NCBI RefSeq assembly: GCF_003369835.1 | Contig: NZ_QPMJ01000001.1 | Coordinates: forward strand, 992,001-1,056,000 | Reading direction: 5' to 3' | DNA: 64,000 bases | Origin: Halorussus rarus | Lineage (GTDB): Archaea > Halobacteriota > Halobacteria > Halobacteriales > Haladaptataceae | Part shown: piece by piece, positions 1 through 64,000 of the stretch | Layout of the letters: each line of letters begins with the position of its first letter | Position numbering within the stretch: position 1 is the stretch's first letter | Made by a program: the position numbers and the translations under genes | Notes under the pieces: model-generated | What the model saw: the letters and a program-made list of their open reading frames with translations, nothing else | Database searches by the model: none | What the model was told of the DNA's origin: nothing

Positions 1-942
1 GTTCCGACTGCTCTCGAGGTAGAGGTGCGCGAGCGCGAGGCCGAACACGGGGAACAGCACCGCACCCACGGCGGCCCCGACGATGGCGGGCGCGACGTCG
101 TACGGTCCGCCGAACGCCGCCGCCACGTAGTCCGAGCCCAGGACGACGAGGAGGTAGGCGACCGCCACGACGAACATCTTCCGGGCGTTCTCGCGGGTCG
201 CGCGCCACCCGGCCCGGACGCTGGCGAGGGGGCCGGCCCGGTCGACGACGCAGGCCTGGAACGCGAGCAGGAGGCGGTCGAGGAGGTACGCCGGCACGAC
301 CAGCAGCGCCAGCCCCGGGAGATAGCGCTCGCTCTCCATCGCGGCGTACGACGGGAGCCCGCCGAACGCGACCAGCACTCCCACGGCGACCGCCGTGCCG
401 GCCAATGCCGGAAGTCGCTTCGTCGCGGCGACCACCCGGGCGCCGAGCGGCCGGGCCTCGGCGGTCAGCGTCTCGCCGGCCACCGCGTCGGCGGCGGTCA
501 GCGAGAACGCGCCGGCCGCGACCGCGAGGGCGAGGAACTGGGCGAGGTACGCCGGGAGCACCCAGTCGGCGACCTCGAGGTCGGCGGTGGGCGACGACCG
601 GGTGACGCCGGCCACCGCGACGACCGCCGGGAGCCCCGCGGCGAGCGCGACCCCAAACAGTTCCCGGCGGTGCCGCGCGACCCCCCACGACCACCGGAGG
701 GTGTCGAGCACGTCGAGTTTCCGGACGTGGACGCGGGGGGACCGCCGGGCGGAACGGTCCTCGGAATCAGAGTGGTCGACGGAGCTGTCCGCGGCCGCGG
801 GGTTGCGGGCGTCGCGGGCGCCACCGTCGTCGACAGGGGAGTGGCCGGTCGTGCTGCCGTCGAGTCCGGTCGCGTCTCGGCGTCCGCGGTCGCGGTCGCG
901 CTCGACGGACTCGCGCCCGGTTCCGTCCCGCCGGTCGTCCAT
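1..942 (-). CDS. Multi-pass membrane protein, 3' end cut by window
   Basis: Open frame from an ATG at 942 to the left edge with no stop, so the C-terminus is missing. The first roughly 75 residues are hydrophilic, rich in Asp, Arg and Ser and probably disordered. The rest is hydrophobic, with about five or six likely membrane segments rich in Ala, Val and Leu. A TATA-like box (TTTATA, about 966-973 on the minus strand) lies about 27 nt before this ATG, which supports a leaderless start here. I do not recognise a catalytic motif; the architecture resembles haloarchaeal membrane proteins of unknown function. It is transcribed in the same direction as the ABC exporter that precedes it, separated by about 90 nt. 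Confidence 0.7.
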   Translation of the reverse strand, partial: MDDRRDGTGRESVERDRDRGRRDATGLDGSTTGHSPVDDGGARDARNPAAADSSVDHSDSEDRSARRSPRVHVRKLDVLDTLRWSWGVARHRRELFGVALAAGLPAVVAVAGVTRSSPTADLEVADWVLPAYLAQFLALAVAAGAFSLTAADAVAGETLTAEARPLGARVVAATKRLPALAGTAVAVGVLVAFGGLPSYAAMESERYLPGLALLVVPAYLLDRLLLAFQACVVDRAGPLASVRAGWRATRENARKMFVVAVAYLLVVLGSDYVAAAFGGPYDVAPAIVGAAVGAVLFPVFGLALAHLYLESSRN

Positions 943-1030
943 GCGGCGTCGTTCACGAACGGCTGATATAAATTTCGCGGAGGCGGCGCGGGCGAGCGCG
1001 CTGCACTGCCGCGCCGTGGTCGGGTCGGCC

Positions 1031-2962
1031 TCAGTCCATCGACTCGCCGCTCCCCATCCCCTCCCGGGCGACCCGGGCGCTGGCCTGCTCGACGAACTCG
1101 TCGGGCAGGCGGTCGATCTCGCCGGCCTGGACCCGCCAGAGGTTGGCGTACAGCCCCTCCTCGGCCAGCAGTTGCTCGTGGGTGCCCCGCTGGACGATGC
1201 GGCCGTCCTCGACCACGAGGATGGTGTCGGCGTCGCGCACCGTCGAGAGCCGGTGAGCGATGACGAAGGTCGTGCGGTCGGCCGCCAGCTTGTCGATGGA
1301 CTGCTGGATGAGCATCTCGGTCTCGGTGTCGACCGCGGAGGTCGCCTCGTCGAAGACGAGAATCTCCGGGCGCTGGAGGATGGTCCGCGCGATGGCGACC
1401 CGCTGGCGCTGGCCCCCCGACAGCTTCACGCCGCGCTCGCCGATGTCGGTGTCGTAGCCCGCCGAGAGGTTCCGGACGAACTCGTGGGCCTCCGCCCGTT
1501 TCGCGGCCTCGACGACCTCCTCGCGGCTCGCGTCGAAGCTCCCGTACCGGATGTTCTCCGCGACCGTCCCGTCGAACAGGAAGTTGTCCTGGCCGACGTA
1601 CCCCATCGACCGCCGGAGGCTGGCGATGGTCACGTCGCGTACGTCCGTCCCGTCGATCCGTACCGCGCCCTCGTCGACGTCGTAGAGGCGCAGCAGCAGT
1701 TTGACGATGGTCGTCTTGCCCGCGCCGGTCGGGCCCACGATGCCGACAGTCTCCCCGGGTTCGGCCTCGAAGTCGACGTCCTCGAGGACAAATTCGTCCT
1801 CGTACCCGAACGAGACGTCGTCGAACTCGACCCGGCCCTCGACGTCGCCGAGGTCGGTGGCGTCGGGCGCGTCCTCGATGCCGACCGGGAGGCTCATCAG
1901 CCCGAGAATGCGCTTGGTCGAGGCCTTCGCGTCCTCGTAGCGCTCGACGATGTTGCCCATCTGGGCGAGGGGGTTGACCATGCGCTGGGTCAGCAGCAGG
2001 AACGTCGTGAGCCTGCCCACGGTGAGGTCGCCCGAGAACGGGTCGGGCGGCCCCTGCAGTATCCAGACGCCGCCGACGACGAACGTGGCGATGAACGCCA
2101 GCGACGTGAGCGCCTGCAGACCGGGTCGGTAGACGAAGCTCAGCCGGAGCGCGAGCCAGTCGAGCCGGAAGTACCGGTAGGAGTGGTCCTCCACCCGCTC
2201 GTCCTCGTACTCCTCGGTGTTGCTCGCCTTGATGACCTGGATGCCGTTGAGGTTGTTCTCCAGCCGGCTGTTGAGGTCGCCGATGGACGACCGGACGTCC
2301 GAGTAGCGCTCCTCGGCCAGCCGGGTGTACCAGTAGGTGAACAGCACGGAGAGGGGGATGACGACAAGCGTCACCGCCGCCAGCTGGGCGTTGAACCAGA
2401 GCAGGACGGCGGCGGTGCCGGCCATCAGGACGGCGAGCTGGATGGCCTCGCCCATCATCGAGTCGAGGAACTGCTCCAGCCGGTTGGTGTCGTTCGAGAG
2501 GATGGAGATGAGCTCGCCGGTCTGCATCTCGTCGAAGAAGTCCATGTCGAGCCGCTGCATCCGCTGGTAGGTGGCGGTCCGGACCTCGTGTTTCACCCGG
2601 TGGGAGAAGAGGTTGAGCGAGGTCTGGCGCACGAAGTTGAGGACCGCCTGGCCGACCATCGCGACCGCCATCAGGCCCACGGCGAACCAGAACTGGTCGA
2701 GGGTGCCGTCGGGGAGCCGCGCCGCCGGGAAGCCGGGCAGCGCGAACGGCTGGTCGCTGCGGAACACGGCGTCTATCGCCACCCCGAGCACGACCGGCGG
2801 GACCAGCGAGAGCCCCCTGGCTCCGATGCTCGACAGGATGCCGAGCAGGAACCACTTGCGTGCGCCCTCGCCGAACCGAACGAACAGCTGTATCAGCGGA
2901 TGCTCTACCTCCTCGCGGTGTTTCTCGACGTACTCGGCGTCGAGGGGTTGGTCCCTACTCAT
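1031..2962 (-). CDS. ABC exporter, fused permease and ATPase
   Basis: A 643-residue half-transporter of the lipid/multidrug exporter type (ABCB/MsbA-like). Residues 1-340 form the membrane domain with about six helices. Residues 375-610 form the nucleotide-binding domain: Walker A GPTGAGKTT near 408-416, signature LSGGQRQR near 512, Walker B ILVFDEATSA near 533, and the H-loop AHRLS after it. Such half-transporters work as homo- or heterodimers in the cytoplasmic membrane. No second half-transporter is adjacent, so a homodimer is the simpler reading. The substrate cannot be told from sequence. Confidence 0.93.
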   Translation of the reverse strand: MSRDQPLDAEYVEKHREEVEHPLIQLFVRFGEGARKWFLLGILSSIGARGLSLVPPVVLGVAIDAVFRSDQPFALPGFPAARLPDGTLDQFWFAVGLMAVAMVGQAVLNFVRQTSLNLFSHRVKHEVRTATYQRMQRLDMDFFDEMQTGELISILSNDTNRLEQFLDSMMGEAIQLAVLMAGTAAVLLWFNAQLAAVTLVVIPLSVLFTYWYTRLAEERYSDVRSSIGDLNSRLENNLNGIQVIKASNTEEYEDERVEDHSYRYFRLDWLALRLSFVYRPGLQALTSLAFIATFVVGGVWILQGPPDPFSGDLTVGRLTTFLLLTQRMVNPLAQMGNIVERYEDAKASTKRILGLMSLPVGIEDAPDATDLGDVEGRVEFDDVSFGYEDEFVLEDVDFEAEPGETVGIVGPTGAGKTTIVKLLLRLYDVDEGAVRIDGTDVRDVTIASLRRSMGYVGQDNFLFDGTVAENIRYGSFDASREEVVEAAKRAEAHEFVRNLSAGYDTDIGERGVKLSGGQRQRVAIARTILQRPEILVFDEATSAVDTETEMLIQQSIDKLAADRTTFVIAHRLSTVRDADTILVVEDGRIVQRGTHEQLLAEEGLYANLWRVQAGEIDRLPDEFVEQASARVAREGMGSGESMD

Positions 2963-3152
2963 CGAAGTCGGTAATCCCTGGGTCGTACCCGCACGCCTCT
3001 CAAAAATCTTGGCGAACCAGCATGCGCGTCCGGGGAATCGCTTGCCTCCTGTCCCAGATTGCGTCCGCGTCGTCCCGTCGGGGCCGGGCTGTTCCGGACC
3101 GCGTCGAGCGCAGACGGGGGGACTTATCGGCCGCGAGGTACTTCACCCGCAC

Positions 3153-3617
3153 ATGGAAGTGTTGAATCCGCGCGTCCGGCTCGCCTGGAGCGTCGGCGCG
3201 GTCACGACCGCCGTCGTCCTCGGCATCGCCGTCGCCGCAGTGGACCGGTTCGCGCTCGGCGTGGGCCTCTGGGTCGCAGTCGCGGTCGCGGTCGCCGCAC
3301 TGGTCCTGGGCGTCGCCTTCGCCGTCCTCCGGTACCGCGTCTGGCGGTTCGAGGTGCGCGAGGACGACCTCTACCTGGAGCGCGGCGTCCTGACCCGGGT
3401 GAACACGGTTGTCCCGTTCGTCCGGGTCCAGCACGTCGACACCCAGCGCGGGCCGGTCGAGCGCGCGCTCGGACTCGCCAGCGTCGTGGTGTACACCGCC
3501 GGGTCGCGGGGCGCCGACGTGCGCGTGCCGGGGCTGACGCCCGAGCGGGCCGACGACCTCCAGGAACGGCTCCGCCGCCTCGCCATCGAGAGCGAGAGCG
3601 ACGCCGACGCGGTATGA
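3153..3617 (+). CDS. PH-domain membrane protein (YdbS-like)
   Basis: A 154-residue protein with two N-terminal membrane helices (about residues 8-60) followed by one bacterial-PH-type domain (bPH_2/YdbS family), recognisable by the pattern YLERGVLTRVNTVVPF...VQHVDTQRGPVERALGL. The start at 3153 is chosen because an earlier in-frame start would extend through non-coding-looking sequence antisense to the ABC exporter's start region. Its stop overlaps the start of the next gene by four bases (ATGA), so the two are an operon, as ydbS and ydbT are in Bacillus. The role of this family is not firmly established; the Bacillus pair is linked to envelope stress. Confidence 0.85.
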   Translation: MEVLNPRVRLAWSVGAVTTAVVLGIAVAAVDRFALGVGLWVAVAVAVAALVLGVAFAVLRYRVWRFEVREDDLYLERGVLTRVNTVVPFVRVQHVDTQRGPVERALGLASVVVYTAGSRGADVRVPGLTPERADDLQERLRRLAIESESDADAV

Positions 3618-5203
3618 GGCTCCACCCGTTCTCCGTCCCGCTCCGGGCGGCGTCCCGCGGGCTCAGCATCGGCCTCATGCTGTTCTTCCTCGGCCAGTCG
3701 CTGTCGGGGACCGACTTCCTCCCGTTCCCGCTCGCGGGGCCGGTGCTGGTCGCGCTGGCCGCCCTCGGCGTGCTCGCGGCCGCGCTCTGGCAGGTCGCCT
3801 ACTACCGGCGGTTCGAGTACGACCTCACCGACGACGGCCTCGAAATCGCGTCGGGAGTGGTCTCGCGCCGCCACCGCGAGATTCCGCTCGGCCGAGTCCA
3901 GAACGTCGACATCTCGCGCAACGTGATCCAGCGCGCGCTCGGGGTCGCCGCTCTCGACGTCGAGACGGCCGGCGGCGGCGCGACCGAGGCCAGCCTCCGG
4001 TACGTCGGCTACGACGAGGCCAAGCGCCTCCAGCGCGAGATACAGCGACTGAAACGCGACGGCGCCGAGGCGGACGCCGACGGCGAACCGCGCGAGGAGG
4101 CCGAGGAACTGCTCTTCGAGCTCCGGACCGAGGAGCTGGCGCTGCTGAGCGTCCTCTCGTTCGACTTCCGGTACCTCTCGCTGCTGGCGTTCGGGCCGGC
4201 CGCCTTCCCCTTCCTGCCCGGGTTCGCCGAGGTCGCCGTCGTCGGCGGCGTCCTGCTCGTGGCGCTGCTGCTCGGCGCGCTGTGGGTCATCAGCGCCGCG
4301 GTCACGTTCGCCCGCTACTACGGCTTCCGGCTCGCCCGCGTCGACGACGAGCTCCGGTACGAGCGCGGCCTGCTCCAGCGCTACGACGGGTCGATCCCGC
4401 TGTCGAAGGTCCAGACGCTCACCCTCGAGGCCAACGTCCTGATGCGGCGGTTCGGCTACGCCACGCTGGCGGTCGAGACCGCCGGCTACGGGCCGGGACA
4501 GGCGCCCTCGCAGGGGTCGGAGGCCGCGGTGCCGCTGGCGACCCGCGAGCGCGTGCTCCGGCTGGCCCGCGAGGTCGAGGAGTTCGACCTGCCGGCGTTC
4601 GAGCGCCCGCCGAAGCGGGCCCGGACGCGGTACGCGTTCCGGTACGCGCTCGCGCTGCTCGGCCTCGCCGGTGCGCTGTACGTCCTCGAACTCGTCGTGG
4701 CACCGCCGGCGCCCGTCCCGCTCGCCGCGATTCCGCTCGCGCTCCTCGTCGTCGCGCCGGTCGCGGCCCACCTCGCGTGGCGCAACCGGGGGTACGCGAC
4801 CGGCGAGGACCACGCGTTCACGCGCAACGGGTTCTGGAACCGGACGACGAAGGTGGTGCCGTACTACCGGGTCCAGACCGTAATCCAGAGCCAGACCGTC
4901 TTCCAGCGCCGCCGCCGGCTCGCCAGCGTCGTCGTCGACACCGCGAGTTCGGCGGGCGGAGCCGCGGCCGCGATGGACCTCGACGCGGCCGACGCCGAGC
5001 GCCTCCGGGAGTCCGTCGCCGAGCGGTTGCAGGCGAGTATCGTCGATTCGCCGCCCCGGCGGGCTGCAGCGTCCGACTCCGACCGTGACGCGACCGCAGA
5101 CGACGACTCGGCCGTAGATGCGGACCCGGATGCCGAGCCGGACGCGGACTCTGACTCGAACTCGGACTCCGACGCCGACCGGGACTCCCCTCGTCGAGAC
5201 TGA
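3614..5203 (+). CDS. PH-domain membrane protein (YdbT-like)
   Basis: A 529-residue partner of the preceding gene, translationally coupled by the ATGA overlap at 3614-3617. It contains three bPH_2-type repeats, each with a motif like RxxEIPLxxVQNVD or GSIPLSKVQTL, separated by paired membrane helices (about 15-60, 190-235 and 340-385). The last 45 residues are a low-complexity Asp/Ser/Ala tail, typical of a haloarchaeal cytoplasmic tail. The multiple-PH layout matches YdbT. It probably forms a membrane complex with the small YdbS-like protein; function unknown. Confidence 0.85.
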   Translation: MRLHPFSVPLRAASRGLSIGLMLFFLGQSLSGTDFLPFPLAGPVLVALAALGVLAAALWQVAYYRRFEYDLTDDGLEIASGVVSRRHREIPLGRVQNVDISRNVIQRALGVAALDVETAGGGATEASLRYVGYDEAKRLQREIQRLKRDGAEADADGEPREEAEELLFELRTEELALLSVLSFDFRYLSLLAFGPAAFPFLPGFAEVAVVGGVLLVALLLGALWVISAAVTFARYYGFRLARVDDELRYERGLLQRYDGSIPLSKVQTLTLEANVLMRRFGYATLAVETAGYGPGQAPSQGSEAAVPLATRERVLRLAREVEEFDLPAFERPPKRARTRYAFRYALALLGLAGALYVLELVVAPPAPVPLAAIPLALLVVAPVAAHLAWRNRGYATGEDHAFTRNGFWNRTTKVVPYYRVQTVIQSQTVFQRRRRLASVVVDTASSAGGAAAAMDLDAADAERLRESVAERLQASIVDSPPRRAAASDSDRDATADDDSAVDADPDAEPDADSDSNSDSDADRDSPRRD

Positions 5204-5239
5204 ACGGTTTTTTACCCCTCGCGGTCCCAGTGGCGGGTA

Positions 5240-7117
5240 ATGACCGACTACGACCACGACTACGAGGAGCTCGGCCTCGTCGCTGGACTGGAGATCCACC
5301 AGCAGCTCGACACCGAGACCAAGCTGTTCTGCGAGTGCCCGACCGAACTCCGCGAGCCCGAGGAGTCGACCCGCCGGTTCACCCGGTTCCTCCACCCGAC
5401 CAAGAGCGAACTCGGCGAGCTCGACCAGGCCGCCGTCGAGGAGAGCCGGGTCGACCGGGAGTTCGAGTACCTGGCCTACGACTCGACCTGTCTGGTCGAG
5501 GCCGACGACGAGCCGCCCCACCGGCTCGACGACGAGGCCCAGGAGGTCGTCCTGGAGATCGCCCAGCTGCTCGACATGGAGCCGGTCGACCAGGCCCACG
5601 TCATGCGCAAGATCGTGGTCGACGGGTCGAACACCTCCGGCTTCCAGCGCTCGACCCTGATGGCGACCGACGGCGAGATCGAGACCAGCGAGGGCCCGGT
5701 CGGCGTCGAGGACCTGCTGCTGGAGGAGGAGAGCGCTCAGCGCGTCGCGGAGACCGACGAGGGCGTCCGGTACAGCCTCGACCGGCTCGGCATCCCGCTC
5801 GTGGAGATCGGCACCGACCCCGACATCCGGTCGCCCGCGCAGGCCCGCGAGGCCGCCGAGACCATCGGGATGCTGCTGCGCTCGACCGGCAAGGTCAAGC
5901 GCGGGCTGGGCACCATCCGCCAGGACGTCAACATCTCCATCGCCGAGGGCGCCCGGGTCGAGGTCAAGGGCGTCCAGAGCCTCGACGACATCGACGACCT
6001 CGTCGAGAACGAGGTCCACCGCCAGGTCCGCCTGCTCGAGCTCCGCGACGAGCTCCGCGAACGCGACGCCTCGGTGGGCGACGTCGCGGACGTGACCGAC
6101 GTGTTCGCGGACACCGAGTCGGGCGTCATCGAGTCGGCCATCGAGTCCGGCGGCAAGGTCACCGCGGTCCCGCTCTACGACTTCGACGGCGTCGTAGGCG
6201 CCGAGCTCCAGCCCGACCGCCGCCTGGGCACCGAGCTGTCGGACCACGCCAAGCGCCACGGCGCGGGCGGCATCTTCCACACCGACGAGCTCCCGGCCTA
6301 CGGCGTGACCGACGAGGAGGTCGCGGCGCTCCGGGACGCGGTCGGCGCGGGCGACGACGACGCGGTCGCCATCGTCGCGGCCGACCCCGAGACCGCCGAC
6401 CTCGCCATCGAGGCGGCGGCCGAGCGGGCCGCGACCGCGCTGGAGGGCGTGCCCGAGGAGACCCGCGGCGCCAACGAGGACGGCACGACCCGGTACCTCC
6501 GGCCGCTGCCCGGCGCGGCCCGGATGTACCCCGAGACCGACGTGCCCCCGGTCGAGCCGGACGCCAGCGAGGTCGAAACCCCCGAACTCCTCACCGAGAA
6601 GGTCGAGCGCTACCGGGACGAGTACGGCCTCGACGCGGGGCTGGCCGAGCAGGTCGCGTACGGCGAACGCATGCCGCTGTTCGAGCGCGCGGTCGAGGAG
6701 TTGGGCTCGGACCCGACGCTCGCGGCCCAGACCGTCGAGAGCACTGTGACCGAGCTCCGGCGCGACGGCGTGCCGGTCGAGAACCTGGAGGAGGACCACT
6801 TCCTCGAGACGCTCGAACTGGTCGCCGCGGGCGAGACCGCGAAGGGGAACGTCGGCGAGGCGCTGACTGCGCTCGCCGAGAGCCCCGACCTCACCGCCGC
6901 GGAGGCGGTCGAGCGGGAGGGCCTGGGCAGCGCCGACGAGGACGAGGTCCGCGAGGCCATCGTCGACGTGGTCGAGCGCAACCAGGGCCAGGTCGAGGAG
7001 CAGGGGATGCAGGCGTTCTCGGCCCTGATGGGCGAGGCGATGGGCGCGCTCGGCGGGAGCGCCGACGGCGACCAGGTGAGTCAGCTCCTGCGCGAGGAGA
7101 TCCAGAAGCGGGCCTGA
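5240..7117 (+). CDS. gatE: Glu-tRNA(Gln) amidotransferase subunit E
   Basis: GatE, 625 residues, the tRNA-recognising and kinase subunit of the archaeal GatDE amidotransferase, which converts Glu-tRNA(Gln) to Gln-tRNA(Gln) in the cytoplasm. The N-terminus carries the GatB/GatE signature (GLVAGLEIHQQLDTETKLFC), followed by the conserved catalytic core, an AspRS-like insertion around residues 270-400 and a C-terminal YqeY-like helical tail. A TATA-like run (TTTTTTACC near 5208-5216) sits about 27 nt before the ATG, indicating a leaderless transcript. Its partner GatD is not in this window. Confidence 0.97.
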   Translation: MTDYDHDYEELGLVAGLEIHQQLDTETKLFCECPTELREPEESTRRFTRFLHPTKSELGELDQAAVEESRVDREFEYLAYDSTCLVEADDEPPHRLDDEAQEVVLEIAQLLDMEPVDQAHVMRKIVVDGSNTSGFQRSTLMATDGEIETSEGPVGVEDLLLEEESAQRVAETDEGVRYSLDRLGIPLVEIGTDPDIRSPAQAREAAETIGMLLRSTGKVKRGLGTIRQDVNISIAEGARVEVKGVQSLDDIDDLVENEVHRQVRLLELRDELRERDASVGDVADVTDVFADTESGVIESAIESGGKVTAVPLYDFDGVVGAELQPDRRLGTELSDHAKRHGAGGIFHTDELPAYGVTDEEVAALRDAVGAGDDDAVAIVAADPETADLAIEAAAERAATALEGVPEETRGANEDGTTRYLRPLPGAARMYPETDVPPVEPDASEVETPELLTEKVERYRDEYGLDAGLAEQVAYGERMPLFERAVEELGSDPTLAAQTVESTVTELRRDGVPVENLEEDHFLETLELVAAGETAKGNVGEALTALAESPDLTAAEAVEREGLGSADEDEVREAIVDVVERNQGQVEEQGMQAFSALMGEAMGALGGSADGDQVSQLLREEIQKRA

Positions 7118-7210
7118 GAACGGAGCCGAAGACTGTGACGGGGGCAGAACCTCTTTCAGGGTCGGTCTCGTCACGCCGAGACGATACGTGATCGGAAGCG
7201 CCTCCCGACC

Positions 7211-8044
7211 ATGACTGATTCGGACGAGGGCGTGTCCCCGTCGGGTGCGACGCTATCGTACGGAAACATCCTGGAACGGGAGATACAGAACGCGCTCAAG
7301 GAGATGCGACGACCCCGAGGTGGGCTCTTTCTGTCGGGGCTGTCGGCCGGCTTGACCGTGAGCTTCGGCGCGCTGTTCATGGGGATGGCGCTGACGTTCT
7401 CGGGGGGGTTCGAGTCGATGCTGACCCAGCAGGTCACGCTGGCCAGCGTCTCCTCCATCGGCTTCCTGTTCGTGATCCTCGGCCAGACCGAGTTGTTCAC
7501 CGCCCACACGACGATGGCCGTCCTCCCCGTCCTCGACGGCCGAGCCTCGGTGGTCGACCTCGCACGACTCTGGGCCGTCGTCTACGCGTCGAACTTGCTC
7601 GGCTGTGCCGCGTTCGCCGGCCTGATAGCGCTCGTCGGACCGCCGATGGACATCGTCGACGCCCGGGCGTTCGGTTCACTGGCGCGTGCGCTCGTGCCGC
7701 TTTCGTGGTGGGTGATCCTGCTGAGCGGCGTCGTCGCCGGGTGGTTGATGGGTCTCGTCACGTGGCTCGTGGCCGCGAGTCGGGACACGGTCAGCCGGGT
7801 GTTGCTCACCGTCGTCGTCACGGCGGGCATCGGCTTCGGTCCGTTTCACCACTCGCTCCTGGGAACGACGGAGGTGCTCTCGGCGCTGTTCCTCGGAACC
7901 GGCGTCACGCTCGCCGAGTACGCCCACTTCCTCGGGTGGACCACCCTCGGCAACGTCGTGGGCGGGTCGGTGTTCGTCGGCCTGCTCAACTACGGCCACG
8001 CCGCGTTCTCGGGCGAGGAGACCGACACGGCCGCCGGGGAGTAG
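7211..8044 (+). CDS. Formate/nitrite (FNT) family channel
   Basis: A 277-residue integral membrane protein of the FocA/NirC family, with about six helices. The N-terminal cytoplasmic segment (1-45) precedes the first helix; the family core GLSAGLTVSFGALFMG and the central NLLGC half-helix are recognisable. Members conduct small anions such as formate, nitrite or hydrosulfide. The sequence belongs to the divergent branch often found in archaea, so the anion is not assigned. Its 3' end abuts a decayed gene on the opposite strand. Confidence 0.85.
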   Translation: MTDSDEGVSPSGATLSYGNILEREIQNALKEMRRPRGGLFLSGLSAGLTVSFGALFMGMALTFSGGFESMLTQQVTLASVSSIGFLFVILGQTELFTAHTTMAVLPVLDGRASVVDLARLWAVVYASNLLGCAAFAGLIALVGPPMDIVDARAFGSLARALVPLSWWVILLSGVVAGWLMGLVTWLVAASRDTVSRVLLTVVVTAGIGFGPFHHSLLGTTEVLSALFLGTGVTLAEYAHFLGWTTLGNVVGGSVFVGLLNYGHAAFSGEETDTAAGE

Positions 8045-8645
8045 TGAGTCGGGACCCCCGCGTGGTTACGATTCCGGACGAACGTCGGTCGGACGCCGCG
8101 ACTGGTTCCGAGGACGAACGCGAAGTACGCGAAGTCCGACTGGCCCGGTCGGTCCGTGCCGGGGAGGGCGAGTCCGTCGTCGGCCGTCCGGTAGTACTCG
8201 GCGGCGTAGTGGAGCGCGAACGCGGTGTGGAGCGCCATCCACGCGAACAGACCCCGGTCGCGCTGGCGAGCAGTTTGGCGGTGTCCCGCGGCGTTCCGGA
8301 CCCGGTCTCGAGCGTGAACAGGACGAACGCGAACGCGAGGCCGGCGAAGCTGATGAACACGACGAGCGTGAAGTCGACCGCGCGTCCCGGCCGCAACTAT
8401 CCCAGCAGCGAGCCAGCCGCCTCGGTCCGGGCCCAGCCGCTCGTCTCCTCCGGGGTCTGTCGAACCACCAGAAGCCAGGAGAACGCCAGCCAGGCCGCCG
8501 CGTACCCGTTCCACGCCAGGAGTATCCGGGTCTCGGTCACGAGGTCGGGTCGCAGGAGGTAGACCCCGACGAAGCACGCGACTGCCAGCGGCGTCGGGAC
8601 CCGGTCGAGCGGGCGGCTCGCGTACCGTGCAGCGGTCGTGAGCAT
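8042..8645 (-). pseudogene. DUF1345 membrane protein, frameshifted remnant
   Basis: A minus-strand DUF1345-type membrane protein can be followed across several frames. It starts at ATG 8645 and runs in one frame to a TAG at 8397 after about 82 residues. Homology continues in a second frame (VDFTLVVFISFAGLAFAFVL) to about 8245, then in a third (FAWMALHTAFALHYAAEYYR) to about 8105, then in yet another frame with FAASD in place of the family's FAVSD. The C-terminal helices are absent and the remnant runs up to the end of the FNT gene. Several indels plus a lost C-terminus point to a real pseudogene rather than one sequencing error. Confidence 0.8.
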
Positions 8646-8729
8646 CGGAGCGGTACGGTCGGGATACCGCCCCGAGCGGACTAAACGTATCGGCGCCGCC
8701 GCGAACAGACGATACGCGTCCGCGGCCGC

Positions 8730-9551
8730 CTACAGCGGCGTGCGCCGCCGGACGCCCGAGACGACCTCCCGCGTGACGACCGACCACCGGGGGTCGCTGA
8801 CCCGGCGCGAGAGCCTGTAGGCGACCCACACGAGCAGGACCGCGAACGCGGCGTCGGTCACCCAGTGGACGCCGAGGTACAGCGTCGAGAGGACGATGGC
8901 GACCGCCAGCACCCCGGCGGTGTAGGCGTACCGCGTGTCGGCCTTCTGGGCGTACAGCGCCGCCAGCACCGACAGGCCGGTGTGGAGGCTCGGGAACGCC
9001 TTCACGAGCGTGTCGGTCGAGAAGATGCCGTACTGGATGGCCGGACTGAGCTCGTACATCAGCGGCTCGACCGTCGAGAGGTACAGCGACGACACCTTCA
9101 CCGGGAACAGCAGGAAGAACGGCACCGCCGTCACGACGACGATGATGTACGCCAGCGCGTAGCGGTGGGCCTCCTCCTCGTCGTGGGCCTTCAGCTTGAA
9201 GTACGTGAACAGCACGACGAACGGGAAGCCGACGAGGTAGACGCCGGTCGCCAGCACGGTCAGCGGCGTGGCCGTGACTGCCTGGAACGCCGCGACGGTC
9301 GCGCCCTCGACGGCGTAGATGGCGCCGGTGAACGTCCGGGCGACGTGGAAGTGCATCGCCAGCGTGTTCACGATCTCGGTGACGATCCACGCGACCCCGA
9401 GGTACTTCCAGTCGGTCTTCAGGAAGTCGACCAGGAGCGTGCGGAACCGCTCGTCCGGGAGGAAGAGCCGCTTGCCGACGAGCATGGCCGCGACGCTCGG
9501 GACCGCGACGAGGAGGGTGAACTGGGTACCGAGCGGGAGGGAGGCAAACAT
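8730..9551 (-). CDS. PAP2-family membrane phosphatase
   Basis: A 273-residue membrane protein with about six helices. The C-terminal half carries two phosphatase motifs of the PAP2/AUR1 superfamily: KAFPSLHTG (motif 2, with catalytic His) and STLYLGVHWVTDAAF (motif 3, with His and Asp). The classical first motif KxxxxxxRP is not seen, as in the inositol-phosphotransferase/AUR1-like branch. It probably dephosphorylates or transfers headgroups of isoprenoid or phospholipid substrates at the membrane. A minus-strand TATA-like CTTTTATC lies near 9581-9589. Confidence 0.85.
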   Translation of the reverse strand: MFASLPLGTQFTLLVAVPSVAAMLVGKRLFLPDERFRTLLVDFLKTDWKYLGVAWIVTEIVNTLAMHFHVARTFTGAIYAVEGATVAAFQAVTATPLTVLATGVYLVGFPFVVLFTYFKLKAHDEEEAHRYALAYIIVVVTAVPFFLLFPVKVSSLYLSTVEPLMYELSPAIQYGIFSTDTLVKAFPSLHTGLSVLAALYAQKADTRYAYTAGVLAVAIVLSTLYLGVHWVTDAAFAVLLVWVAYRLSRRVSDPRWSVVTREVVSGVRRRTPL

Positions 9552-9760
9552 AGTATCGAGTAGCTACGCTCCTATCTGATAAAAGATTTGACTATCTGTC
9601 CGCCGCCGTGCGAACTGCACTCTAAGAACCTGTAGCATTGAAGGAACCCCCACTACCGTCTCGCACGTTGGCGGGCGAGCCGGAAAACCGTTCGGGCGAC
9701 CGCGGCCGGTTCGGGGCAGCCGGCCCCGGTGTCGCCCGCCGACGGATGCCGAGTGCGGGC

Positions 9761-10486
9761 TCAGTCGCCGTCCTCGGCGTGGTAGATGGCCCGGCGGAGC
9801 ACCCCGCGCAGGGTCCGGACCTCCCGGCCGGTCGGATGGGCGCGGCCGAGGAGCCGCCGGACCAGCCGGAGCGTCTTGTCCCGCTTCTCCTCGGGGTGGT
9901 CGACCGCGGCGAGGAACTCGCCGAAGTGGTCGTAGAACCCCTCGATCTCGGCCTCGTCGGCCCGCTGGCGCTCGACGTCCGGGAGCTGGGTCTCTTCGAG
10001 GGTGAGGTCCCGAAGCTCGTAGAGGGTGACGGTCGCGGCCTGGCCGAGGTTGAGCGACGAGTAGTCGGCGCTGGCCGGAATCGAGCACACCCGGTCGACC
10101 CGCGCCATCTCGTCGTTGGTCAGGCCGTTGTCCTCCCGGCCGAATATCAGGCAGGTGTCGGCCTCGACGTCCCGGAGGTCGTCGGCCAGTTCGTCGGGCG
10201 TCACGAACGGGAACCGGCGGTGCTTGCGGGCGTCCTCGTTGGTGCGCGCGGTCAGCCCCACGGTGTGGTAGTTCTCCACGAGGTGGTCGAACGTCACCTC
10301 GTCGGCCTCGGGCAGCACGTCCTCGCGGGCCTGGCCGGCGAAGCCGTAGGCCTCGCTGTCCCGGTGGAGCTCGGGCGGGTCCACCAGCTTGAGGTCGTCC
10401 ATCCCGAAGTTCTTCATCGCCCGGGCGATGGTCCCGACGTTGCCGGGGGTCTTCGGCTCGACGACGGCGACGGCGGGCGGATTCAT
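9761..10486 (-). CDS. trmJ: SpoU-type RNA 2'-O-methyltransferase (TrmJ-like)
   Basis: A 241-residue SPOUT methyltransferase of the TrmH/TrmJ branch. The N-terminal [18 protein letters not shown] motif, the central [14 protein letters not shown] motif and the C-terminal [15 protein letters not shown] motif make up the trefoil-knot AdoMet site. A helical C-terminal extension (about 165-241) is typical of TrmJ, which methylates tRNA position 32; an rRNA target cannot be excluded from sequence alone. Its ATG (10486) overlaps the TGA of the upstream gene by four bases, so the two are co-transcribed. Confidence 0.85.
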
Positions 10487-11076
10487 GAGGAGGGGTAGTC
10501 CCGCCCGAGGTCGAGGTCGTCCACGTCGTCCTCGTCGACGGATTCGACGTCCGACTCGTCGTCCTCGCCGTCCACGTCCATGTTCCGGAGGTCGATGCGC
10601 TCGCGCTCCTCCTCGGGGAGCTCGACGTTGAGCTCCTCCTGGTCGACCTCGGGCGGTTCGGGCACGTCCTCGGGGTCGGTGTCGACGTGCTCGACGCCGC
10701 CGTACCCCTCGGGGGCGCGCCCGCCGTCGGCGAACCACTCGTGGAACTCGTCCTGTAGCTCCTGCTGGCCCTTGAACCGGTCGCCGCCCGCCTCGGCGAA
10801 CCAGTAGAGGAAGTCCGGCTCGTGCTCGTCGCAGAGCACGACCTCGCCGAGCGCCTCGCCGTAGACGACCTGTGCGACGTTGCACTCGTGGACCGCCTCG
10901 TCGCCGTGGATGAGCCAGCACGCGTCGCAGGGCGCGTTGACCAGCGCCTGGAGCCTGATGAGCCGCTTGCGGGGGTCCTTCGGGATCTCGTCCATCGGTC
11001 GGAACTCCCCGTCCTCGGTGAACACCTCGTCCTCGTCGAACCGCCAGCCGCGAAGCCCGATGCTGACCTTGCCCAT
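10483..11076 (-). CDS. Conserved haloarchaeal protein with Cys cluster
   Basis: A 197-residue acidic protein, upstream of and translationally coupled to the TrmJ-like gene. The start [19 protein letters not shown] is chosen because it matches the usual haloarchaeal N-terminus and longer versions read into non-coding repeats. A CDAC pair near residues 54-57, then ECN and LCDEH further on, could form a metal site. The last 60 residues are an Asp/Glu-rich tail. I recognise it as a widely conserved haloarchaeal protein without known function; coupling to an RNA methyltransferase hints at RNA metabolism, which is inference. Confidence 0.75.
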
Positions 11077-11206
11077 TTGCGCGTGGGTTGGCGTTCGGGC
11101 GTGAAAAAGAGCCCGTTTGCCCGCGGGGCGGCCGACCCGTGATTCGGCTGCCGGTCGCGCCGAACGACTGGGTGCGGTCGGCGAACTGCGGTCGTCGGAC
11201 GGTGGT

Positions 11207-11248
11207 CTGCAGTCGGCTATCTGCAATCGGCTATCTGCGGTCGCTGGG
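11207..11248. repeat. 14-nt tandem repeat, about three copies
   Basis: Units CTGCAGTCGGCTAT (11207-11220), CTGCAATCGGCTAT (11221-11234) and a degenerate third (from 11235) lie between two minus-strand genes, just after the end of the NERD helicase gene. Probably a slipped-strand microrepeat. Confidence 0.7.
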
Positions 11249-11271
11249 TCGTGCTGCGAGCGGGTCGCCCC

Positions 11272-13416
11272 TCAGCCGACGAACCGGTCGATGGTCGTGG
11301 CCCGCGAGCCGTCGTCCATCTCGCGCTCGAGGTCGTCGGGGTGGGGCGCGGGGAATGTCAGCGCCGGGTCGAACCACGACACCTGGCGGTTGATGTCCTC
11401 GATCTCGTGGAAGATGGGCTCGTCGTCGCCGGTCCCGGTGACGGTGCACCACGCCTCGGTCCGGGTGAGCGCGACGAACGCCTCGTTGCGGCGCTGGACC
11501 AGGTCGGCCCGCCGGGCGTCGTCCTCGACGTGCTCGACGCCGACGACGTACACCATCGCGGCCTGGTTTCCCTTCGCGCGGTTGACCCGCGAGACGGTGA
11601 CCGCGCCGTCCTCGGCGAACACGTCCTTGCTCCCCTCCCAGACCAGGTTGGGGGTCACCCCCCGCGATTCGAGTTCGTCGGCGAGCCGCTCGCCGGTCTC
11701 CTTGGAAGACCAGTACTCGCCGAGCGGGACGACCAGTATCCGCTCGGGCGCGAGTCCGTGGTCGGCGATATCGTCCGCGACTCGGTCGGCCACCCACTCG
11801 ACCTCCTCGCCCTTGTCGGCGAACGACTGGAACGCCGCGAACGGCGTCGCGGCCGTCTCGTCGGCGAGCGGATGCGGCGAGTGCTCGGCCGGCCGGGTCA
11901 GTTCCACCGGGTCGCCGAACTTCCGGAAGTCGCCCGACTCGACCTCGTAGCCGATGGACTCCCAGCCGTCCTGGGTCGTGATGGCCTGGACCGCGCCGCC
12001 GTCCCTGACGAGCCCCATCCCGAGCGCGTGGGCGAGCATCAGCACAGACCGCGGGGTCCGGTAGGCCCGCCGCATGACCTGGCTCTTCTGGACGCCGCCC
12101 TCGTAGGTGCCCCGGAGGTCGACCACCGGCTCGCCGGCCTCGTCGGTCCCGAAGACGTTCGTCGGGCTCGGCGCGGTCAGCGTCTGGAGGTTCTGGGCCT
12201 CGTCGTACGCCCAGATCAGCCGCTTCGGCGGGCGGAGCGCGGCCCGGCAGAGCTTGTAGAACCCGGGGTCGAAGTCCTGGGCCTCGTCGATGAGAATCGC
12301 GTCGTAGGACTCCTGGACGGTGCCCTCCTCCAGCACCTCCAGGCAGCACGAGTGGAGCAGGTTGCCGTCCTCCTCGTCGAACGCCTCCCTCGCGTCGCCG
12401 TAGGTCCGGGGCGTGACGCCCGCCTCCTGGGCGATGCGGTAGTAGAGGCCCTGGCGCTCCTTGCCGCCCCAGCCGTGGAGGACGTGGAACTTGTCCCAGT
12501 CTGGCTCGGCGTCCTCGGAGGTGAAGAAGGCGTAGTAGCGCCGGACCTTCTCGGTGATGGTGTCGTAGAGGCTCCGGGTCTGGAACGTGAGCGCGACGTC
12601 CCACTCGGGGTGGGCGGCGTGCATCCGTGCGGCCTTCTTGGCCATCAGCACGGTCTTGCCCGACCCGGCGATGCCTCGGACCTGCTGGGGCCCCTCGGGA
12701 ATCTGGAGGCCGACCTCCTCCTGTTTCTCGTCGAGCCTGTTCAGCCCCTTCCGGACGCGCTCGTACAGGCCGGCCTTGGTCGCCCCGTCCTCGAGGTTCG
12801 GGCTGCGCTCGCCGCTAATCGGCTGGCCGCCGCTCAGCACCGCCCTGGCCGCCTCGTACTCGTCGGCGGTCAGCCCCTCGCCGGGCAGCGACCGGACGCG
12901 CCGGCGGAGCGCGCTCGGCGTGAGGTCGTCGGCGGTCAGCACCGGCGGCGCGGCCGGCCCCTCGTGGAACCCGCGAGCCTCCCACTCCTCCCGACTGATG
13001 TTGGGGAGCGCGACGACGGGGTTCATCGACACCTTGTGGTTGTGGCGCTCGTCCATCAGTTCGGGCTCCTTCGTGAAGTGCGAGAGCAGCTTGAACCCCT
13101 GGTCGCGGGCCTGGGAGTACGGCGCGGCGCTCGACTGGGAGGTCCCCCGCAGCAGCCACTTGTCGCCCTCGATGGCCCGGATGTGGTCGATCTGGTAGCC
13201 CTTGCACTCGACGACCACCGCGCCGGCGTCCCGGAGGAAGAGCAGGAAGTCCATCTCCCGGTCGTACTCCCCGGCGGTCCGGTCGACGATGGGATAGCGG
13301 TGGTAGGCGACGCCGACGTCGTCCGGTCCGAACGCCGACTTGAGCCGGTTCCAGACCGCCCGCTCGGCGTCGGCTCCGGAGTGGTCGGCCTGATGGCCCG
13401 ACGAGACGAAGTTCAT
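11272..13416 (-). CDS. NERD nuclease-domain / UvrD-like DNA helicase
   Basis: A 714-residue protein. Residues about 12-125 form a NERD domain (nuclease-related; conserved YDREMDFLLF...AVVVECKGYQ, a PD-(D/E)XK-like core). A superfamily-1 helicase follows: Walker A GIAGSGKT with Lys254, a DEAQDFDP motif II, and a C-terminal motif VSRVNRAKGNQAAMV followed by RNEAFVALTRTE (motifs V and VI). The start at 13416 is preferred because earlier frames run through the hairpin element upstream. NERD-helicase fusions are common in prokaryotes and some act in DNA repair or phage defence; the role here is unproven. Confidence 0.88.
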   Translation of the reverse strand: MNFVSSGHQADHSGADAERAVWNRLKSAFGPDDVGVAYHRYPIVDRTAGEYDREMDFLLFLRDAGAVVVECKGYQIDHIRAIEGDKWLLRGTSQSSAAPYSQARDQGFKLLSHFTKEPELMDERHNHKVSMNPVVALPNISREEWEARGFHEGPAAPPVLTADDLTPSALRRRVRSLPGEGLTADEYEAARAVLSGGQPISGERSPNLEDGATKAGLYERVRKGLNRLDEKQEEVGLQIPEGPQQVRGIAGSGKTVLMAKKAARMHAAHPEWDVALTFQTRSLYDTITEKVRRYYAFFTSEDAEPDWDKFHVLHGWGGKERQGLYYRIAQEAGVTPRTYGDAREAFDEEDGNLLHSCCLEVLEEGTVQESYDAILIDEAQDFDPGFYKLCRAALRPPKRLIWAYDEAQNLQTLTAPSPTNVFGTDEAGEPVVDLRGTYEGGVQKSQVMRRAYRTPRSVLMLAHALGMGLVRDGGAVQAITTQDGWESIGYEVESGDFRKFGDPVELTRPAEHSPHPLADETAATPFAAFQSFADKGEEVEWVADRVADDIADHGLAPERILVVPLGEYWSSKETGERLADELESRGVTPNLVWEGSKDVFAEDGAVTVSRVNRAKGNQAAMVYVVGVEHVEDDARRADLVQRRNEAFVALTRTEAWCTVTGTGDDEPIFHEIEDINRQVSWFDPALTFPAPHPDDLEREMDDGSRATTIDRFVG

Positions 13417-13777
13417 GTCACATCCCCTGTGGAAGCAGGATTTAAACGTTAGGTTTGCGCCGGCGGGTGGTTTTCGGAGGAGAAGTTTGTAGGATAGTAG
13501 TTTGGCTGACTTTGGAGGATGGGCTGCTGAAATGTCCCTAGCCAGAGGGAAGGTGATGTAGAAAGCCCCCGGCCGCTCGCGGTCTCTCAGCGACATATCC
13601 TCGGCTCGCTGCGCTCGCCTCGGATAGGGGTCGCTGAGGCGACCACGTAAACGCGAGCGGCCGGCCCCTTCCGTCCACCCAAACGGAGAACGGTACCCCG
13701 AGCGCATCCGAGGGCGAGTCCCTGTAATCGCTGCCGAAACGACCTCCTTTTTACCCCTCGCGCACCGCCGTCCCGAC
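13417..13777. other. Intergenic region with large hairpin
   Basis: About 360 nt without a convincing gene between the NERD helicase and folP, which are divergently transcribed. It contains the nested palindrome at 13571-13662 and, near its right end, a TTTTTACCCC run (13748-13757) that could serve as the folP TATA region. Confidence 0.6.
13571..13662. repeat. Nested palindromic intergenic element
   Basis: Three nested inverted repeats share one centre: GGCCGCTCGCG (13571-13581) with CGCGAGCGGCC (13652-13662); CTCAGCGAC (13586-13594) with GTCGCTGAG (13630-13638); and an inner CCTCGG/CTCGC set around 13599-13625. The element could fold into a long cruciform or RNA hairpin. Very similar intergenic elements recur in haloarchaeal genomes in my recollection, often mis-annotated as small proteins. 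It may be a REP-like or attenuator element. Confidence 0.75.
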
Positions 13778-14920
13778 ATGCAGAACGTCACCGCCGCGGG
13801 GCTGGGCATCGGCGACGACTACCCGCCGCGGATCATGGGCGTCCTCAACGTCAGCGAGGAATCGCCCTACGACCCGAGCGTCTACGACGACCCGGGCGAG
13901 GCGGCCGCGTACGTCGACGAGGAGCTCGTCGGCGAGGGCGCCGACATCGTGGACGTCGGCCTCGAGTCCGCCAACAAGCGCTTCGAGGTGCTGTCGGCTG
14001 AGCAGGAACTCGACCGGCTCGACACCGCGGTCGAGGCCATCGAGAGCGTGTCGGGCGACGCCGTCTTCTCCATCGAGACCCGGTACGCCGAGGTGGCCGA
14101 CGAGGCGCTCTCCCGGGGGTTCGACATGGTCAACGACATCTGCGGGTTCGCCGACCCCGCGATGCCCGACGTCTGCCGGGAGCACGACGCCGCCGTGGTC
14201 AAGATGGCGAGTCCGCCCGACCTCGAACGCCCCGGGGCCGTCGAGAAGCCCGACGACATCTACGACGCTCTGCAGCGCGAGGGGCTGACCGACAAGACCG
14301 TCGTCGACCCGGCGTTCGGCGGGTGGTCCGAGGCGAAGACCCTGGAGGACGACCGCGAGACGTTCCGGCGCCTCCGGGAGTTCCGCGGGCTCGGCCGGCC
14401 CATCTTGGTCTCGATCAATCGGAAGAACTTCCTCCGGGACCTCGCCGGCCGGTCCACCGAGGAGGCCCTGCCGGTGTCGCTGGCCGCGACGTCGATGGCG
14501 GTCGAGCGCGGCGCCCACGTCGTCCGGACCCACGACGTGGCCGAGACCGCCGACGCCGCGAAGATAGGTGCGGCGTTCGCCCGCGAGAGAGTGACCGAAG
14601 ATGCCGACGGGGTCGACGTCGAGGAACTCGACGCCACCACCGCCGACGAGGCCGCCCGACATCTCGACCGCCTCGGGGCAGACCGGAACCGGGCCGAGGA
14701 GATGTCGGCGCGGGTCTTCGAGCTCTCGGGGCTCTCGGCGAACGAACGCGACCGCCTCGTCGCGGCCGCGGCCGACTCCGGGGCGGTCGCCGCGCCCGGC
14801 GAGTCGGGCCTGCTGCTCGCGGGGTCGCCGGCGGTCCTCGACCGACTCCGGACCCTCGTCGTCGAGCCTTCGGAGCGACTCCAGAGGGCGCTCGAAAGCG
14901 TCGGCGAGCCGAAACGCTAA
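13778..14920 (+). CDS. folP: Dihydropteroate synthase
   Basis: A 380-residue TIM-barrel pterin enzyme. The N-terminal IMGVLNVSEESPYDPS and EGADIVDVGLESANKR correspond to the DHPS substrate-binding loops, followed by MVNDICGFADPAMPDV. DHPS joins 6-hydroxymethyl-dihydropterin diphosphate to p-aminobenzoate; in archaea related enzymes may use other arylamines. The C-terminal 100 residues go beyond the barrel. The next gene (mptE) makes exactly the pterin diphosphate DHPS needs, which supports the call. Haloarchaea are known to make folates, so genuine DHPS activity is plausible. Confidence 0.85.
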   Translation: MQNVTAAGLGIGDDYPPRIMGVLNVSEESPYDPSVYDDPGEAAAYVDEELVGEGADIVDVGLESANKRFEVLSAEQELDRLDTAVEAIESVSGDAVFSIETRYAEVADEALSRGFDMVNDICGFADPAMPDVCREHDAAVVKMASPPDLERPGAVEKPDDIYDALQREGLTDKTVVDPAFGGWSEAKTLEDDRETFRRLREFRGLGRPILVSINRKNFLRDLAGRSTEEALPVSLAATSMAVERGAHVVRTHDVAETADAAKIGAAFARERVTEDADGVDVEELDATTADEAARHLDRLGADRNRAEEMSARVFELSGLSANERDRLVAAAADSGAVAAPGESGLLLAGSPAVLDRLRTLVVEPSERLQRALESVGEPKR

Positions 14921-15022
14921 GAGAAAACTTATGCCGGGGGAGCCAGAACCACCGCTCGGGAAGCCGGAAGGGCGCTCGCGGGTAGGGGTACTTGCCAGCG
15001 AACTTCCGGCTCGACGGTTCTT

Positions 15023-15718
15023 ATGATGCGCTACCAGACCTGGAGACCCGTCTACGAGCTGATACTCGCCGACTTCGGCTTCGACCGCTCGGCCGACGAG
15101 CGCGCCCGCGACGCGCTGGCCGACCTGGCCCGGCCGTTCGACCTCGACCGCCTCGACGCGACCGGCCGGACGGTCGCCGTGGCGGGCGCCGGCCCCTCGC
15201 TGACCGACCCGGCCGAACTCGACCGCGCCCGCGAGGCCGACGCCGTGTTCGCGGCCTCGACCGCGGCCGACGACCTCCGAGACGCGGGCGTCGCGGTCGA
15301 CTGCATGGTCACCGACCTCGACAAGAACCCCGAGACCGCCCGAGAGTTGACCCGAGAAGGGACCCCGGTGGCGGCCCACGCCCACGGCGACAACGTCCCG
15401 GCGGTCCGCGAGTGGGTGCCCCGGTTCGACGCCGACAACGTCCTGGCGACCACGCAGGCCAGGCCGGTCGGGCCCGTCCGGAACTTCGGCGGGTTCACCG
15501 ACGGCGACCGGGCGGCGTTCCTCGCCGACCGCCTCGGCGCCGACCGACTCGTCTTCGTCGGCTGGGACCTCGACGACCCCGACGTAGACGAGACGAAGGC
15601 GAAGAAGCTCCGGTGGGCCGAGCGCCTGCTCCGCTGGCTGGAGCTGCGCCGCGGCGAGGAGTTCGCCGTGCTGGACGGGCGGCGAGAGGGAATCGACACG
15701 GGCGAGTTTCCGGACTGA
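15023..15718 (+). CDS. mptE: 6-hydroxymethylpterin diphosphokinase MptE-like
   Basis: A 231-residue DUF115/MptE-family protein. The conserved core GPSLTDP...ADAVFAASTAADDL...CMVTDLDKN and VFVGWDLDDPD are diagnostic. MptE transfers diphosphate from ATP to 6-hydroxymethyl-7,8-dihydropterin, the archaeal alternative to FolK. It lies 102 nt downstream of folP on the same strand, so the two consecutive pathway steps are neighbours. An alternative ATG one codon later is equally possible. Confidence 0.9.
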   Translation: MMRYQTWRPVYELILADFGFDRSADERARDALADLARPFDLDRLDATGRTVAVAGAGPSLTDPAELDRAREADAVFAASTAADDLRDAGVAVDCMVTDLDKNPETARELTREGTPVAAHAHGDNVPAVREWVPRFDADNVLATTQARPVGPVRNFGGFTDGDRAAFLADRLGADRLVFVGWDLDDPDVDETKAKKLRWAERLLRWLELRRGEEFAVLDGRREGIDTGEFPD

Positions 15719-15721
15719 TCC

Positions 15722-16693
15722 TCAGGGTTCCAGCACGACCTTCCCGACGGTCTCGCGGTTCTCGATGGCCTCGTGGGCCGCCGCCGCCTCTTCGAGCGGG
15801 AACCGCTCGCCGACCACGACCTCCAGGTCGCCCGACGCCAGCAGCTGCTGGAGTTCGGGCACCGCCTTCAGGATGCGCTGGGGGTCGCGCTGGAGCGCGT
15901 TGCCGAGGTGGTAGCCGACCACGGACTTGTTCTCGAAGAGGAGCCGGGTCGTCTCGACCTCGCCGGGTTCCCCGCTGGCCGCACCGTAGGTCACGACGCG
16001 ACCGAAGTGCGCGAGCGCGTCGAGGCTCCGCGAGAACGTCTCGCCGCCCACGCCGTCGAGGACGAGGTCGACGCCCTCGCCGTCGGTCTTCTCGTCGATC
16101 ACGTCCCGGAAGTCGGACTCCTCGTAGTTGATGGGGTGGTCGCAGCCGAGCCGCTCGGCCAGTTCGAGCTTCTCGTCGGTGCTGGCCGTGCCGAACACCT
16201 CCGCGCCCGCCGCGCTGGCGAGCTGGACCGCGGCGGTGCCGACCCCGCCAGCGGCGGCGTGGACGAGCACGCGCTCGCCCTCTTCCAGTTCGCCCCACTC
16301 GTGGAGCACCGAGTGGGCGGTCATGAACTGGACCGGGAAGCCGGCGGCCTCGGCGAACGACATCGGCTCGGGCACCTCGAACAGCGAGTCGGCGTCGGCG
16401 AGCGCGTAGTCGGCGTACCCGCCCCGGCCGGTCATGGCGACGACCCGGTCGCCCTCTTCGTAGTCGACCCCGTCGCCGACGGCGTCGACCGTGCCCGCGG
16501 CCTCCATCCCGGGGACGTAGGTCGGCTCCGGCCCGCCGACGTAGTGGCCCCGGCGCTGCATGATGTCCGCGAAGTTGACGCCCGCGGCCTCGACCGCGAT
16601 GCGGACCTGGCCCGGGCCCGGTTCCGAGGCCTCGACGTCGGTCACATTCAGTGCCTCGCTGCCGCCGAACTCGGTGACTTCGACCTGTCGCAT
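15722..16693 (-). CDS. qor: NADPH:quinone reductase (zinc-free MDR)
   Basis: A 323-residue medium-chain dehydrogenase/reductase. The GroES-like N-terminal half has EAAGVNFADIMQRRG; the Rossmann half has the nucleotide motif VLVHAAAGGVGTAAVQLA near residues 142-159. The zinc ligands of alcohol dehydrogenases are missing, as in QOR and crotonase-type reductases. It likely reduces quinones or enones with NADPH in the cytoplasm. It is convergent with mptE with only 3 nt between the stop codons. Confidence 0.88.
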   Translation of the reverse strand: MRQVEVTEFGGSEALNVTDVEASEPGPGQVRIAVEAAGVNFADIMQRRGHYVGGPEPTYVPGMEAAGTVDAVGDGVDYEEGDRVVAMTGRGGYADYALADADSLFEVPEPMSFAEAAGFPVQFMTAHSVLHEWGELEEGERVLVHAAAGGVGTAAVQLASAAGAEVFGTASTDEKLELAERLGCDHPINYEESDFRDVIDEKTDGEGVDLVLDGVGGETFSRSLDALAHFGRVVTYGAASGEPGEVETTRLLFENKSVVGYHLGNALQRDPQRILKAVPELQQLLASGDLEVVVGERFPLEEAAAAHEAIENRETVGKVVLEP

Positions 16694-16726
16694 GGCCTCG
16701 GCTTCGGCCCGGACGCCGATAAACTT

Positions 16727-17198
16727 TCATGGAGTGGTTCGTTTTTCCGGTTCGCGCGCTCCCTGCTCGGCCCTCGCAGGGCACCGCGCCTCCACGGTGG
16801 CTACCGCGAGCGGTTCGACCGGGTTGTCCGCGATCGGAATCATCAGGAGGTCGGCGAACAGGTGGCTGGCGAGACCGGCGAGCGCGCCGCCGAACCCGAG
16901 CGCGAACGCCGCCCGCGGCCGGAACGCAGGCACGTTGTCGACCTGGCTGGCGAACCACAGGAGAGTCGCCGAGACGAACGCGAGGGCGAGTCCGAACGCG
17001 AGGCGGTCCCCGAGCGCGAACAGCACGGTGTGGACCCGCCGTGGTGGTGCGAGAAGGAGATCTTGCCGTCTAGGTCCGGCAGGAGCGCGGTGGCCAGCGC
17101 CAGCACCAGGACCGACGGGTACCGGCGCTCGCGGTCGAGCAGGAGCGCGAGCGGTGCCGCGAATAGAGGGCCATCTCCACGTGGCCCAGCGGAACCAT
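16727..17198 (-). pseudogene. DUF457-type metal-dependent hydrolase, frameshifted
   Basis: Three pieces in three frames together resemble a YdjM/DUF457 membrane metal-dependent hydrolase. A start MVPLGHVEMA at 17198, then LFAAPLALLLDRERRYPSV...LLPDLDGKISFSHHHG in another frame, then RVHTVLFALGDRLAFG...LFADLLMIPIADNPV in a third to a stop at 16727. The second shift falls inside the expected HHHG-x-xHT metal motif, near 17045, at a short G run (one base missing). No single frame covers the protein, so it is inactive unless the shifts are sequencing errors. Confidence 0.75.
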
Positions 17199-17256
17199 GC
17201 CGGTCGTAGCCCCCGTACGGCATCAAGCGCGACGGACGACGGGCGGCCCGGAATCG

Positions 17257-17736
17257 CTACTCCGAGAGCTTCTTTCCGCCGATGTAGAGCCGGCCGGGGT
17301 CGGGCCGGCCGGCCTCGAAGGGCTCGCGGTACTCCATCAGCTGGAACAGGACGCCCGTCGGATTGCGGGGCGAGACGAACGCCTCGGCCCACGCATCGTA
17401 GTCGGTCCGGTCGACCACCCGCACCCCGTCGGCTTCGAGCGCCGCGACCGCGGCGTCCATGTCACCGACCTCCAGGGTGACGTGGTGCATCCCCGGGCCG
17501 TTCTCGGCGAGGAAGTCGGTGAGGAACGATTGCTCGCCGTCCACGGGCTCTATCAGTTCGACCCGGGAGGCGTCGCCGAGCAGGTAGTACGCCCACCGGA
17601 ACGCCCCGGTCGGGTCCGCCTCGTGGACGAGCTTCTCGGCCCCGAGCAGTTCGAGGAGCGGTTCGGCGTCGGCCACCGACTCGACCGCGACGCCGACGTG
17701 GTCGACGCGGACGTCGGGCATCTCGGGTTCGGTCAC
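17257..17736 (-). CDS. mce: Methylmalonyl-CoA epimerase (VOC family)
   Basis: A 159-residue vicinal-oxygen-chelate protein that interconverts (R)- and (S)-methylmalonyl-CoA in the propionyl-CoA route. The two beta-alpha-beta-beta-beta modules carry the metal ligands His13 (VDHVGVAVES), a second His in GMHHVTLEV, and Glu in GVLFQLMEY. Length matches the family. Mutase subunits are not adjacent, so the assignment rests on sequence alone. Confidence 0.87.
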   Translation of the reverse strand: MTEPEMPDVRVDHVGVAVESVADAEPLLELLGAEKLVHEADPTGAFRWAYYLLGDASRVELIEPVDGEQSFLTDFLAENGPGMHHVTLEVGDMDAAVAALEADGVRVVDRTDYDAWAEAFVSPRNPTGVLFQLMEYREPFEAGRPDPGRLYIGGKKLSE

Positions 17737-17820
17737 GCTTCCCGTCTCGGTCGCGACCGAGTTAGGTTTTCCCCGCGTCGCCCCGTGTAGGCAGAGAACC
17801 GGCCGCGGAGCGACACCGGC

Positions 17821-18006
17821 TCAGTCGGCGACGACGACGTCGGCGTCGGCCGCGTTCGCCTTCACGCTCTCGATACCCTGTTCGGCCTTCTGCTTGGTCG
17901 CGTACCCCTCTCCGGAGTCGGCAATGATGTTGCCGTTGTCGTGGACGAGTCGCCAGCGCCACTGTTCGGACCGGTCCTCGTACAGCTCGAATGTCGATTT
18001 GCTCAT
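17821..18006 (-). CDS. DUF1508 (YegP-like) small protein
   Basis: A 61-residue protein with one DUF1508 repeat: FELYEDRSEQWRWRLVHDNGNIIADSGEGY followed by a helix starting TKQKAEQGIESVK. This is the compact alpha/beta fold of the YegP/UPF0339 family, usually one or two repeats. The function is unknown. The start MSKSTFELYED at 18006 fits the family N-terminus; an upstream in-frame codon adds residues that do not. Confidence 0.88.
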   Translation of the reverse strand: MSKSTFELYEDRSEQWRWRLVHDNGNIIADSGEGYATKQKAEQGIESVKANAADADVVVAD

Positions 18007-18128
18007 GTTGCGAACAAATCTCCTCAAGCACACGATAAAAGGCTTCGGTGGGTAGTGGTCCCGACTACTCCCCAGGCGTCCGGACCGCTCTAAATCGGGT
18101 TATCGGTCGTACCCGACAGGGGAACCGA

Positions 18129-19133
18129 TTACCGATTCGGCGCGAGCGCGTCGAGGGTCGCCTCCAGTTCGTCCTGCTCGGCGCCGCGGGGGAACGACAC
18201 CGCGACCCGGTCGACGCCGTCGATGGCCTCGAACTTGTCCAACTGGTCGCGGGCCTCCTCGGGCGTGCCGACCGCGCCGAGCTCCTCGAGCAGGTCGTCG
18301 TCGATGGCGTCGAGCGCGGCCTCCCGGTCGCCGTTCCCCCAGGCCGACGCGACCGTCTCGGCGGTCTCCTCGTACCCCTGCCGGGAGAGGGCGTTCCGGT
18401 AGAACGTCCCCATCGCCCCGACGTAGAACGCGAGGTGCTGGCGCGCGAGGCTCCGGGCGCGCTCGCCGTCCGCCGAGACGGCGCAGGTGATCGAGAGCGT
18501 GACCCGCACGTCGTCGGGGTCGCGGTCGCCGAGTTCGGCGCCCCGCCGGAGGTCCTCCATCCGGTCGCGCACCCCGTCGGGCGTGAGCATCAGGGCGTGC
18601 CAGCCGTCGGCGAACCGGCCGGCGAGTTCGACCGACTTCGGGCCCATCCCGGCGGCGTCGACAGCCACCGGAGTCTCGGGTGGGTCACAGCGCAGCCGAA
18701 AGCCCCCGAGGGTGAAGATGTCGCCCGCGTAGTTGACGGTCTCTCCAGAGAGCACCTTCCGGACGATGTCGACGTACTCGCGGGTCCGCCGGAGGGGCTC
18801 GTCGAAACTCTGGCCGTGCCAGCCCTCGATGACGGCGGGACCCGACGGACCGATGCCGAGGCGCATCCGGCCGCCCGAGAGCTCCTGAAGCGTCGCGGCG
18901 GTCTGGCCCACGAGCGCGGGCGACCGCGAGTAGACGTTGAGGATCGAGGGGCCGATGCCGATGTCGTCGGTGCGCTCGGCGATGGCCGCGAGGACGGTCG
19001 AGGCGTCCCGACCCCACGTCTCGGGGAGCCACGCCCGGCGGTAGCCCCTCTCCTCGGCCAGTTGGGCGAGCGAGACCACGTCGTCGATGCTCGGTCGGGC
19101 GGCGACCGGCAGGTGGACGGTTCGGTCGGTCAT
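18129..19133 (-). CDS. LLM-class F420-dependent oxidoreductase
   Basis: A 334-residue luciferase-like monooxygenase/F420-reductase family protein with a TIM-barrel fold, similar to methylene-tetrahydromethanopterin reductase (Mer). Conserved segments include LAQLAEERGYRRAWLPETWGRD, GGRMRLGIGPSGP and VAVDAAGMGPKSVELAGRFADGW. Haloarchaea use coenzyme F420, so a hydride transfer to or from F420 is likely; the substrate is unknown. The ATG at 19133 (MTDRTVHLPVA) is chosen over an earlier one at 19160 because it gives the usual family start. Confidence 0.85.
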   Translation of the reverse strand: MTDRTVHLPVAARPSIDDVVSLAQLAEERGYRRAWLPETWGRDASTVLAAIAERTDDIGIGPSILNVYSRSPALVGQTAATLQELSGGRMRLGIGPSGPAVIEGWHGQSFDEPLRRTREYVDIVRKVLSGETVNYAGDIFTLGGFRLRCDPPETPVAVDAAGMGPKSVELAGRFADGWHALMLTPDGVRDRMEDLRRGAELGDRDPDDVRVTLSITCAVSADGERARSLARQHLAFYVGAMGTFYRNALSRQGYEETAETVASAWGNGDREAALDAIDDDLLEELGAVGTPEEARDQLDKFEAIDGVDRVAVSFPRGAEQDELEATLDALAPNR

Positions 19134-19321
19134 GGCCGAGACCACGCAGGCGTCCACCATAGTTCCCGTGCCAACTCCGAGGACCGGAAACGGGGTTCAT
19201 CGAGACCGCGGTTTGGAATTGATGGCGCGCCGTCGTACCGGCGTCCTCAGACGCGCCTCGCCGCCTCACGTCCCGGGACTCTGCAGAAGATTAACGGGAC
19301 CGCCCCGAGACCTCCGAATCG

Positions 19322-19957
19322 ATGAGCGACGACACGCCGGCAGAGCGGGTGCGCGAGCTGCTGGCCCGGTTCCGGGACAGCGACCACGCCGCGGTCGCGC
19401 TCCTCCGCGAAACCGCACAGAGCGCCCTCCTCGTCGGCCTGCTCGCCCTGGTGGTGTTCGGCGCGAGCGGCGTCTGGCCGCCGATGGTCGCGGTCGAGAG
19501 CGGGAGCATGGAACCCCACATGCAGCGTGGCGACCTGGTGTTCGTGATGGACGAACGCCGGCTGGCGCCCGGCGCCGCGACCGGCGGGACCGGCGTCGTG
19601 ACCCACCGGAACGCCGAGGAGGCGGGCTATCGGAAACTCGGGGACTACGGGGACGTAATCATCTATCGACCGGACGGGAGCACGTCCGAGACGCCGATCA
19701 TCCATCGGGCGCGGTTCTGGGTGAACGACTCGGAGAACTGGTACGACGAGGCCGACCCGGAGTACCTGCCCGGCGACAGCTGCGCAGAGGTCCGGAGCTG
19801 CCCGGCCCCGAACGCCGGGTTCGTGACGCTGGGCGACGCCAACCCGTACTACGACCAGGCGGTCGGCCGGAGCCGGCCGGTCCGGCCCTCGTGGATCCGG
19901 GCCACCGCCGAGGTGCGGGTGCCGTTCCTGGGCCACCTCCGTCTCGCGCTGCGCTGA
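19322..19957 (+). CDS. Signal peptidase I, archaeal (S26B) type
   Basis: A 211-residue membrane-bound serine peptidase that removes Sec signal peptides outside the cytoplasmic membrane. A single N-terminal helix (about 31-52) precedes the catalytic Ser62 in ESGSMEP. The general base is His in PIIHRA, as in ER/archaeal Sec11-type enzymes, rather than the Lys of bacterial Lep. The conserved GDANPYYD aspartate motif follows. A TATA-like GATTAACG lies around 19288. Confidence 0.9.
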   Translation: MSDDTPAERVRELLARFRDSDHAAVALLRETAQSALLVGLLALVVFGASGVWPPMVAVESGSMEPHMQRGDLVFVMDERRLAPGAATGGTGVVTHRNAEEAGYRKLGDYGDVIIYRPDGSTSETPIIHRARFWVNDSENWYDEADPEYLPGDSCAEVRSCPAPNAGFVTLGDANPYYDQAVGRSRPVRPSWIRATAEVRVPFLGHLRLALR

Positions 19958-20054
19958 GGACCGCACACGTAATCGATACCAGTTACAATCTTCCCTCACG
20001 AGGCGAATTCCGGTTTCTGAGTAAATCTAAGTCGGTTACGACCGAACCCCGAAC

Positions 20055-21185
20055 ATGGATCTCCCGGTCGTGAGCGCGGCGGGGCGGCGGCTCGAGTTCT
20101 CCGCCAGCGAGGTGACCGGCGCCGTCGGCGACTCGGTGACGGTGCTCCCGGTCGTGGTCGCGGTGTCGACCCTGACCGACCTCCGGCTACCGGTCCTGCT
20201 GCTCTGGTTCGGCGCGTTCCAGGCGGTCTGGGGGCTGCGGTACGGCGCGCCGGTCTCGGTCGAGCCCATGAAGGCCCTCGCGGCGCTGGTCATCGCCGGT
20301 TCGCTGACGGTGCCGGAGCTCGCTGCCGCGGGGACGCTGGCCGGCGGCGTCCTGCTCGCACTAGGTGCCGCGGGCGCGCTGGGTGCGCTCGCCGACCGCA
20401 TCGACCCCGCCGTCATCCGCGGGGTCCAGTTGGCGGTCGCGCTCGTCCTCGCCCGGACCGGTCTCGAACTCGGCGCCGGCGCGCCGGCGACGGCGCTCGC
20501 GGCCGCGCTGGTCGGCGGCGCGGTCGTCGCGCTCGGCTTCCGGCGGGCCAGCGCGCTGGTCGTGCTCGCGTTCGGCGTCCTGCTCGCCGGGTTCGAGACG
20601 GGGCTGCCCGGGTTCGCGGTACCGGACCTGGCGGTCGGGGCCGTCGGATTCGCGCCCCTGTCGACCCACTTCACACCGACCGGCGACGCGCTCGCCGCCG
20701 CGGGGGCGCAGCTCGCGATGACGATCGGCAACGCCGCGGTCGCGACCTCGCTGCTGCTGAGCGACCTCTACGACGCCGACGTCTCGCCCGACAAGCTCGC
20801 GACGAGCATGGGGGCGATGAACCTGCTGGCGGTCCCGCTGGGCGCGCTCCCGATGTGCCACGGGAGCGGCGGCGTCGCCGGCAAGCACGCCTTCGGCGCG
20901 CGGACCGCGGGCGCGAACCTGGTGCTCGGGGTTCTCTACGCCGTGGCGGCGCTCGGCGCGGCCGACCTCGTCGCGGCGTTCCCGATGGCGGCGCTCGGTA
21001 TCGTGCTCGCGCTGGTCAGCGTCGAACTCGGCCGGGCGAGCCTCGACACCGACTCGCCGGCGCTGACCGCGGGCGTCGGCGTGCTCGGCGTCGCGACGAA
21101 CGTCGGACTGGCGTTCGTCGCCGGCATCGCGGCGTCGGCGGTGGTGGCGCGGTTCGGCGGCGACGACACCACTCGGCGGCGATGA
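20055..21185 (+). CDS. MOT1-type molybdate/sulfate transporter
   Basis: A 376-residue protein with about ten membrane helices, of the molybdate transporter (MOT1/SulP-related) family. The N-terminal EVTGAVGDSVTVLPVVVA and the C-terminal PMCHGSGGVAGKHAFGARTAGA match the two MOT1 signatures, and APVSVEPMKAL lies between them. It probably imports molybdate or tungstate by secondary transport. A TATA-like AAATCTAA lies about 27 nt before the ATG. Confidence 0.85.
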   Translation: MDLPVVSAAGRRLEFSASEVTGAVGDSVTVLPVVVAVSTLTDLRLPVLLLWFGAFQAVWGLRYGAPVSVEPMKALAALVIAGSLTVPELAAAGTLAGGVLLALGAAGALGALADRIDPAVIRGVQLAVALVLARTGLELGAGAPATALAAALVGGAVVALGFRRASALVVLAFGVLLAGFETGLPGFAVPDLAVGAVGFAPLSTHFTPTGDALAAAGAQLAMTIGNAAVATSLLLSDLYDADVSPDKLATSMGAMNLLAVPLGALPMCHGSGGVAGKHAFGARTAGANLVLGVLYAVAALGAADLVAAFPMAALGIVLALVSVELGRASLDTDSPALTAGVGVLGVATNVGLAFVAGIAASAVVARFGGDDTTRRR

Positions 21186-21270
21186 CACCACTCGGCCGCG
21201 GTGGTTCGCGACGACTGACGCGGCCGGACCCGGACCAAGCTATAACACCCCACACCGCCTCCGAGGAACC

Positions 21271-22482
21271 ATGGACGAGCCTTCCGAGCCCTTCGGCCCG
21301 AATCGCCAGCGCGAGGTGTACGCCAGCGGGATGCTCGCCGACCAGCGCCCCGACCTCCCCACCGACCCCGACGACCTCCGCGAGGAGGCCATGGACGCCC
21401 TCTCGGAGGAGGCCTACGCCTACGTCGTCGGGAGCGCGGGCGGCGAGGACACCGCCGACCGGAACCGCGAGGCGTTCCGGCGGTGGCGCATCGTCCCGCG
21501 GATGCTGCGGGACGTTGCCGAGCGCGACCTCTCGGTCGAACTGCTGGGGCAGGAGCTGCCGGTGCCGGTGGCCCTCGCGCCGGTCGGCGTCCAGTCAATC
21601 ATCCACGAGGGCGGCGAGCTGGCCAGCGCGCGGGCCGCCGCGGACGTCGGCGTCCCGTTCGTCTCCAGTTCGGCGGCGTCGGCCACGATGGAGGACGTCG
21701 CGGCCGAACTCGGCGACGCGACCGGGTGGTTCCAGCTCTACCCGAGCAAGGACCCCGACGTGACCGCCAGCTTCGTCGAGCGCGCCGAGGACGCGGGCTA
21801 CGAGGCCATCGTCATCACGCTCGACACGCCGACGATGGGGTGGCGCGAGCGCGACGTGGCCAACGCCTACCTGCCGTTCCTCGACGGCGAGGGCGTGGCG
21901 AACTACCTCTCGGACCCGGCGTTCCGCGAAACGCTTTCCGCGCCGCCCGAGGAGGACGAGCGGGCTGCCCTCTGGCAGTTCATCGAGCAGTTCGGCGACC
22001 TCTCGATGGACTGGGAGACGGTCGACGCGGTCGTCGAGCAGACGGACCTGCCCGTGGTCCTGAAGGGCATCCTGCACCCGGAGGACGCCCGCGAGGCGGT
22101 GCGGCGCGGGGTCGACGGCGTCGTCGTCTCGAACCACGGCGGCCGGCAGGTCGACGGCGCAATCTCCGCCATCGAGGCACTCCCGGACGTTGTGGAGGCC
22201 GTCGAAGACGAGCGCGCGCTGGACGACGACGATGACTTCGCGGTCCTGTTCGACAGCGGGATTCGCCGGGGGGCGGACGCCGTCAAGGCCCTCGCGCTCG
22301 GCGCGGACGCCGTGCTACTCGGACGCCCTTACGTGTATGGGCTGGCCATCGACGGCGAGGCCGGCGTCCGGGAGGTCGTCCGGAACTTCTTGGCGGACCT
22401 CGACCTGACGCTGGCGCTGTCGGGCCGGGACTCGGTCGCGGAACTGGACGAGTCGGTGCTGGCCGACGGGGGCCGGACGTAA
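21271..22482 (+). CDS. FMN-dependent alpha-hydroxyacid oxidase family enzyme
   Basis: A 403-residue member of the lactate oxidase / lactate 2-monooxygenase family. Conserved points: ALAPVGVQSIIHEGGE and FVSSSAASATMED in the FMN barrel, WFQLYPSKD, VVLKGILHPEDA with the catalytic-site Lys, VVSNHGGRQVDGA with the catalytic His, and FDSGIRRGADAVKALALGADAVLLGRPYVYG. The enzyme oxidises a 2-hydroxyacid such as lactate. A TATA-like GCTATAAC at 21239-21246 gives a leaderless start. Confidence 0.9.
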   Translation: MDEPSEPFGPNRQREVYASGMLADQRPDLPTDPDDLREEAMDALSEEAYAYVVGSAGGEDTADRNREAFRRWRIVPRMLRDVAERDLSVELLGQELPVPVALAPVGVQSIIHEGGELASARAAADVGVPFVSSSAASATMEDVAAELGDATGWFQLYPSKDPDVTASFVERAEDAGYEAIVITLDTPTMGWRERDVANAYLPFLDGEGVANYLSDPAFRETLSAPPEEDERAALWQFIEQFGDLSMDWETVDAVVEQTDLPVVLKGILHPEDAREAVRRGVDGVVVSNHGGRQVDGAISAIEALPDVVEAVEDERALDDDDDFAVLFDSGIRRGADAVKALALGADAVLLGRPYVYGLAIDGEAGVREVVRNFLADLDLTLALSGRDSVAELDESVLADGGRT

Positions 22483-22560
22483 CGCCCGGCGAGGGGGGTG
22501 GCGGTGGGTTCGAACGCTCGGAGGCGGAACTTTCCGCCGGTGAGTCGGAAACCATACACA

Positions 22561-22570
22561 ACAATTTATG
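22561..22570 (+). promoter_or_regulatory. TATA-like box of the binding-protein gene
   Basis: ACAATTTATG lies about 28-30 nt before the ATG at 22598. This spacing fits a leaderless transcript and selects that ATG rather than the in-frame ATG at 22568, which overlaps the box itself. Confidence 0.6.
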
Positions 22571-22597
22571 CCACTCGTTATCGTTTCTCACTCCGAG

Positions 22598-23920
22598 ATG
22601 TCAGGGAATTGGAGAACGACGCGGCGGAATTACGTGAAAGCGACGGTTGCGGGGGTGGCCGGGATGACCGGGCTGTCGGCGTCGGCGGGCGCACGGCAGG
22701 GCGGCCCCATCCCGATGGGGTCGATCCTCCCCATCACCGGGAGTCTGAGTGCGTACGGGAGCGGAATGCAAGAAGCGGTGAACCTCGCGGTACAGGACGT
22801 CAACGACGCGGGCGGGCCGCTGGACCGCCAGATCAACATGACCAACACCGATAGTCAGACTCAGCCATCGCGCGCCATCCAGCGGTACAACTCGCTGGTC
22901 AACGAGCAGAACATCATCGGGTTCGTCGGCGCCGCCTCCAGCGGCGTCTCGGTCCCGCTCGCCCAGAACGTCGCCGCCGACCGGGTCATGCAGGTCAGCC
23001 ACGCCAGCACCACGCCGTCGCTCGCCGAGATCGGTTACAACCAGGACGAGTCGGTCAAGTACTTCGGGCGGACCGCGCCCAACGACGCCCAGCAGGGCAT
23101 CCTGATGGGGCGGATCCTGAACAAGTCCGACTACATCGGCGCGGACAGGGTCGCGTTCCTCTACGTCAACAACCCCTACGGCGAGGGGCTGGCAGAGAAG
23201 GCGAGGGCCGCCTTCGACGGCGAGACGGTCGGGATGGTCGGCTACGACCAGCGGACCACCGACTACACCTCGACGCTGGATTCGGTGTTCCGGAACGACC
23301 CGGACGCGGTCGGCTTCGTGGGCTACCCCGGTAACGGTCGGACCATCCTCCAGCAGTGGCAGCGCGGCGGCTACGGGGGCGAGTGGGTCTCTTCGGAGGG
23401 CATCAACAGCCCCGAGTTCTGGCGGGAGCTCTCGGACATCACCGACGGGTTCTACGTCACCTCGCCCGACCCCGAGGGGACCCGGGGCGGACAGCAGTTC
23501 GAGGAGCGGATCGGGCAGCAGAACACACTGTTCGCGCCCCACGCCTACGACGCCGTAGTGCTCCAGGCACTGGCCATCCAGCGCGCCGGCGAGGCCACCG
23601 GCACTGCCATCGCGGAGAACATCCGCGCGGTGTCGCGACCCGCGGAGGGAGCGAGTCCGACGACAACCACTGCCGCGACCACCCCCGACGGAGGCGACGG
23701 TGGCGGCCAGCAGGGCGACGTCGTCACGGTCGGCGAGTTCCAGAGAGCCAAAGAGCTGCTCGCGAACGGCCGGGACGTCAACTACCAGGGCGCGTCGAGC
23801 CCCGTCGACCTCAACGAATCGCTCGAACCGCTCAATCAGTACACCATCATGCAGGTCCGGCAGGGGGAGACGGAGGTGCTCGAGACGGTGCCCCGGTCGT
23901 TCTTCGAGGGGAAGCTCTGA
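22598..23920 (+). CDS. ABC substrate-binding protein (Leu/Ile/Val type)
   Basis: A 440-residue type I periplasmic binding protein of the branched-chain amino acid/amide family. A Tat-type signal is present: RR in the first dozen residues (TTRRNYVK) followed by a hydrophobic stretch to about residue 35. The mature part has GSILPITGSLSAYGSGM, a classic LivJ start, and VAFLYVNNPYGEGLAEKA. A Thr/Gly-rich insertion near 355-375 looks like a flexible loop. No permease or ATPase genes are near. The next gene starts 6 nt after the stop, so it is co-transcribed with a flavoenzyme. Confidence 0.88.
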   Translation: MSGNWRTTRRNYVKATVAGVAGMTGLSASAGARQGGPIPMGSILPITGSLSAYGSGMQEAVNLAVQDVNDAGGPLDRQINMTNTDSQTQPSRAIQRYNSLVNEQNIIGFVGAASSGVSVPLAQNVAADRVMQVSHASTTPSLAEIGYNQDESVKYFGRTAPNDAQQGILMGRILNKSDYIGADRVAFLYVNNPYGEGLAEKARAAFDGETVGMVGYDQRTTDYTSTLDSVFRNDPDAVGFVGYPGNGRTILQQWQRGGYGGEWVSSEGINSPEFWRELSDITDGFYVTSPDPEGTRGGQQFEERIGQQNTLFAPHAYDAVVLQALAIQRAGEATGTAIAENIRAVSRPAEGASPTTTTAATTPDGGDGGGQQGDVVTVGEFQRAKELLANGRDVNYQGASSPVDLNESLEPLNQYTIMQVRQGETEVLETVPRSFFEGKL

Positions 23921-23926
23921 ACCCGC

Positions 23927-25126
23927 ATGAGCACCGGCCCAACCCTCCCCGGACGGTCCGACGTGGTCGTGGTCGGCGGCGGCATCGTCGGCACGAGCGC
24001 CGCGTACTTCCTCGCGACCGAAACCGACCGCGACGTGACCCTCGTCGAGAAGGGGGCAATCGCATCGGGGTCGACCGGCGACTCGTCGGCCATCCTCCGG
24101 CACCACTACGGTCCCCAGGAACAGTACTCGCGGATGGCGTGGTGGAGCCACCAGTTCTACCGGCGGTTCGAGGCCGAGACCGGCGAGGTGATCGCGCACG
24201 AGGACAACCCCCTCGTCAGGTTCGGTGTCGAAGGCGAACCGAGCGGCGACTACGCCGAGGCGGGCTACGACGTGCTCTCGTCACTCGACGTGCCCGTCAG
24301 CCGCTACGACCGCGAGGAGGCCGAGGAGCAGTATCCGATGCTGGGGTTCGACGAGTACGACTTCGCGGTCAGCGACGACGCCGCGAGCTACTCCGACGGC
24401 ACCGACGCCGCGAACGGTTTCGCGCGAGCGGCGGCCCGCGAGGGTGCGACAGTCGTGACCGGCGTCGAAGTCGAGGAGATCGCCGCGGCCGACGGGGCAG
24501 TCGCCGGTGTCGAGACGAGCGACGGGCGCGTCGACTGTGACGACGCCGTACTGGCGGCCGGTCCGTGGACGCCCCGACTCGCCGAGACGGTCGGCGTCGA
24601 GGTGCCGGTGACCGTCACCCGCGAGCAGGTCGTCGTCCTCGACCCGCCCGAGGAGTACGCCGAGACGTATCCCGACCTCACGCCGACGACCGCGCTGCCC
24701 GGCGGCGAGTGGTACGTCCGGCCGGACTTCGGCGGCGGGATTCTGGTCGCGACCCACCACACCGGCGACGAGGTCGACCCGGACACGTACGACCGGAAAC
24801 CCGACGAGGAGACGCTGCTCGACCTCGTCGGCGCGCTTGACGAAGTCCTGCCGGGGCTGGGAGACGCCGAGATCGCCGGTCGGTATTGCGGCGTCTACTC
24901 GACGACGCCGGACCACGACTTCGTCGTCGACCAGGTTGGCCCCGAGGGCTGTTATCTGGCTTGCGGGTTCTCCGGCCACGGGTTCAAACACGGTCCGGCG
25001 GTCGGCAAGATGCTGACCGACCTCCTGACCCGAGGCGACACCGACATGGCGGACGCGGCGTTCTTCTCGCTCGACCGGTTCGACGACGACCCGGCGGGAC
25101 ACGGCCTGCCGGAGGACCTTGCCTGA
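23927..25126 (+). CDS. DAO-family FAD-dependent oxidoreductase
   Basis: A 399-residue D-amino acid oxidase/sarcosine oxidase-type protein. The Rossmann motif VVVVGGGIVGTSAAYFLA (about 13-30) binds FAD, and the C-terminal segment YLACGFSGHGFKHGPAVGKM is the conserved second flavin-binding segment of sarcosine oxidase beta/glycine oxidase relatives. It would oxidise an amine of a small amino acid or N-methyl amino acid. Being 6 nt downstream of an amino-acid-type binding protein suggests that the two handle the same substrate; this is inference. Confidence 0.88.
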   Translation: MSTGPTLPGRSDVVVVGGGIVGTSAAYFLATETDRDVTLVEKGAIASGSTGDSSAILRHHYGPQEQYSRMAWWSHQFYRRFEAETGEVIAHEDNPLVRFGVEGEPSGDYAEAGYDVLSSLDVPVSRYDREEAEEQYPMLGFDEYDFAVSDDAASYSDGTDAANGFARAAAREGATVVTGVEVEEIAAADGAVAGVETSDGRVDCDDAVLAAGPWTPRLAETVGVEVPVTVTREQVVVLDPPEEYAETYPDLTPTTALPGGEWYVRPDFGGGILVATHHTGDEVDPDTYDRKPDEETLLDLVGALDEVLPGLGDAEIAGRYCGVYSTTPDHDFVVDQVGPEGCYLACGFSGHGFKHGPAVGKMLTDLLTRGDTDMADAAFFSLDRFDDDPAGHGLPEDLA

Positions 25127-25221
25127 GCGGCCGGAGCGTGCCGCGAGCCCCTCCCTCGAGACGGCACGGTCGGGTCCGACGCGTGCCCGGGTTTCACGGA
25201 ACCCTGGTCCGTAGCCGCCGT

Positions 25222-26658
25222 ATGAACCTCCACTGGCACCGCCGGGACCTCCGGGTCGCTGACAACCGCGCGCTGGCCGAGGCCGCATCGGACGGCGCGG
25301 CCGTACTGCCTGTCTTCGTTCTGGACCCGGAGGTGCTCGCTCACGCCGGACCGCCCAGAGTGGCGTTCCTGCTCGACGCCCTCCGGTCGCTCCGCGCGGA
25401 CTATCGGGAACTGGGCGGCGACCTGCTCGTGACCCGGGGCGACCCCCGCGAGGAACTCCCACGCATCGCGGCAGAGCGCGACGCCGGAACCGTCTACTGG
25501 AACCGCGACTACTCCGGCCTGGCCCGCGAGCGGGACGGCGAGGTTCGACTCGCGCTCGACGACGCCGGGATTCCGCGGGCGGCGTACCACGACGAACTCC
25601 TCCACGAGCCCGGCAGCATCCGGACGAACGCGGGCGAGCACTACTCGGTGTTCAGCTACTTCTGGAAGAAGTGGCGCGACCGCGAGAAGGACGCCCCGGT
25701 CGACCCTCCGGCCGAGGGACGGGTCGCGACGCCCGACCGCTCCGAACTCCCGACGCTCGCCGACCTCGCGGTCGACGACCCCGAGGCCGAGATTCCCGCG
25801 GCGGGAACCGCTGCCGGCCGCGAGCGCCTCCGGTCGTTCTGCGACGAAGCCGTCTTCCGGTACGCCGAGGACCGCGACCACCCCGCCAGGGACGCCACCT
25901 CGCGGCTCTCGGTCCATCTCAAGTGGGGCACGGTCGGGGTTCGGGAGGTCTGGCGGGCGACCGAGGAGGCGATGGCGCGGGCGGACGGCGACCCCGACGA
26001 CGACGGCGGGGATGCCGGCGAGCCGAGCGAGGCTGCGTCCGTTCGAGAGTATCAGCGGCAACTCGCGTGGCGGGAGTTATACGCCCACGTGCTCGCGGCC
26101 CGCCCCGAGGTGGTGAGTCGGAACTACCGCGGGTACGAGAACGAGATCGGGTGGCGCGAGGACGAGACCGCCCTGCAGGCGTGGAAAGACGGTCGGACCG
26201 GCTACCCCATCGTGGACGCCGCGATGCGCCAGCTCCGGGCAGAAGCGTGGATGCACAACCGCCTCCGGATGGTCGTCGCCTCGTTCCTCACGAAGGACCT
26301 CCTGCTCGACTGGCGCGAGGGGTACGACTGGTTCCGCGAGAGGCTGGCGGACCACGATCCCGCGAACGACGCCGGCGGCTGGCAGTGGGCCGCCTCGACC
26401 GGGACCGACGCCCAGCCGTACTTCCGGGTGTTCAACCCGATGACGCAGGGCGAGCGGTACGACCCCGACGCCGAGTTCGTCCGGGAGTACGTCCCCGAGC
26501 TCCGGGATGCGAGCCCCGAGCAGGTCCACAGTTGGCACGAACTCGACGCCGCCGAGCGCGATCGAATCGCACCGGACTACCCCGCGCCGATAGTCGACCA
26601 CGCCGAGCGCCGCGAGGAGGCCATCGCGATGTTCGAGCGCGCCCGCGGCGACGAATAG
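25222..26658 (+). CDS. phr2: Deoxyribodipyrimidine photolyase
   Basis: A 478-residue class I photolyase/cryptochrome-family protein that repairs cyclobutane pyrimidine dimers with blue light. The N-terminal photolyase domain starts with MNLHWHRRDLRVADN. The FAD-binding helical domain has ARDATSRLSVHLKWGTV, the WRELYAHV segment, GYPIVDAAMRQL and HNRLRMVVASFLTKDL, then GWQWAASTGTDAQPYFRVFNP. It closely resembles haloarchaeal Phr2. Strong solar exposure of brine habitats explains its conservation. Confidence 0.95.
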   Translation: MNLHWHRRDLRVADNRALAEAASDGAAVLPVFVLDPEVLAHAGPPRVAFLLDALRSLRADYRELGGDLLVTRGDPREELPRIAAERDAGTVYWNRDYSGLARERDGEVRLALDDAGIPRAAYHDELLHEPGSIRTNAGEHYSVFSYFWKKWRDREKDAPVDPPAEGRVATPDRSELPTLADLAVDDPEAEIPAAGTAAGRERLRSFCDEAVFRYAEDRDHPARDATSRLSVHLKWGTVGVREVWRATEEAMARADGDPDDDGGDAGEPSEAASVREYQRQLAWRELYAHVLAARPEVVSRNYRGYENEIGWREDETALQAWKDGRTGYPIVDAAMRQLRAEAWMHNRLRMVVASFLTKDLLLDWREGYDWFRERLADHDPANDAGGWQWAASTGTDAQPYFRVFNPMTQGERYDPDAEFVREYVPELRDASPEQVHSWHELDAAERDRIAPDYPAPIVDHAERREEAIAMFERARGDE

Positions 26659-26678
26659 CCAGTCGCTGGAGCTACCGC

Positions 26679-27203
26679 TTACTCGCCGAAGGGGTCCTCG
26701 AAGTCGTTCCGGATGAAGTACCGGACCCAGTTGCCGTAGGTCCGGTCGGCGGGGTGGTCTGCGACCTGCTCGTACCGGACGACGCCGTCGGTGTCGACGA
26801 CGTAGGTCCCCGCGACGCCGGTCAGCCCGTGGCTGGTCTGCTCGGTCCCGCTGTACCGCTCGGCGACCTCTCCCTCGGGGTCGGCGAGCAACTGGAAGTT
26901 GTAGTCGAAGCGGTCGCGCATCTCGACCAGTTCCGGCAGTTCGCTCGTCACGACCGGGAGGACGTCCACGCCCTCGTTGAAGCGCAGGTCCTCGTACACC
27001 CTGCCGAACGTCGCCAACTGCTCGGCGCAGAAGCTGCACCAGTGGCCGCGGTTTATCAGGATGACGGTCGACCCGGAGTCGAGCGTCTCTTCGAGCGATA
27101 CCTCGCCGCCGGACGTGCTTTCGAGGCTGAAGTCTGGCGCCTCGGAACCGTCGAGTGTCACGTCCGACCGGAGGGTAGCCAGTCCAAAGCGGTTTGCGAC
27201 CAC
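26679..27203 (-). CDS. Peroxiredoxin/thioredoxin-like protein
   Basis: A 174-residue AhpC/TSA-type thioredoxin-fold protein. EAPDFSLEST begins the fold, and the active site is HWCSFC with Cys56 and Cys59, a CxxC arrangement like thioredoxin or BCP/PrxQ-type proteins. The VTSELPELVEMRD and LTGVAGTYVVDTDGVVRYE segments complete the fold. No export signal is evident, so it is probably cytoplasmic. It is divergently oriented to the DsbA-like gene that follows. Confidence 0.8.
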   Translation of the reverse strand: MVANRFGLATLRSDVTLDGSEAPDFSLESTSGGEVSLEETLDSGSTVILINRGHWCSFCAEQLATFGRVYEDLRFNEGVDVLPVVTSELPELVEMRDRFDYNFQLLADPEGEVAERYSGTEQTSHGLTGVAGTYVVDTDGVVRYEQVADHPADRTYGNWVRYFIRNDFEDPFGE

Positions 27204-27354
27204 GGCGGAACCGGCCGCGCTCTGTGACGCGGAACGGAGCGGCGCGGGAGTCTACGTGGTCGACTCGTCCGACAGGTCGAACGATCAGGACGAGCGCCGA
27301 TTGCCGTTGCTGCGACCGAATAATGTATGAATCCCCCAATCACATACAAGAACG

Positions 27355-28098
27355 ATGACGAGCCAGACGTCTCGACGGACTCTCCTGACCGGCACCGCCG
27401 CGGCCGCCCTCTCGGGTCTCGCCGGCTGTTCGACACTCACCGGCTCGGGCTCCGGGACGACGACAACTGCGTCGGCGCTGACCGACACGAAGGTCCGCGC
27501 CTCGACCGCCGAGACCGGGTACGGCATCGACCTGAGCGCCAACCCGGTGCTGGGGTCGAGCGATGCCCCGGTCGACGTCTACTACTGGACGGACTACCAG
27601 TGCCCGTTCTGCGGGCGGTTCGAGGAGAACGCGTTTCCGAAGCTGCTGGAGAACCACGTCGCCGCGGGGGAGATTCGGCTCGTCCTGCTCCAGTTCCCCA
27701 ACATCGGCGAGGCGTCGACGACTGCCGCCCGACTCGACAAGTGCGTCTGGCGGCAAGTGAAGGAGTCGAACCCCGGCGCGTACCTCGACTGGCACGCCGC
27801 GGTGTTCGATGCACAGGAGAAGCCCAACTCCGGGTGGGCGACGATGCCGAACCTCATCGACATCGGTAACGACATCGACGGCCTCGACGCCGAGGTCGCC
27901 ACCGACTGCAGGAAGAACGAGACCGAGTGGGCGAAGAGCGCGGTCGGCGACGACGTGTCGGCGGGGACCGACAGCGGCATCTCGGCCACGCCCGGGTTCG
28001 TGCTCTACAACACGGAGTCGGACAAGGCCGGACGAATCGTCGGTGCGCAGCCGTACGAGCGGTTCGAGAGCGCGATCGAGCAGGTCAAGAACGCATGA
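27355..28098 (+). CDS. DsbA-like thioredoxin-fold lipoprotein
   Basis: A 247-residue exported thiol-disulfide protein. The N-terminus has a twin-arginine signal (Arg7-Arg8 in TSRRTLLTG) and a lipobox LAGC with Cys25 as the lipid attachment site. After a Ser/Thr-rich spacer the DsbA-type fold starts with DAPVDVYYWTDYQCPFC; active-site Cys83 and Cys86. The cis-Pro region ATPGFVLYN is near residue 210. It should introduce or reshuffle disulfides outside the membrane. The stop overlaps the start of the next membrane gene by 4 nt. Confidence 0.88.
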   Translation: MTSQTSRRTLLTGTAAAALSGLAGCSTLTGSGSGTTTTASALTDTKVRASTAETGYGIDLSANPVLGSSDAPVDVYYWTDYQCPFCGRFEENAFPKLLENHVAAGEIRLVLLQFPNIGEASTTAARLDKCVWRQVKESNPGAYLDWHAAVFDAQEKPNSGWATMPNLIDIGNDIDGLDAEVATDCRKNETEWAKSAVGDDVSAGTDSGISATPGFVLYNTESDKAGRIVGAQPYERFESAIEQVKNA

Positions 28099-28625
28099 CC
28101 GGGGCCGAATTAGCCGACCGGCTCGGCGGCCGGCTTCGCGGGGCGCTGACCTATCCGTTCGGGTCGGGTCGGCGCGCGGTCGCGACCGGAGTCGTCGCTA
28201 CCGCGACGTACGTCCTGCTGGTCCTCTCGACGTTCCCCCGGATGTCGCTCCAGATGCTCGGGGCCGGGCTCCACTGGTTCGACGAGACGCTGATTCTGCT
28301 GACGCAAAACACCTACGCGACCAACGGCGCCACGGGGCTCGGGCTGATCGCGGTGTACGCCGGACTCACCGGGGTCGCCGTGATCAATACTGCCGGGCAG
28401 GTCAGGACGGCGGGCGTGTCCAGCGCCTCGGACTTGTTGGGCGTGCTCCCCGGGCTCGTCGCCTCGGGGTGTGCGAGCTGCGGCGCCGGCCTGCTCGGGT
28501 TCCTCGGGTTCGCCGGTGCGATGGCGGCGTTGCCCTTCCACGGTGACCTGCTGCGCGTCGGCGGTATCGCGCTCCTGCTGGGGTTCCTCGCGCGCTCGGG
28601 CGATCCCCGGGAGTGCAGGGTCTGA
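28095..28625 (+). CDS. Membrane protein with CxxC motif, DsbA partner
   Basis: A 176-residue protein with about four membrane helices, translationally coupled to the DsbA-like gene (ATGA at 28095-28098). The segment SGCASCGAG contains Cys126 and Cys129 at the start of a predicted helix. I do not recognise the family with confidence. By position and motif it may pass electrons to or from the DsbA-like lipoprotein, as DsbB/VKOR or DsbD/CcdA do, although it resembles neither closely. Confidence 0.7.
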   Translation: MTGAELADRLGGRLRGALTYPFGSGRRAVATGVVATATYVLLVLSTFPRMSLQMLGAGLHWFDETLILLTQNTYATNGATGLGLIAVYAGLTGVAVINTAGQVRTAGVSSASDLLGVLPGLVASGCASCGAGLLGFLGFAGAMAALPFHGDLLRVGGIALLLGFLARSGDPRECRV

Positions 28626-28743
28626 CCGGCGCCGGGCCTCGGGTCGCGGTCTGCGTGTCCGCGAACCCGCATATCGCCATCTCGACCACTCGCTTAAAGC
28701 TTAACCCCGTGGCCGTTGCCCCGAGAGACGGGGGAGAGACAAA

Positions 28744-29376
28744 GTGGCTACTTACGAACTACCTGAGCTACCGTACGACTACGACGCGCTCGAACCGGCC
28801 ATCGACCAGCGCATCATGGAGCTGCACCACGACAAGCACCACCAGGGGTACGTCGACGGGGCGAACGCCGCCCTCGACAAACTCGAGGAGATGCGGGGCT
28901 CCGACGACTGGGGCGACGTCCGGTCGGTCAAGCGCAGCCTCGCGTTCAACCTCTCGGGCCACGTCAACCACACCGTCTTCTGGCAGAACATGCACCCCGA
29001 CGGCGGGGGCGAACCTTCCGGAGACGTCGCCGACGCCTTCGACGAGCACTTCGGCGGCTACGACCAGTTCAAGTCGGACTTCTCGCAGGCCGCGAAGGGC
29101 GTCGAGGGCTCCGGGTGGGGCATGCTGGTGTACGACCACATCGCGGACAAGCCCATCGTCGCCGCGGCCGAGAACCACCAGAACCAGCACCCGCAGGGCG
29201 CGACCCCGCTGCTGGTCTGCGACGTCTGGGAGCACGCCTACTACCTCCAGTACGAGAACAACCGCGGCGACTACGTCGACAACTTCTGGGACGTGGTGAA
29301 CTGGGACGACGTCGAGCAGCGCTACCAGCAGGCACAACAGGCCGACACGATTCCCAAGCAGACCCAGACGCACTAG
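28744..29376 (+). CDS. sod: Superoxide dismutase (Mn/Fe type), first copy
   Basis: A 210-residue Mn/Fe superoxide dismutase starting at GTG. Metal ligands lie in MELHHDKHHQGYV (His28 region), LSGHVNHTVFW and LLVCDVWEHAYYLQY (Asp and His). It converts superoxide to oxygen and peroxide in the cytoplasm. A TATA-like CTTAAAGC near 28691 and a GGGGGAG Shine-Dalgarno-like run about 8 nt before the GTG support this unusual start. A second, diverged copy follows 208 nt later. Confidence 0.95.
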   Translation: MATYELPELPYDYDALEPAIDQRIMELHHDKHHQGYVDGANAALDKLEEMRGSDDWGDVRSVKRSLAFNLSGHVNHTVFWQNMHPDGGGEPSGDVADAFDEHFGGYDQFKSDFSQAAKGVEGSGWGMLVYDHIADKPIVAAAENHQNQHPQGATPLLVCDVWEHAYYLQYENNRGDYVDNFWDVVNWDDVEQRYQQAQQADTIPKQTQTH

Positions 29377-29572
29377 TCGAGACGGCTCGTCGTAGTCTGA
29401 CCGACCCGGTCGACGGCCGGCGGAAACCTAACTAAACTTACTTTAATCGATTTCACCGGTCGGCGGCAGAACGCCACGGAGATAGCCTTGCGGCCGGATT
29501 CGGGACCGACCTAGAGGGATGTTAGCAGTCGACTTCTCAAGGTTTAACACCGTGAAGTGACATCTAACTACT

Positions 29573-29578
29573 GGAGGT
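29573..29578 (+). promoter_or_regulatory. Shine-Dalgarno site of second sod
   Basis: GGAGGT 6 nt before the ATG at 29585, with a TATA-like GGTTTAACA at 29541-29549. A leadered transcript with a strong ribosome site is uncommon in this leaderless-rich region. Confidence 0.7.
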
Positions 29579-29584
29579 TCAATT

Positions 29585-30196
29585 ATGTCCGAGCGATCCA
29601 ACCCCGAACTGCCACCGCTTCCGTACGACTACGACGCACTCGAGCCACACGTCAGCGAACAGGTGCTCACGTGGCACCACGACACCCACCACCAGGGCTA
29701 CGTCAACGGGCTCGACAGCGCCGAGGAGACGCTGGCCGAGAACCGCGAGAGCGGCGACTACGGCGGCACCGCGGGCGCGCTCGGCGACGTGACCCACAAC
29801 GGCTCGGGTCACTACCTGCACACGCTGTTCTGGGAGAACATGTCCCCGAACGGCGGCGGCGAACCCGAGGGCGACCTGCTCGACCGCATCGAGGAGGACT
29901 TCGGCTCCTACGAGGGCTGGAAGGGCGAGTTCGAGACCGCGGCGAGCGCCGCCGGCGGCTGGGCGCTCCTGGTCTACGACCCCGTCGCGAAGCAGCTCCG
30001 CAACCTCGCGGTCGACAAGCACGACAACGGCGCGCTGTGGGGCGCACACCCCATCCTGGCGCTCGACGTCTGGGAGCACTCGTACTACTACGACTACGGT
30101 CCGGACCGCGGCGACTTCGTCGACAACTTCTTCGAGGTCGTCGACTGGGACAACGTCGCCGAGCAGTACGAGAAGACGGTCGGCAACCACGAGTAA
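29585..30196 (+). CDS. sod: Superoxide dismutase (Mn/Fe type), second copy
   Basis: A 203-residue paralogue of the preceding SOD. The metal-ligand motifs are kept (TWHHDTHHQGYV, SGHYLHTLFW, LALDVWEHSYYYDY), but the two proteins differ at many other positions, for example VNHTVFWQ versus YLHTLFWE. It has its own TATA box and ribosome site, so the copies can be controlled separately. Different metal preference or expression conditions are possible but cannot be read from sequence. Confidence 0.95.
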   Translation: MSERSNPELPPLPYDYDALEPHVSEQVLTWHHDTHHQGYVNGLDSAEETLAENRESGDYGGTAGALGDVTHNGSGHYLHTLFWENMSPNGGGEPEGDLLDRIEEDFGSYEGWKGEFETAASAAGGWALLVYDPVAKQLRNLAVDKHDNGALWGAHPILALDVWEHSYYYDYGPDRGDFVDNFFEVVDWDNVAEQYEKTVGNHE

Positions 30197-30278
30197 GCTC
30201 TCGAGCTACCGCTTTTCTTTCGCGCGACACTCCCGGACGGTCGCGAGTCTAGCCGTTGCAGCGTCCCAGCGGTCCATC

Positions 30279-30593
30279 TCAGTCCTCGATAGCCGCGAGA
30301 AACGCCGCCAGTACACGGTCGGGCGGCGCGGCCACGGCGACGGTCTTCTTCGAGGACGACGCCCCTCGTGCGAGTCGCGCCGGCGCGTCGGCGAGGTCGG
30401 AGACCGCGTCGGTCAATTCGGCGTTCGCCCGCCCGTCGCGGGCCGGTTCCGACAGCCGGGCCTCGAAGCGGTTGCGCCACTCGTTGAAGCCGCCGGGGAC
30501 CCGCCGGTCGGCCGCGCCGGGGGTCACGTCGAAGGCGACCAGCGTCTCGTCGCCCGACTCGGTCAGCGCGTCCTCGGGGTCGCCCGTGGCCAT
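30279..30593 (-). CDS. DUF167 (YggU-like) protein
   Basis: A 104-residue protein of the UPF0235/DUF167 family. The recognisable segment is FDVTPGAADRRVPGGFNEWRNRFEARLSEPARDGRANAEL, with the family's GRAN motif, followed by GASSSKKTVAVAAPPDRV. Function is not established. It is longer at the C-terminal end of the first strand region than bacterial YggU and acidic throughout. Confidence 0.82.
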   Translation of the reverse strand: MATGDPEDALTESGDETLVAFDVTPGAADRRVPGGFNEWRNRFEARLSEPARDGRANAELTDAVSDLADAPARLARGASSSKKTVAVAAPPDRVLAAFLAAIED

Positions 30594-30653
30594 GCTCGGC
30601 GGTAGGACGGGCGTCGAGAAGAAGGCTCCGCCACGTGCTGTCGCGGGGTCGAA

Positions 30654-31085
30654 TCACTCCGGCGCGAACGCGTCCGCCGGGTAGTCGGCGACCACGGACT
30701 CGATGGCGTCGTGGAGCGCGCCGAAGTCGTAGCCGCCCTCGCGCCGGTCGAAGCTCCCGAACGCGCCGATTTTCGCGTCGCCCTCGCTCAGGAAGGTCCG
30801 GAACTGCTCGTAGCCGTCGAACCCCCGCACGGTGTACTCGTAGGAGGCGTAGTGGAGGTCGCTGTAGGTCTCGCGGGTGACGAAGCCGTACCGCTCGTTG
30901 TCGACGAACTGCGAGACGTCGACGTCGGCGATCTTGTCGCACACGTCCTCGCGGACGTACAGTTCCTCGTGGTCGCGCTGGTCGAACAACCACACGTCGC
31001 GGAGGGCGTCGCCCTCGAACATCGAGAACGCGTCGACGAGCGCCGACTTGGCGCCCCGCCTACGCTCCTCGGTAGCGTCTCCCAT
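30654..31085 (-). CDS. Conserved haloarchaeal protein, 143 residues
   Basis: An acidic soluble protein with no motif I can assign to an activity. The segments RDHEELYVREDVCDKI and LHYASYEYTVRGFDGYEQFRTFL recur in haloarchaeal proteins of unknown role. A minus-strand TATA-like box (TTTTTATG, about 31111-31119) about 27 nt upstream fixes the start MGDATEERRR at 31085; longer in-frame starts would lie upstream of this promoter. Confidence 0.7.
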   Translation of the reverse strand: MGDATEERRRGAKSALVDAFSMFEGDALRDVWLFDQRDHEELYVREDVCDKIADVDVSQFVDNERYGFVTRETYSDLHYASYEYTVRGFDGYEQFRTFLSEGDAKIGAFGSFDRREGGYDFGALHDAIESVVADYPADAFAPE

Positions 31086-31255
31086 CGATACGAAACATGA
31101 GAAGGCACCATGCATAAAAATTAGGACTTCGGCTGCCGCGACGAGAGCCGACTCGGGGTTCAGACGACCGGCGTTGGCCACCGATTGCCAAATGAACGCA
31201 CGCACGGTCGCCGAAAGACGAACGTTTTACGCCGCGCTCGGCCGTACGGCCGGAC

Positions 31256-31534
31256 ATGCCTAAACCCAAGTCGGACTTCGAACAGCTCCACCCCTGCGAC
31301 TTCTACACCGCCGACGAACTGCTCGACGCCGACGCGATGTACACCGTCTACGAGATCGCCCGGCTGCTCCAGGGGCTCGACCCCGACGCCGAGATCGAGG
31401 CCGAGACCGAGGACATCCTGCTCGACTGGGCCATCCCGTGGGTGATGAACAACGCCGCCGACCTCGTCATCGCCGAACCGGAGAGCGACGACGAGCCGGG
31501 TTACTACGGCCTCAAGCCCGACGACGACCGATGA
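31256..31534 (+). CDS. Small conserved haloarchaeal protein
   Basis: A 92-residue acidic protein starting MPKPKSDFEQLHPCDFY and ending in an Asp-rich tail. It is well conserved in haloarchaea as I recall (DUF5827-like) but has no known function. Its stop overlaps the start of the following P-loop gene by four bases, so the two are translated together. Confidence 0.75.
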   Translation: MPKPKSDFEQLHPCDFYTADELLDADAMYTVYEIARLLQGLDPDAEIEAETEDILLDWAIPWVMNNAADLVIAEPESDDEPGYYGLKPDDDR

Positions 31535-32349
31535 GGATACTCGTCGCGGGCGCCGACCGGGTCGACGCGGGCAAGACGACGTTCTCGGCCGGCCTGCTCG
31601 ACCGCCTCGACGGCGTCGGGTTCAAGCCCCGCGCGGGCAACGACTACTGGTTCGACCACGACGACTACCGGCGAGCGGTCGCGGACGGCAGGCTCTACGG
31701 CAAGGACGCGAAGCGACTCGCGGCCGCGAGCGCGGGCGAGTACGACCCCGAGGACCTCAACCCCGTCCACCGGCTCTGGCGCCCCTCGCCGGGTCCGGAC
31801 ACGGGGCTGGTCGGACAGGCCCACCGGGAGTTCGTGCTCGACCGGGTCGGGGAGTCGTTCGTGGTGAACGCCGGCGCCGACGTCCCCGAGTCGGCCCGAC
31901 GGAACCTCCCGCTCGACGACGCGCCCGCGGTCGAATCGGTCGAGCAACTGGACGAGATCACCCGCCGGCTCCACCTCCCGATGTTCGAGGGGTTCGCCGA
32001 CCGCATCCGGGACGTCGAGGCCGAGACGGGCCGCCCGGCCGTCGTGGAGTCGTACGCCGACGTGGCGCTTCCGATCCGGGGACTCGGGTTCGACGCGGTC
32101 GCCGTGGTCGAGCCCGGCCGAATGCGGGCCTACGACGGCGACCGGTTTTTGAAGGCCTGCGAGGTCGCTGGCGGGAGCCCCCGGGACGGCAAGCTGGAAG
32201 TCCACGCCGCGGACGTGACCGAGCTCGCGGAGCCGAAGGCGACCGTCCGACTGTCGGCGCTCCCCGACGGCGACCGGCGCGACCCCGCCGCGGTCGCGCG
32301 GGCCTACGACGAGGCGTACGCCGACCTCCTCGCGGTCGCGGAGAACTGA
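31531..32349 (+). CDS. P-loop ATPase, conserved in haloarchaea
   Basis: A 272-residue protein with a SIMIBI-like nucleotide-binding loop at the N-terminus (GADRVDAGKTTFSAGLL, residues 7-23); the Asp and second GK resemble the dethiobiotin synthetase/MinD-like deviant Walker A. The rest includes LWRPSPGPDTGLVGQAH and AVVESYADVALPI. I cannot name the reaction. The coupling with the small acidic protein just upstream suggests a shared function. Confidence 0.72.
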   Translation: MRILVAGADRVDAGKTTFSAGLLDRLDGVGFKPRAGNDYWFDHDDYRRAVADGRLYGKDAKRLAAASAGEYDPEDLNPVHRLWRPSPGPDTGLVGQAHREFVLDRVGESFVVNAGADVPESARRNLPLDDAPAVESVEQLDEITRRLHLPMFEGFADRIRDVEAETGRPAVVESYADVALPIRGLGFDAVAVVEPGRMRAYDGDRFLKACEVAGGSPRDGKLEVHAADVTELAEPKATVRLSALPDGDRRDPAAVARAYDEAYADLLAVAEN

Positions 32350-32352
32350 GGG

Positions 32353-32919
32353 TCAGAAGCCGATGTGGGAGGTCGAACTCGGCATGTCGTCATCGTCGCC
32401 CCCGTCGTCCTCGTCGTCGCTCCCGCCCGTTTCGTCCGTCCCTTCATCGCTCTCCTCGTCTTCCCCGTCCTCGATGCTGCCCTCGTGGACGTAGTCGTAC
32501 CCGTCGTCGGTGAGGTAGACCGCGCCGTCCTCCACGGCGACCTCGACCGAGACCAGCGTCGTGTCGGCGGCCTCGCCGTTGTCGCAGTAGCCCGAGCAGG
32601 CGTCGAACATCGAGCCGTGCTTCGGACAGATGACCTGGCCGTCGCGCATCGCCGCGCCGAACCCCCGGTCGAGCCGCTGGGCCTCGTGCGTGCAGCGGTT
32701 GACCCACGCCTCGACGCCGCGGTCGGCGGACGACCCGCCGTCCTCGGTGGTAGCGCCACCGTCGGTTCGCGCGCCGTCGGTCTCCAACTCGTCGCCGTCG
32801 TCCTCGCACGGGACGAGGATGACCTCGTCGAGTTCGTCGTACCGGTCCCTGACGGTGAACAGCCAGGACCCCGACTCGTAGACGGTCTCCGTCGCGGTCA
32901 GTCGCGCTCCGTCGGCCAT
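32353..32919 (-). CDS. Rieske [2Fe-2S] domain protein
   Basis: A 188-residue soluble protein with one Rieske domain. The cluster ligands are Cys76 and His78 (NRCTHEAQ) and Cys98 and His101 (CPKHGSMFD). A low-complexity Asp/Glu/Thr insertion (about 40-68) precedes the first motif, and a very acidic Asp/Glu/Ser/Gly tail begins near 145. It resembles small ferredoxin-like Rieske proteins that feed electrons to oxygenases, but no oxygenase is nearby. Confidence 0.87.
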   Translation of the reverse strand: MADGARLTATETVYESGSWLFTVRDRYDELDEVILVPCEDDGDELETDGARTDGGATTEDGGSSADRGVEAWVNRCTHEAQRLDRGFGAAMRDGQVICPKHGSMFDACSGYCDNGEAADTTLVSVEVAVEDGAVYLTDDGYDYVHEGSIEDGEDEESDEGTDETGGSDDEDDGGDDDDMPSSTSHIGF

Positions 32920-33002
32920 ACCGGGAGTGACGACTCCGGAGAGTTAAACGTTCTGAGAGGTCCCTGCGGTGGCGTGCTGCGGTCTACGGGATTCCGCGAC
33001 CG

Positions 33003-33578
33003 CTACATCCGGGCCGCGTTCGCCGCCAGTTCCACGTCCCGGTAGGGATCGGTGGCGACGCTCGGGCCGTGGCCGACGTGCATCTCGCCGAGCGACTCGT
33101 CTATCGTCTCGCGCACCCGGTCGATGCTCTCGATGAGCCGGTTCCGGTCGCCCTCCGGGAGGTCGGTCCGGCCGAAGCCGCCGTTCTGGAAGACGAGGTC
33201 GCCCGCGAACAGCACGCTCGCGTCCGCCGAGTGGAAGCAGAGGTGGTCGTTCTTGTGGCCGGGAGTGTGGAGCGCGACGTAGTCGTGGTCGCCGAGGCGG
33301 ACCGTCTCCCCGTCGGCGATGGCGTTGTCGACGGCCGACAGGCTCGCGTCGAACCCCCACGTCTCGACGCCGAACGCCTCGGTCACGGATTCGAGGTTGC
33401 CGACGTGGTCGTGGTGGGTGTGGGTCAGGATTACCGCATCGAGGTCGGCGCCCCGGTCGCGGATCTTCCCGATCGCGTCGAAGTTCGACCCGGTGTCGAC
33501 CAGCACCGTGCGGTCGCCCTCCACGAGGAACGCGTTGCTCGTGAACGCCTGGACGTCGCGGGCGAGGTTGGTTATCAT
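33003..33578 (-). CDS. MBL-fold metallo-hydrolase
   Basis: A 191-residue metallo-beta-lactamase-fold hydrolase. The metal motif THTHHDH spans residues 52-58 (His53, His55, Asp57, His58), followed by HTPGHKNDHLCFH, AGDLVFQNGGFGRTDLP and the final VGHGPSVATDP. This is the glyoxalase II-like short branch that often hydrolyses thioesters. The substrate is unknown. It is divergent from thyX with about 115 nt between them. Confidence 0.87.
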   Translation of the reverse strand: MITNLARDVQAFTSNAFLVEGDRTVLVDTGSNFDAIGKIRDRGADLDAVILTHTHHDHVGNLESVTEAFGVETWGFDASLSAVDNAIADGETVRLGDHDYVALHTPGHKNDHLCFHSADASVLFAGDLVFQNGGFGRTDLPEGDRNRLIESIDRVRETIDESLGEMHVGHGPSVATDPYRDVELAANAARM

Positions 33579-33694
33579 GGCCGGCAGTTGGAGCGGCGGG
33601 GGTTTGTGGGTATCGCTGTGCGTTCGCGGTGGAGCCGGGGACGCGACGGGTCGATGAGTTCGATTTATGTGGCCGGACCCACCTCCTCACAGCC

Positions 33695-34438
33695 ATGGAA
33701 GTCAAACTGCTGGAGGCCACCGACGACCCGGAGGAGGTAATCTGCTCGGCGGCGCGCAACGACTACATGAGCGACTGGCTCGGGGACCAGTCGTTCGAGG
33801 AGACGATGGACTCCATCGAGGGCGACGACGTCGAGGAGAAGAAGGAGACGCTCATCGGCCATCTGCTCAGCCACGGCCACTTCGGTCCCTTCGAGCACGC
33901 GCAGGCCACCTTCGCGGTGAAGGGCATCAGCCGGTCCTGCATGGCCCAGATCACCCGCCACAGGCACGCGAGTTTCGACGTGCAGAGCATGCGCTACGTC
34001 GCGTTCGACGAGGTCGACCCCGCGGACGTCGGCGAGGGCGAGATGGTCGTCACGCCCCCGTCGGCGAACGACCCGGACTGGGTCGGCCGGAACCAGAAGA
34101 CCGGCTCCGTGGACGAGGAGACCGTCGAGAAGCGCGAGGCCGTCTTCCGGGAGTCGGTCAAGCGGTCGGTCGAGGACTACCAGGAACTGCTCGACCTCGG
34201 GATGCCGCCCGAGGACGCCCGGTTCGTCCTCCCCATCGGGACCGAGGTCAACATGGTGATGTCGATGAACGCCCGGATGCTGATGCACGTCGCCGACATG
34301 CGCGCGGCGGCCGACGCCCAGTGGGAGATCAGAGAGATGACCGAGCAGGTGCTCGACCTCGCGAGCGAGTGGTGTCCCATCACCTTCGAGTACTACGAGG
34401 AGAACATGAAGAATCGGAAGAACCGCCTCGCGCCCTGA
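33695..34438 (+). CDS. thyX: FAD-dependent thymidylate synthase
   Basis: A 247-residue ThyX, which makes dTMP from dUMP using methylene-tetrahydrofolate and reduced FAD. The diagnostic ThyX motif (RHR-x7-S) is at Arg88-His89-Arg90 to Ser98, within TRHRHASFDVQSMRY. The C-terminal part has LPIGTEVNMVMSMNARMLMH. A TATA-like CGATTTATGT at 33661-33670 about 27 nt before the ATG selects MEVKLLEAT. Use of folate fits the presence of folP and mptE elsewhere in the window. Confidence 0.95.
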   Translation: MEVKLLEATDDPEEVICSAARNDYMSDWLGDQSFEETMDSIEGDDVEEKKETLIGHLLSHGHFGPFEHAQATFAVKGISRSCMAQITRHRHASFDVQSMRYVAFDEVDPADVGEGEMVVTPPSANDPDWVGRNQKTGSVDEETVEKREAVFRESVKRSVEDYQELLDLGMPPEDARFVLPIGTEVNMVMSMNARMLMHVADMRAAADAQWEIREMTEQVLDLASEWCPITFEYYEENMKNRKNRLAP

Positions 34439-34456
34439 ACGTCCCTCCCCTCCGCC

Positions 34457-34942
34457 CTACTCGTCGGCCAGTTCCTCGATCAGCGTCTCCAGGCTGTAGC
34501 TCTCCAGGGGGTTGTCGGTGTCCCGCAGCGTCGAGATGACGAACGTCGAGTTGGTGCGCTCGACGCCCTCGATGGCCTCGAACTCGCTGATGAGACGTTC
34601 GACCGCGTCGCTGTCGGGAAGGCGGGCGACGAGCATGAAGTCGGTCTCGCCCATGGCGAAGTACGCCTGGGTGACGCCCTCGACGTCGAGCAGCTTCTGG
34701 CCGAACTCCTCGTAGGAGTCGCTGTAGTCGGCCAGCACCTCGACCAGGACCGTGACGCCGAGGCCGGCCTTCTCCAGATCGATGTCGTAGAGGTCGTTCT
34801 CGATGACGCCTTCCTCCCGGAGGTTGTTCAGCCGGTAGTGGATGGTCGAGACCGGGATGTCGGTCTCCTCGCTCAGTCGCTCCGGACTGCCGGTGCCGAG
34901 GTCCGCGATGGCCTTCAGGATGGTCACGTCGCGCTCGTCCAT
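34457..34942 (-). CDS. Lrp/AsnC-family transcription regulator
   Basis: A 161-residue Lrp-like regulator. The N-terminal helix-turn-helix spans about residues 5-50 (MDERDVTILKAIADLG...PVSTIHYRLNNLREEGVI). The C-terminal RAM domain (about 65-150) binds amino acids or similar ligands and drives oligomerisation. A TATA-like CGTTAAGTAG about 27 nt upstream on the minus strand (34963-34976) fits a leaderless start. It is divergent from an EamA transporter, which could be its target. Confidence 0.88.
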   Translation of the reverse strand: MDERDVTILKAIADLGTGSPERLSEETDIPVSTIHYRLNNLREEGVIENDLYDIDLEKAGLGVTVLVEVLADYSDSYEEFGQKLLDVEGVTQAYFAMGETDFMLVARLPDSDAVERLISEFEAIEGVERTNSTFVISTLRDTDNPLESYSLETLIEELADE

Positions 34943-35005
34943 TGACGGTCACGTTACGTCCCCGTCTACTTAACGGCGGGTCCCTCGTCGCGAGTCCCGC
35001 CGAGA

Positions 35006-35021
35006 ACGGTAATTTAACCGT
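35006..35021. promoter_or_regulatory. Inverted repeat between lrp-like and eamA
   Basis: ACGGT (35006-35010) and ACCGT (35017-35021) flank an AT-rich six-base spacer in the shared 216-nt regulatory region of the Lrp-like and EamA genes. It resembles an Lrp-family operator, but no binding is shown. Confidence 0.35.
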
Positions 35022-35158
35022 CATTCATTGTCGAAGTTGACTCAGAAGGAGGGCGTATATTCTCAATCACTGCCGGTATTTCGATTCCAGTTCAAATTTC
35101 TATCAAACTCTTGTAGAAGGGCTTAAGGCCGACGAAATACGACGGTTGTAACAGAACC

Positions 35159-36205
35159 ATGATTTCGAGAGATATTGGGAGTCGACTCCCACTTCTACCG
35201 CTGATGTTCGTACTGCTCGCAACGCTCTGGGGCGGGTCGTTCACCGCCATCGAGATCGGCCTCCACTACTTCCCGCCGCTGGCGTTCGCCGGGATTCGGT
35301 ACGCCGCCGCCGGCGCGATCATCCTCGGCTACGCCGCGGTCGCGACCGACCGCTGGCGCCCCCGGGCGCGCGACGAGTACCTCGCGGTCGGGGTCGTCGC
35401 CGCGCTGGTCATCGCGGGCTACCACGGCCTGCTCTACCTCGGCGAACGTAACGTCTCGGGCGCCGTGGCAGCCGTCGTGGTCAGCCTCGCGCCGGTCCTG
35501 ACCGCCGGGTTCGCGGCCGCGGTGCTCGACGAGCGACTGACGCTCACCGAGGGGTTCGGCTTCGCGGTCGGGGTCGCGGGCGTCGCGGTCGTCGCCGGCT
35601 TCGACCCCGCGAGCGCGCTCTCGACCAGCGTCGTCGGCGTCGGACTGGTCCTGCTGGGCGCGGCCTGCTTCGCGCTCGGCGGGGTCCTGACCAGGCCGCT
35701 CCGAACCGACCTGCCGGCCGCCGCGCTCCAGGCCTGGTCGATGCTCGGCGGGGCGGCCCTGCTGCTGGGCTGGGGCGGGCTGCGCGGCGAGTCGCTGTCG
35801 GCGATTCGGCCGACGCCGACCGCGCTGGCGTCGCTGGCCTACCTGACGCTGTTTTCGGGCGTCGTGGCCTTCCTGCTGTACTTCCGGCTGCTCGACCGGA
35901 TGGGGCCGACGAAGCTCCACCTGGTCGGCTACCTCGAACCGGTCGTGGCGACGCTCGCGGGCTGGGCGGTGCTCGGCGAGGTGGTGTCGACCTCGACGGT
36001 CGCCGGCTTCGCCGCCATCTTCGCCGGGTTCGCGGTGCTCCACCGCGACGCGATGCGGTCGCTCTGGAAGTCGGTCCGACCGACTGCGCTCGCGACGTCG
36101 CTGCGCGGGTCGCTCGGGCGCGCCGGAACTCCCGACGCGAAGCACCGGGAGTCGGACGCCGGCGAGGGCGCGTGGTCCGCCTCGAGTGGTCCCGCCGACG
36201 ACTGA
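35159..36205 (+). CDS. DMT/EamA-family transporter
   Basis: A 348-residue protein with ten predicted helices in two EamA repeats (about 10-150 and 160-300), starting LMFVLLATLWGGSFTAIEIGL. EamA proteins usually export amino acids or metabolites. A charged C-terminal tail of about 45 residues follows the last helix. A TATA-like GGCTTAAGG lies about 37 nt upstream. Divergent placement beside an Lrp-type regulator suggests amino-acid-linked control. Confidence 0.87.
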   Translation: MISRDIGSRLPLLPLMFVLLATLWGGSFTAIEIGLHYFPPLAFAGIRYAAAGAIILGYAAVATDRWRPRARDEYLAVGVVAALVIAGYHGLLYLGERNVSGAVAAVVVSLAPVLTAGFAAAVLDERLTLTEGFGFAVGVAGVAVVAGFDPASALSTSVVGVGLVLLGAACFALGGVLTRPLRTDLPAAALQAWSMLGGAALLLGWGGLRGESLSAIRPTPTALASLAYLTLFSGVVAFLLYFRLLDRMGPTKLHLVGYLEPVVATLAGWAVLGEVVSTSTVAGFAAIFAGFAVLHRDAMRSLWKSVRPTALATSLRGSLGRAGTPDAKHRESDAGEGAWSASSGPADD

Positions 36206-36326
36206 CGCGACGGCTCTCGCGGCCGGCGGTGCGGCGGTGCAGCGATGCCTCAAGACGCGGCCGGCGTCGCGGCGAATCCCCCGAACGAACCCACCACTTT
36301 TCGGCTCCCCTCCCGTACGCCGCGGC

Positions 36327-39300
36327 ATGGCTACCCACGACGCGCAGGACCCGGCGCTGGACGCCCGCGCGGACTACGACTACCGGTCCGACGAGTCGGT
36401 CCGGCCGGGGCTCGTCTCGGATCTCGCGGAGCGCGTGGACGGCGACGTCCGCTTCGACGGCTACTCCCGGCAGCTCTACGCCACCGACGCCAGCGCCTAC
36501 GAGATGACGCCCATCGGCGTCGTGTTCCCGACCGACACCGACGACGTGGCGGCGGTGATGGCATACTGCGCCGACCGCGAGATTCCGGTGCTGCCGCGGG
36601 GCGGCGGCACCAGCCTCGCGGGCCAGGCCGTCAACGAGGCGGTCGTCCTCGACTTCACCCGGTACATGGACGCCGTGCTCGACGTCAATCCCGACGCCGA
36701 GACCCCGACCGCTCGGGCCCAGCCCGGCGCGGTGCTCGGCGAACTCAACGAGGAACTCGCTCCGCACGGACTGAAGTTCGCGCCCGACCCGGCGTGGGGC
36801 GACAAGTCGGCGCTCGGCGGCGCCATCGGCAACAACTCGACGGGCGCCCACTCCCTGAAGTACGGCAAGACAGACGCCTACGTCGAGGAGTGCGAGGTCG
36901 TGCTCGCGGACGGCACGGTGACAACCTTCGGCGAGGTGGCCGTCGACGACCTCCGCGCCCGCGGCGACGCCGATGGCGACGTCGAGGCGCGCATCTACGC
37001 CGAGGTCGCCCGGATTCTCGACGAGGAGGCCGAGGCCATCGACGAGGTGTACCCGCAGCTCAAGCGCAACGTCTCGGGGTACAACCTCGACAGACTCGTC
37101 GACGAAGCGGAGTCCGGCACGGTCAACCTCGCCCGCCTGCTCGCGGGCAGCGAGGGCACCCTGGCAATCGTCACCGAGGCCGAGGTGAGTCTCGAACCCG
37201 TGCCCGAGACCAAGTCGATGGCGCTGCTGGCCTACGTCGACCTGCTCGACGCGATGGAGGACGTGGCCCACGTCCTCGAGCACGACCCGTCGGCGGTCGA
37301 GGTGCTCGACGACGTGCTCGTCGACCTCGCCCGCGACACCGAGGAGTTCGCCGACGTGGTCGGGATGCTCCCCGAGGGAACGAACTCGGTGCTGCTCGTG
37401 GAATTCTACGCCGAGGACGACGCGGACGGCCGCGAGAAGGTCGCCGACCTGCTCGCCGACCGAGCGGGCGACCTGGCGTTCGAGGCGCTGGAGGCCCACG
37501 ACGACGCCGAGCGCGCCAGATTCTGGAAGCTCCGGAAGTCCGGGCTCCCGATCCTGCTCTCGCGGACCTCCGACGCCAAGCACATCTCGTTCATCGAGGA
37601 CGCCGCGGTGCCGCCCGAGAACCTCCCCGAGTACGTCGCCGACTTCCGGGAGGTCCTCGAAGACAACGACACGTTCGCCAGCTTTTACGCCCACGCCGGC
37701 CCGGGCTGTCTCCACATCCGGCCGCTGGTGAACACCAAGTCGCCCGCCGGCATCAACCAGATGGAGGCCATCGCCGACCGCGCCACCGATCTGGTGGTCG
37801 AGTACGGCGGGTCGGTGTCCGGGGAACACGGCGACGGCCACGCCCGGACCCAGTGGAACCGCAAGCTCTACGGCGAGCACGTCTGGAACGTCTTCCGCGA
37901 CCTCAAGACCGCGTTCGACCCCGACTGGCTGCTCAACCCGGGCAACGTCTGCGGCGACCACGACATGACCGAGAACCTCCGGTTCGACCCCGACTACGAG
38001 TTCTCGGCCGGATTCGCGCCCGAACTCGAGTGGGAGAACGAGAACGGCTTCCAGGGGATGGTCGAGCTCTGCCACGGCTGCGGCGGCTGTCGCGGCGGCC
38101 AGGACACCACCGGCGGGGTGATGTGCCCGACCTACCGGGCGGCCGACGAGGAGGTCACCGCGACCCGGGGCCGGGCGAACCTGCTCCGGCAGGCCATGTC
38201 CGGCGATCTGCCCGAGGGCGAGCAGTTCGACGTGGAGTTCATGGCCGAGGTGATGGACCTCTGCATCGGCTGCAAGGGCTGCGCCCGCGACTGCCCGAGC
38301 GAGGTCGACATGGCCAAGCTCAAGGCCGAGATCGAGCACGAGCACCACCGGCGGCACGGCGCGAGCCTGCGCGAGCGCCTGTTCGCCGAGATCGGGACCC
38401 TCTCGAAGGTCGGGAGCGCGCTCGCGCCGGTCTCGAACTGGGCGAGCGCGGTACCCGGCGCCCGGACGGTGATGGAGAAGACCGTCGGCATCGCCAGCGA
38501 GCGCTCGCTGCCGACGTTCCACCGCGAGACGCTCGAGGACTGGTTCGCTGCCCGCGGCGGCCCGCAGGTCCCCGAGTCGGAGGCGACCCGGAAAGTCGCG
38601 CTGTTCCCCGACACCTACACCAAACACAACCACCCGGAGGCGGGCAAGGCTGCTGTCCGGGTGCTCGAAGCCGCGGGCGTCCGCGTCCGCCTGCCGGCCG
38701 GCGTGACCGACAGCGGGCGACCCGCCCACTCGAAGGGCTTTCTCGACAAGTCCCGCGAGCGCGCTCGGACCAACGTCGAGGCGCTCGCGCCGAAGGTCCG
38801 CGACGGCTGGGACGTCGTGGTGGTCGAACCCTCCGACGCGGTGATGTTCCAGTCGGACTACCTCGACCTGCTCGGCGGCGACGAGAGCCCCGAAGCGAGT
38901 CGCTCCGGCGAGCAGTACGCCGAGCCCCGGACCGCCGACCCGGAGGCCGGGGTGGCCGACGCGGAGGCCGGAGCGGCCAGCGACGGCGGCGCAGCAACCG
39001 CGAACCCGGACGACCTCGCGACCGCGGCCGAGCGCGTGGCCGCCAACACGTACGGCGTCTGCGAGTACCTCGACGGCTTCGACCTCGACCTGTCGTTCGA
39101 CGCGCCCGACGAGACGCTGACATACCACGGTCACTGCCACCAGAAGGCGACCAAGAAAGACACGCACGCCGCCAGCGTCCTCCGAGAGGCGGGCTACGAG
39201 GTCGACGAGCTCGACTCGGGCTGCTGCGGGATGGCCGGCAGCTTCGGCTACGAGGCCGAGCACTACTCGATGAGTCGACAGATCGGCGAGATCCTGTTCG

Positions 39301-39437
39301 AGCAGGTCGCCGATAGCGGCGGCGAGACGGTTGTCGCGCCGGGCGCGTCCTGCCGGGCCCAGCTCGGCGACTGGGAGGGGCTCCGGAGCGAGCCGCCCCA
39401 CCCGATCGAGAAGGTCGCCGAGGCCGTCAGGGATTAG
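36327..39437 (+). CDS. D-lactate/glycolate dehydrogenase, FAD and Fe-S fused
   Basis: A 1036-residue fusion of a GlcD-type FAD dehydrogenase and a GlpC-type iron-sulfur protein. The FAD domain (about 55-230) has PRGGGTSLAGQAVN and GGAIGNNSTGAHSLKYG; the FAD-oxidase C domain runs to about 550, with SGEHGDGHART. Two cysteine clusters follow: CHGCGGCRGG...C and CIGCKGCARDCPSEVDM. The C-terminal CCG-type domain contains HGHCHQK and SGCCGMAGSFGYE. Such enzymes oxidise D-2-hydroxyacids and pass electrons to the quinone pool. An Ala/Asp/Gly-rich loop (about 850-905) interrupts the last domain. Confidence 0.9.
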   Translation: MATHDAQDPALDARADYDYRSDESVRPGLVSDLAERVDGDVRFDGYSRQLYATDASAYEMTPIGVVFPTDTDDVAAVMAYCADREIPVLPRGGGTSLAGQAVNEAVVLDFTRYMDAVLDVNPDAETPTARAQPGAVLGELNEELAPHGLKFAPDPAWGDKSALGGAIGNNSTGAHSLKYGKTDAYVEECEVVLADGTVTTFGEVAVDDLRARGDADGDVEARIYAEVARILDEEAEAIDEVYPQLKRNVSGYNLDRLVDEAESGTVNLARLLAGSEGTLAIVTEAEVSLEPVPETKSMALLAYVDLLDAMEDVAHVLEHDPSAVEVLDDVLVDLARDTEEFADVVGMLPEGTNSVLLVEFYAEDDADGREKVADLLADRAGDLAFEALEAHDDAERARFWKLRKSGLPILLSRTSDAKHISFIEDAAVPPENLPEYVADFREVLEDNDTFASFYAHAGPGCLHIRPLVNTKSPAGINQMEAIADRATDLVVEYGGSVSGEHGDGHARTQWNRKLYGEHVWNVFRDLKTAFDPDWLLNPGNVCGDHDMTENLRFDPDYEFSAGFAPELEWENENGFQGMVELCHGCGGCRGGQDTTGGVMCPTYRAADEEVTATRGRANLLRQAMSGDLPEGEQFDVEFMAEVMDLCIGCKGCARDCPSEVDMAKLKAEIEHEHHRRHGASLRERLFAEIGTLSKVGSALAPVSNWASAVPGARTVMEKTVGIASERSLPTFHRETLEDWFAARGGPQVPESEATRKVALFPDTYTKHNHPEAGKAAVRVLEAAGVRVRLPAGVTDSGRPAHSKGFLDKSRERARTNVEALAPKVRDGWDVVVVEPSDAVMFQSDYLDLLGGDESPEASRSGEQYAEPRTADPEAGVADAEAGAASDGGAATANPDDLATAAERVAANTYGVCEYLDGFDLDLSFDAPDETLTYHGHCHQKATKKDTHAASVLREAGYEVDELDSGCCGMAGSFGYEAEHYSMSRQIGEILFEQVADSGGETVVAPGASCRAQLGDWEGLRSEPPHPIEKVAEAVRD

Positions 39438-40174
39438 AACTCCGAGAACTTGTCCCGCCGGTAGATGTCGAGTTCGCTGACCGTCGACTTCTCCTGGCGG
39501 GCCGCGAACGCGATGGCCTCGGCGACCTCCTCGGGTTCGGTCACCTCGCCCTCGTCGAACCGCTCGGCGAACGACTCGCCGTAGGCCGACCCGAACTCGG
39601 TCCGGACCTCCGAGGGGTTGACCACCGTCACCGCCACGCCGTCGTCGCCGACGTTGCCCTCGAGGCTGTGGGCGAATCCGCGGACCCACCACTTCGAAGC
39701 GGCGTACACCGGATTGAACGGCCGGGGGAACTTCCCGGCGAAGCTCCCGACGAAGATGAGGTTCCCCTTCGTCTCCCGGACGTGGGGGACGGCGGCCCGG
39801 GCCGCGTAGAACACGCCGTCGACGTTCGTCTCCATCATCGTGTCGTACTCGCCGGTGGTCATCTCCTCCACCGAGTCGCCGCGGGCGAGCCCCGCGTTGT
39901 TGACCAGCACGTCGAGCCGGCCGAACTCCTCGACGGTCGCCTCGACCGTCCCCTCGACCGAGTCCTCGTCGCGGACGTTGGTCGGAGCCACTAGCGTCTC
40001 GACGCCGTACTCGTCCTCGACCGTTCGGGCCACCTCGTCGAGGATCTTCTCTCGTCGGGCCGCCAGCGCGACGTCCGCGCCGTCGTGAGCCAGCGCGTGG
40101 ACCGCGGCCTCGCCGATGCCGGAGCTCGCGCCCGTGACCAGTGCCGCCTTGCCGTCGAGGGGGTCGTCTGCCAT
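39434..40174 (-). CDS. Short-chain dehydrogenase/reductase
   Basis: A 246-residue classical SDR. The cofactor motif ALVTGASSGIGEAA is at residues 11-24, NNAG near 92, and the catalytic motif YAASK with Tyr and Lys near 155-160, preceded by the Ser in FVGSFAG. The absence of a long C-terminal extension and the general profile match NAD(P)-dependent sugar or ketone reductases; the substrate is not known. Its stop overlaps the end of the dehydrogenase gene by 4 nt on the opposite strand. Confidence 0.9.
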   Translation of the reverse strand: MADDPLDGKAALVTGASSGIGEAAVHALAHDGADVALAARREKILDEVARTVEDEYGVETLVAPTNVRDEDSVEGTVEATVEEFGRLDVLVNNAGLARGDSVEEMTTGEYDTMMETNVDGVFYAARAAVPHVRETKGNLIFVGSFAGKFPRPFNPVYAASKWWVRGFAHSLEGNVGDDGVAVTVVNPSEVRTEFGSAYGESFAERFDEGEVTEPEEVAEAIAFAARQEKSTVSELDIYRRDKFSEF

Positions 40175-40332
40175 ACCCCGAGATGTGACGGCGAGGACGT
40201 TGGTTCTTTCGTCGGCGGGCGTTTTGCGGCGGGCCGTCGGCGCGATAAGCAGAGGCTAACGACGGGAAGGACGGCCGAGAGTGCGCGGGCCGGTACCACG
40301 GAGTTTATGCGTCGGCGAATCAACACGGTGGC

Positions 40333-41487
40333 ATGTTCGTTCTTCGAGGCGGGACGGTCGTGGACGCCGACGGGCGGCGCGAGGCCGACGTGGCGGTCGA
40401 GGACGGCGAGATAACGGCGGTCGGCGACGCGCCCGACGACGCGGACGAGGAGATCAACGTTGGCGGGCAGTTCGTCGCGCCCGGACTTGTGGACGCCCAC
40501 GTCCATCTCATGATGGACGGCCGGGCCGACCCCGCGACCGTAGAGGGCGACGGGGAGGCCGCGCTGGCCTACCGGGCGGCGGCCAACCTCCGGGACGCGC
40601 TCGACGCGGGCGTGACGACCGTCCGGGACCTCGGCGCCGCGGGGACCGTGGCGCTCGACGCCGGTCGAGCAGTCGAGCGGGGCGTGCTGGAGGGCCCGCG
40701 GGTCCTCGCCTGCGGGCAGAACGTCGTGATGACCGGCGGCCACGGCCACTGGTTCGGCCGGGAGGCCGACGGCGTGCCCGAGGTGAAGAAGGCGGTCCGC
40801 GAGCAACTCAAGCGGGGCGCCGACGTGGTCAAGTGCATGGCGACCGGCGGCGTCCTGACCGAGGGCGCGCTGACCGGCGCGCCCGAACTCGACGAGGCGG
40901 AGCTCGAGGCCGTCGTGTCGGCCGCCGAGGCCAAGCGCGTCCCGACCGCGGCCCACGCCCACGGCACCGCCGGCATCAAGCACGCGGTCCGGGCCGGAGT
41001 CTCCAGCGTGGAACACGGGACGTTCATGGACCGCGAGGCCGCCGAACTGATGGCCGACCGGGGAACCTACTGGGTGCCGACCGCGAAGGCGCTGTACGGC
41101 ATCGTCGACGCCGGCACCGAGGCCGGCATCCCCGAGTTCGCGGTCGAGAAGGCCGAGGCGGCCAAGGAGGCGTGGGCCGAGGCGTTCGACCACGCGCTCG
41201 ACGCCGGCGTCGACATCGCGATGGGGACCGACGCCGGCACGCCGTTCAACTACCACCGCGACATCCCCGAGGAGCTCGGACTGATGGTCGACCACGGGCT
41301 CTCGGAGCGCCAGGCGCTGGAGGCCGCGACGGTCAACGCCGCCGACCTGCTGGGACTCGACGACGTCGGCACGGTCTCGGAGGGGGCTCGCGCGGACCTC
41401 GTGGTCCTCGACGACGACCCCCTGTCGGACGTCACCGCCTGGCAGTCGCCGGCCCGCGTCGTGCGGCGTGGAACCGCGGTCCGGTGA
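40333..41487 (+). CDS. Amidohydrolase-family metal-dependent hydrolase
   Basis: A 384-residue amidohydrolase of the imidazolonepropionase/prolidase-like branch. Metal site candidates: HVH in LVDAHVHLM, Lys in DVVKCMATGG (a likely carbamylated lysine), His in AAHAHGTAGI and SVEHGT, and Asp in MGTDAGTPF. The C-terminal ADLVVLDDDPL closes the beta-sandwich domain. Related enzymes cleave dipeptides ending in proline or cyclic amides. TATA-like GAGTTTATG at 40301-40309 gives a leaderless ATG. Confidence 0.88.
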   Translation: MFVLRGGTVVDADGRREADVAVEDGEITAVGDAPDDADEEINVGGQFVAPGLVDAHVHLMMDGRADPATVEGDGEAALAYRAAANLRDALDAGVTTVRDLGAAGTVALDAGRAVERGVLEGPRVLACGQNVVMTGGHGHWFGREADGVPEVKKAVREQLKRGADVVKCMATGGVLTEGALTGAPELDEAELEAVVSAAEAKRVPTAAHAHGTAGIKHAVRAGVSSVEHGTFMDREAAELMADRGTYWVPTAKALYGIVDAGTEAGIPEFAVEKAEAAKEAWAEAFDHALDAGVDIAMGTDAGTPFNYHRDIPEELGLMVDHGLSERQALEAATVNAADLLGLDDVGTVSEGARADLVVLDDDPLSDVTAWQSPARVVRRGTAVR

Positions 41488-41538
41488 CAGGCCCACGTCA
41501 AAAGGTCTTTTATACCGGGCAATGGAGGGTTAAGGTAC

Positions 41539-42846
41539 ATGAGACGGCTGCTGGCTGTCGCCCTTGTCGTCGTGTTACTCGTCGGGACGGCCCCCGTAGC
41601 GACGGTTTTGGGCAGTCACTCCTCGCGCGAACTCGCCGCCGCCGCGCAGACATCGGGCGCTGCCGCTGCGAAGATGCCGGGCGCTGCCGCCGCACAGACG
41701 TCGAGCACCGCGTCGAGCGAGGCGGCCGGCGCTCCGCAGACGCTCGTCGCCACCGACAACTTCGACAGCGTCGAGTTCCACATCACCGTCTTCGAGAACG
41801 GGACGGCGGAGTGGTCGTTCACCTACCAGCGGCGGCTCGACAACGACTCCGAGCGCCAACAGTTCCAGCAGTTCGCCGACGAGTTCAACAACAACTCGAC
41901 GGCGCTGTTCACCGACTTCAGGCGCCAGGGCCGCCAGCTGACGAGTGCCGGCCACAACACGACCGACCGGGTGATGGAGGCCGAGGGCTTCTCGAAGACG
42001 GCAGACGTCGGCGGTCTCAACGACAACCTCGGCATCGTGAAGATGTCGTTCCAGTGGACCGGCTTCGGCTACTCGGCCGACAACAGCGACAACATCATGA
42101 TCGGCGACGTGTTCGAGGGCGGGCTCTACATCGGCCCGAACCAGTCGCTGGTGATCCACGCCGGACCGGGCCTCAAGTTCGAGGCGGTCAAGCCCGCGGC
42201 GCCGGCCCAGCCGTCGGGTAGCGACCTCGGGTCGAGCGACACGGTGACCTGGCAGGGCGAACGCGACTTCATCGACCAGCGGCCGCGGGTGACGTTCCAG
42301 CCGGTTCGGGGGACCGTCACCGTGACCACGACCACGACCACGACGACGAACGAATCCGCCGGCGGCGGAGACTCCGACGAGACCACCGCGCCGGGCGCCG
42401 GCCAGCAGCCCGCCGGCGACGACTGGCCGCTGCTGATGATGTTCGTCGCCGCAGTGGTGGTCCTGCTGGGACTGGCGGCCGCGTTCGCCTGGCGGCAGGG
42501 CGACTTCGGGTCGTTCGCGGCCGACGCCGACGACCCCGGCGACGACGACGGCGGGGCGACCGCCACCCGAAACGGCGGGTCGACGGCGGCCGAACCGTCG
42601 GTCAGCGACGAGGAACTGCTCACCGACGAGGCCCGCGTCAAGAAGCTGCTCGACGAGAACGGCGGCCGGATGAAGCAGGTCAACATCGTGGACGAGACCG
42701 GCTGGTCGAAGTCGAAGGTGAGCATGCTCCTCTCGGAGATGGAGGAGGACGGCGACATCAGCAAACTCCGGGTCGGTCGGGAGAACATCATCAGCCTCGA
42801 AGGTCACGAGCCCGACGCTGCCGGGTCGCCGCTCGAAGGCGAGTAG
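41539..42846 (+). CDS. Membrane-anchored regulator with winged helix
   Basis: A 435-residue protein with a Sec-type signal peptide (about 1-25), an Ala/Ser-rich stretch, an extracellular beta-rich domain (about 70-255), a Thr-rich linker, a single membrane helix (about 297-318) and a cytoplasmic C-terminus. Residues about 355-420 form a winged helix-turn-helix (VKKLLDENGGRMKQVNIVDETGW...SKLRVGRENIISL). This places a DNA-binding domain inside and a sensor outside, a layout common in haloarchaea. A TATA-like TTTTATACC at about 41508-41516 lies 27 nt before the ATG. Confidence 0.82.
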   Translation: MRRLLAVALVVVLLVGTAPVATVLGSHSSRELAAAAQTSGAAAAKMPGAAAAQTSSTASSEAAGAPQTLVATDNFDSVEFHITVFENGTAEWSFTYQRRLDNDSERQQFQQFADEFNNNSTALFTDFRRQGRQLTSAGHNTTDRVMEAEGFSKTADVGGLNDNLGIVKMSFQWTGFGYSADNSDNIMIGDVFEGGLYIGPNQSLVIHAGPGLKFEAVKPAAPAQPSGSDLGSSDTVTWQGERDFIDQRPRVTFQPVRGTVTVTTTTTTTTNESAGGGDSDETTAPGAGQQPAGDDWPLLMMFVAAVVVLLGLAAAFAWRQGDFGSFAADADDPGDDDGGATATRNGGSTAAEPSVSDEELLTDEARVKKLLDENGGRMKQVNIVDETGWSKSKVSMLLSEMEEDGDISKLRVGRENIISLEGHEPDAAGSPLEGE

Positions 42847-43218
42847 TCCTGCTACGAGCGGTCCTCGACGATGGCGTCTCGACGCCGGCCCCTCTCTTCG
42901 TGGATTCCGGCGAATCGACGGCTACGAGCGTGCGCTTGGCAGTGTGATCGTTGACTCTTCCACTAGGCCGCATCGTTCACCTCCGTTTTCGCTGATTGGT
43001 AATTGAGCATGTCGAGACGGCGACGGACGTAAAGCCGCGGTTTCGTTCGGATGAACAGTTCAGGGTCGGGGCCACGCGTGTGGAACCGAGACACGGCGGC
43101 ATGAAAGCGCAACTGTTAAACAGTCCGTCCGACTACGATTGAGTGCAGACACGAGGTACGCTCCGTTGCGGAGACGGATACGGTCCGTCGATGCTCGAAG
43201 CGTGACGTGAAACGGAAC
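42847..43218. other. Intergenic region upstream of tRNA-Glu
   Basis: About 370 nt with no convincing gene. It holds a perfect palindrome ACTGTT-A-AACAGT (43112-43124), whose centre TTAAA could be a TATA-like element, about 95 nt before the tRNA, and a partial copy of the tRNA 5' end (GCTCCGTT, about 43157-43164). Confidence 0.5.
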
Positions 43219-43293
43219 GCTCCGTTGGTGTAGTCCGGCCAATCATCTTGCCCTCTCACGGCAAGGACCAGGGTTCGAATCCCTGACGGAGCA
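43219..43293 (+). tRNA. tRNA-Glu (anticodon CTC)
   Basis: A full cloverleaf can be drawn: acceptor stem GCTCCGT/ACGGAGC, anticodon stem TTGCC/GGCAA with loop CTCTCAC (anticodon CTC), T-arm CAGGG-TTCGAAT-CCCTG, discriminator base A. No intron and no encoded CCA. It reads GAG codons, which are frequent in this genome. It is followed at once by phage-type repeats and an integrase, so it is also the integration target. Confidence 0.95.
43266..43293 (+). other. Probable attL core (tRNA 3' half)
   Basis: The T-arm and acceptor 3' strand of the tRNA gene (28 nt) are the usual crossover core for archaeal tyrosine integrases. Exact limits cannot be set without the right-hand copy. Confidence 0.5.
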
Positions 43294-43359
43294 CTTCCAT
43301 CCTTCTCCCGTCATGCAGTTTTCGTCCGTGAACAATGGTGAAACCAACGCATGTTCACG

Positions 43360-43489
43360 GGCAATTACCTTCGATGGACCGGTCGAACCTGCCGCCATCT
43401 TGCGATTAGCCAAATAGCGGCGGCAATTACCTTCGATGTACTGAACCCCGCGCCTTCTGGCGATTGGGTGAAATCGACGGGCAAGCACC
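43360..43489 (+). repeat. Direct repeats between attL and integrase
   Basis: GGCAATTACCTTCGATG occurs twice, at 43360-43376 and 43422-43438, with a degenerate third copy (GGCAAGCACC) at 43480-43489; spacing is 62 and 58 nt. The sequence before copies two and three is also similar (CGCC.TCT.GCGATT). They lie just left of the integrase start and may be arm-type binding sites for the integrase or its accessory factor. Confidence 0.65.
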
Positions 43490-43514
43490 TGGGTTCCCCG
43501 CGAGGTGGCAGGCA

Positions 43515-44639
43515 ATGAAGAACGCCGACGAGGCAACGACCCCTCTAGAGGGAATCACGGTCGTCCCCGAACCCTCTGCAGAACTCCTCAACGAACGCCA
43601 ACAGATCGACTACCGCAACCAGCGCGAGCAGTGCCTCGAATGGCTGCTCGTATTCGGAAAAGACCCCAAGAAAGCCGAGGGTTACGCACGCACTACCGTC
43701 AAGAACCGCGCCCACCGAATGGACCAGTTCTACCGATGGGTGTGGGACCGCGACGGATACACGACGACCGTCACGCACGACCACGCCGACGCATACCTGA
43801 GATGGCTCGCCAAGCAGGACCACAGCAACGCCCACAAGGACAACTGCCGGAAGGCGCTACTGATGCTGTACAAGTGGCGCGAGCACGAACACGGGTTAGA
43901 CGAGTGGGACCCGGAGCTGTCCTTCAGTACCGGTCACAAGACGACTACGCCGCGCGACTACCTGACCCGCGAGGAACGCGGCCAGATTCGAGAAGCCGCG
44001 CTCGAATACGGAAGCGTCCCGTCGTACAAGGGCCTCGATTCCCAGGAGCGCGACCGGTGGAAGGCCTACCTCGCCCAGCGCTTCGAGAAACCGAAATCCG
44101 AAGTGACGCCGGAAGACTGGGACGAGGCGAACGGCTGGAAGATTCCGAGTCTCGTCTCGGTGAGTCTCGACGCAGGACTGCGTCCAATCGAAGTCGAGCG
44201 TGCCGTGACGGGCTGGGTCGATATCGAGAACGCCGTGTTGCGTATCCCGAAGGAGCAGTCCTCGAAGAACACCGGCCACTGGATCGTGGGTCTTCAGGAC
44301 CGGACGGCCGAGACGCTCGACCGATGGCTTGAGCAGCGTGAGAACGACCCGACGTACGACGATACCGACAAGCTCTGGCTGACCCGGTTCAGCAACACCT
44401 ACGGGTCAGCCTCACTGCGAAAGGTCCTCCGCCGGCTCTGCGATCAGGCGGACATCCCATACGAAAACCGACAAATGAGTTGGTACTCAATACGTCACTC
44501 TACTGGTACTTACATGACCAGAGAGGAAGATCTCGCCGCAGCCCAAGCTCAACTCCGGCACAAGAGTCCAGAGACGACGATGAAGTACGACCAAGCGCCC
44601 GTGGAGGATCGTCAGGACGCATTAGACCGGATGGGGTGA
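43515..44639 (+). CDS. int: Tyrosine recombinase/integrase
   Basis: A 374-residue phage-type integrase. The N-terminal SAM-like core-binding domain covers about 30-140. Catalytic residues can be placed: Arg223 in GLRPIE, Arg327-His328 in SIRHSTGT, the QLRHKSPETT segment, and nucleophile Tyr358 in TMKYDQ. The start MKNADEATT at 43515 is preferred to a TTG at 43464, which lies within the direct-repeat region. It should recombine the tRNA-Glu att site. It is convergent with a second integrase-like gene 31 nt away. Confidence 0.92.
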   Translation: MKNADEATTPLEGITVVPEPSAELLNERQQIDYRNQREQCLEWLLVFGKDPKKAEGYARTTVKNRAHRMDQFYRWVWDRDGYTTTVTHDHADAYLRWLAKQDHSNAHKDNCRKALLMLYKWREHEHGLDEWDPELSFSTGHKTTTPRDYLTREERGQIREAALEYGSVPSYKGLDSQERDRWKAYLAQRFEKPKSEVTPEDWDEANGWKIPSLVSVSLDAGLRPIEVERAVTGWVDIENAVLRIPKEQSSKNTGHWIVGLQDRTAETLDRWLEQRENDPTYDDTDKLWLTRFSNTYGSASLRKVLRRLCDQADIPYENRQMSWYSIRHSTGTYMTREEDLAAAQAQLRHKSPETTMKYDQAPVEDRQDALDRMG

Positions 44640-44670
44640 GAATCTCAGCTAGCTGCTAGGTGACCGATTC

Positions 44671-45990
44671 TCAATCGTCCTCGGACAACAATTTTCGCGC
44701 CAAGTCAACACGCTGCTCTCGACTATCCACAATCGCATCGATGTGATTGGGAGAACTATACTCCGATGATGTGGTGGAGTGTTCCTGGGGCTGTGGAGTT
44801 GATTGGTCTGGTTCGTCCGCATAGGGATTGAACCCCTCTTCCTCGACCGCTCGCCGTGCGGTTTCGTTTACTTTTTCGAGCGTATGCCGTCGGCTCTCGA
44901 TGGTGGACTCACCGTAGGTCTGCTTCGTAGTCTCGATGTGTTCGTGGCGAAGTTGATCGCGTGCTTGCGACACGTCCTCTGTTTCTTCGATTGACTGTCC
45001 CAAGTTGTGCCGGAGACTGTACCACACAATCTTCCGGTTCTCGCGGTCGATGCCAGTTTCATCGCAGAGCTGCCTGAGTAGGTAGCAGAGATTCTTCGAA
45101 TTGTACGGGTTCCCGTCACGGTTGAGCCAGAGACGGTTCGTTCCGTCGTATTTCTCGTAGTGGCGACGCTCTTGCATCCACTTGCTAAGCAAATCGCCAG
45201 TTCGCTCTGTTAGCGGCAGTTCTGTAGTCGGGCGGTTTTTGCCGGCATCTTCTTTCGTGATTTTGAGGATGTTCCGCTTCGCGTCGTACCAGTCCGTACG
45301 CGCTCGCTTGACCTCAATCGGAATGATCCCCGTTTCCAGGGCCACGGCGATGAGCGAACCGACTTTATTGCTGGTGTCTGCGCGCTCCCAGTCTTTTCTC
45401 ATGACTTCGGCTTTCGGTTTCCCGAGTCGCTGCGCGACTAGACTATCGATCTTGTCGCGCTCCTCCTCGGACGTCTCGTAGTACGATGGCAGCGAACCGT
45501 ACTCCTTTGCCGCTTGGAGAACCTGCCAACGCTCTTTGAAATTTAGTTTGTCGGCGTGTTCGTGCTCACCGTCAGTGAAGTTGATCCGCGGCCGCCATTT
45601 CTCTGCCCCGTTCTGGTCGTGCTTCCACGCGAAGTACTTCTGGAGCGCATCAGCGAACTTCCGCTTGCTCGTCTCCGAGTACGGATCACCGCTCTGCGTG
45701 CAGATTTCGTCACGGTCCAACCACTTGACGATCAGATCCGCCTGATCGTGCGTGAGTTCCGTCGGGTCCGATGGGTTAAAGCGGTCGATGACGAATCTGA
45801 AGACTTGGTCAACGCGTGCGTGATAGTTCTCCGACAGCGACGATGACAGCGGCTGTCGTCGGTTCGGGTTCTTCCCCTTCGTCAGCATCCAGTTGTAGAA
45901 CTCGTCGAGATCGCGCTGTACTCTGCTCGCGTCGTCACTGAGTGACTCCGCAAGCGCGTTCGTGATCGGTTTTGGTTGGTGGTCTGGCAT
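44671..45990 (-). CDS. Integrase-like protein lacking first catalytic Arg
   Basis: A 439-residue tyrosine recombinase paralogue of the neighbouring integrase. Alignment by eye is clear across the core (AQRLGKPKAEV, SLIAVALETGIIPIEVKRA, KEDAGKN, IVWYSLRHNLGQS, LRHEHIETT followed by a Tyr). At residue 223, where the other integrase has catalytic Arg, this one has Ile (ATT). The box II Arg and nucleophile Tyr remain. A 70-residue Ser/Gln-rich tail follows. It may be a non-cleaving accessory or a decayed copy; being uninterrupted, a retained role is plausible. Confidence 0.85.
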   Translation of the reverse strand: MPDHQPKPITNALAESLSDDASRVQRDLDEFYNWMLTKGKNPNRRQPLSSSLSENYHARVDQVFRFVIDRFNPSDPTELTHDQADLIVKWLDRDEICTQSGDPYSETSKRKFADALQKYFAWKHDQNGAEKWRPRINFTDGEHEHADKLNFKERWQVLQAAKEYGSLPSYYETSEEERDKIDSLVAQRLGKPKAEVMRKDWERADTSNKVGSLIAVALETGIIPIEVKRARTDWYDAKRNILKITKEDAGKNRPTTELPLTERTGDLLSKWMQERRHYEKYDGTNRLWLNRDGNPYNSKNLCYLLRQLCDETGIDRENRKIVWYSLRHNLGQSIEETEDVSQARDQLRHEHIETTKQTYGESTIESRRHTLEKVNETARRAVEEEGFNPYADEPDQSTPQPQEHSTTSSEYSSPNHIDAIVDSREQRVDLARKLLSEDD

Positions 45991-46684
45991 CGAAGCACAC
46001 CGGGAAATGGACCGGTCATGTAAGTACCCTCGTAATCAACCGCTTCCGGTGCTTCCATCGAATGTATCCTTCCCCGGATAATCGCCCTATTCAGGGTCTG
46101 TAAGTTCTGTTTGGGGAATACGGTAACCGATCCTACGCCACTACCGGTCTCCACAATGGAATGTTTGTAATCCCGTGAAGCGATCCGTTTCCCGGAAAGA
46201 GATACCCTCGTCTGGCCGTTAACGAAATATCGATACCGGCCTAAAAGTGATACTAGAAAACCACATCTCCTTCTGGCGGTACCGATGGCGGGCTATCTGG
46301 CGGAATCCCATCAGGAATTGCCGGGAATATTGTGACAGCAGAGACTGCCTGAAACGACCGTCGAAACAATGCCCTCGACAAACAATCGCCCTCCAAAGAT
46401 CCCATCGTCGATGCCATGTACACGGCTAAGTACGTACTCAGGTACATACACAGGTACCTCAGTACCCACTGGCGAACACCAATGAGTAGGCAGATATGTA
46501 CTCGTCTCAGTATGTACGAACCGGTATGCGGAACTACGGAAGACGATAGATTAGATCTAACGGGTGTTCCGTCATTCCACTCGACTTTAGCAACCGCTTC
46601 TCAGGAGCTTCGCGTAGATTAGCCAGCAGCAGGGCTAAGAAATCGAGAATTTAGTCATTAAATAGCGAATACAGCATCTCAAGA
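45991..46684. other. Non-coding region with repeats, element interior
   Basis: About 690 nt without a supported gene, between the second integrase and the HicB-like gene (both on the minus strand). It contains palindromes CGTTAACG (46217-46224) and TATCGATA (46228-46235), a 12-nt-spaced GTAC array (46418-46465) and TTAGATCTAA (46551-46560). The density of symmetric sites suggests a regulatory or replication/partition site. Confidence 0.5.
46418..46517. repeat. GTAC iterons at 12-nt spacing
   Basis: GTAC occurs eight times in 100 nt: 46418, 46430, 46434, 46442, 46454, 46462, 46498 and 46514. Four of them (46418, 46430, 46442, 46454) are exactly 12 nt apart, giving units such as GTACGTACTCAG and GTACATACACAG. 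The regular spacing, near one helical turn, suggests cooperative protein binding. Confidence 0.65.
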
Positions 46685-47020
46685 TTATCCGTATCCGAGT
46701 AGTCCGTAGTCCGTAGTCCTGTAGGATTTCGCCAGTCGTAGCGTAGCATCACGTTGTTTCCGAATCTGTTCCTCAGACACATTCGGAGGCTCGTACTCGT
46801 CACCGCGTAATTCAGCGACCAACTCCTCGGCCTCCGGTTCGGGAACGAACACGTCGAGTGCCATCGCTAGCAGGTCTTCATCTGCGTCTTCGTAGCCAGC
46901 GAGTGCATCAGCCAACATCAGCAACGACTCCAGTTTCGTCTCTCCCTGCGTCGTCACTCCGGTCTCTTCGTCCGTAATCACGAACCAATCGTCTTCTCGC
47001 TCAATCGTAATCGTCGGCAT
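46685..47020 (-). CDS. HicB-like antitoxin-type protein
   Basis: A 111-residue acidic protein beginning MPTITIEREDDWFVITDEETGVTTQGET, a partial RNase-H-like HicB fold (beta-beta-beta-alpha with LESLLMLADALAGYE). The C-terminal 40 residues contain an EEQIRKQRDATLRLAKSY helix. No HicA-like partner is visible on either side, so it may be an orphan regulator. Its last codons lie in a 7-nt tandem repeat (CCGTAGT units, about 46694-46718). It is divergent from the PLD-ATPase gene, with 107 nt between. Confidence 0.6.
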   Translation of the reverse strand: MPTITIEREDDWFVITDEETGVTTQGETKLESLLMLADALAGYEDADEDLLAMALDVFVPEPEAEELVAELRGDEYEPPNVSEEQIRKQRDATLRLAKSYRTTDYGLLGYG

Positions 47021-47097
47021 GATTTTCTCAACAGCGAGGAATGGTAAGTGTCTCCGGGTACGGTTAGAGTGCACCACCCTATCACTCTGTGGCAGGG

Positions 47098-47105
47098 GTT
47101 TATTC
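47098..47105 (+). promoter_or_regulatory. TATA-like box of PLD-ATPase gene
   Basis: GTTTATTC about 26 nt before the ATG at 47128. It supports a leaderless start at that ATG rather than at the in-frame GTG at 47113. Confidence 0.55.
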
Positions 47106-47127
47106 GTGTTAGGTGAATGCCTCCTTT

Positions 47128-49404
47128 ATGAACGAACTGAGAGCGAATATCTCGTTCGACAGGTTCGCGGATATGCCGGAGTTCTACGGATCGGGTGCTG
47201 CGAAGTACCGCCTGGCGATGGTGAAAGAACGAGACGACTTCCTCGACCTGTTCGAAGGCGCTCGTCACGTGGATGCGGTGACGTACGCGGAGACGCCCGA
47301 GCTGATGGTGAAGATGCTGACCGAGTACGACATCGGGTCGCTGGACGTACTCATCGGGAACGCCGAGGACTACGCAGACCAAGTGAGCGAAGTCTCGACG
47401 GCGAGGTCTCTCGTCCGACTTCGGCAAGACGACCGGCTTACCGTTCGACTGAAGAATCGGAAGACCGTCCACTCGAAGATCTACCGGATCGTCATGCCGG
47501 ACGACACGGTGAAGCTCGTACAGGGGTCGGCGAACCTCTCGCGGAACTCGTGGGAGTACCACACGAACCAGATCTCGGTCTTCACGACTGAGGTCGGGAC
47601 TGAGCTGGACGAGGAGTTCGAGCGGTTTATCGACGAGTACCGCGAGGGGTACAGCGACCAGACGCTCCTTGAGGGGCTCGTTGAAGCGCTGGAGGAGGCC
47701 GATTCGCCGGAGGAGCGGGAGAACCGCATCGAGTACTGGGTCGGTGCGGGCGACCTCGACGTCAGTGATACGGCCGCCCTGAACCAGGATGCCGTCGAGG
47801 ATCTGAAAGACGTCGCCGACCAGGTCACCGCCGTCGTCGACGATCCCGATGAGGCCGACGAGACGGTCGCGTTCGTCGAAGAACCCGAGAACGCAGACCG
47901 CAGCGTCGTCGAACCAGACACTTCGACAGGTGAGGAAGAGTCCGACGAGGATGTGGACAGTGACCAGTCGCCGGATGTCGGGCTCGTGGAGTCGGACCAC
48001 GAAACGGAGTTGACGGATACGCTTGACCGGCCGCGGGTTCGCGCACCCGACGAGAAGATTCGGATGGGAACTAGCAAGGTGGACAAGGATACCGCGGACG
48101 AGTTCGGAGCCGGTCTCCGTGACCGCGGTGCGACCGTCGAAGACCACAGCATCACCGCGCCGCTGAGCGCGTACAACAATCAGGTCAAAGAATCGACGGC
48201 CATCCCGACGATGTCGGTCCTTCCGGAGGCCGAGCAGGTCGTGATCGGCGAGGACGACGAGATGATTCTCGTCGCCACCGACGAGCCGACGCCCGAAGTC
48301 CTGGATCACTGCCTCGAAACCATCGAGGACTACATCGAGACCGTCGAGAACCACGGCCACACGCAGTCCGAGACCGCAGTAATGGCGCAGATGTACGAGG
48401 CGTTCCTCTACGGGTTCTGGGCTCCGTTCGCCAACCAGTACGCTGAAGCCCTCTCGTCACCGTCGCGGACGCTGGATAACGTCCTCCAGCATCTCTACAT
48501 CGAAGGAAAGAGCGACGCAGGGAAGGACAAGCTCACCGAGTACATTCTTCGACTCGTCTCCGACAACACAGTCATCTCCGGTGTCGACGCGGACGAGGTC
48601 GGCGTAAAGGAGGTCCGTGGCGTCCGCGAGTGGGACACGTGCTTCCCGTACGCAATCATCGACGCGGAGAAAGAGAAGATCCAGCGGTGGAGCCCGATTC
48701 GGAACTACTGGGGCGACTGGACGCCGACCAGCGTCGATCAGCCGTGCCTCATCTTCACGACGAACGACGCGCTTCCGAAATCTGAGTTCCGGAACCGGAT
48801 GAAAATCCTGAGCATGGATGTCTCCTTCCCCTCCAACCCGGAAGACCCAGGCTTCCGCGAAGCGCAAGAAGACCTTTCGGACGTGTTAGAACGGCAGAAC
48901 CCGATCTTCAGTTACGTGGCCCGCCGGATGCTCACCGAGCAACCGTGGACTGACGGGAACGGTACTATCGAAGACGTCCGCCGCATTGTCCGCGAATTCT
49001 ACGACGAAGCGGGTCGAGAGCAACCCGAGTACTTCCCCGCTGACGAGCCGGCCGAAAAAACGTATGATACGGGTCGGTTGAAATGGCAGCGGGATATCCA
49101 AGGCGGCCGTGTCACGTTCGAGCCGGAGCCGAATGCCATCACAGCTGACTTCGACCGCGAAGAGTATGAGGTGTACGACTACGAGAAGCGCCTCCCCAAA
49201 CGATTCATGTCCGAGAAATCGTCCACAAGCGTCTATATCGGCGCACCAGAGGAATTCGCTGAGTGGATCGGGTACTCGGTTGACGAGCTACTGAATGGTG
49301 CTACTAAGACAGAATCTGATACCACCCAGCAAAATAGCGGCTCGGAAGACAACGTGGATGATAGCGAATCGACTGGCTTCTTCGCACGATTGCTTGGCAG
49401 CTGA
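47128..49404 (+). CDS. PLD-nuclease / P-loop ATPase fusion (copy 1)
   Basis: A 758-residue protein. Residues about 25-175 form a phospholipase-D-type nuclease module with one HxK motif: His115, Lys117 (VHSKIYR) and Asn136 in GSANLS. One HKN motif means a dimer would make the active site. An acidic linker covers about 210-310. The C-terminal ATPase has Walker A GKSDAGKD (Gly460, Lys466), then YAIIDAEKEKI and IFTTNDALPKSEFRNRMK, resembling SF3/AAA+ motif C and an arginine finger. The same architecture occurs in the minus-strand operon gene at 58695-60812. Confidence 0.85.
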   Translation: MNELRANISFDRFADMPEFYGSGAAKYRLAMVKERDDFLDLFEGARHVDAVTYAETPELMVKMLTEYDIGSLDVLIGNAEDYADQVSEVSTARSLVRLRQDDRLTVRLKNRKTVHSKIYRIVMPDDTVKLVQGSANLSRNSWEYHTNQISVFTTEVGTELDEEFERFIDEYREGYSDQTLLEGLVEALEEADSPEERENRIEYWVGAGDLDVSDTAALNQDAVEDLKDVADQVTAVVDDPDEADETVAFVEEPENADRSVVEPDTSTGEEESDEDVDSDQSPDVGLVESDHETELTDTLDRPRVRAPDEKIRMGTSKVDKDTADEFGAGLRDRGATVEDHSITAPLSAYNNQVKESTAIPTMSVLPEAEQVVIGEDDEMILVATDEPTPEVLDHCLETIEDYIETVENHGHTQSETAVMAQMYEAFLYGFWAPFANQYAEALSSPSRTLDNVLQHLYIEGKSDAGKDKLTEYILRLVSDNTVISGVDADEVGVKEVRGVREWDTCFPYAIIDAEKEKIQRWSPIRNYWGDWTPTSVDQPCLIFTTNDALPKSEFRNRMKILSMDVSFPSNPEDPGFREAQEDLSDVLERQNPIFSYVARRMLTEQPWTDGNGTIEDVRRIVREFYDEAGREQPEYFPADEPAEKTYDTGRLKWQRDIQGGRVTFEPEPNAITADFDREEYEVYDYEKRLPKRFMSEKSSTSVYIGAPEEFAEWIGYSVDELLNGATKTESDTTQQNSGSEDNVDDSESTGFFARLLGS

Positions 49405-49470
49405 CCGGCCCTTAATTAGCGATATAATCGGGTTTGTTTCACGAAAGTACCAACTCAGGTCTTGGTCAAG

Positions 49471-51741
49471 TCAGAGTTCTTGCTGGAGGATTACATGGAT
49501 ACGGTCTAGTACCGGGTTGCAGTTGCTGTTATTTCGTGCTGTTTGCCGCAATTCGTCGAACAACTCAGCCAGCGTATTCACGGTCTCATCCCTCATCTCT
49601 GGTGGATTAATCACTGGAACCTGTTCCAATTGGTTCGGTTCGATTTTATCGAGGCCGCCATCCCGCGTTTGCTTGTACTTACGAACAACCTCGTCGAAGA
49701 TGTCGCTATTGAGGTACGCTAGTAACGCTTTCAGTTCGGTCTCTGAAAGCGTGATGTCGTAGAAGCCGTAGCAAGCGTTTGTATTCCGCACATCTGTTTC
49801 GTTCAAGATGAACCTGAACTGATCTCGGCTCGCATTTTGAACGAGGACGCGAGTTGGATCTTTTCGTCGAGGACGGTACCAGTACGGACGGTTCGAGAAC
49901 GTGCTCGTGTCATTAAGCCCATATTCAATTACACCGTCTCGAAGGTACTCTCGCACGGCCGAGTACCCGTTCTCGATATCGGATCGCTCGGGCGCTTCTC
50001 TATTTGCCCCCTTCGAGAACTGGTGTTTGAAGTCCGCGATCGTATTCGGGACTCGGGGTATTTGATCAGGATCCAGAAGCCAGACGTCTTTCCCGTTCGC
50101 GCGTGCTTCTTGCCAGTTGAACTCTTGGTAGTCGTATCCGTCTATCTGACTCGGCTTACGGACGATCCGTGACAGGTGGCGTTCGTCAAGGTCGTTCTCC
50201 TCAACCTCCTGTTTTGACAAGCAGAAGAGATTGACTTCGCCTGTGGTTGGACCACGGTGGATGGTGAGGAACTTCCCAAGTTGTGGGAGGTGGCTCGTGT
50301 CGATCTCGACGGGGTCGAACAGTACCTGCCAGTTCTTCTTGGGGCGAAGGTCCGTCTGTGGAACACGATTGATGAAGCCCCAGTCAGTTGAACCCGGCTC
50401 ACCGTTTTCGACTGCCTCACGGATCATCTTCGACTCGACTTTCTCGTCGACACGAATGAAGTGCGTCTCGCCAGCTGTCTCACCCTCGGGTTTCGCTTCT
50501 AAGAACGTGAGCAGAGCAGTCGTGTCGGCATTGTCGAAGACACAGTAGCTCTCCGGGTTGAATTGTACGAACGCTTTGATTGTGTAGTTGTCGAGGAGGA
50601 ACTGCTTTAGCGACTCCCCGTATCGATTGCTGAGGAAGCTTTGCGGGGTGATGAAGGCTGCACGATCACCTGGCGACAGGAAGGCACGTGAATGGTAAAT
50701 AAAGTAGGCATGGAGGGGTGATCGAGCGCTTATTTCGATCCCTGTAGCCTCCTCCAGTTGCGTGTTAGTCCGTTCTTTGTACCAGTCCTGGAGTGCATCC
50801 CCCTTCGTGTACGGCGGGTTACAGACGATTGCATCAACATCCTGTTGTAGATCCGCAGGTCGGAGATTGAGAAAATCAGTTTCATTCAACTCATGCGGTT
50901 GCCCGGACAAGGTCAGCGCAGTGCTTCCCATGAGGAGTGCGAGTTGGCTCCGGTCGATCCCGTTAATGCGCGCTGGATCGGTACTCAGACGCCAGTCCGG
51001 GTGAAATGGACTAGACAGGACGCCGGCTCCCATCCCAGGATCCATGACGGTATCATCGCTTTCCCCTGCCCATGACTGCATTAACTGACCAATGTCAGGT
51101 GGTGTCCTGAACTGGCTGAGCACCTGTCGGCATTCCTTCGGAGTTACTGCCTCGTAGAGTCGTCCGATGTCTTCCGCGGGTTGCGTGGACGCAAGCAACC
51201 GATCTCGATTCTCGTCGATGACCTCCATCTCCGATTCATCGACATGGAGAAGGAAATAATCCAACACGCACTCTCCGAAACCTGGATTCGCCCCAACCTC
51301 TGCAACACTTTGAATTATCTCCCAAGTATCGGCAGGGAACTCCGGCAACTCACCACGTCGATGATGCCACTCATACACGGTGGCCTTTAGCAACCGGGTC
51401 AAGACGGCCTGGCGGGCGACGAGGCGTCTCCTAGCACTGGTAGTCGCATCATTCAACCCATGAGACAGACACCATGTATCGACTCGCCCGTGGAGTGAGT
51501 CTGGGATCTCAGCGAAGGCTGGTGCGAGTCGATCAGCTACCGTTGTGATGATCTCGGCGAGGCGGTCGGTGTCAACTGACCGGCTGAACTCGGGTATCCC
51601 GTGATCCTTATCTACCCACTGATGATCAGGCGCAGCAGGAGTTATCGGTGATATATCTGCCATTTCCGCCTTACTCAGGGCCAATTCCAGATCTACTGGA
51701 GTGTCTGTACGGCAGCGTCGAAGGTTCGTTTCATCTAACAT
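49471..51741 (-). CDS. N6-adenine-type DNA methyltransferase
   Basis: A 756-residue protein of the Eco57I/TaqI/HsdM-like gamma methyltransferase group. Motif I is DPGMGAGVL (Asp234) and motif IV NPPY at 308-311, with FRTPPDIGQLM just before motif I and ARSPLHAYFIYHSRAFL after motif IV. The C-terminal half (about 430-730) looks like a target-recognition region. No nuclease domain is evident, so it could be a solitary methylase or the modification arm of the island. The N-terminal 200 residues are helical and unassigned. Confidence 0.82.
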   Translation of the reverse strand: MLDETNLRRCRTDTPVDLELALSKAEMADISPITPAAPDHQWVDKDHGIPEFSRSVDTDRLAEIITTVADRLAPAFAEIPDSLHGRVDTWCLSHGLNDATTSARRRLVARQAVLTRLLKATVYEWHHRRGELPEFPADTWEIIQSVAEVGANPGFGECVLDYFLLHVDESEMEVIDENRDRLLASTQPAEDIGRLYEAVTPKECRQVLSQFRTPPDIGQLMQSWAGESDDTVMDPGMGAGVLSSPFHPDWRLSTDPARINGIDRSQLALLMGSTALTLSGQPHELNETDFLNLRPADLQQDVDAIVCNPPYTKGDALQDWYKERTNTQLEEATGIEISARSPLHAYFIYHSRAFLSPGDRAAFITPQSFLSNRYGESLKQFLLDNYTIKAFVQFNPESYCVFDNADTTALLTFLEAKPEGETAGETHFIRVDEKVESKMIREAVENGEPGSTDWGFINRVPQTDLRPKKNWQVLFDPVEIDTSHLPQLGKFLTIHRGPTTGEVNLFCLSKQEVEENDLDERHLSRIVRKPSQIDGYDYQEFNWQEARANGKDVWLLDPDQIPRVPNTIADFKHQFSKGANREAPERSDIENGYSAVREYLRDGVIEYGLNDTSTFSNRPYWYRPRRKDPTRVLVQNASRDQFRFILNETDVRNTNACYGFYDITLSETELKALLAYLNSDIFDEVVRKYKQTRDGGLDKIEPNQLEQVPVINPPEMRDETVNTLAELFDELRQTARNNSNCNPVLDRIHVILQQEL

Positions 51742-51750
51742 CGGGGTAGC

Positions 51751-51771
51751 CTGCCATCATGAATCTGGCAG
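51751..51771. promoter_or_regulatory. Inverted repeat at methyltransferase promoter
   Basis: CTGCCA (51751-51756) and TGGCAG (51766-51771) flank nine bases immediately downstream of a minus-strand TATA-like TTTATA (about 51774-51779) and just before the methyltransferase ATG. The position fits a repressor operator. Confidence 0.45.
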
Positions 51772-51790
51772 TTATAAACCCTCGCCCCCT

Positions 51791-51839
51791 GAGTCCGAGA
51801 TTCTAACGCTACAGGCCGTTAGAAGCCAAATTCGGACTC
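51791..51839. repeat. Two-tier perfect hairpin
   Basis: Outer arms GAGTCCGA (51791-51798) and TCGGACTC (51832-51839), inner arms TTCTAACG (51801-51808) and CGTTAGAA (51817-51824), eight-base loop. All 16 pairs are perfect, with a small asymmetric internal loop. It could be a structured RNA, a terminator region for the operon or a recombination site. Confidence 0.7.
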
Positions 51840-51912
51840 ACAGCGTGGACACCCAACTGACAGCACGACCATATCGCCAATAAGGGCAATTGAGTACCCC
51901 GATTGCCAAGAG

Positions 51913-52188
51913 TCAGCGGCGAATCAATGGTGAACCACCGCGCGCGCAGGCCGATATGGAAGGGAGTTCATCAATGAATTTTTTGTAATCCCAGTATAGC
52001 GCGAAGGCTTTCCAAAGACACGACAGAGGCAAGCCGAGAACCGCTCCTGAGATAGTTAGCCGGCCAGTCAAAGAATTTCCCATAGATTGGTGTCGGAGTA
52101 CCCAATCGTCATTCGGTGCCAACCCAACGAGATTGATTTCCTCTTCCCCGTGCCCCCAGCGGCCGACTTCCGAGTACGGATCGATCAT
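51913..52188 (-). CDS. Possible small protein, unrecognised
   Basis: A 91-residue reading frame from ATG 52188 just downstream of the AddA-like gene on the same strand. It has one hydrophobic stretch (about residues 50-68, GAVLGLPLSCLWKAFALYW) that could be a membrane helix and an Arg-containing C-terminus unlike typical acidic halophilic proteins. No homology recognised and no clear promoter; it may be spurious. Confidence 0.25.
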   Translation of the reverse strand: MIDPYSEVGRWGHGEEEINLVGLAPNDDWVLRHQSMGNSLTGRLTISGAVLGLPLSCLWKAFALYWDYKKFIDELPSISACARGGSPLIRR

Positions 52189-52280
52189 GCCAAATCGAAT
52201 CCCTCGCAGGCGGCTTCTTGTCACACATCCCCCGAACGTGGTTACAACGTGCGTCGAGAGACTTCGCGTGGTGTCAATAT

Positions 52281-55200
52281 TTACTCCTCGAACCCTGGGC
52301 CAACGGTAAACGAGTCTGGTGCGCAGGGCAGTTGGTTGTGTTGACACCATTGACAGTGCTCGCCCGCAGTGTACCGACTGAACGAGAACTCAGCAATGCG
52401 GTTCATCGACGTCGTCACGTCATCTCTGACTGCTTCCAGGTCACTATCGCTGAATGTTCGGGATTCAACTTTTGGACCGATGTCTCCGACATAGGCGTAT
52501 CCCGCACGTGCTACAGGTCTATCGTACAGGTCGCGGCACGCTAACAGGTAGATTGGGAGTTGTTTGTCGTCCTGTAGGTCGCGGTGGCGTTCGGTCGCCT
52601 TGTAGTCGATGACGACCAGTTCGTCGTCAGGCGTCCGGTAGATGGCGTCAATGTAGCCGACGAGTTCGTGCCCATCGATATCGAGTTCGAATTCTCGCTC
52701 CGCGTCGATGATCTCGTAACTGTGGAGATCTAACTCGAAGTACCGGTCGATGCATTGTTTTGCCGCCGGGAGCGCGTCCTCAGAGCGGCGCTGGCTGGCG
52801 AGTCGCTCGCAGATCTCGTACCACTCTTCACGGCGTTTCACATCTTGATTCGCAGCTTGCTCGGCGGTGTCGTGGAACAACAACCCGATTGTACGTTGCG
52901 ACACGCCACCACCGGCGTCGCTTGTGGTCTCTTGGTAATCGGGGAACGCGTTGATCACGTACTCCAAGTAGTGACTCCGCGGGCAGTCCTCGTAGGCCGC
53001 CAGTGACGTGTAGCTGTGAGAGAGCGAGGGCGACGGTGTCGACGGGCCAGTCAGCGACGTAACTTGGAGGGCCTCCCGCTCAGTTACTGGTGAGAGATTC
53101 CCGTCGAGGGTGGCCGTTGCAAGGTTTAGCACGCGGTCACGTGCAATCTCAACGGCGAGCTCCTCCCCACCGTGCCTGACGGTCCCGCCGATATTTCCGA
53201 CAGTCTCGCTGGCCAGCGTGTTCGTCCAGTCTACTGCGTCGTCCGGGAGACACTCTTGAACATCAGTCCAGAGCGGAAGATGCCCTCGCTCTGGCTGCCA
53301 TGGGATTCGAGGTGGGAGAATCTCGCCGACCACTTCCGAAACCGAATCCTCGTCCGCAGCATCGTCGCCTTCCTCGCGGCCACCCTGCAGGACGAGGATG
53401 TCCTCGGCACGCGTGATTCCGACGTGGAACACGCGGCGTGTCTCACGGGCATCACGCTCGACGAAGTCCTGCGCGAACGCTGCTTCCGCGCCATCCGAGA
53501 GGCTGGTTTCGAGCGCGTCGTACGTACGTGAGCTCGGGGCCCATTCATCAGCCGTGACTTGTGGGATGAGGACGACCGGGAAGTCCAGGCCCTTGCTTTT
53601 GTGGATGGTCATCACGTTAACGGCGTCGTCGGCGACGTCCGGCTGACTTGTGGGTGTGGTGCCACTCTCGTCGAACAGGGAGTCGTAGTGTTCGAGCGAG
53701 TCGATGAACTCCGGCGTGAGCGGTGGTTGGACAGCACTGTCTCCGTACTGTTCGATGACGTCCTCCAGTTGGGCGAGATCCCGGCGCTCTTGCTCGCTGA
53801 GATACCACTCGATGTTCGTGCGGTCCGTGAGCTCGCGGTACAGGTGGCTGAGCGACGCCGAATCACGGATATCGAGTAGTTCCGTGACGTGCTCGCGGGC
53901 TTCTGCGACGCGGTCAGGCTCCTCAAACTCGTCGAGCGGCGTCTCCTGAAGCGCATCCACGAGCGGGTCGTCGCCCGCGTTGAGCGTGCGGAGGTCGGCG
54001 TCGCACAGACGGTACCGCATTAGGAGGATGCGATTCCAACTTACCTCGTCTTCGGGGCGTGCGAGCGCCTTCAGGTAGGCAGTGACGGTTCCGACGCCGA
54101 CTGATTCCGTGGCCAGATCGCCAGCAACCTGGTACGGGATGCCAGCATCTTCGAACTCGTCGATGACAGGCGTCGCGTGGGCGTGCTTCCGAACGAGTAA
54201 CGCGATGTCGCCTGGGTCGTACGCCTCGTCGAGGTTTTCTGCTGCGCCGCTCACCAGATTCTGGACGACGGTGCGAAGCTGGGTCGCACCATCCGCATCG
54301 TCCTCGTCCGGCAGTTCGACGGTTGCGACGGTGTCGCCGTCATACGCAGGTTCGTCGACGCGTTTCAGTGTCTTGTGTCGTTCGCGGTGATCGAGCTTCT
54401 GAATCGCTTCGTTCGCCAGGTTGAGGATCGGCTGTCGGGACCGAAAGTTTTCTTCTAACGGTTCATCTTCGAGTGTGGCGAACGCGCGGTCGAGTTCGTC
54501 AGTGATGTTGGCGACGTTCGCGCCACGCCACTCGTAGATCGCCTGATCGTCGTCACCAACAACAAACAGGTTCTCGTCGGTGACCAGCGACGTTACGAGA
54601 TCGAACTGAAGCCGGTCGGTGTCCTGGAACTCGTCACAGAACACGTAGTCCCACCGATCGGCGATTTCCTCACCAACCGGCGAGTCCATCAGCGCAGCCG
54701 TCTTGACTACCAGGCCGTCGAAGTCAATGAGATTGCGCTCGTCCAGTTCTCGCTCGTACGCAACGTACCCTGCGGTGAGATCTCGGGCAGCAAGACAGTC
54801 GGAAACGAACGAGTCGAGGTGGTCCGTGAGTTCAAGATCCAAATCGTCCGGGATCCCTTTCGGAGCACCGCTTGCGTACCCTCCAAACAGGTACTTCGGG
54901 AGTTTGTACGCGTTGTCTGGCAGATCACGCTCGCCATTCTGGTGGGCCTCGAACGCGGTTTCAAGCGCATCACACAGATCGACCAGCCGGTCGAGGAAAT
55001 CCCGAGCACTGGCTTCGATCCCCTCCGTTCCCAATGCATCGCGTTCCGCGGCGAGCTCATCGCGCACATCGGGGAGTGAGTCCAGCACGCTCGACACGGA
55101 CCGGCCGCCGAGATTATCGCTGGCAATCGTTTCGATGCGTTCCGGCAGGTCGGCGAGATCGTAGACGCGGTCGGCGGGCCCGAGGAACGCGTCGATGTCG

Positions 55201-55733
55201 TCTGGCGAGATGCCGCTGCGCTTCATCGACCCGATAAAGCTGAGCAGCTTCGATGCAGCTCCGGACGCGTACCCGTCGCTGCCGTACACGTTGGGTTTGA
55301 CCGACCGGTACTCGATGTCGTCCAGAACATCCAGCACGATAGCGTACTTCTCGGCGTCCGTGGCGACCTCGAAGTCCGGGGCGATCCCGGCTTCGTAGGC
55401 GTAGTCAGTGAGGATCTCGTTACAGATCGAGTGGTACGTGTACGCGTCGATGTCGTACCCCGCTGTCCCGAGTTTCGCGTTAAGCTTCTCCCGCATCGAG
55501 TCCGCCGCGTTGTTCGTGAACGTCAACGCGAGAATCCGGTCCGGCGAGACGTCTTCCTCGTCGATGAGGTGCTCGATCTTCCGCACCATCGTGAACGTCT
55601 TTCCCGTTCCTGCTCCTGCGAGCACACGCATCGGGTACGCATCGGAGTTGATGATTGTCCGCTGTTGAGGCTCTGGGGACACGTCTTCTTCCGGCACCGG
55701 GAACCAAGACGGGTACTCGGACTCGTCGCTCAT
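52281..55733 (-). CDS. AddA-like UvrD helicase with Fe-S nuclease domain
   Basis: A 1150-residue protein. The superfamily-1 helicase covers about 20-800: a Q-motif-like EPQQRTI, Walker A AGAGTGKT (residues 39-46), CDEFQDTD (motif II), VGDDDQAIYEWRGA (motif III), MTIHKSKGLDFPVVLIPQ (motif V) and GITRAEDILVL (motif VI). The C-terminal PD-(D/E)XK nuclease has Asp in GYIDAIYR and Asp1043-Tyr-Lys1045. A Cys in YEDCPRSHYL plus CQWCQHNQLPC suggests a 4Fe-4S cluster, as in AddB/Cas4 nucleases. It should unwind and trim DNA ends together with the two upstream products. ATG overlaps the previous stop. Confidence 0.88.
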   Translation of the reverse strand: MSDESEYPSWFPVPEEDVSPEPQQRTIINSDAYPMRVLAGAGTGKTFTMVRKIEHLIDEEDVSPDRILALTFTNNAADSMREKLNAKLGTAGYDIDAYTYHSICNEILTDYAYEAGIAPDFEVATDAEKYAIVLDVLDDIEYRSVKPNVYGSDGYASGAASKLLSFIGSMKRSGISPDDIDAFLGPADRVYDLADLPERIETIASDNLGGRSVSSVLDSLPDVRDELAAERDALGTEGIEASARDFLDRLVDLCDALETAFEAHQNGERDLPDNAYKLPKYLFGGYASGAPKGIPDDLDLELTDHLDSFVSDCLAARDLTAGYVAYERELDERNLIDFDGLVVKTAALMDSPVGEEIADRWDYVFCDEFQDTDRLQFDLVTSLVTDENLFVVGDDDQAIYEWRGANVANITDELDRAFATLEDEPLEENFRSRQPILNLANEAIQKLDHRERHKTLKRVDEPAYDGDTVATVELPDEDDADGATQLRTVVQNLVSGAAENLDEAYDPGDIALLVRKHAHATPVIDEFEDAGIPYQVAGDLATESVGVGTVTAYLKALARPEDEVSWNRILLMRYRLCDADLRTLNAGDDPLVDALQETPLDEFEEPDRVAEAREHVTELLDIRDSASLSHLYRELTDRTNIEWYLSEQERRDLAQLEDVIEQYGDSAVQPPLTPEFIDSLEHYDSLFDESGTTPTSQPDVADDAVNVMTIHKSKGLDFPVVLIPQVTADEWAPSSRTYDALETSLSDGAEAAFAQDFVERDARETRRVFHVGITRAEDILVLQGGREEGDDAADEDSVSEVVGEILPPRIPWQPERGHLPLWTDVQECLPDDAVDWTNTLASETVGNIGGTVRHGGEELAVEIARDRVLNLATATLDGNLSPVTEREALQVTSLTGPSTPSPSLSHSYTSLAAYEDCPRSHYLEYVINAFPDYQETTSDAGGGVSQRTIGLLFHDTAEQAANQDVKRREEWYEICERLASQRRSEDALPAAKQCIDRYFELDLHSYEIIDAEREFELDIDGHELVGYIDAIYRTPDDELVVIDYKATERHRDLQDDKQLPIYLLACRDLYDRPVARAGYAYVGDIGPKVESRTFSDSDLEAVRDDVTTSMNRIAEFSFSRYTAGEHCQWCQHNQLPCAPDSFTVGPGFEE

Positions 55734-56632
55734 CGTTGCACCTCCGTGGACAGTCGGTCAGTACACATCTCTCGGTAGTCGCAGTCCGGGCACGCCTCCT
55801 CAGTAATAAGGTCGAGCGGTTCCGGCTTGTACGTCTCACCCGTGATACCATCGTGGGCCTCCCGGATGAGCGCCCAAATCGTGTCGTAGTGGTTCTCGTA
55901 GATTTCCGTAGTTTCCCGAGGCCAGCCACGCGCGGACACGTCGTATCCGCTCGGGGTGCTCTCGAACGACGTGCTGTTGAGGATCCCGTAAAAACTGAAC
56001 CGAACCTCCATCCCGTCCTCGTAGAACGGTTCGTTCTTCACGCCTTCGACGTATGTCGCCGTCTGGAACGCGTTCCGGACCCGCTTCGGTTCGTGGGCCT
56101 CTCCGTCGAAATGGTCGCCAAGGTACTCGGCCGTCCCCGACGAAAGAACCCCGTCCGTGTTCCGCTTGTAGTCGAAAATATGCAGCCCGTCATCAGTCCG
56201 GACGACGTTGTCAGCTTTCCCGTGGAGTTCTCGACCATTCACTTCGCAGTCCACCCAACATTCCGTGGCGACCGAGTAGCGAGCATGCTCGATCCCGTCA
56301 CCGCCGTCCGGATCGAAGAACGACGCGATAGCAGCGCGGTTCTCAGCTCGCTGGTACTCCTGATGCGCAGCAGATTCGTAGTCATCCGGGGTACTGTGTT
56401 CGTCCCACTTCGCATCGAAGACCTGCATCGCCCGGTTGTGTATCGTCTCCGGGTCGTCATCGCGGTCAGTCGCATCACACACGTCCTCGATAGTCTCGTG
56501 GTAGATCGTTCCTTGGTTGAGATACAGTTCTGTACGGTCCGGCGCGTTCACGTCTTGCGCGTAGCGGTAGTCGTACAACCGCGGACACGTCGCGTAATTC
56601 GCTAACCGCGACGGGGAGAGCGACGAACTCAT
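55730..56632 (-). CDS. Cas4-like Fe-S PD-(D/E)XK nuclease
   Basis: A 300-residue stand-alone nuclease. SPSRLANYATCPRLYDYRY places Cys16 before the fold; active-site residues are Asp141 (GKADN) and Asp154-Tyr-Lys156 (IFDYKRN); CPDCDYREMC near the C-terminus gives three further cysteines for a 4Fe-4S cluster. This is the domain normally found at the C-terminus of AddB or as Cas4. It overlaps both neighbours by four bases, so it is made together with the AddB-like and AddA-like proteins and probably supplies the missing AddB nuclease. Confidence 0.87.
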   Translation of the reverse strand: MSSSLSPSRLANYATCPRLYDYRYAQDVNAPDRTELYLNQGTIYHETIEDVCDATDRDDDPETIHNRAMQVFDAKWDEHSTPDDYESAAHQEYQRAENRAAIASFFDPDGGDGIEHARYSVATECWVDCEVNGRELHGKADNVVRTDDGLHIFDYKRNTDGVLSSGTAEYLGDHFDGEAHEPKRVRNAFQTATYVEGVKNEPFYEDGMEVRFSFYGILNSTSFESTPSGYDVSARGWPRETTEIYENHYDTIWALIREAHDGITGETYKPEPLDLITEEACPDCDYREMCTDRLSTEVQR

Positions 56633-58689
56633 CGCCGCACCTCCCCGTTAGCGAATTCGACACGTGCACGCAACGCTTCTCGGAGCTCGTCTCCTCGGGA
56701 GCCGCTTTGTTCGAGCAGGTCCTGAATCTCACCGAGTTCCGCTTCGACCCCGTCAAGCGATACCGTCACGTCCTGACTGTTCGCGCGGCGCACCTCCGCT
56801 AACGCGTCATCAACCCGCGACAGCAGGAACTGCTCCGCCGCTTTCTCACTCGTAATGTGTGGCTCATCGGCCTCGGTCACCCACGGAAGCTCCGCATACG
56901 CCGCTGTGAGGAACCGCGACGCTTGCGTACGCTCTTCAAGGGCCGTGTCTTCGTACTCGTAGAGACAACAGTAGAGCCGCTCTGTCGCCGCGCCAGCACC
57001 GACAGCCAACCGTCGCCGTGCATGCTCCGTGTGGTAGTGGGCGAACGGTCGTCCTGACGCTGTCGACGTCGTCGGGAACGTCGCATCTACATCTGCTCCA
57101 TCGAGTTCCGTTACACCAGGGTAGTCCGGCATTGACGCGACTCGCTCGCTCGGGAACAACCGTGTCAGGAACGGGTCGCCTGGGTACTCACTGTCGACGA
57201 GATTTACGAGAAAGACCGCGCGGAAGGACTCGTTCTTGATCGCTTGCAAGTGATCGACGCGGACGCCGCCGTCGAGGTCCGTCGCGCTCGTCTGGTTCTG
57301 CTGCGGTGCGTACTCGTGAGCGCGTTCGAGCATCTCCTTGAACGACTCCCACGTCGCTTCCACGAACGCGGTCTCCTCAAGAAACTCGGCCATGCGGAAC
57401 GCCCGTCGGACGTTCCCGAACTGCGCCCGCGCATTCAACGGGGCCGCTCGCTCCGCGATCCGCTCTTTCAACCCCGCGTCTGTCGCCCACCAGCGGACCC
57501 CATCTTCGAGGCTGTCCATATCGCGGACGTGGTCTAAGCGCTCCGTATCGAGTTCCGGGCCGTGACCGGTTCCCTCATCCTCGTAGTCGGCAGCAAGATG
57601 TCGAACGGCAGCAAGGAGTTCCCGAATTGCAGGGTCGTCACCGAACCCAGTGACGGTCGTCGATTCAGTTGGAATCCCGGCGCGTTCGAGCGCTTCGATG
57701 GTATCCGTAACGGTACTCCCGCTTTGCTTCGTGGCGACAGCGATGTCGTCGTAATTACAGTCCAACTGTGCGACGAGGTCTTCGATCTCGTTGGCAATCT
57801 CGGCGAGTTGTTCGTCACTGGAGTCTGTAGCGAGGACGGACACCGACCCCGTTTCCGGGTCTGCCGGGGCCGTCTCGTCGGCGAAATACGCTGCTGTGGC
57901 AGCTGGTCGCGTCGAGGGCGTTCTCGATGTCCCGCGGCGAGACTCGCTGAACGAGACGTAGTCCGTGACTGGCCCTGTCTCGACCCACGTCCGGCGCACA
58001 CTCGCGTTCTCTTCGGCGATACAGACGAGTTCACAGTCCCCTACGAGAGCGTCGAGATACGCGCGGTCGAGCGGGAAGAACTCCTCAAACTCGACCGCGA
58101 GCACCGCGTCGAAATCAACGACGTCGCCGCGGGCATCCCCGGTGAGGACATCAAGCGCTTCCGAGATGAGTTGCCCGCGTTCCATGTGACCGTGCTCGGC
58201 CAGCCACTCGTGGAACGCGTCAAGCGCGGCCGTGATGTCACGGAGTTCCGGGGTTTCGTCAGGCGTGACCGTCTGCCAGGAGATCGTGCCCATCACAGCG
58301 TCCACGTCCTCGATAAACGACGGCTGTTCAGACGCCCGTTGGAGGTACTCCGTTTCCCACTCGTAGTCTGCGAGGAATCGATGGAGGAGTTCTCGCCGTA
58401 GCGCGTCGGAGAGAATGACGCGGTCATCAGCCTGATTGAGGACATCGGTCGCGTGCACGACGAGCGACGTCACGTACGGCGTCGCCGCACTCGGCAGTTC
58501 CGCACCTAACGTCTCCCGGAACGTGTCCGTACTCGTCGGCGCACCCGTGATGACGAGCACATCCTCAGAATCGTGCTCGTCGAGAAGCATCCGGTATTCG
58601 TCCCGCGCTGTCCGTTCGACGTTTTCGCCCCCGAACGGTGCCGTGACTAACGTCCCGTCGAATCGCCGGTGAGATGAGTGGTCAGACAT
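56629..58689 (-). CDS. AddB/RecC-like inactivated helicase
   Basis: A 686-residue protein that resembles AddB/RecC by layout. The N-terminus GTLVTAPFGGENVERTA sits where Walker A should be but lacks GK(T/S). Later segments VLAVEFEEFFPLDRAYLDAL and VDHLQAIKNESFRAVFLVNLVDSEYP correspond to helicase motifs II and V, and a final helical region ends without a nuclease domain. In AddAB the AddB helicase-like part recognises regulatory sequence (Chi) and holds the complex. Here the nuclease part is the next, overlapping gene. The family call rests on context and motif order rather than strong identity. Confidence 0.72.
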   Translation of the reverse strand: MSDHSSHRRFDGTLVTAPFGGENVERTARDEYRMLLDEHDSEDVLVITGAPTSTDTFRETLGAELPSAATPYVTSLVVHATDVLNQADDRVILSDALRRELLHRFLADYEWETEYLQRASEQPSFIEDVDAVMGTISWQTVTPDETPELRDITAALDAFHEWLAEHGHMERGQLISEALDVLTGDARGDVVDFDAVLAVEFEEFFPLDRAYLDALVGDCELVCIAEENASVRRTWVETGPVTDYVSFSESRRGTSRTPSTRPAATAAYFADETAPADPETGSVSVLATDSSDEQLAEIANEIEDLVAQLDCNYDDIAVATKQSGSTVTDTIEALERAGIPTESTTVTGFGDDPAIRELLAAVRHLAADYEDEGTGHGPELDTERLDHVRDMDSLEDGVRWWATDAGLKERIAERAAPLNARAQFGNVRRAFRMAEFLEETAFVEATWESFKEMLERAHEYAPQQNQTSATDLDGGVRVDHLQAIKNESFRAVFLVNLVDSEYPGDPFLTRLFPSERVASMPDYPGVTELDGADVDATFPTTSTASGRPFAHYHTEHARRRLAVGAGAATERLYCCLYEYEDTALEERTQASRFLTAAYAELPWVTEADEPHITSEKAAEQFLLSRVDDALAEVRRANSQDVTVSLDGVEAELGEIQDLLEQSGSRGDELREALRARVEFANGEVRR

Positions 58690-58694
58690 GGCGG

Positions 58695-60812
58695 TTACCC
58701 TCGGACGAGCCGCGTGACCCGAGACAGAACGCCGGTGTCAGCAGCTGTTTCAGTGTCGTGTCGTGCATCTTCGATGATACTGAGCTCATCTATCCAATCC
58801 TTGAACCTCTTTGCGCTTTCAAACTGGACTGCCGGCCCGTAAATATTGGCCCGGATATGGGCTGGCGTAGCCTTCTGGAACTCCCAGCACTGCTGCTGAT
58901 CCAGATGCGCTGAGAAATCAGCGATGACACGTCCGTCGTCCTTGAAATCGAGTTCACATAGCCCGTCGGATAGCGCGCTGATCCACTTCCGACGTCCCGG
59001 GTCGTGTTCCTGCTCGGCGGGTTTCTCCAGCGGCACGTACTCTGGTCGTTCCTTCTCGGCATACGCGTACAGCTCCGCGAACACGTCCCGAGCATCCGCG
59101 AGTCGGTCCGACTGGTCTGGAAGCGAGATATCCCGCTGCAAGATCAAGTGAGCGAACCACGGGAACAGGTTACAGCTGTCCGCTTTCCCCGCGATTTGTG
59201 CGGCCGATTCCCGTTCGTCCTTCTCCAGTTCGGAGAAGTTGACGTTGAAATCCAGCGTCTTCATCCGCGTTCGGAGTTCGGATTTAGGCTTCGTCGAGTC
59301 GTTCGAGGAGAAGATGAACGTCGGCATCTGGATGGAGCCGTCCCACTTCCCCTCCCAATACGACTTGATGATGTCCCGGTCGATCTTCGACTTCGCCACG
59401 TCGTCAACGATGTACGGGAAAACAGTGTCCGACGCACGAGCACGCTCGATGTTGTCTTTGACGAAGTCGTCGCCGGTCGTGACCTCCTGCACGTACCCGT
59501 TCGAGATGAGCCGCGCCCCGAACCGCAGGAACATGCCCTTCCCGCTGTCGTTGTCGCCGTGTAGGAACAGGAACGGCAGATCCTTGTCCAGCTCCGCAGA
59601 TTCGTATTCAGCGTAGTGATGGGCGCAGTAGTTAGCGAACGGAGCCCAGCAGAAGTAGATAACACCCTCGTAGAAGTGCGCACGCGTCTCCTTCGTCGTT
59701 CTCGTTTCCCCGAACTCTCCGACCGTTTCGACGTACTGCTCGATCAGGTCGAGCGCGTCAGCGACTTCCTGCGGGTCATCCGGGAGTGGTGCCGATAATT
59801 CGAGGACGGAGTCGTCAACCCGTAGCCCGACCGTCTTCTCTTCCTTGTCGACGTTGAGGTCAGGATACCCGGTGAAGGTCTCTTTGTACCGTGCGATACC
59901 GGCGGGTGTCGCTACGATTTCACCGTCGTTGATACGGATGTTATTGGCGGACAGCGTGTCGTCCAGATTCGAGATAGCGTCTTCGAGACCCTGCGGAGAG
60001 AGGCGCACACGCTTGTCCGGACTAATCTCTGTTGGGTCGGTATCCGTATCTTCGGCGGCGAACACCGCCTTCTCTGCTTCTTCGGCGTCAGTGACGACAT
60101 TGTACGTGTTGACTTGGTCGTCGTCAACTGCTTCGTCGAGCCGGGCGTTCAGCTCGGCGACCGGGTCATCACTGAACTCGTCCCCGCCCAGCCAGATATC
60201 GTAGATTTTCGCCTCTTCTTCTGCCGTTTCAGCGTCTTCGATCTCCTCCGTGAGATCCTCCATGAACGGCGTCGCGTAGTCCTTGTGGAACGCGTAGAGT
60301 CGTTCAAACCACTCGTCGACGGGCGTGTCCCCGTCGGTACGCCAGGCCATGTTGACGTTGGTTTGTTTGCTCCCCTGCCAGGCCTGCTTGGAGAGGTTCG
60401 CCGACCCACAGATGAGTGTGCGAGATCCGTCCTGGTTCTCGACAATGTAGATCTTCGTGTGGAGGAGAACGCGCGCGGAATCGACGGTGTGAATGAGGAG
60501 ATCACCGTCTCGCCGCAGTGATTCCAGTTGCGCGGCGATTTTCTTCGCGTTGTTCGTGTTCTTCAGCGACCGCCGGTAGTCGTCGTGCTGGTTGTCCCCG
60601 ACGATGACCTCCAGCGAGTCCACTGAGAGGTCCCGGTTCTGAAACATCTTGTAGATGAACGCCGGGGACTGACTGTACGTGACGCAGTAGACGTGCTGGG
60701 CGTCACCGAAGTAGTTCAGGAAGCTGTCCCATGATTTGTCGGCAGCCATCTCCAGGTCGGCGGTGCTGCCGTCATCGAACTCGACTGTTGCTTCGAATTC
60801 TGTCTTGGTCAT
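58695..60812 (-). CDS. PLD-nuclease / P-loop ATPase fusion (copy 2)
   Basis: A 705-residue paralogue of the plus-strand copy. The PLD module has His118, Lys120 (LLHTKIYIV) and Asn139 in GSANLS. The C-terminal ATPase has Walker A GDNDSGKG (Gly419, Lys425; the usual Ser/Thr after Lys is Gly), FPYIVDDVAKSKIDRD as a Walker-B-like segment, and IFSSNDSTKPKSELRTRMK, matching the other copy's TTNDALPKSEFRNRMK. It starts 63 nt after the Argonaute gene and ends 5 nt before the AddB-like start. It may act as an ATP-gated nuclease on DNA located by Argonaute. Confidence 0.85.
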   Translation of the reverse strand: MTKTEFEATVEFDDGSTADLEMAADKSWDSFLNYFGDAQHVYCVTYSQSPAFIYKMFQNRDLSVDSLEVIVGDNQHDDYRRSLKNTNNAKKIAAQLESLRRDGDLLIHTVDSARVLLHTKIYIVENQDGSRTLICGSANLSKQAWQGSKQTNVNMAWRTDGDTPVDEWFERLYAFHKDYATPFMEDLTEEIEDAETAEEEAKIYDIWLGGDEFSDDPVAELNARLDEAVDDDQVNTYNVVTDAEEAEKAVFAAEDTDTDPTEISPDKRVRLSPQGLEDAISNLDDTLSANNIRINDGEIVATPAGIARYKETFTGYPDLNVDKEEKTVGLRVDDSVLELSAPLPDDPQEVADALDLIEQYVETVGEFGETRTTKETRAHFYEGVIYFCWAPFANYCAHHYAEYESAELDKDLPFLFLHGDNDSGKGMFLRFGARLISNGYVQEVTTGDDFVKDNIERARASDTVFPYIVDDVAKSKIDRDIIKSYWEGKWDGSIQMPTFIFSSNDSTKPKSELRTRMKTLDFNVNFSELEKDERESAAQIAGKADSCNLFPWFAHLILQRDISLPDQSDRLADARDVFAELYAYAEKERPEYVPLEKPAEQEHDPGRRKWISALSDGLCELDFKDDGRVIADFSAHLDQQQCWEFQKATPAHIRANIYGPAVQFESAKRFKDWIDELSIIEDARHDTETAADTGVLSRVTRLVRG

Positions 60813-60875
60813 GCGAGGGTTACCGGTGTGTTGGCGGGTACGTGAGTGGTTGCGTGAATCTGTACTGGCGCATGT

Positions 60876-63545
60876 TCAGATGTACGGGACACCGCGGATG
60901 ACGCTGCCCTTGGTGAGGTAGCCCTTCATGGCGAAGTCGGCGCACTTGTCGGCGTAGTACGTGGTGATGGGAAGCCGGGTGGACCGGCTTAGCGACCCGA
61001 CGTGCGCTTCAGACAGCCAGTAGGTCTGCTCCGCGAGCGTATCGAGGTCTGTCGATCCGTGGCGTTTCACGATCTGCAGCGGTCGCGGCGTGCCTGGACT
61101 GCCCTCCTTCCCACCGGTCGTGGTCAGGTAGGAGTGGTCGCCGTTGTGGACGTGGAATGCGATGCCTTTGTCTGCGATATCGAACCGTGATTTCGATTCG
61201 TCGTACTCGGCGATGCGGGGGTTCCCGGATTTCCGGATCTCGACGAGGTCGAACCGCTGGATGAGATCGCGGGCTTTGTCGAGACGGTTGATGAGGCTCT
61301 CGACGTCGAGGTAGAACTTCCCGTCACGATGGATGACCACGTGCCGCGGCGGTCGGCCTTCCTCTTCGGCAAAGATTTCCAGGACGTGCTTGATGACGTT
61401 CGCTACGTCGTCCTCGTCGAACGTCTCGCCAGCCTGCTTCGTGACGGCCTCAGACGCGAGGATGGTTCCGTCGGCCATGATGACGTTCGCGGCCGCGCCG
61501 AGGTGTTGCTTGGTCGCGTGGTCGTACGTCACGTCGAGACCGACGAACGCGTCAACGCCCCCGGGAACGTCGTCGATACGCCACGGCACGCCGCCCGCTT
61601 TACCGATAAGCGACGAGCAGATGTTCCCGCGGTAGTTGTCGTTACCGAGGTTGTCGATGGAGATCATCTGACTCGGCACGCCGAGTTGTCCGAGTCGGCG
61701 TTTAAATTCCGGATAGGGATCGTCGTACTCCGCTTCCGCCGCGTCGTCTGCATCTGGGACGACGATCAGCGCCGCATCGTAGTCACTCGCTTTCTGCGCG
61801 TGTTGGGAGTAGTGGAACTCCGAGCCGAGTTCGTAGGTCTCCTGATCGAACGCCGTTGGACCCGCATCGTAGTCCGCGAGCTTGTTGAGCAGCGTGAGCA
61901 CGTACGGCCGTGCGTCGCTCTCCTCATCTTCCGGGTACAGCGCGATGATGTCGAACGACTCAGGAGCCTTGTACACGCCGTATTCCTTCCGCTCCAGCCC
62001 GCCAGCCCCGTAGTACCCCGTATTGCCACCTCCGAACCGTAGGTTCGGGGTGTTCGGTGTCTTGTGCTCCCGGTACCCGGCGTTCGTGGGTTGGGGGACG
62101 GGGTCGAAGCTGAAGTACGGCGTCGGACCGAGCAAATCCACGAACGACGTGACGACGTTGAACCGTTCCTCGGGTTTCATCCGGCTTTCGTTGTGGATGA
62201 CGTCCAGGAACGTGTCATCGACACGGCCCAACTGCTCGAACGTCGGGATGACCTTACAGTACTCCAAGAGCTGCGGGAAGATCGAATCATCGCCGCTCCC
62301 GTACTGCAGATCAGCGATGATTGGGTCACCGGCCCGCATCGAGTTGATGACGTCCTGCTCGACGTGCTTCTCGTGGTACTCCGACATCGGGACTCCCGGC
62401 CCGTCCAGCACATCATCGTAGTCCATATCAATGACCTCCTTGACCGTTGCCGTGCGAGCACTGTCGTAGAGGTCAGTGTCGTGCTCGACGGTCACCTCGG
62501 CGATGTCGTGTCCACGCTCAACCCACTCGGCAGCGGAGAACGTCGATTCCAAGTGGTACGCGACGTTCACGCCACAAATCACGGTCCCGTCAGCATCAAC
62601 ACGAATCCGGCACTTATACTTCCGATATGCTTCGAACAAGCCGCTGTTTGCGGTTCGCTGCGGGGTAGGCTCGATGATCGAATCGATTCCCGACACCTCG
62701 AAGCGACCAGCAACAGCACGCTTCACGTCCTGCTTGACGAACTCTTGGAGCGGTCCGTCGTCCGTGTACGAGCGCGCCTCCAGGGTCGTTTCTCCTTGGT
62801 GGATGGGTTCGATGGTGTACCCGTGGATCGAGATCGTACTGTGGAGCTTCTCAGTCGCGTAGATACGCCGCCGGGACGCATCAGCTGTCGTAACTGGGCT
62901 GTTACTCCGGGACTGGTAGTAGTTCGCTGCTTTCGCCGTGAACCCCTCGATCCCGTTCGTGAAGTCATCCGGGTCGAGCCCGCCGCTTCCGGTTGCGCGG
63001 AGTTCATATTCGTGGACGGTTAGTTCCGGCAGGTCCCCGAGCTCGAACTGTAGCAGGTAGTTCCCGTCCGACAACGGCTGTTGGTGTAACAGTTCACCGC
63101 CACCATCTGCCGTCGGTCGTGGCTCGCTCGTCACTTCACTCCCCCGAACGAACTCCGACTCATCGCTTGAATCTGCCTCCGTTGAAGATTCGCCAGCGTC
63201 ACTTTCGGAGGACTGCGCAGCCGATGTGTTCTCTGCCCCGCTGCTCTCGGCTTCGGCAGGTGGCTCGTCAAGCGGCGTGACGATCAGATCATACCCCGGG
63301 TTGAGTTGCATCTCACCGCGGTATTCGTTCCCGACTACGTTCTCCAGAACGTACCAGCGCCCGACCTCCCACTCGAAATCCGCAATCTCGTTATTGTGGA
63401 ACACGGTCAGTTCCACTGGCGTCCCTTCGACATCCGCCAACTGAACTTTCCGAGCGATGGCGTCGTGGTCCCACTCGTCAGTCCCTGTGACGCGCAGTGA
63501 GATATCGACCTGTTCCCCATCCTCGATGTCATCCTTCACTGCCAT
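60876..63545 (-). CDS. ago: Long Argonaute with N-terminal OB-fold (NgAgo-like)
   Basis: An 889-residue prokaryotic Argonaute. Residues about 8-95 look like an OB-fold/RPA-type domain (VDISLRVTGTDEWDHDAIAR...RWYVLENV), followed by a Ser/Asp/Glu linker (95-150), as in halophilic Argonautes such as NgAgo. N, PAZ-like and MID regions follow (SQMISIDNLGND near 630). The PIWI tetrad can be placed: Asp671 (FVGLDVTYD), Glu707 (AGETFDED), Asp741 (IHRDGKFY) and Asp866 (TTYYADKC). An intact tetrad suggests guide-directed cleavage. First gene of the operon with the PLD-ATPase and AddAB-like genes. Confidence 0.93.
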   Translation of the reverse strand: MAVKDDIEDGEQVDISLRVTGTDEWDHDAIARKVQLADVEGTPVELTVFHNNEIADFEWEVGRWYVLENVVGNEYRGEMQLNPGYDLIVTPLDEPPAEAESSGAENTSAAQSSESDAGESSTEADSSDESEFVRGSEVTSEPRPTADGGGELLHQQPLSDGNYLLQFELGDLPELTVHEYELRATGSGGLDPDDFTNGIEGFTAKAANYYQSRSNSPVTTADASRRRIYATEKLHSTISIHGYTIEPIHQGETTLEARSYTDDGPLQEFVKQDVKRAVAGRFEVSGIDSIIEPTPQRTANSGLFEAYRKYKCRIRVDADGTVICGVNVAYHLESTFSAAEWVERGHDIAEVTVEHDTDLYDSARTATVKEVIDMDYDDVLDGPGVPMSEYHEKHVEQDVINSMRAGDPIIADLQYGSGDDSIFPQLLEYCKVIPTFEQLGRVDDTFLDVIHNESRMKPEERFNVVTSFVDLLGPTPYFSFDPVPQPTNAGYREHKTPNTPNLRFGGGNTGYYGAGGLERKEYGVYKAPESFDIIALYPEDEESDARPYVLTLLNKLADYDAGPTAFDQETYELGSEFHYSQHAQKASDYDAALIVVPDADDAAEAEYDDPYPEFKRRLGQLGVPSQMISIDNLGNDNYRGNICSSLIGKAGGVPWRIDDVPGGVDAFVGLDVTYDHATKQHLGAAANVIMADGTILASEAVTKQAGETFDEDDVANVIKHVLEIFAEEEGRPPRHVVIHRDGKFYLDVESLINRLDKARDLIQRFDLVEIRKSGNPRIAEYDESKSRFDIADKGIAFHVHNGDHSYLTTTGGKEGSPGTPRPLQIVKRHGSTDLDTLAEQTYWLSEAHVGSLSRSTRLPITTYYADKCADFAMKGYLTKGSVIRGVPYI

Positions 63546-63570
63546 CTACACCGACCAACGAACTCCCAGA

Positions 63571-63578
63571 ATAAATAG
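63571..63578 (-). promoter_or_regulatory. TATA-like box of the Argonaute operon
   Basis: CTATTTAT on the minus strand about 27-33 nt before the Argonaute ATG at 63545, consistent with a leaderless operon transcript. Confidence 0.6.
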
Positions 63579-63650
63579 ATTGCCACTAGGCGAATCTGAA
63601 ACACGAAAAATAAATTTTAGCGTGAACACAACGGCTTAACACCTCCATTG

Positions 63651-63785
63651 ATGGTTCAGGAGACGCTGCGGAGACAGCACTGGACAACGACGATGTCGGA
63701 GGCCTTCCTCACAACCCGCGGCGAACAGACATTTTATGACAGAATTGAAAATAGGGACATCAGGATGCGTGAATATTTGTACTAG
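63651..63785 (+). CDS. Possible 44-residue peptide
   Basis: A short frame from ATG 63651 to TAG 63785 in the divergent region between the Argonaute operon and the next plus-strand gene. An AT-rich AAATAAATTTTAG (63609-63620) lies before it. The composition is mixed, with aromatic and charged residues, and no family is recognised; it may be a relic or a chance frame. Confidence 0.2.
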   Translation: MVQETLRRQHWTTTMSEAFLTTRGEQTFYDRIENRDIRMREYLY

Positions 63786-63803
63786 CGCAGAATAATCAGC
63801 CCT

Positions 63804-64000
63804 ATGCTCGGGACAGGGACCGCAGAAGAATTCATCGACGACGCCGAACACCACAACCAGTGGTGGAGTAACGGCACTTCCCCGGAACTATCGCAGGCCA
63901 CAGACCTCATCCCTCGCTCAGATTTCCACCGCGTCCTCAAGGGAACAAACACCCACTACACTGACGATGTCGAGAGTCTCGTCTACGCGATTCACGGACA
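63804..64000 (+). CDS. N-terminus of a DUF4143-type AAA ATPase, cut by window
   Basis: 65 codons to the right edge. The start LGTGTAEEFIDDAEHHNQWWSNG and the later PRSDFHRVL followed by YAIHG match the N-terminus of archaeal ATPases of the AAA_14/DUF4143 group, where xxNxWWxxG is followed by a GPRxVGKTT loop. The expected P-loop would begin within a few codons after the window ends. A TATA-like ATATTTGTA (63772-63780) lies about 27 nt upstream. It is divergent from the Argonaute operon. Confidence 0.6.
   Translation, partial: MLGTGTAEEFIDDAEHHNQWWSNGTSPELSQATDLIPRSDFHRVLKGTNTHYTDDVESLVYAIHG

Follow-up and report, generated by a model that had tools for sequence, protein, structure and literature searches.

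Arg I is among the most conserved residues of tyrosine recombinases, and both XerC and XerD keep it. One integrase without the first Arg has been described from CTnDOT; a downstream Arg substitutes for it, according to excerpts of that description (PMC8138268). Joint use of two paralogous tyrosine recombinases is known for Xer, where each of XerC and XerD binds one half of a core, as stated in passages of PMC5357621. In GInt elements (ginABCD), three integrases and a small protein are encoded in one operon; these elements are reported in bacteria, not archaea, in the excerpted text of PMC5385486. The recombinase fold also occurs in a regulator: passages of PMC10516654 describe the SP-beta repressor MrpR as having the fold without recombinase function, with most catalytic residues lost and Lys and Tyr kept for DNA binding. 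According to extracts of a 2021 review, the characterised archaeal integrases integrate and excise without a directionality factor (PMC8371274).

Here we describe Int1 and Int2, two haloarchaeal tyrosine recombinases. We favour, with a probability of roughly 0.5, the reading that they form a two-recombinase tRNA-Glu module, in which Arg253 of Int2 would stand in for Arg I and Int2 would be active with Int1. The substitute residue in IntDOT, the CTnDOT integrase, is reportedly Arg285, near the catalytic Lys. Int2 resembles IntDOT, as the latter is portrayed in excerpts, in that the box I Arg is absent and a downstream Arg is conserved in its place. However, IntDOT is bacterial and has an N-terminal arm-binding domain, whereas Int2 is haloarchaeal, is always paired with a classical Int1 and carries its Arg after the Lys; the proposed relocation in Int2 probably had an independent origin. 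Int1 and Int2 are paralogous tyrosine recombinases, like XerC and XerD, but their genes are convergent and lie in a mobile island, and one partner is without Arg I. The islands share with GInt, as far as the excerpts on that family go, several tyrosine recombinases at one island end with cargo, but they have two convergent integrase genes rather than three integrases and GinD in one operon. MrpR/YopR and SroF share the recombinase fold with Int2, and MrpR has also lost some catalytic residues. Int2, unlike MrpR, shows one loss relative to Int1, not the loss of most catalytic residues, and a linked recombinase gene and att site accompany it. The integrases of haloarchaeal HSTV2 and HF2-type viruses are 28-33% identical to Int2 over the recombinase part, and in two virus stretches with neighbours listed there is no second integrase beside the gene. 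No report of this integrase pair was found among the top-ranked literature matches listed, a set whose scope left out most subscription papers.

A clade that lost Arg I while fixing another Arg, together with relatives that have both, offers a plausible stepwise route for moving a catalytic residue. An altered enzyme beside a normal partner gives a direct way to ask whether recombinase partners divide the chemistry, and the pair would add a two-recombinase module to archaeal integration.

Two convergent recombinase genes, one without the box I Arg

The window, i.e., the whole 64,000-nucleotide stretch of Halorussus rarus DNA that we analysed, comes from an assembly with an estimated contamination of 4.31%. 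Profile matches and residue alignment identify int1 (43515 to 44639, forward strand) as encoding a classical tyrosine recombinase of 374 aa with an intact Arg223, and int2 (44671 to 45990, reverse strand) as encoding a paired tyrosine recombinase of 439 aa without the box I Arg. The genes are convergent, with 31 bp between them. As the initial annotation had stated, the two proteins align over the catalytic core (36% identity across 372 aligned columns; E, 7e-75) and the int2 frame is open over 439 codons. Residue 223 of Int1 is Arg (codon 44181-44183, within GLRPIEV). In Int2, codon 223 (45322 to 45324, reverse strand) is ATT, giving Ile in GIIPIEV at the usual place of the catalytic Arg I. 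These residues, which the annotation had already set against each other, fall in one alignment column, and Int2 does keep the box II Arg327 and the nucleophile Tyr359 (TAC, 44914 to 44916, reverse strand) that had been ascribed to it.

Box II reads YSxR instead of HxxR in both proteins, a point missed earlier; judging by the alignments, its first His is already Tyr family-wide. Int2 does not have the complete R-K-H-R-H/W-Y set in the usual places, with no box I Arg and Tyr for the first His. PF00589 was matched above its gathering score by both Int1 (1.3e-12) and Int2 (5.5e-12); it was the sole Pfam match, found in 12 of 14 Int2 proteins. Xer-type NCBIfam models were matched below cut-off only, and neither integrase was matched by PADLOC.

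Int2 occurs only in pairs with Int1

We searched 392 genomes of the order with Int2 as the query and 391 genomes of the class with an Int2 alignment (the samples overlap), with further searches in four families (28, 170, 125, and 146 genomes). These yielded 28 distinct Int2 loci in haloarchaea, including a named Salinibaculum KK48 record, and in every one of the 28 int2 converges with an Int1 gene. In 24 of them, the pair directly follows an intact tRNA-Glu(CTC) gene; G321, G023, and one G422 locus have just a 3′ part of this gene, and the other G422 locus is cut off by the end of its contig. The int1 and int2 genes overlap or are separated by no more than ~0.1 kb, except in G321 (~1 kb) and G160 (1.7 kb). 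Five loci (G456, G458, G481, G491, and G518) were added after the pattern had emerged; the four with an intact Int2 fit it, and the Int2 of G458 is broken. In total, 3 of the 28 pairs have a broken Int2 (G172, G054, and G458) and 2 have a broken Int1 (G023 and G437). The 25 intact Int2 copies diverge down to ~36% identity.

Relatives at tRNA-Glu with no Int2 alongside exist (10 examined); thus, the targeting of tRNA-Glu does not in itself require Int2. Viral contigs scanned with the Int2 alignment, Int1, and the Int1 alignment gave no relative; relatives were found when two virus integrases served as queries. A plasmid search returned five weak partial matches, none covering 80%.

Loss of Arg223 and an invariant Arg253 in Int2

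The initial annotation had proposed checking whether Ile is conserved at residue 223 and had named Arg in homologues as evidence against its view. Residue 223 is Arg in none of the 25 intact Int2 proteins (Ile in 8, Thr in 7, Ala in 7, Pro in 2, and Leu in 1), so what is conserved is the absence of Arg, not Ile itself. Lys251, Tyr324, Arg327, His349, and Tyr359 are invariant in all 25, and Glu226, three residues after box I, in 14 of 14 aligned. Among catalytic positions, Arg223 is the sole loss in Int2 relative to Int1. The Int1 set has Arg223 in 25 of 25.

Arg253, encoded by CGC at 45232 to 45234 (reverse strand) in the window and lying two residues past the catalytic Lys251, is present in 25/25 Int2 but 0/25 Int1 proteins; the Int1 residue there is Thr (12), Ser (5), Glu (4), or, once each, Val, Ile, Ala, and Asp. 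At nine positions, a single residue accounts for at least 95% of the Int2 proteins yet is rare in Int1. Four of these are in the catalytic domain (L167, R253, N290, and D345), R253 being the sole basic one. Codon 253 varies synonymously among 22 Int2 sequences (CGC, 10; CGG, 5; CGA, 4; CGT, 3). This pattern, with Arg I absent (0/25) and another downstream Arg conserved (25/25), is that of a relocated Arg of the IntCTnDOT type and makes Arg253 the candidate stand-in for Arg I. It also comes close, on sequence grounds, to the second observation that the annotation had named against itself, that of another Arg in the box I role.

When the Int1 profile was aligned to XerA, Lys251 fell on the XerA hairpin Lys, which we take to be the catalytic Lys. 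With the Int2 profile alone, the register was off by three residues; hence, this placement of Lys251 is likely but not certain. Residues 223 and 251 are 28 residues apart, the same spacing as from R173 to K201 in Cre (numbering from passages of PMC10516654).

Six sequences gave an unusable structure model of whole Int2 (pLDDT, 42.6). For the catalytic domain (241 residues), 16 sequences gave a usable model with a pLDDT of 80.9 and a pTM of 0.80; confidence was below 50 for model residues 202-215, which end at Tyr359. This model matched XerA with a Z score of 17.4 and an rmsd of 2.9 across 159 residues; Z scores for the repressors MrpR/YopR and SroF were 10-11.5 (SroF, 11.5; MrpR, 10.3).

Descent and selection

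We built an 80-row tree from an alignment that omitted columns 223 and 253. Int2 forms one clade, on one side of a branch with an SH-aLRT value of 97. The paired Int1 proteins also group in one clade (93), which contains, in addition, the Int1 of G260, where no Int2 was found in the 838 bases downstream. G049 is basal in both clades. Int1 and Int2 have co-diverged: their distances correlate with a Mantel r of 0.91 (0 of 9,999 permutations; n = 19), a correlation that linkage alone could explain. Outside Int2, 14 of 59 rows with Arg223 have Arg253 as well, and five of these 14 rank with the closest relatives of Int2. Such two-Arg enzymes supply an intermediate and fit a gain of Arg253 before the loss of Arg223.

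The dN/dS of Int2 is 0.13-0.32 where computable, and that of Int1 is lower in all seven comparisons computable for both. These values, a check on Int2 homologues that the initial annotation had suggested, indicate from the coding sequences that Int2 is under purifying selection. Its statement that Int2 is not a case of simple decay held up, given the consistent lack of Arg at residue 223 across the 25 intact homologues, the open frames, and this low range of dN/dS.

The tRNA-Glu attachment site and the spacer before int1

In the window, ARAGORN places tRNA-Glu(CTC) at 43219 to 43294 (forward strand), ending 220 bp before int1; this gene is the integration target, restored by the element. A displaced 3′ tRNA-Glu fragment lies ~134.6 kb away in direct orientation (G000:C1:1169862-1169906), from which it follows that a large tRNA-Glu island has its left end in the window. 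The restored tRNA and the displaced fragment delimit a tRNA-integrating island from G000:C1:1035219 to 1169906, about 135 kb in length. The attachment core, TTGCC-CTCTCAC-GGCAA (43248 to 43264, forward strand), is the 17-bp anticodon stem-loop. Identity to the tRNA begins in the anticodon loop, or no more than 4 bases from it, in the 13 displaced copies listed, from this genome and others, and we infer from this that crossover occurs in the loop. With the window's tRNA as the query, the distal att was not found for several elements (e.g., G038, G072, G388, G436, and G428), possibly due to the choice of query.

The spacer between the tRNA and int1 (43295 to 43514, forward strand) contains repeats with a 62-bp period (GGCAATTACCTTCGATG at 43360 and 43422), which we propose, from their sequence, to be arm-type recombinase sites. 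In 22 Int2-bearing loci, 213-244 bp separate the end of the tRNA from the first aligned residue of Int1; in the 16 of these aligned from residue 1, the separation is 219-222 bp, despite diverging sequence. The 10 relatives at tRNA-Glu that have no Int2 next to them show separations of 57-393 bp, seven of which are 159-187 bp, and G260 has 345 bp. Since the Int2-bearing Int1 proteins form one clade, the longer, near-constant spacer counts as one event, not many. Repeats with a period of ~62 bp are found in many spacers, and the best spacer self-match exceeded all 30 shuffles in 16 of 22 Int2-bearing loci and in 3 of 9 testable others. Related spacer motifs also occur on the left side of the distal att.

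The region upstream of int2

We considered whether the sequence before int2 repeats the layout of the int1 att region, an idea that found no support. Three motifs had 0, 3, and 0 matches upstream of int2 versus 12, 34, and 16 upstream of int1, although the motifs were picked by eye on the int1 side, so that the int1-side counts and the rarity of the motifs in 10 Int2-less loci are biased. Five of 23 loci have, 162-1269 bp upstream of int2, a full copy of the 17-bp anticodon stem-loop core in the orientation opposite to the tRNA, with 0 (G160, G072, and G038), 1 (G428), or 2 (G388) mismatches; G023 has a copy with 3. In G428 and G388, the loop of the copy is the variant found in that lineage. 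When 0-2 mismatches are allowed, the 29.6 kb upstream of int2 contain 5 matches and the 365 kb elsewhere in the same loci contain none, with three there at 3 mismatches. At this threshold, the core is absent from 18 of 23 loci, the window included; it is also absent from the five late-added pairs. The int2-side core is a real but minority feature.

Explanations for Int2

In the two-recombinase module that we favour, Int1 and Int2 would insert haloarchaeal islands into the anticodon loop of tRNA-Glu(CTC). Int2 would have arisen from an Int relative, gained or kept Arg253 on the β2-β3 hairpin beside Lys251, and then lost Arg223. Arg253 would most likely do the job of Arg I, presumably through contact with the scissile phosphate, and Int2 would still cleave or ligate DNA; its active site has probably been rewired rather than died. 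Int1 and Int2 would most likely be unequal partners on one attachment site; each may bind or exchange one half, or one may integrate and the other excise. Such joint action is favoured by the strict pairing, the shared att site, and the near-constant spacer.

The initial annotation had proposed a non-cleaving accessory protein. Such an Int2, be it a directionality factor, an architectural subunit, or a repressor of int1, would keep the fold for binding att DNA. This fits the lack of Arg223 in every intact Int2 and has a precedent in MrpR as excerpts of PMC10516654 describe it; MrpR/YopR and SroF are among the fold matches, and the longer, near-constant spacer before int1 in Int2-bearing loci is as expected if Int2 binds there. 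Conserved Lys and Tyr in Int2 are no proof of catalysis, because MrpR keeps both for DNA binding alone, and Arg253 may have another role, because it also occurs in 14 enzymes with Arg223. However, Lys251, Arg327, His349, and Tyr359 are invariant in Int2, whereas MrpR, in the same excerpts, has lost most catalytic residues, and the invariant Arg253 lies beside Lys251. Since these four residues and Glu226 are conserved and Arg253 is specific to Int2, the "non-cleaving" part of the proposal is weakened, while a regulatory or directionality role is possible. We consider an accessory without cleavage activity rather unlikely. A catalytic Arg relocated to the β2-β3 hairpin appears the likelier of the two, because the loss of Arg223 is conserved, the other residues are strictly kept, and Arg253 is invariant near Lys251.

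The inverted attB-like core upstream of int2 in five loci would suit an Int2 that acts as an independent recombinase at its own nearby site, inverting the int1-int2 segment or accepting elements at the attB-like copy. That idea seems improbable given that most loci, the window and the later pairs among them, have no such core and that the arm-like motifs of the int1 side are not mirrored there. Also improbable is a heteromeric archaeal machine in which a CTnDOT-style Arg re-evolved independently and Int2 joined Int1 in one intasome with an enlarged arm array; in some lineages, the core beside int2 would then be recognised and the integrase segment would flip relative to the cargo. That Int2 is a decaying duplicate retained by linkage alone was already disfavoured and is very improbable: three broken copies and a dN/dS above that of Int1 point that way, but 25 copies are intact down to ~36% identity with catalytic-core residues invariant apart from Arg223, dN/dS is well below 1, and codon 253 shows synonymous turnover.

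Additional features of the islands

The C-terminal tail of Int2 (~65 residues; 44674-44865, reverse strand) has an H(I/V)DA-like motif conserved in most of 14 aligned members; neither Int1 nor the basal G049 protein has this tail. In four other tRNA-Glu islands (L107, L109, L110, and L111, in G234, G184, G074, and G379), the gene at the tRNA is Int1-like, and ~2-29 kb farther into the island a second recombinase gene converges with it; of the four enzymes encoded at this inner position, three have both Arg223 and Arg253. At L126:15600-15860, inverted GGCAAGGACCTGGG-like repeats lie no more than 200 bp from the distal att and resemble the end of the tRNA-int1 spacer. In G023 (L091 and L145), the Int pair and a partial tRNA-Glu lie ~88 kb from the intact tRNA and are inverted relative to it, inside a larger span that ends in another displaced tRNA copy; this arrangement suggests a past inversion.

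The cargo next to int2 in the window (46685-63545) resembles a defence island. It encodes PLD-like proteins (47113-49404 and 58695-60812), an Eco57I/TaqI-type methylase (49471-51741), a UvrD helicase with PDDEXK (52281-55733), a Cas4-like PDDEXK nuclease (55730-56632), and a long prokaryotic Argonaute (60876-63545).

Follow-up and report, generated by a model that had tools for sequence, protein, structure and literature searches.

How active prokaryotic Argonautes come by their guides, and how they gain access to double-stranded DNA, is an open question in the field. The window analysed here, a stretch of 64,000 nucleotides of the haloarchaeon Halorussus rarus, holds an apparently intact Argonaute gene beside AddAB-like genes of its own (an AddB-like, a PD-(D/E)XK nuclease and an AddA-like gene, hereafter the trio). 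This makes the question of guides and access testable within one native operon of tractable haloarchaea. Does the Argonaute work together with the helicase-nuclease next to it?

The Argonaute ORF, of 889 aa, was confirmed at both ends, with its ATG at 63545 and its stop at 60876, and the start is supported by orthologues with the same first methionine. No other PIWI gene was found in the 4.37-Mb genome of H. rarus. Piwi was the sole domain above the Pfam cut-off (2e-20), PADLOC called the gene a pAgo, and the top sequence matches in the PDB were CpAgo and CbAgo (4e-40). The residues Asp671, Glu707, Asp741 and Asp866, in the contexts FVGLDVT, QAGETFD, IHRDG and YYADK, respectively, aligned with the D-E-D-D of CpAgo in a phmmer comparison, and a solved CpAgo mutant (u165946) carries alanine at the position aligned to D741. 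All four columns were invariant in 21 haloarchaeal Argonautes of 33-95% identity, and also in 17 close homologues. An AlphaFold2 model of the whole protein, built with the 21-Argonaute alignment, reached a pLDDT of 78 and a pTM of 0.63, with an N-terminal domain made of strands only, and Foldseek matched the model to CbAgo over 799 columns (E 6e-46, TMt 0.71). Given this alignment and fold match, it is unlikely that the four acids fail to cluster in space. The predicted N-PAZ-MID-PIWI architecture and the complete DEDX tetrad place the protein among the long-A prokaryotic Argonautes and, judged by its sequence, it is of the intact DNA-cutting kind already known in salt-loving archaea.

In the MID domain, Y611, K615 and Q626 were invariant in the 21-sequence alignment; together with K649, which is missing from the NpAgo branch, they align with CpAgo. 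Such MID residues are associated with 5'-phosphorylated guides in long-A pAgos, and the conserved pocket formed by the four residues suggests guides of this type here. Among the 17 close homologues, dN/dS was 0.04 in PIWI, 0.07 in N-L2, 0.13 in MID, 0.17 in the OB domain and 0.28 in the linker. The Argonaute, including its OB domain, is maintained by selection, and the linker is fast-evolving.

Modelled alone, residues 1-97 gave a pLDDT of 92 and a pTM of 0.83 in AlphaFold2, with strands at 12-25, 31-37, 43-49, 64-75, 78-82 and 88-92. The nearest PDB folds were the OB domain of MM0293 (TM 0.81) and the Sulfolobus SSB (0.75), and further matches were Teb1, POT1, hSSB1 and RPA, which are OB-folds of the ssDNA type. 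Profile matches pointed to Teb1, MM0293 and SsoSSB, and NCBIfam matched the domain to replication factor A (E 5e-6); a Pfam search of the domain gave no significant match. Residues 1-97 are thus predicted to form an OB barrel of the RPA/SSB type. Two of the three stacking aromatics of SsoSSB have aromatic counterparts in the OB domain (F49 for W56, Y75 for F79), while the third, W75, corresponds to V71 and to R, K or N in relatives. The domain is acidic (21 D/E, 6 K/R). In the whole-protein model, residues 98-162 fell below a pLDDT of 50, and residues 93-150 contain 16 D/E versus 2 K/R.

The sequence-only reading had claimed the intact tetrad, the N-terminal OB-fold and the acidic linker. All three held up, the tetrad by alignment with CpAgo and CbAgo and by its invariance, the OB-fold by structure prediction and comparison with PDB folds, and the linker by its low pLDDT and charge count. 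It had also stated that the OB-fold is known in halophilic Argonautes; NgAgo and NpAgo do possess it. An N-terminal OB-fold was already listed in eight long pAgos in 2018 (Ryazansky et al., PMC6299218), and the 'RepA' N-terminal domain of NgAgo was previously known (PMC10908814). The further proposal, that the OB-fold physically connects the Argonaute with the helicase, has lost ground: the domain occurs in NgAgo and NpAgo without AddAB-like genes, and about 20 trios are without an Argonaute. For the same reasons, the OB domain seems to be a general feature of haloarchaeal pAgos. It may still grip ssDNA exposed by a helicase. However, a domain that predates the trio or is independent of it is no evidence for coupling, and one that is common to Argonautes without AddAB-like genes should not be read as a helicase link.

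Table 1. Positions of the features of the Argonaute operon and of one related protein (window coordinates, except where a locus is named).
Feature	Position	Strand	Basis
Long-A Argonaute, 889 aa (OB, linker, N/L1/PAZ/L2, MID, PIWI)	60876..63545	-	ORF, Pfam, PADLOC pAgo, fold match
Predicted N-terminal OB-fold, RPA/SSB type, residues 1-97	63255..63545	-	AF2, PDB folds, NCBIfam, profiles
Predicted disordered Ser/Glu-rich acidic linker, residues 98-162	63060..63254	-	pLDDT <50, charge count, fast evolution
Predicted catalytic Asp671 codon	61533..61535	-	CpAgo alignment, invariance in 21 Argonautes
Predicted catalytic Glu707 (glutamate finger) codon	61425..61427	-	CpAgo alignment, invariance in 21 Argonautes
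Predicted catalytic Asp741 codon	61323..61325	-	CpAgo alignment, invariance in 21 Argonautes
Predicted catalytic Asp866 codon	60948..60950	-	CpAgo alignment, invariance in 21 Argonautes
PLD-family nuclease with C-terminal P-loop-like domain, 705 aa	58695..60812	-	Pfam PLDc_2, motif, identity to AgaP
Putative AddB/RecC-like subunit, no Walker A, 686 aa	56629..58689	-	Weak UvrD_C/ADDB_N, motif scan
Cas4/RecB-like PD-(D/E)XK nuclease, 300 aa	55730..56632	-	PDDEXK_1 7e-22
AddA/AdnB-like UvrD helicase with C-terminal RecB nuclease, 1150 aa	52281..55733	-	UvrD, PDDEXK_1, PDB
Start of divergent AAA_14/DUF4143 ATPase, 559 aa	63804..64000	+	L002 15804-17483; runs to genome C1:1057483
OB-fold with DnaQ/PolB-like 3'-5' exonuclease, 375 aa	L086:15289-16416	-	Between AddA-like and AgaP-like PLD genes

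The five genes of the operon (Table 1) follow each other in the order Ago, PLD, AddB-like, PD-(D/E)XK and AddA-like, with junctions of 63, 5, -4 and -4 bp. The divergent ATPase gene starts 258 bp upstream of ago and is syntenic in most relatives. The PLD protein has a contiguous motif (HxK118/GSxN136, with about 15 residues from H118-x-K120 to G136), and a PDB profile search gave only a marginal match to an NgoVII-type endonuclease (E 0.1). Within the trio, sequence evidence firmly supports the predicted AddA-like protein (UvrD 8e-61, PDDEXK_1 3e-26, Walker A AGAGTGKT, PDB matches to PcrA and AdnB). The AddB-like protein gave weak UvrD_C and ADDB_N matches in its own sequence or in relatives (ADDB_N E 0.0016-0.017 in relatives) and only chance matches in a PDB search; its assignment is weak by sequence and draws partly on gene order. 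The putative AddB role would be split here over two genes, a helicase-like subunit and the Cas4/RecB-like nuclease with its four cysteines (C16, C281, C284, C290).

The G+C content of the window drops from about 70% to 56% at a tRNA-Glu followed by a tyrosine-type integrase (43219-44639). This site is likely the edge of a genomic island that holds the Argonaute operon; a second copy of the tRNA-Glu 3' end, the att site expected at the far boundary, was not found within the 88 kb read. A second PLD protein of 763 aa (47113-49404, plus strand) faces the operon. It is 30% identical to the operon PLD, and its family, a haloarchaeal one, is widespread among many genomes. An Eco57I-type N6 DNA methylase with a TaqI-like specificity domain (49471-51741, minus strand) lies 539 bp after the AddA-like gene; in Halostella pelagica (L004) the corresponding neighbour is 90% identical, and most other relatives lack the gene.

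The Argonaute occurred at 81-93% identity in twelve loci of our genome collection. The divergent ATPase and the PLD gene were kept in 11 of the 12, with one PLD internally deleted, and the whole trio was visible in 10, one locus ending at a contig edge. An intact Argonaute of 81% identity without PLD, ATPase and AddAB-like genes was seen only once (L013:10001-12646). In 391 haloarchaeal genomes, the Argonaute clade comprised 16 loci, of which 14 had an intact Argonaute, one a truncated (G318) and one a broken one (G290). As these loci are spread over six families and 15 genera, with identities of 86-95%, the Argonaute moves horizontally, and a plasmid of Salinigranum marinum holds the complete operon set. 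A TmtA-like (Tmn defence) ATPase of 1669 aa (L110:6935-11944, minus strand) adjoins the operon on this plasmid. In a tree, the window Argonaute fell within a single clade of Ago-PLD-AddAB loci (support 85/86); its sister group consists of Argonautes without the trio, and NgAgo is distant.

The trio lay directly downstream in all 16 clade loci, in one of them with a contig break in between; the association had a Fisher p of 7e-19, a value that does not correct for relatedness. The operon link between Argonaute and trio is far beyond chance. Together with the tight spacing, this synteny supports the operon of Argonaute and AddAB-like genes that had been proposed from the sequence. The AddB-like protein occurred at a minimum of 76% identity in 36 of the 391 genomes, and about 20 near-identical trios (76-91% identity) carried no Argonaute; the trio therefore works without it. 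PLD remnants were present beside the AddB-like genes in three of these Ago-less trios (G037, G049, G346), and distant trios (32-39% identity) were common without an adjacent Argonaute. Hence, the trio persists without Argonaute, whereas the clade Argonaute almost never occurs without the trio. This asymmetry is compatible with an Argonaute that depends on a pre-existing helicase-nuclease, though it is no proof. Upstream of the Ago-less trios in L074, L075 and L076, a conserved protein of 1644-1645 aa is encoded on the opposite strand in place of the Ago-PLD unit.

Eleven loci had a trio of 57-63% identity and no Argonaute. Six of them (L079, L080, L082, L083, L085 and L086) encode an intact OB-fold protein with DnaQ/PolB-like exonuclease motifs, one more (L084) a truncated version, and the same six have an AgaP-like PLD with split motif and an ATPase that is 54-55% identical. 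The OB-exonuclease arrangement parallels that of OB and Argonaute. One reading, which we consider quite unlikely, is drawn from synteny: an OB-fold combined with an RNase H-fold nuclease would serve as an interchangeable subunit, for targeting or trimming, within a single modular AddAB-PLD-ATPase machine, in an Argonaute version in the window and a DnaQ/PolB-like exonuclease version in L079-L086. If true, haloarchaea would have built a self-contained Argonaute system that both produces and uses guides, with its own RecBCD-like partner.

The explanation that we favour, and to which we give an even chance, is that of a mobile anti-invader operon of the APAP kind (a long-A pAgo with a PLD protein) linked to a dedicated AddAB-like helicase-nuclease. 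The AddAB-like complex would open and shred invader DNA from its ends, supplying single strands and short fragments. The Argonaute would bind 5'-phosphorylated guides, its OB domain would keep ssDNA close to the guide or target, and the cuts made by PIWI in complementary strands would give the helicase-nuclease fresh ends. A second nuclease would be contributed by the PLD protein, and the divergent ATPase may regulate the operon. In its favour we counted the conserved tetrad, the constraint, which is strongest in PIWI and clear in the OB domain in comparison with the linker, the tight operon spacing, the trio downstream of all 16 clade loci, the horizontal movement and plasmid occurrence of the Argonaute, and the related pair NpAgo/AgaP, which protects from plasmids and from an ssDNA virus. 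The ssDNA-binding relatives of the OB domain and its two retained SsoSSB aromatics were counted likewise. Against it stand the Ago-less trios, the L013 Argonaute without trio and PLD, and the OB domain of NgAgo and NpAgo without the trio. RecBCD of E. coli shapes the guides of heterologous pAgos, a precedent in favour, yet guide biogenesis does not depend on it (PMC10269773); this dispensability and the weak AddB assignment count against the explanation as well.

Alternatively, the trio might be an independent repair or defence module, with the Ago-PLD(-ATPase) unit merely inserted upstream and co-spreading, so that there is no coupling and the OB domain acts within the Argonaute. We regard this as possible but not probable. 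The near-identical and distant trios without Argonaute agree with it, and so does the decay of Ago-PLD with retention of the trio that the PLD remnants indicate. However, hitch-hiking would predict more trio-less Argonautes than the single one seen, and all 16 sampled clade Argonautes adjoin the trio, with 5-bp and overlapping junctions.

It is unlikely that the ligand of the OB domain is guide RNA, the N domain or a partner protein and that the domain tunes guide loading rather than coupling to the helicase, as ssDNA binders are its closest matches by fold and by profile. DNA interference by NgAgo was reported to depend on RNAs (PMC9040764), which would suit such a role. The non-aromatic residue at the position of SsoSSB W75 points in the same direction. 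The acidity of the domain does so too, but is also found in haloarchaeal RPAs, which are acidic because the proteins of salt-in organisms are acidic. Recombination or the completion of replication, instead of defence, are functions that have been proposed for TtAgo, SeAgo and LrAgo, and the processing of breaks by AddAB enzymes would fit them. Gene editing is enhanced by NpAgo on its own, an effect put down to recombination in the original study (PMC11442185). We nevertheless consider such a function very unlikely for the window operon, in view of its patchy presence (16 of the 391 genomes) and horizontal spread, its location on an island and a plasmid with defence-type neighbours, and the immunity conferred by the related NpAgo.

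Among known systems, the operon invites comparison with the APAP systems, haloarchaeal DEDX-intact pAgos paired with PLD proteins that were tested in 2024 (PMC11442185). NpAgo/AgaP provided immunity against plasmids via AgaP and against an ssDNA virus via the pAgo tetrad, and Cheng et al. had already pointed to helicase genes in the vicinity of some ago-agaP operons (PMC11442185). With the residue numbering of Cheng et al. (PMC11442185), the PLD of G091 C2 (L097) carries every AgaP residue (H105, K107, E112, G119, S120, D122, G157, S158, N160), and this locus is therefore the tested Natrinema pellirubrum APAP system. The window operon resembles it in having a long-A pAgo with intact DEDX and OB-fold, a PLD gene just downstream and a divergent AAA ATPase upstream (63% identical); APAP ago and PLD genes lie 31-64 bp apart, a range that includes the 63-bp gap in the window. 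In contrast, NpAgo and AgaP are only 35% and 34% identical to the window Argonaute and PLD, and the NpAgo locus lacks the trio. Moreover, the hallmark of AgaP, an HxK about 50 residues from GSxN, is absent from the contiguous motif of the window PLD. In view of the 34% identity and different motif spacing, we rejected the window PLD as an AgaP orthologue. In G318 (L091) and G290 (L060), the PLD is intact (94-95% identical) beside the truncated or broken Argonaute. With AgaP-like toxicity in the absence of Argonaute, it should not have survived there; perhaps the PLD of these genomes is unlike AgaP, or perhaps Argonaute was lost recently.

The Argonaute of G052 (887 aa, tetrad D663, E704, D738 and D863) was taken as NgAgo, because the mutations of catalytic residues of NgAgo in PMC9040764 were made at D663 and D738. 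It shares with the window Argonaute the domain order, including a homologous N-terminal OB ('RepA') domain, and the D-E-D-D tetrad. In contrast, the two proteins are 25% identical and sit on separate branches, and NgAgo has neither PLD nor AddAB-like genes nearby. The earlier label 'NgAgo-like' was therefore rejected in its strict sense; NpAgo is nearer. CbAgo and CpAgo are the closest solved structures over MID-PIWI and over the full length and have the same tetrad, but they possess neither an OB domain nor operon partners of the window kind, and CbAgo borrows the break repair of its host. The trio resembles AddAB, AdnAB and RecBCD in its fusion of UvrD helicase and RecB nuclease, its putative helicase-like partner without Walker A and its Cas4/RecB nuclease with Cys4, but differs in a putative AddB spread over two genes and in the marginal sequence similarity of the AddB-like subunit. 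PLD, Cas4 and UvrD-type genes near pAgos were already listed in 2018 (PMC6299218), and the long pAgos with N-terminal OB-fold of Ryazansky et al. (PMC6299218) are alike in this domain, but the five-gene operon was not defined there, and we found no paper defining it in the open-licence literature. The Argonaute protein itself is not new; the five-gene operon is the less familiar part.
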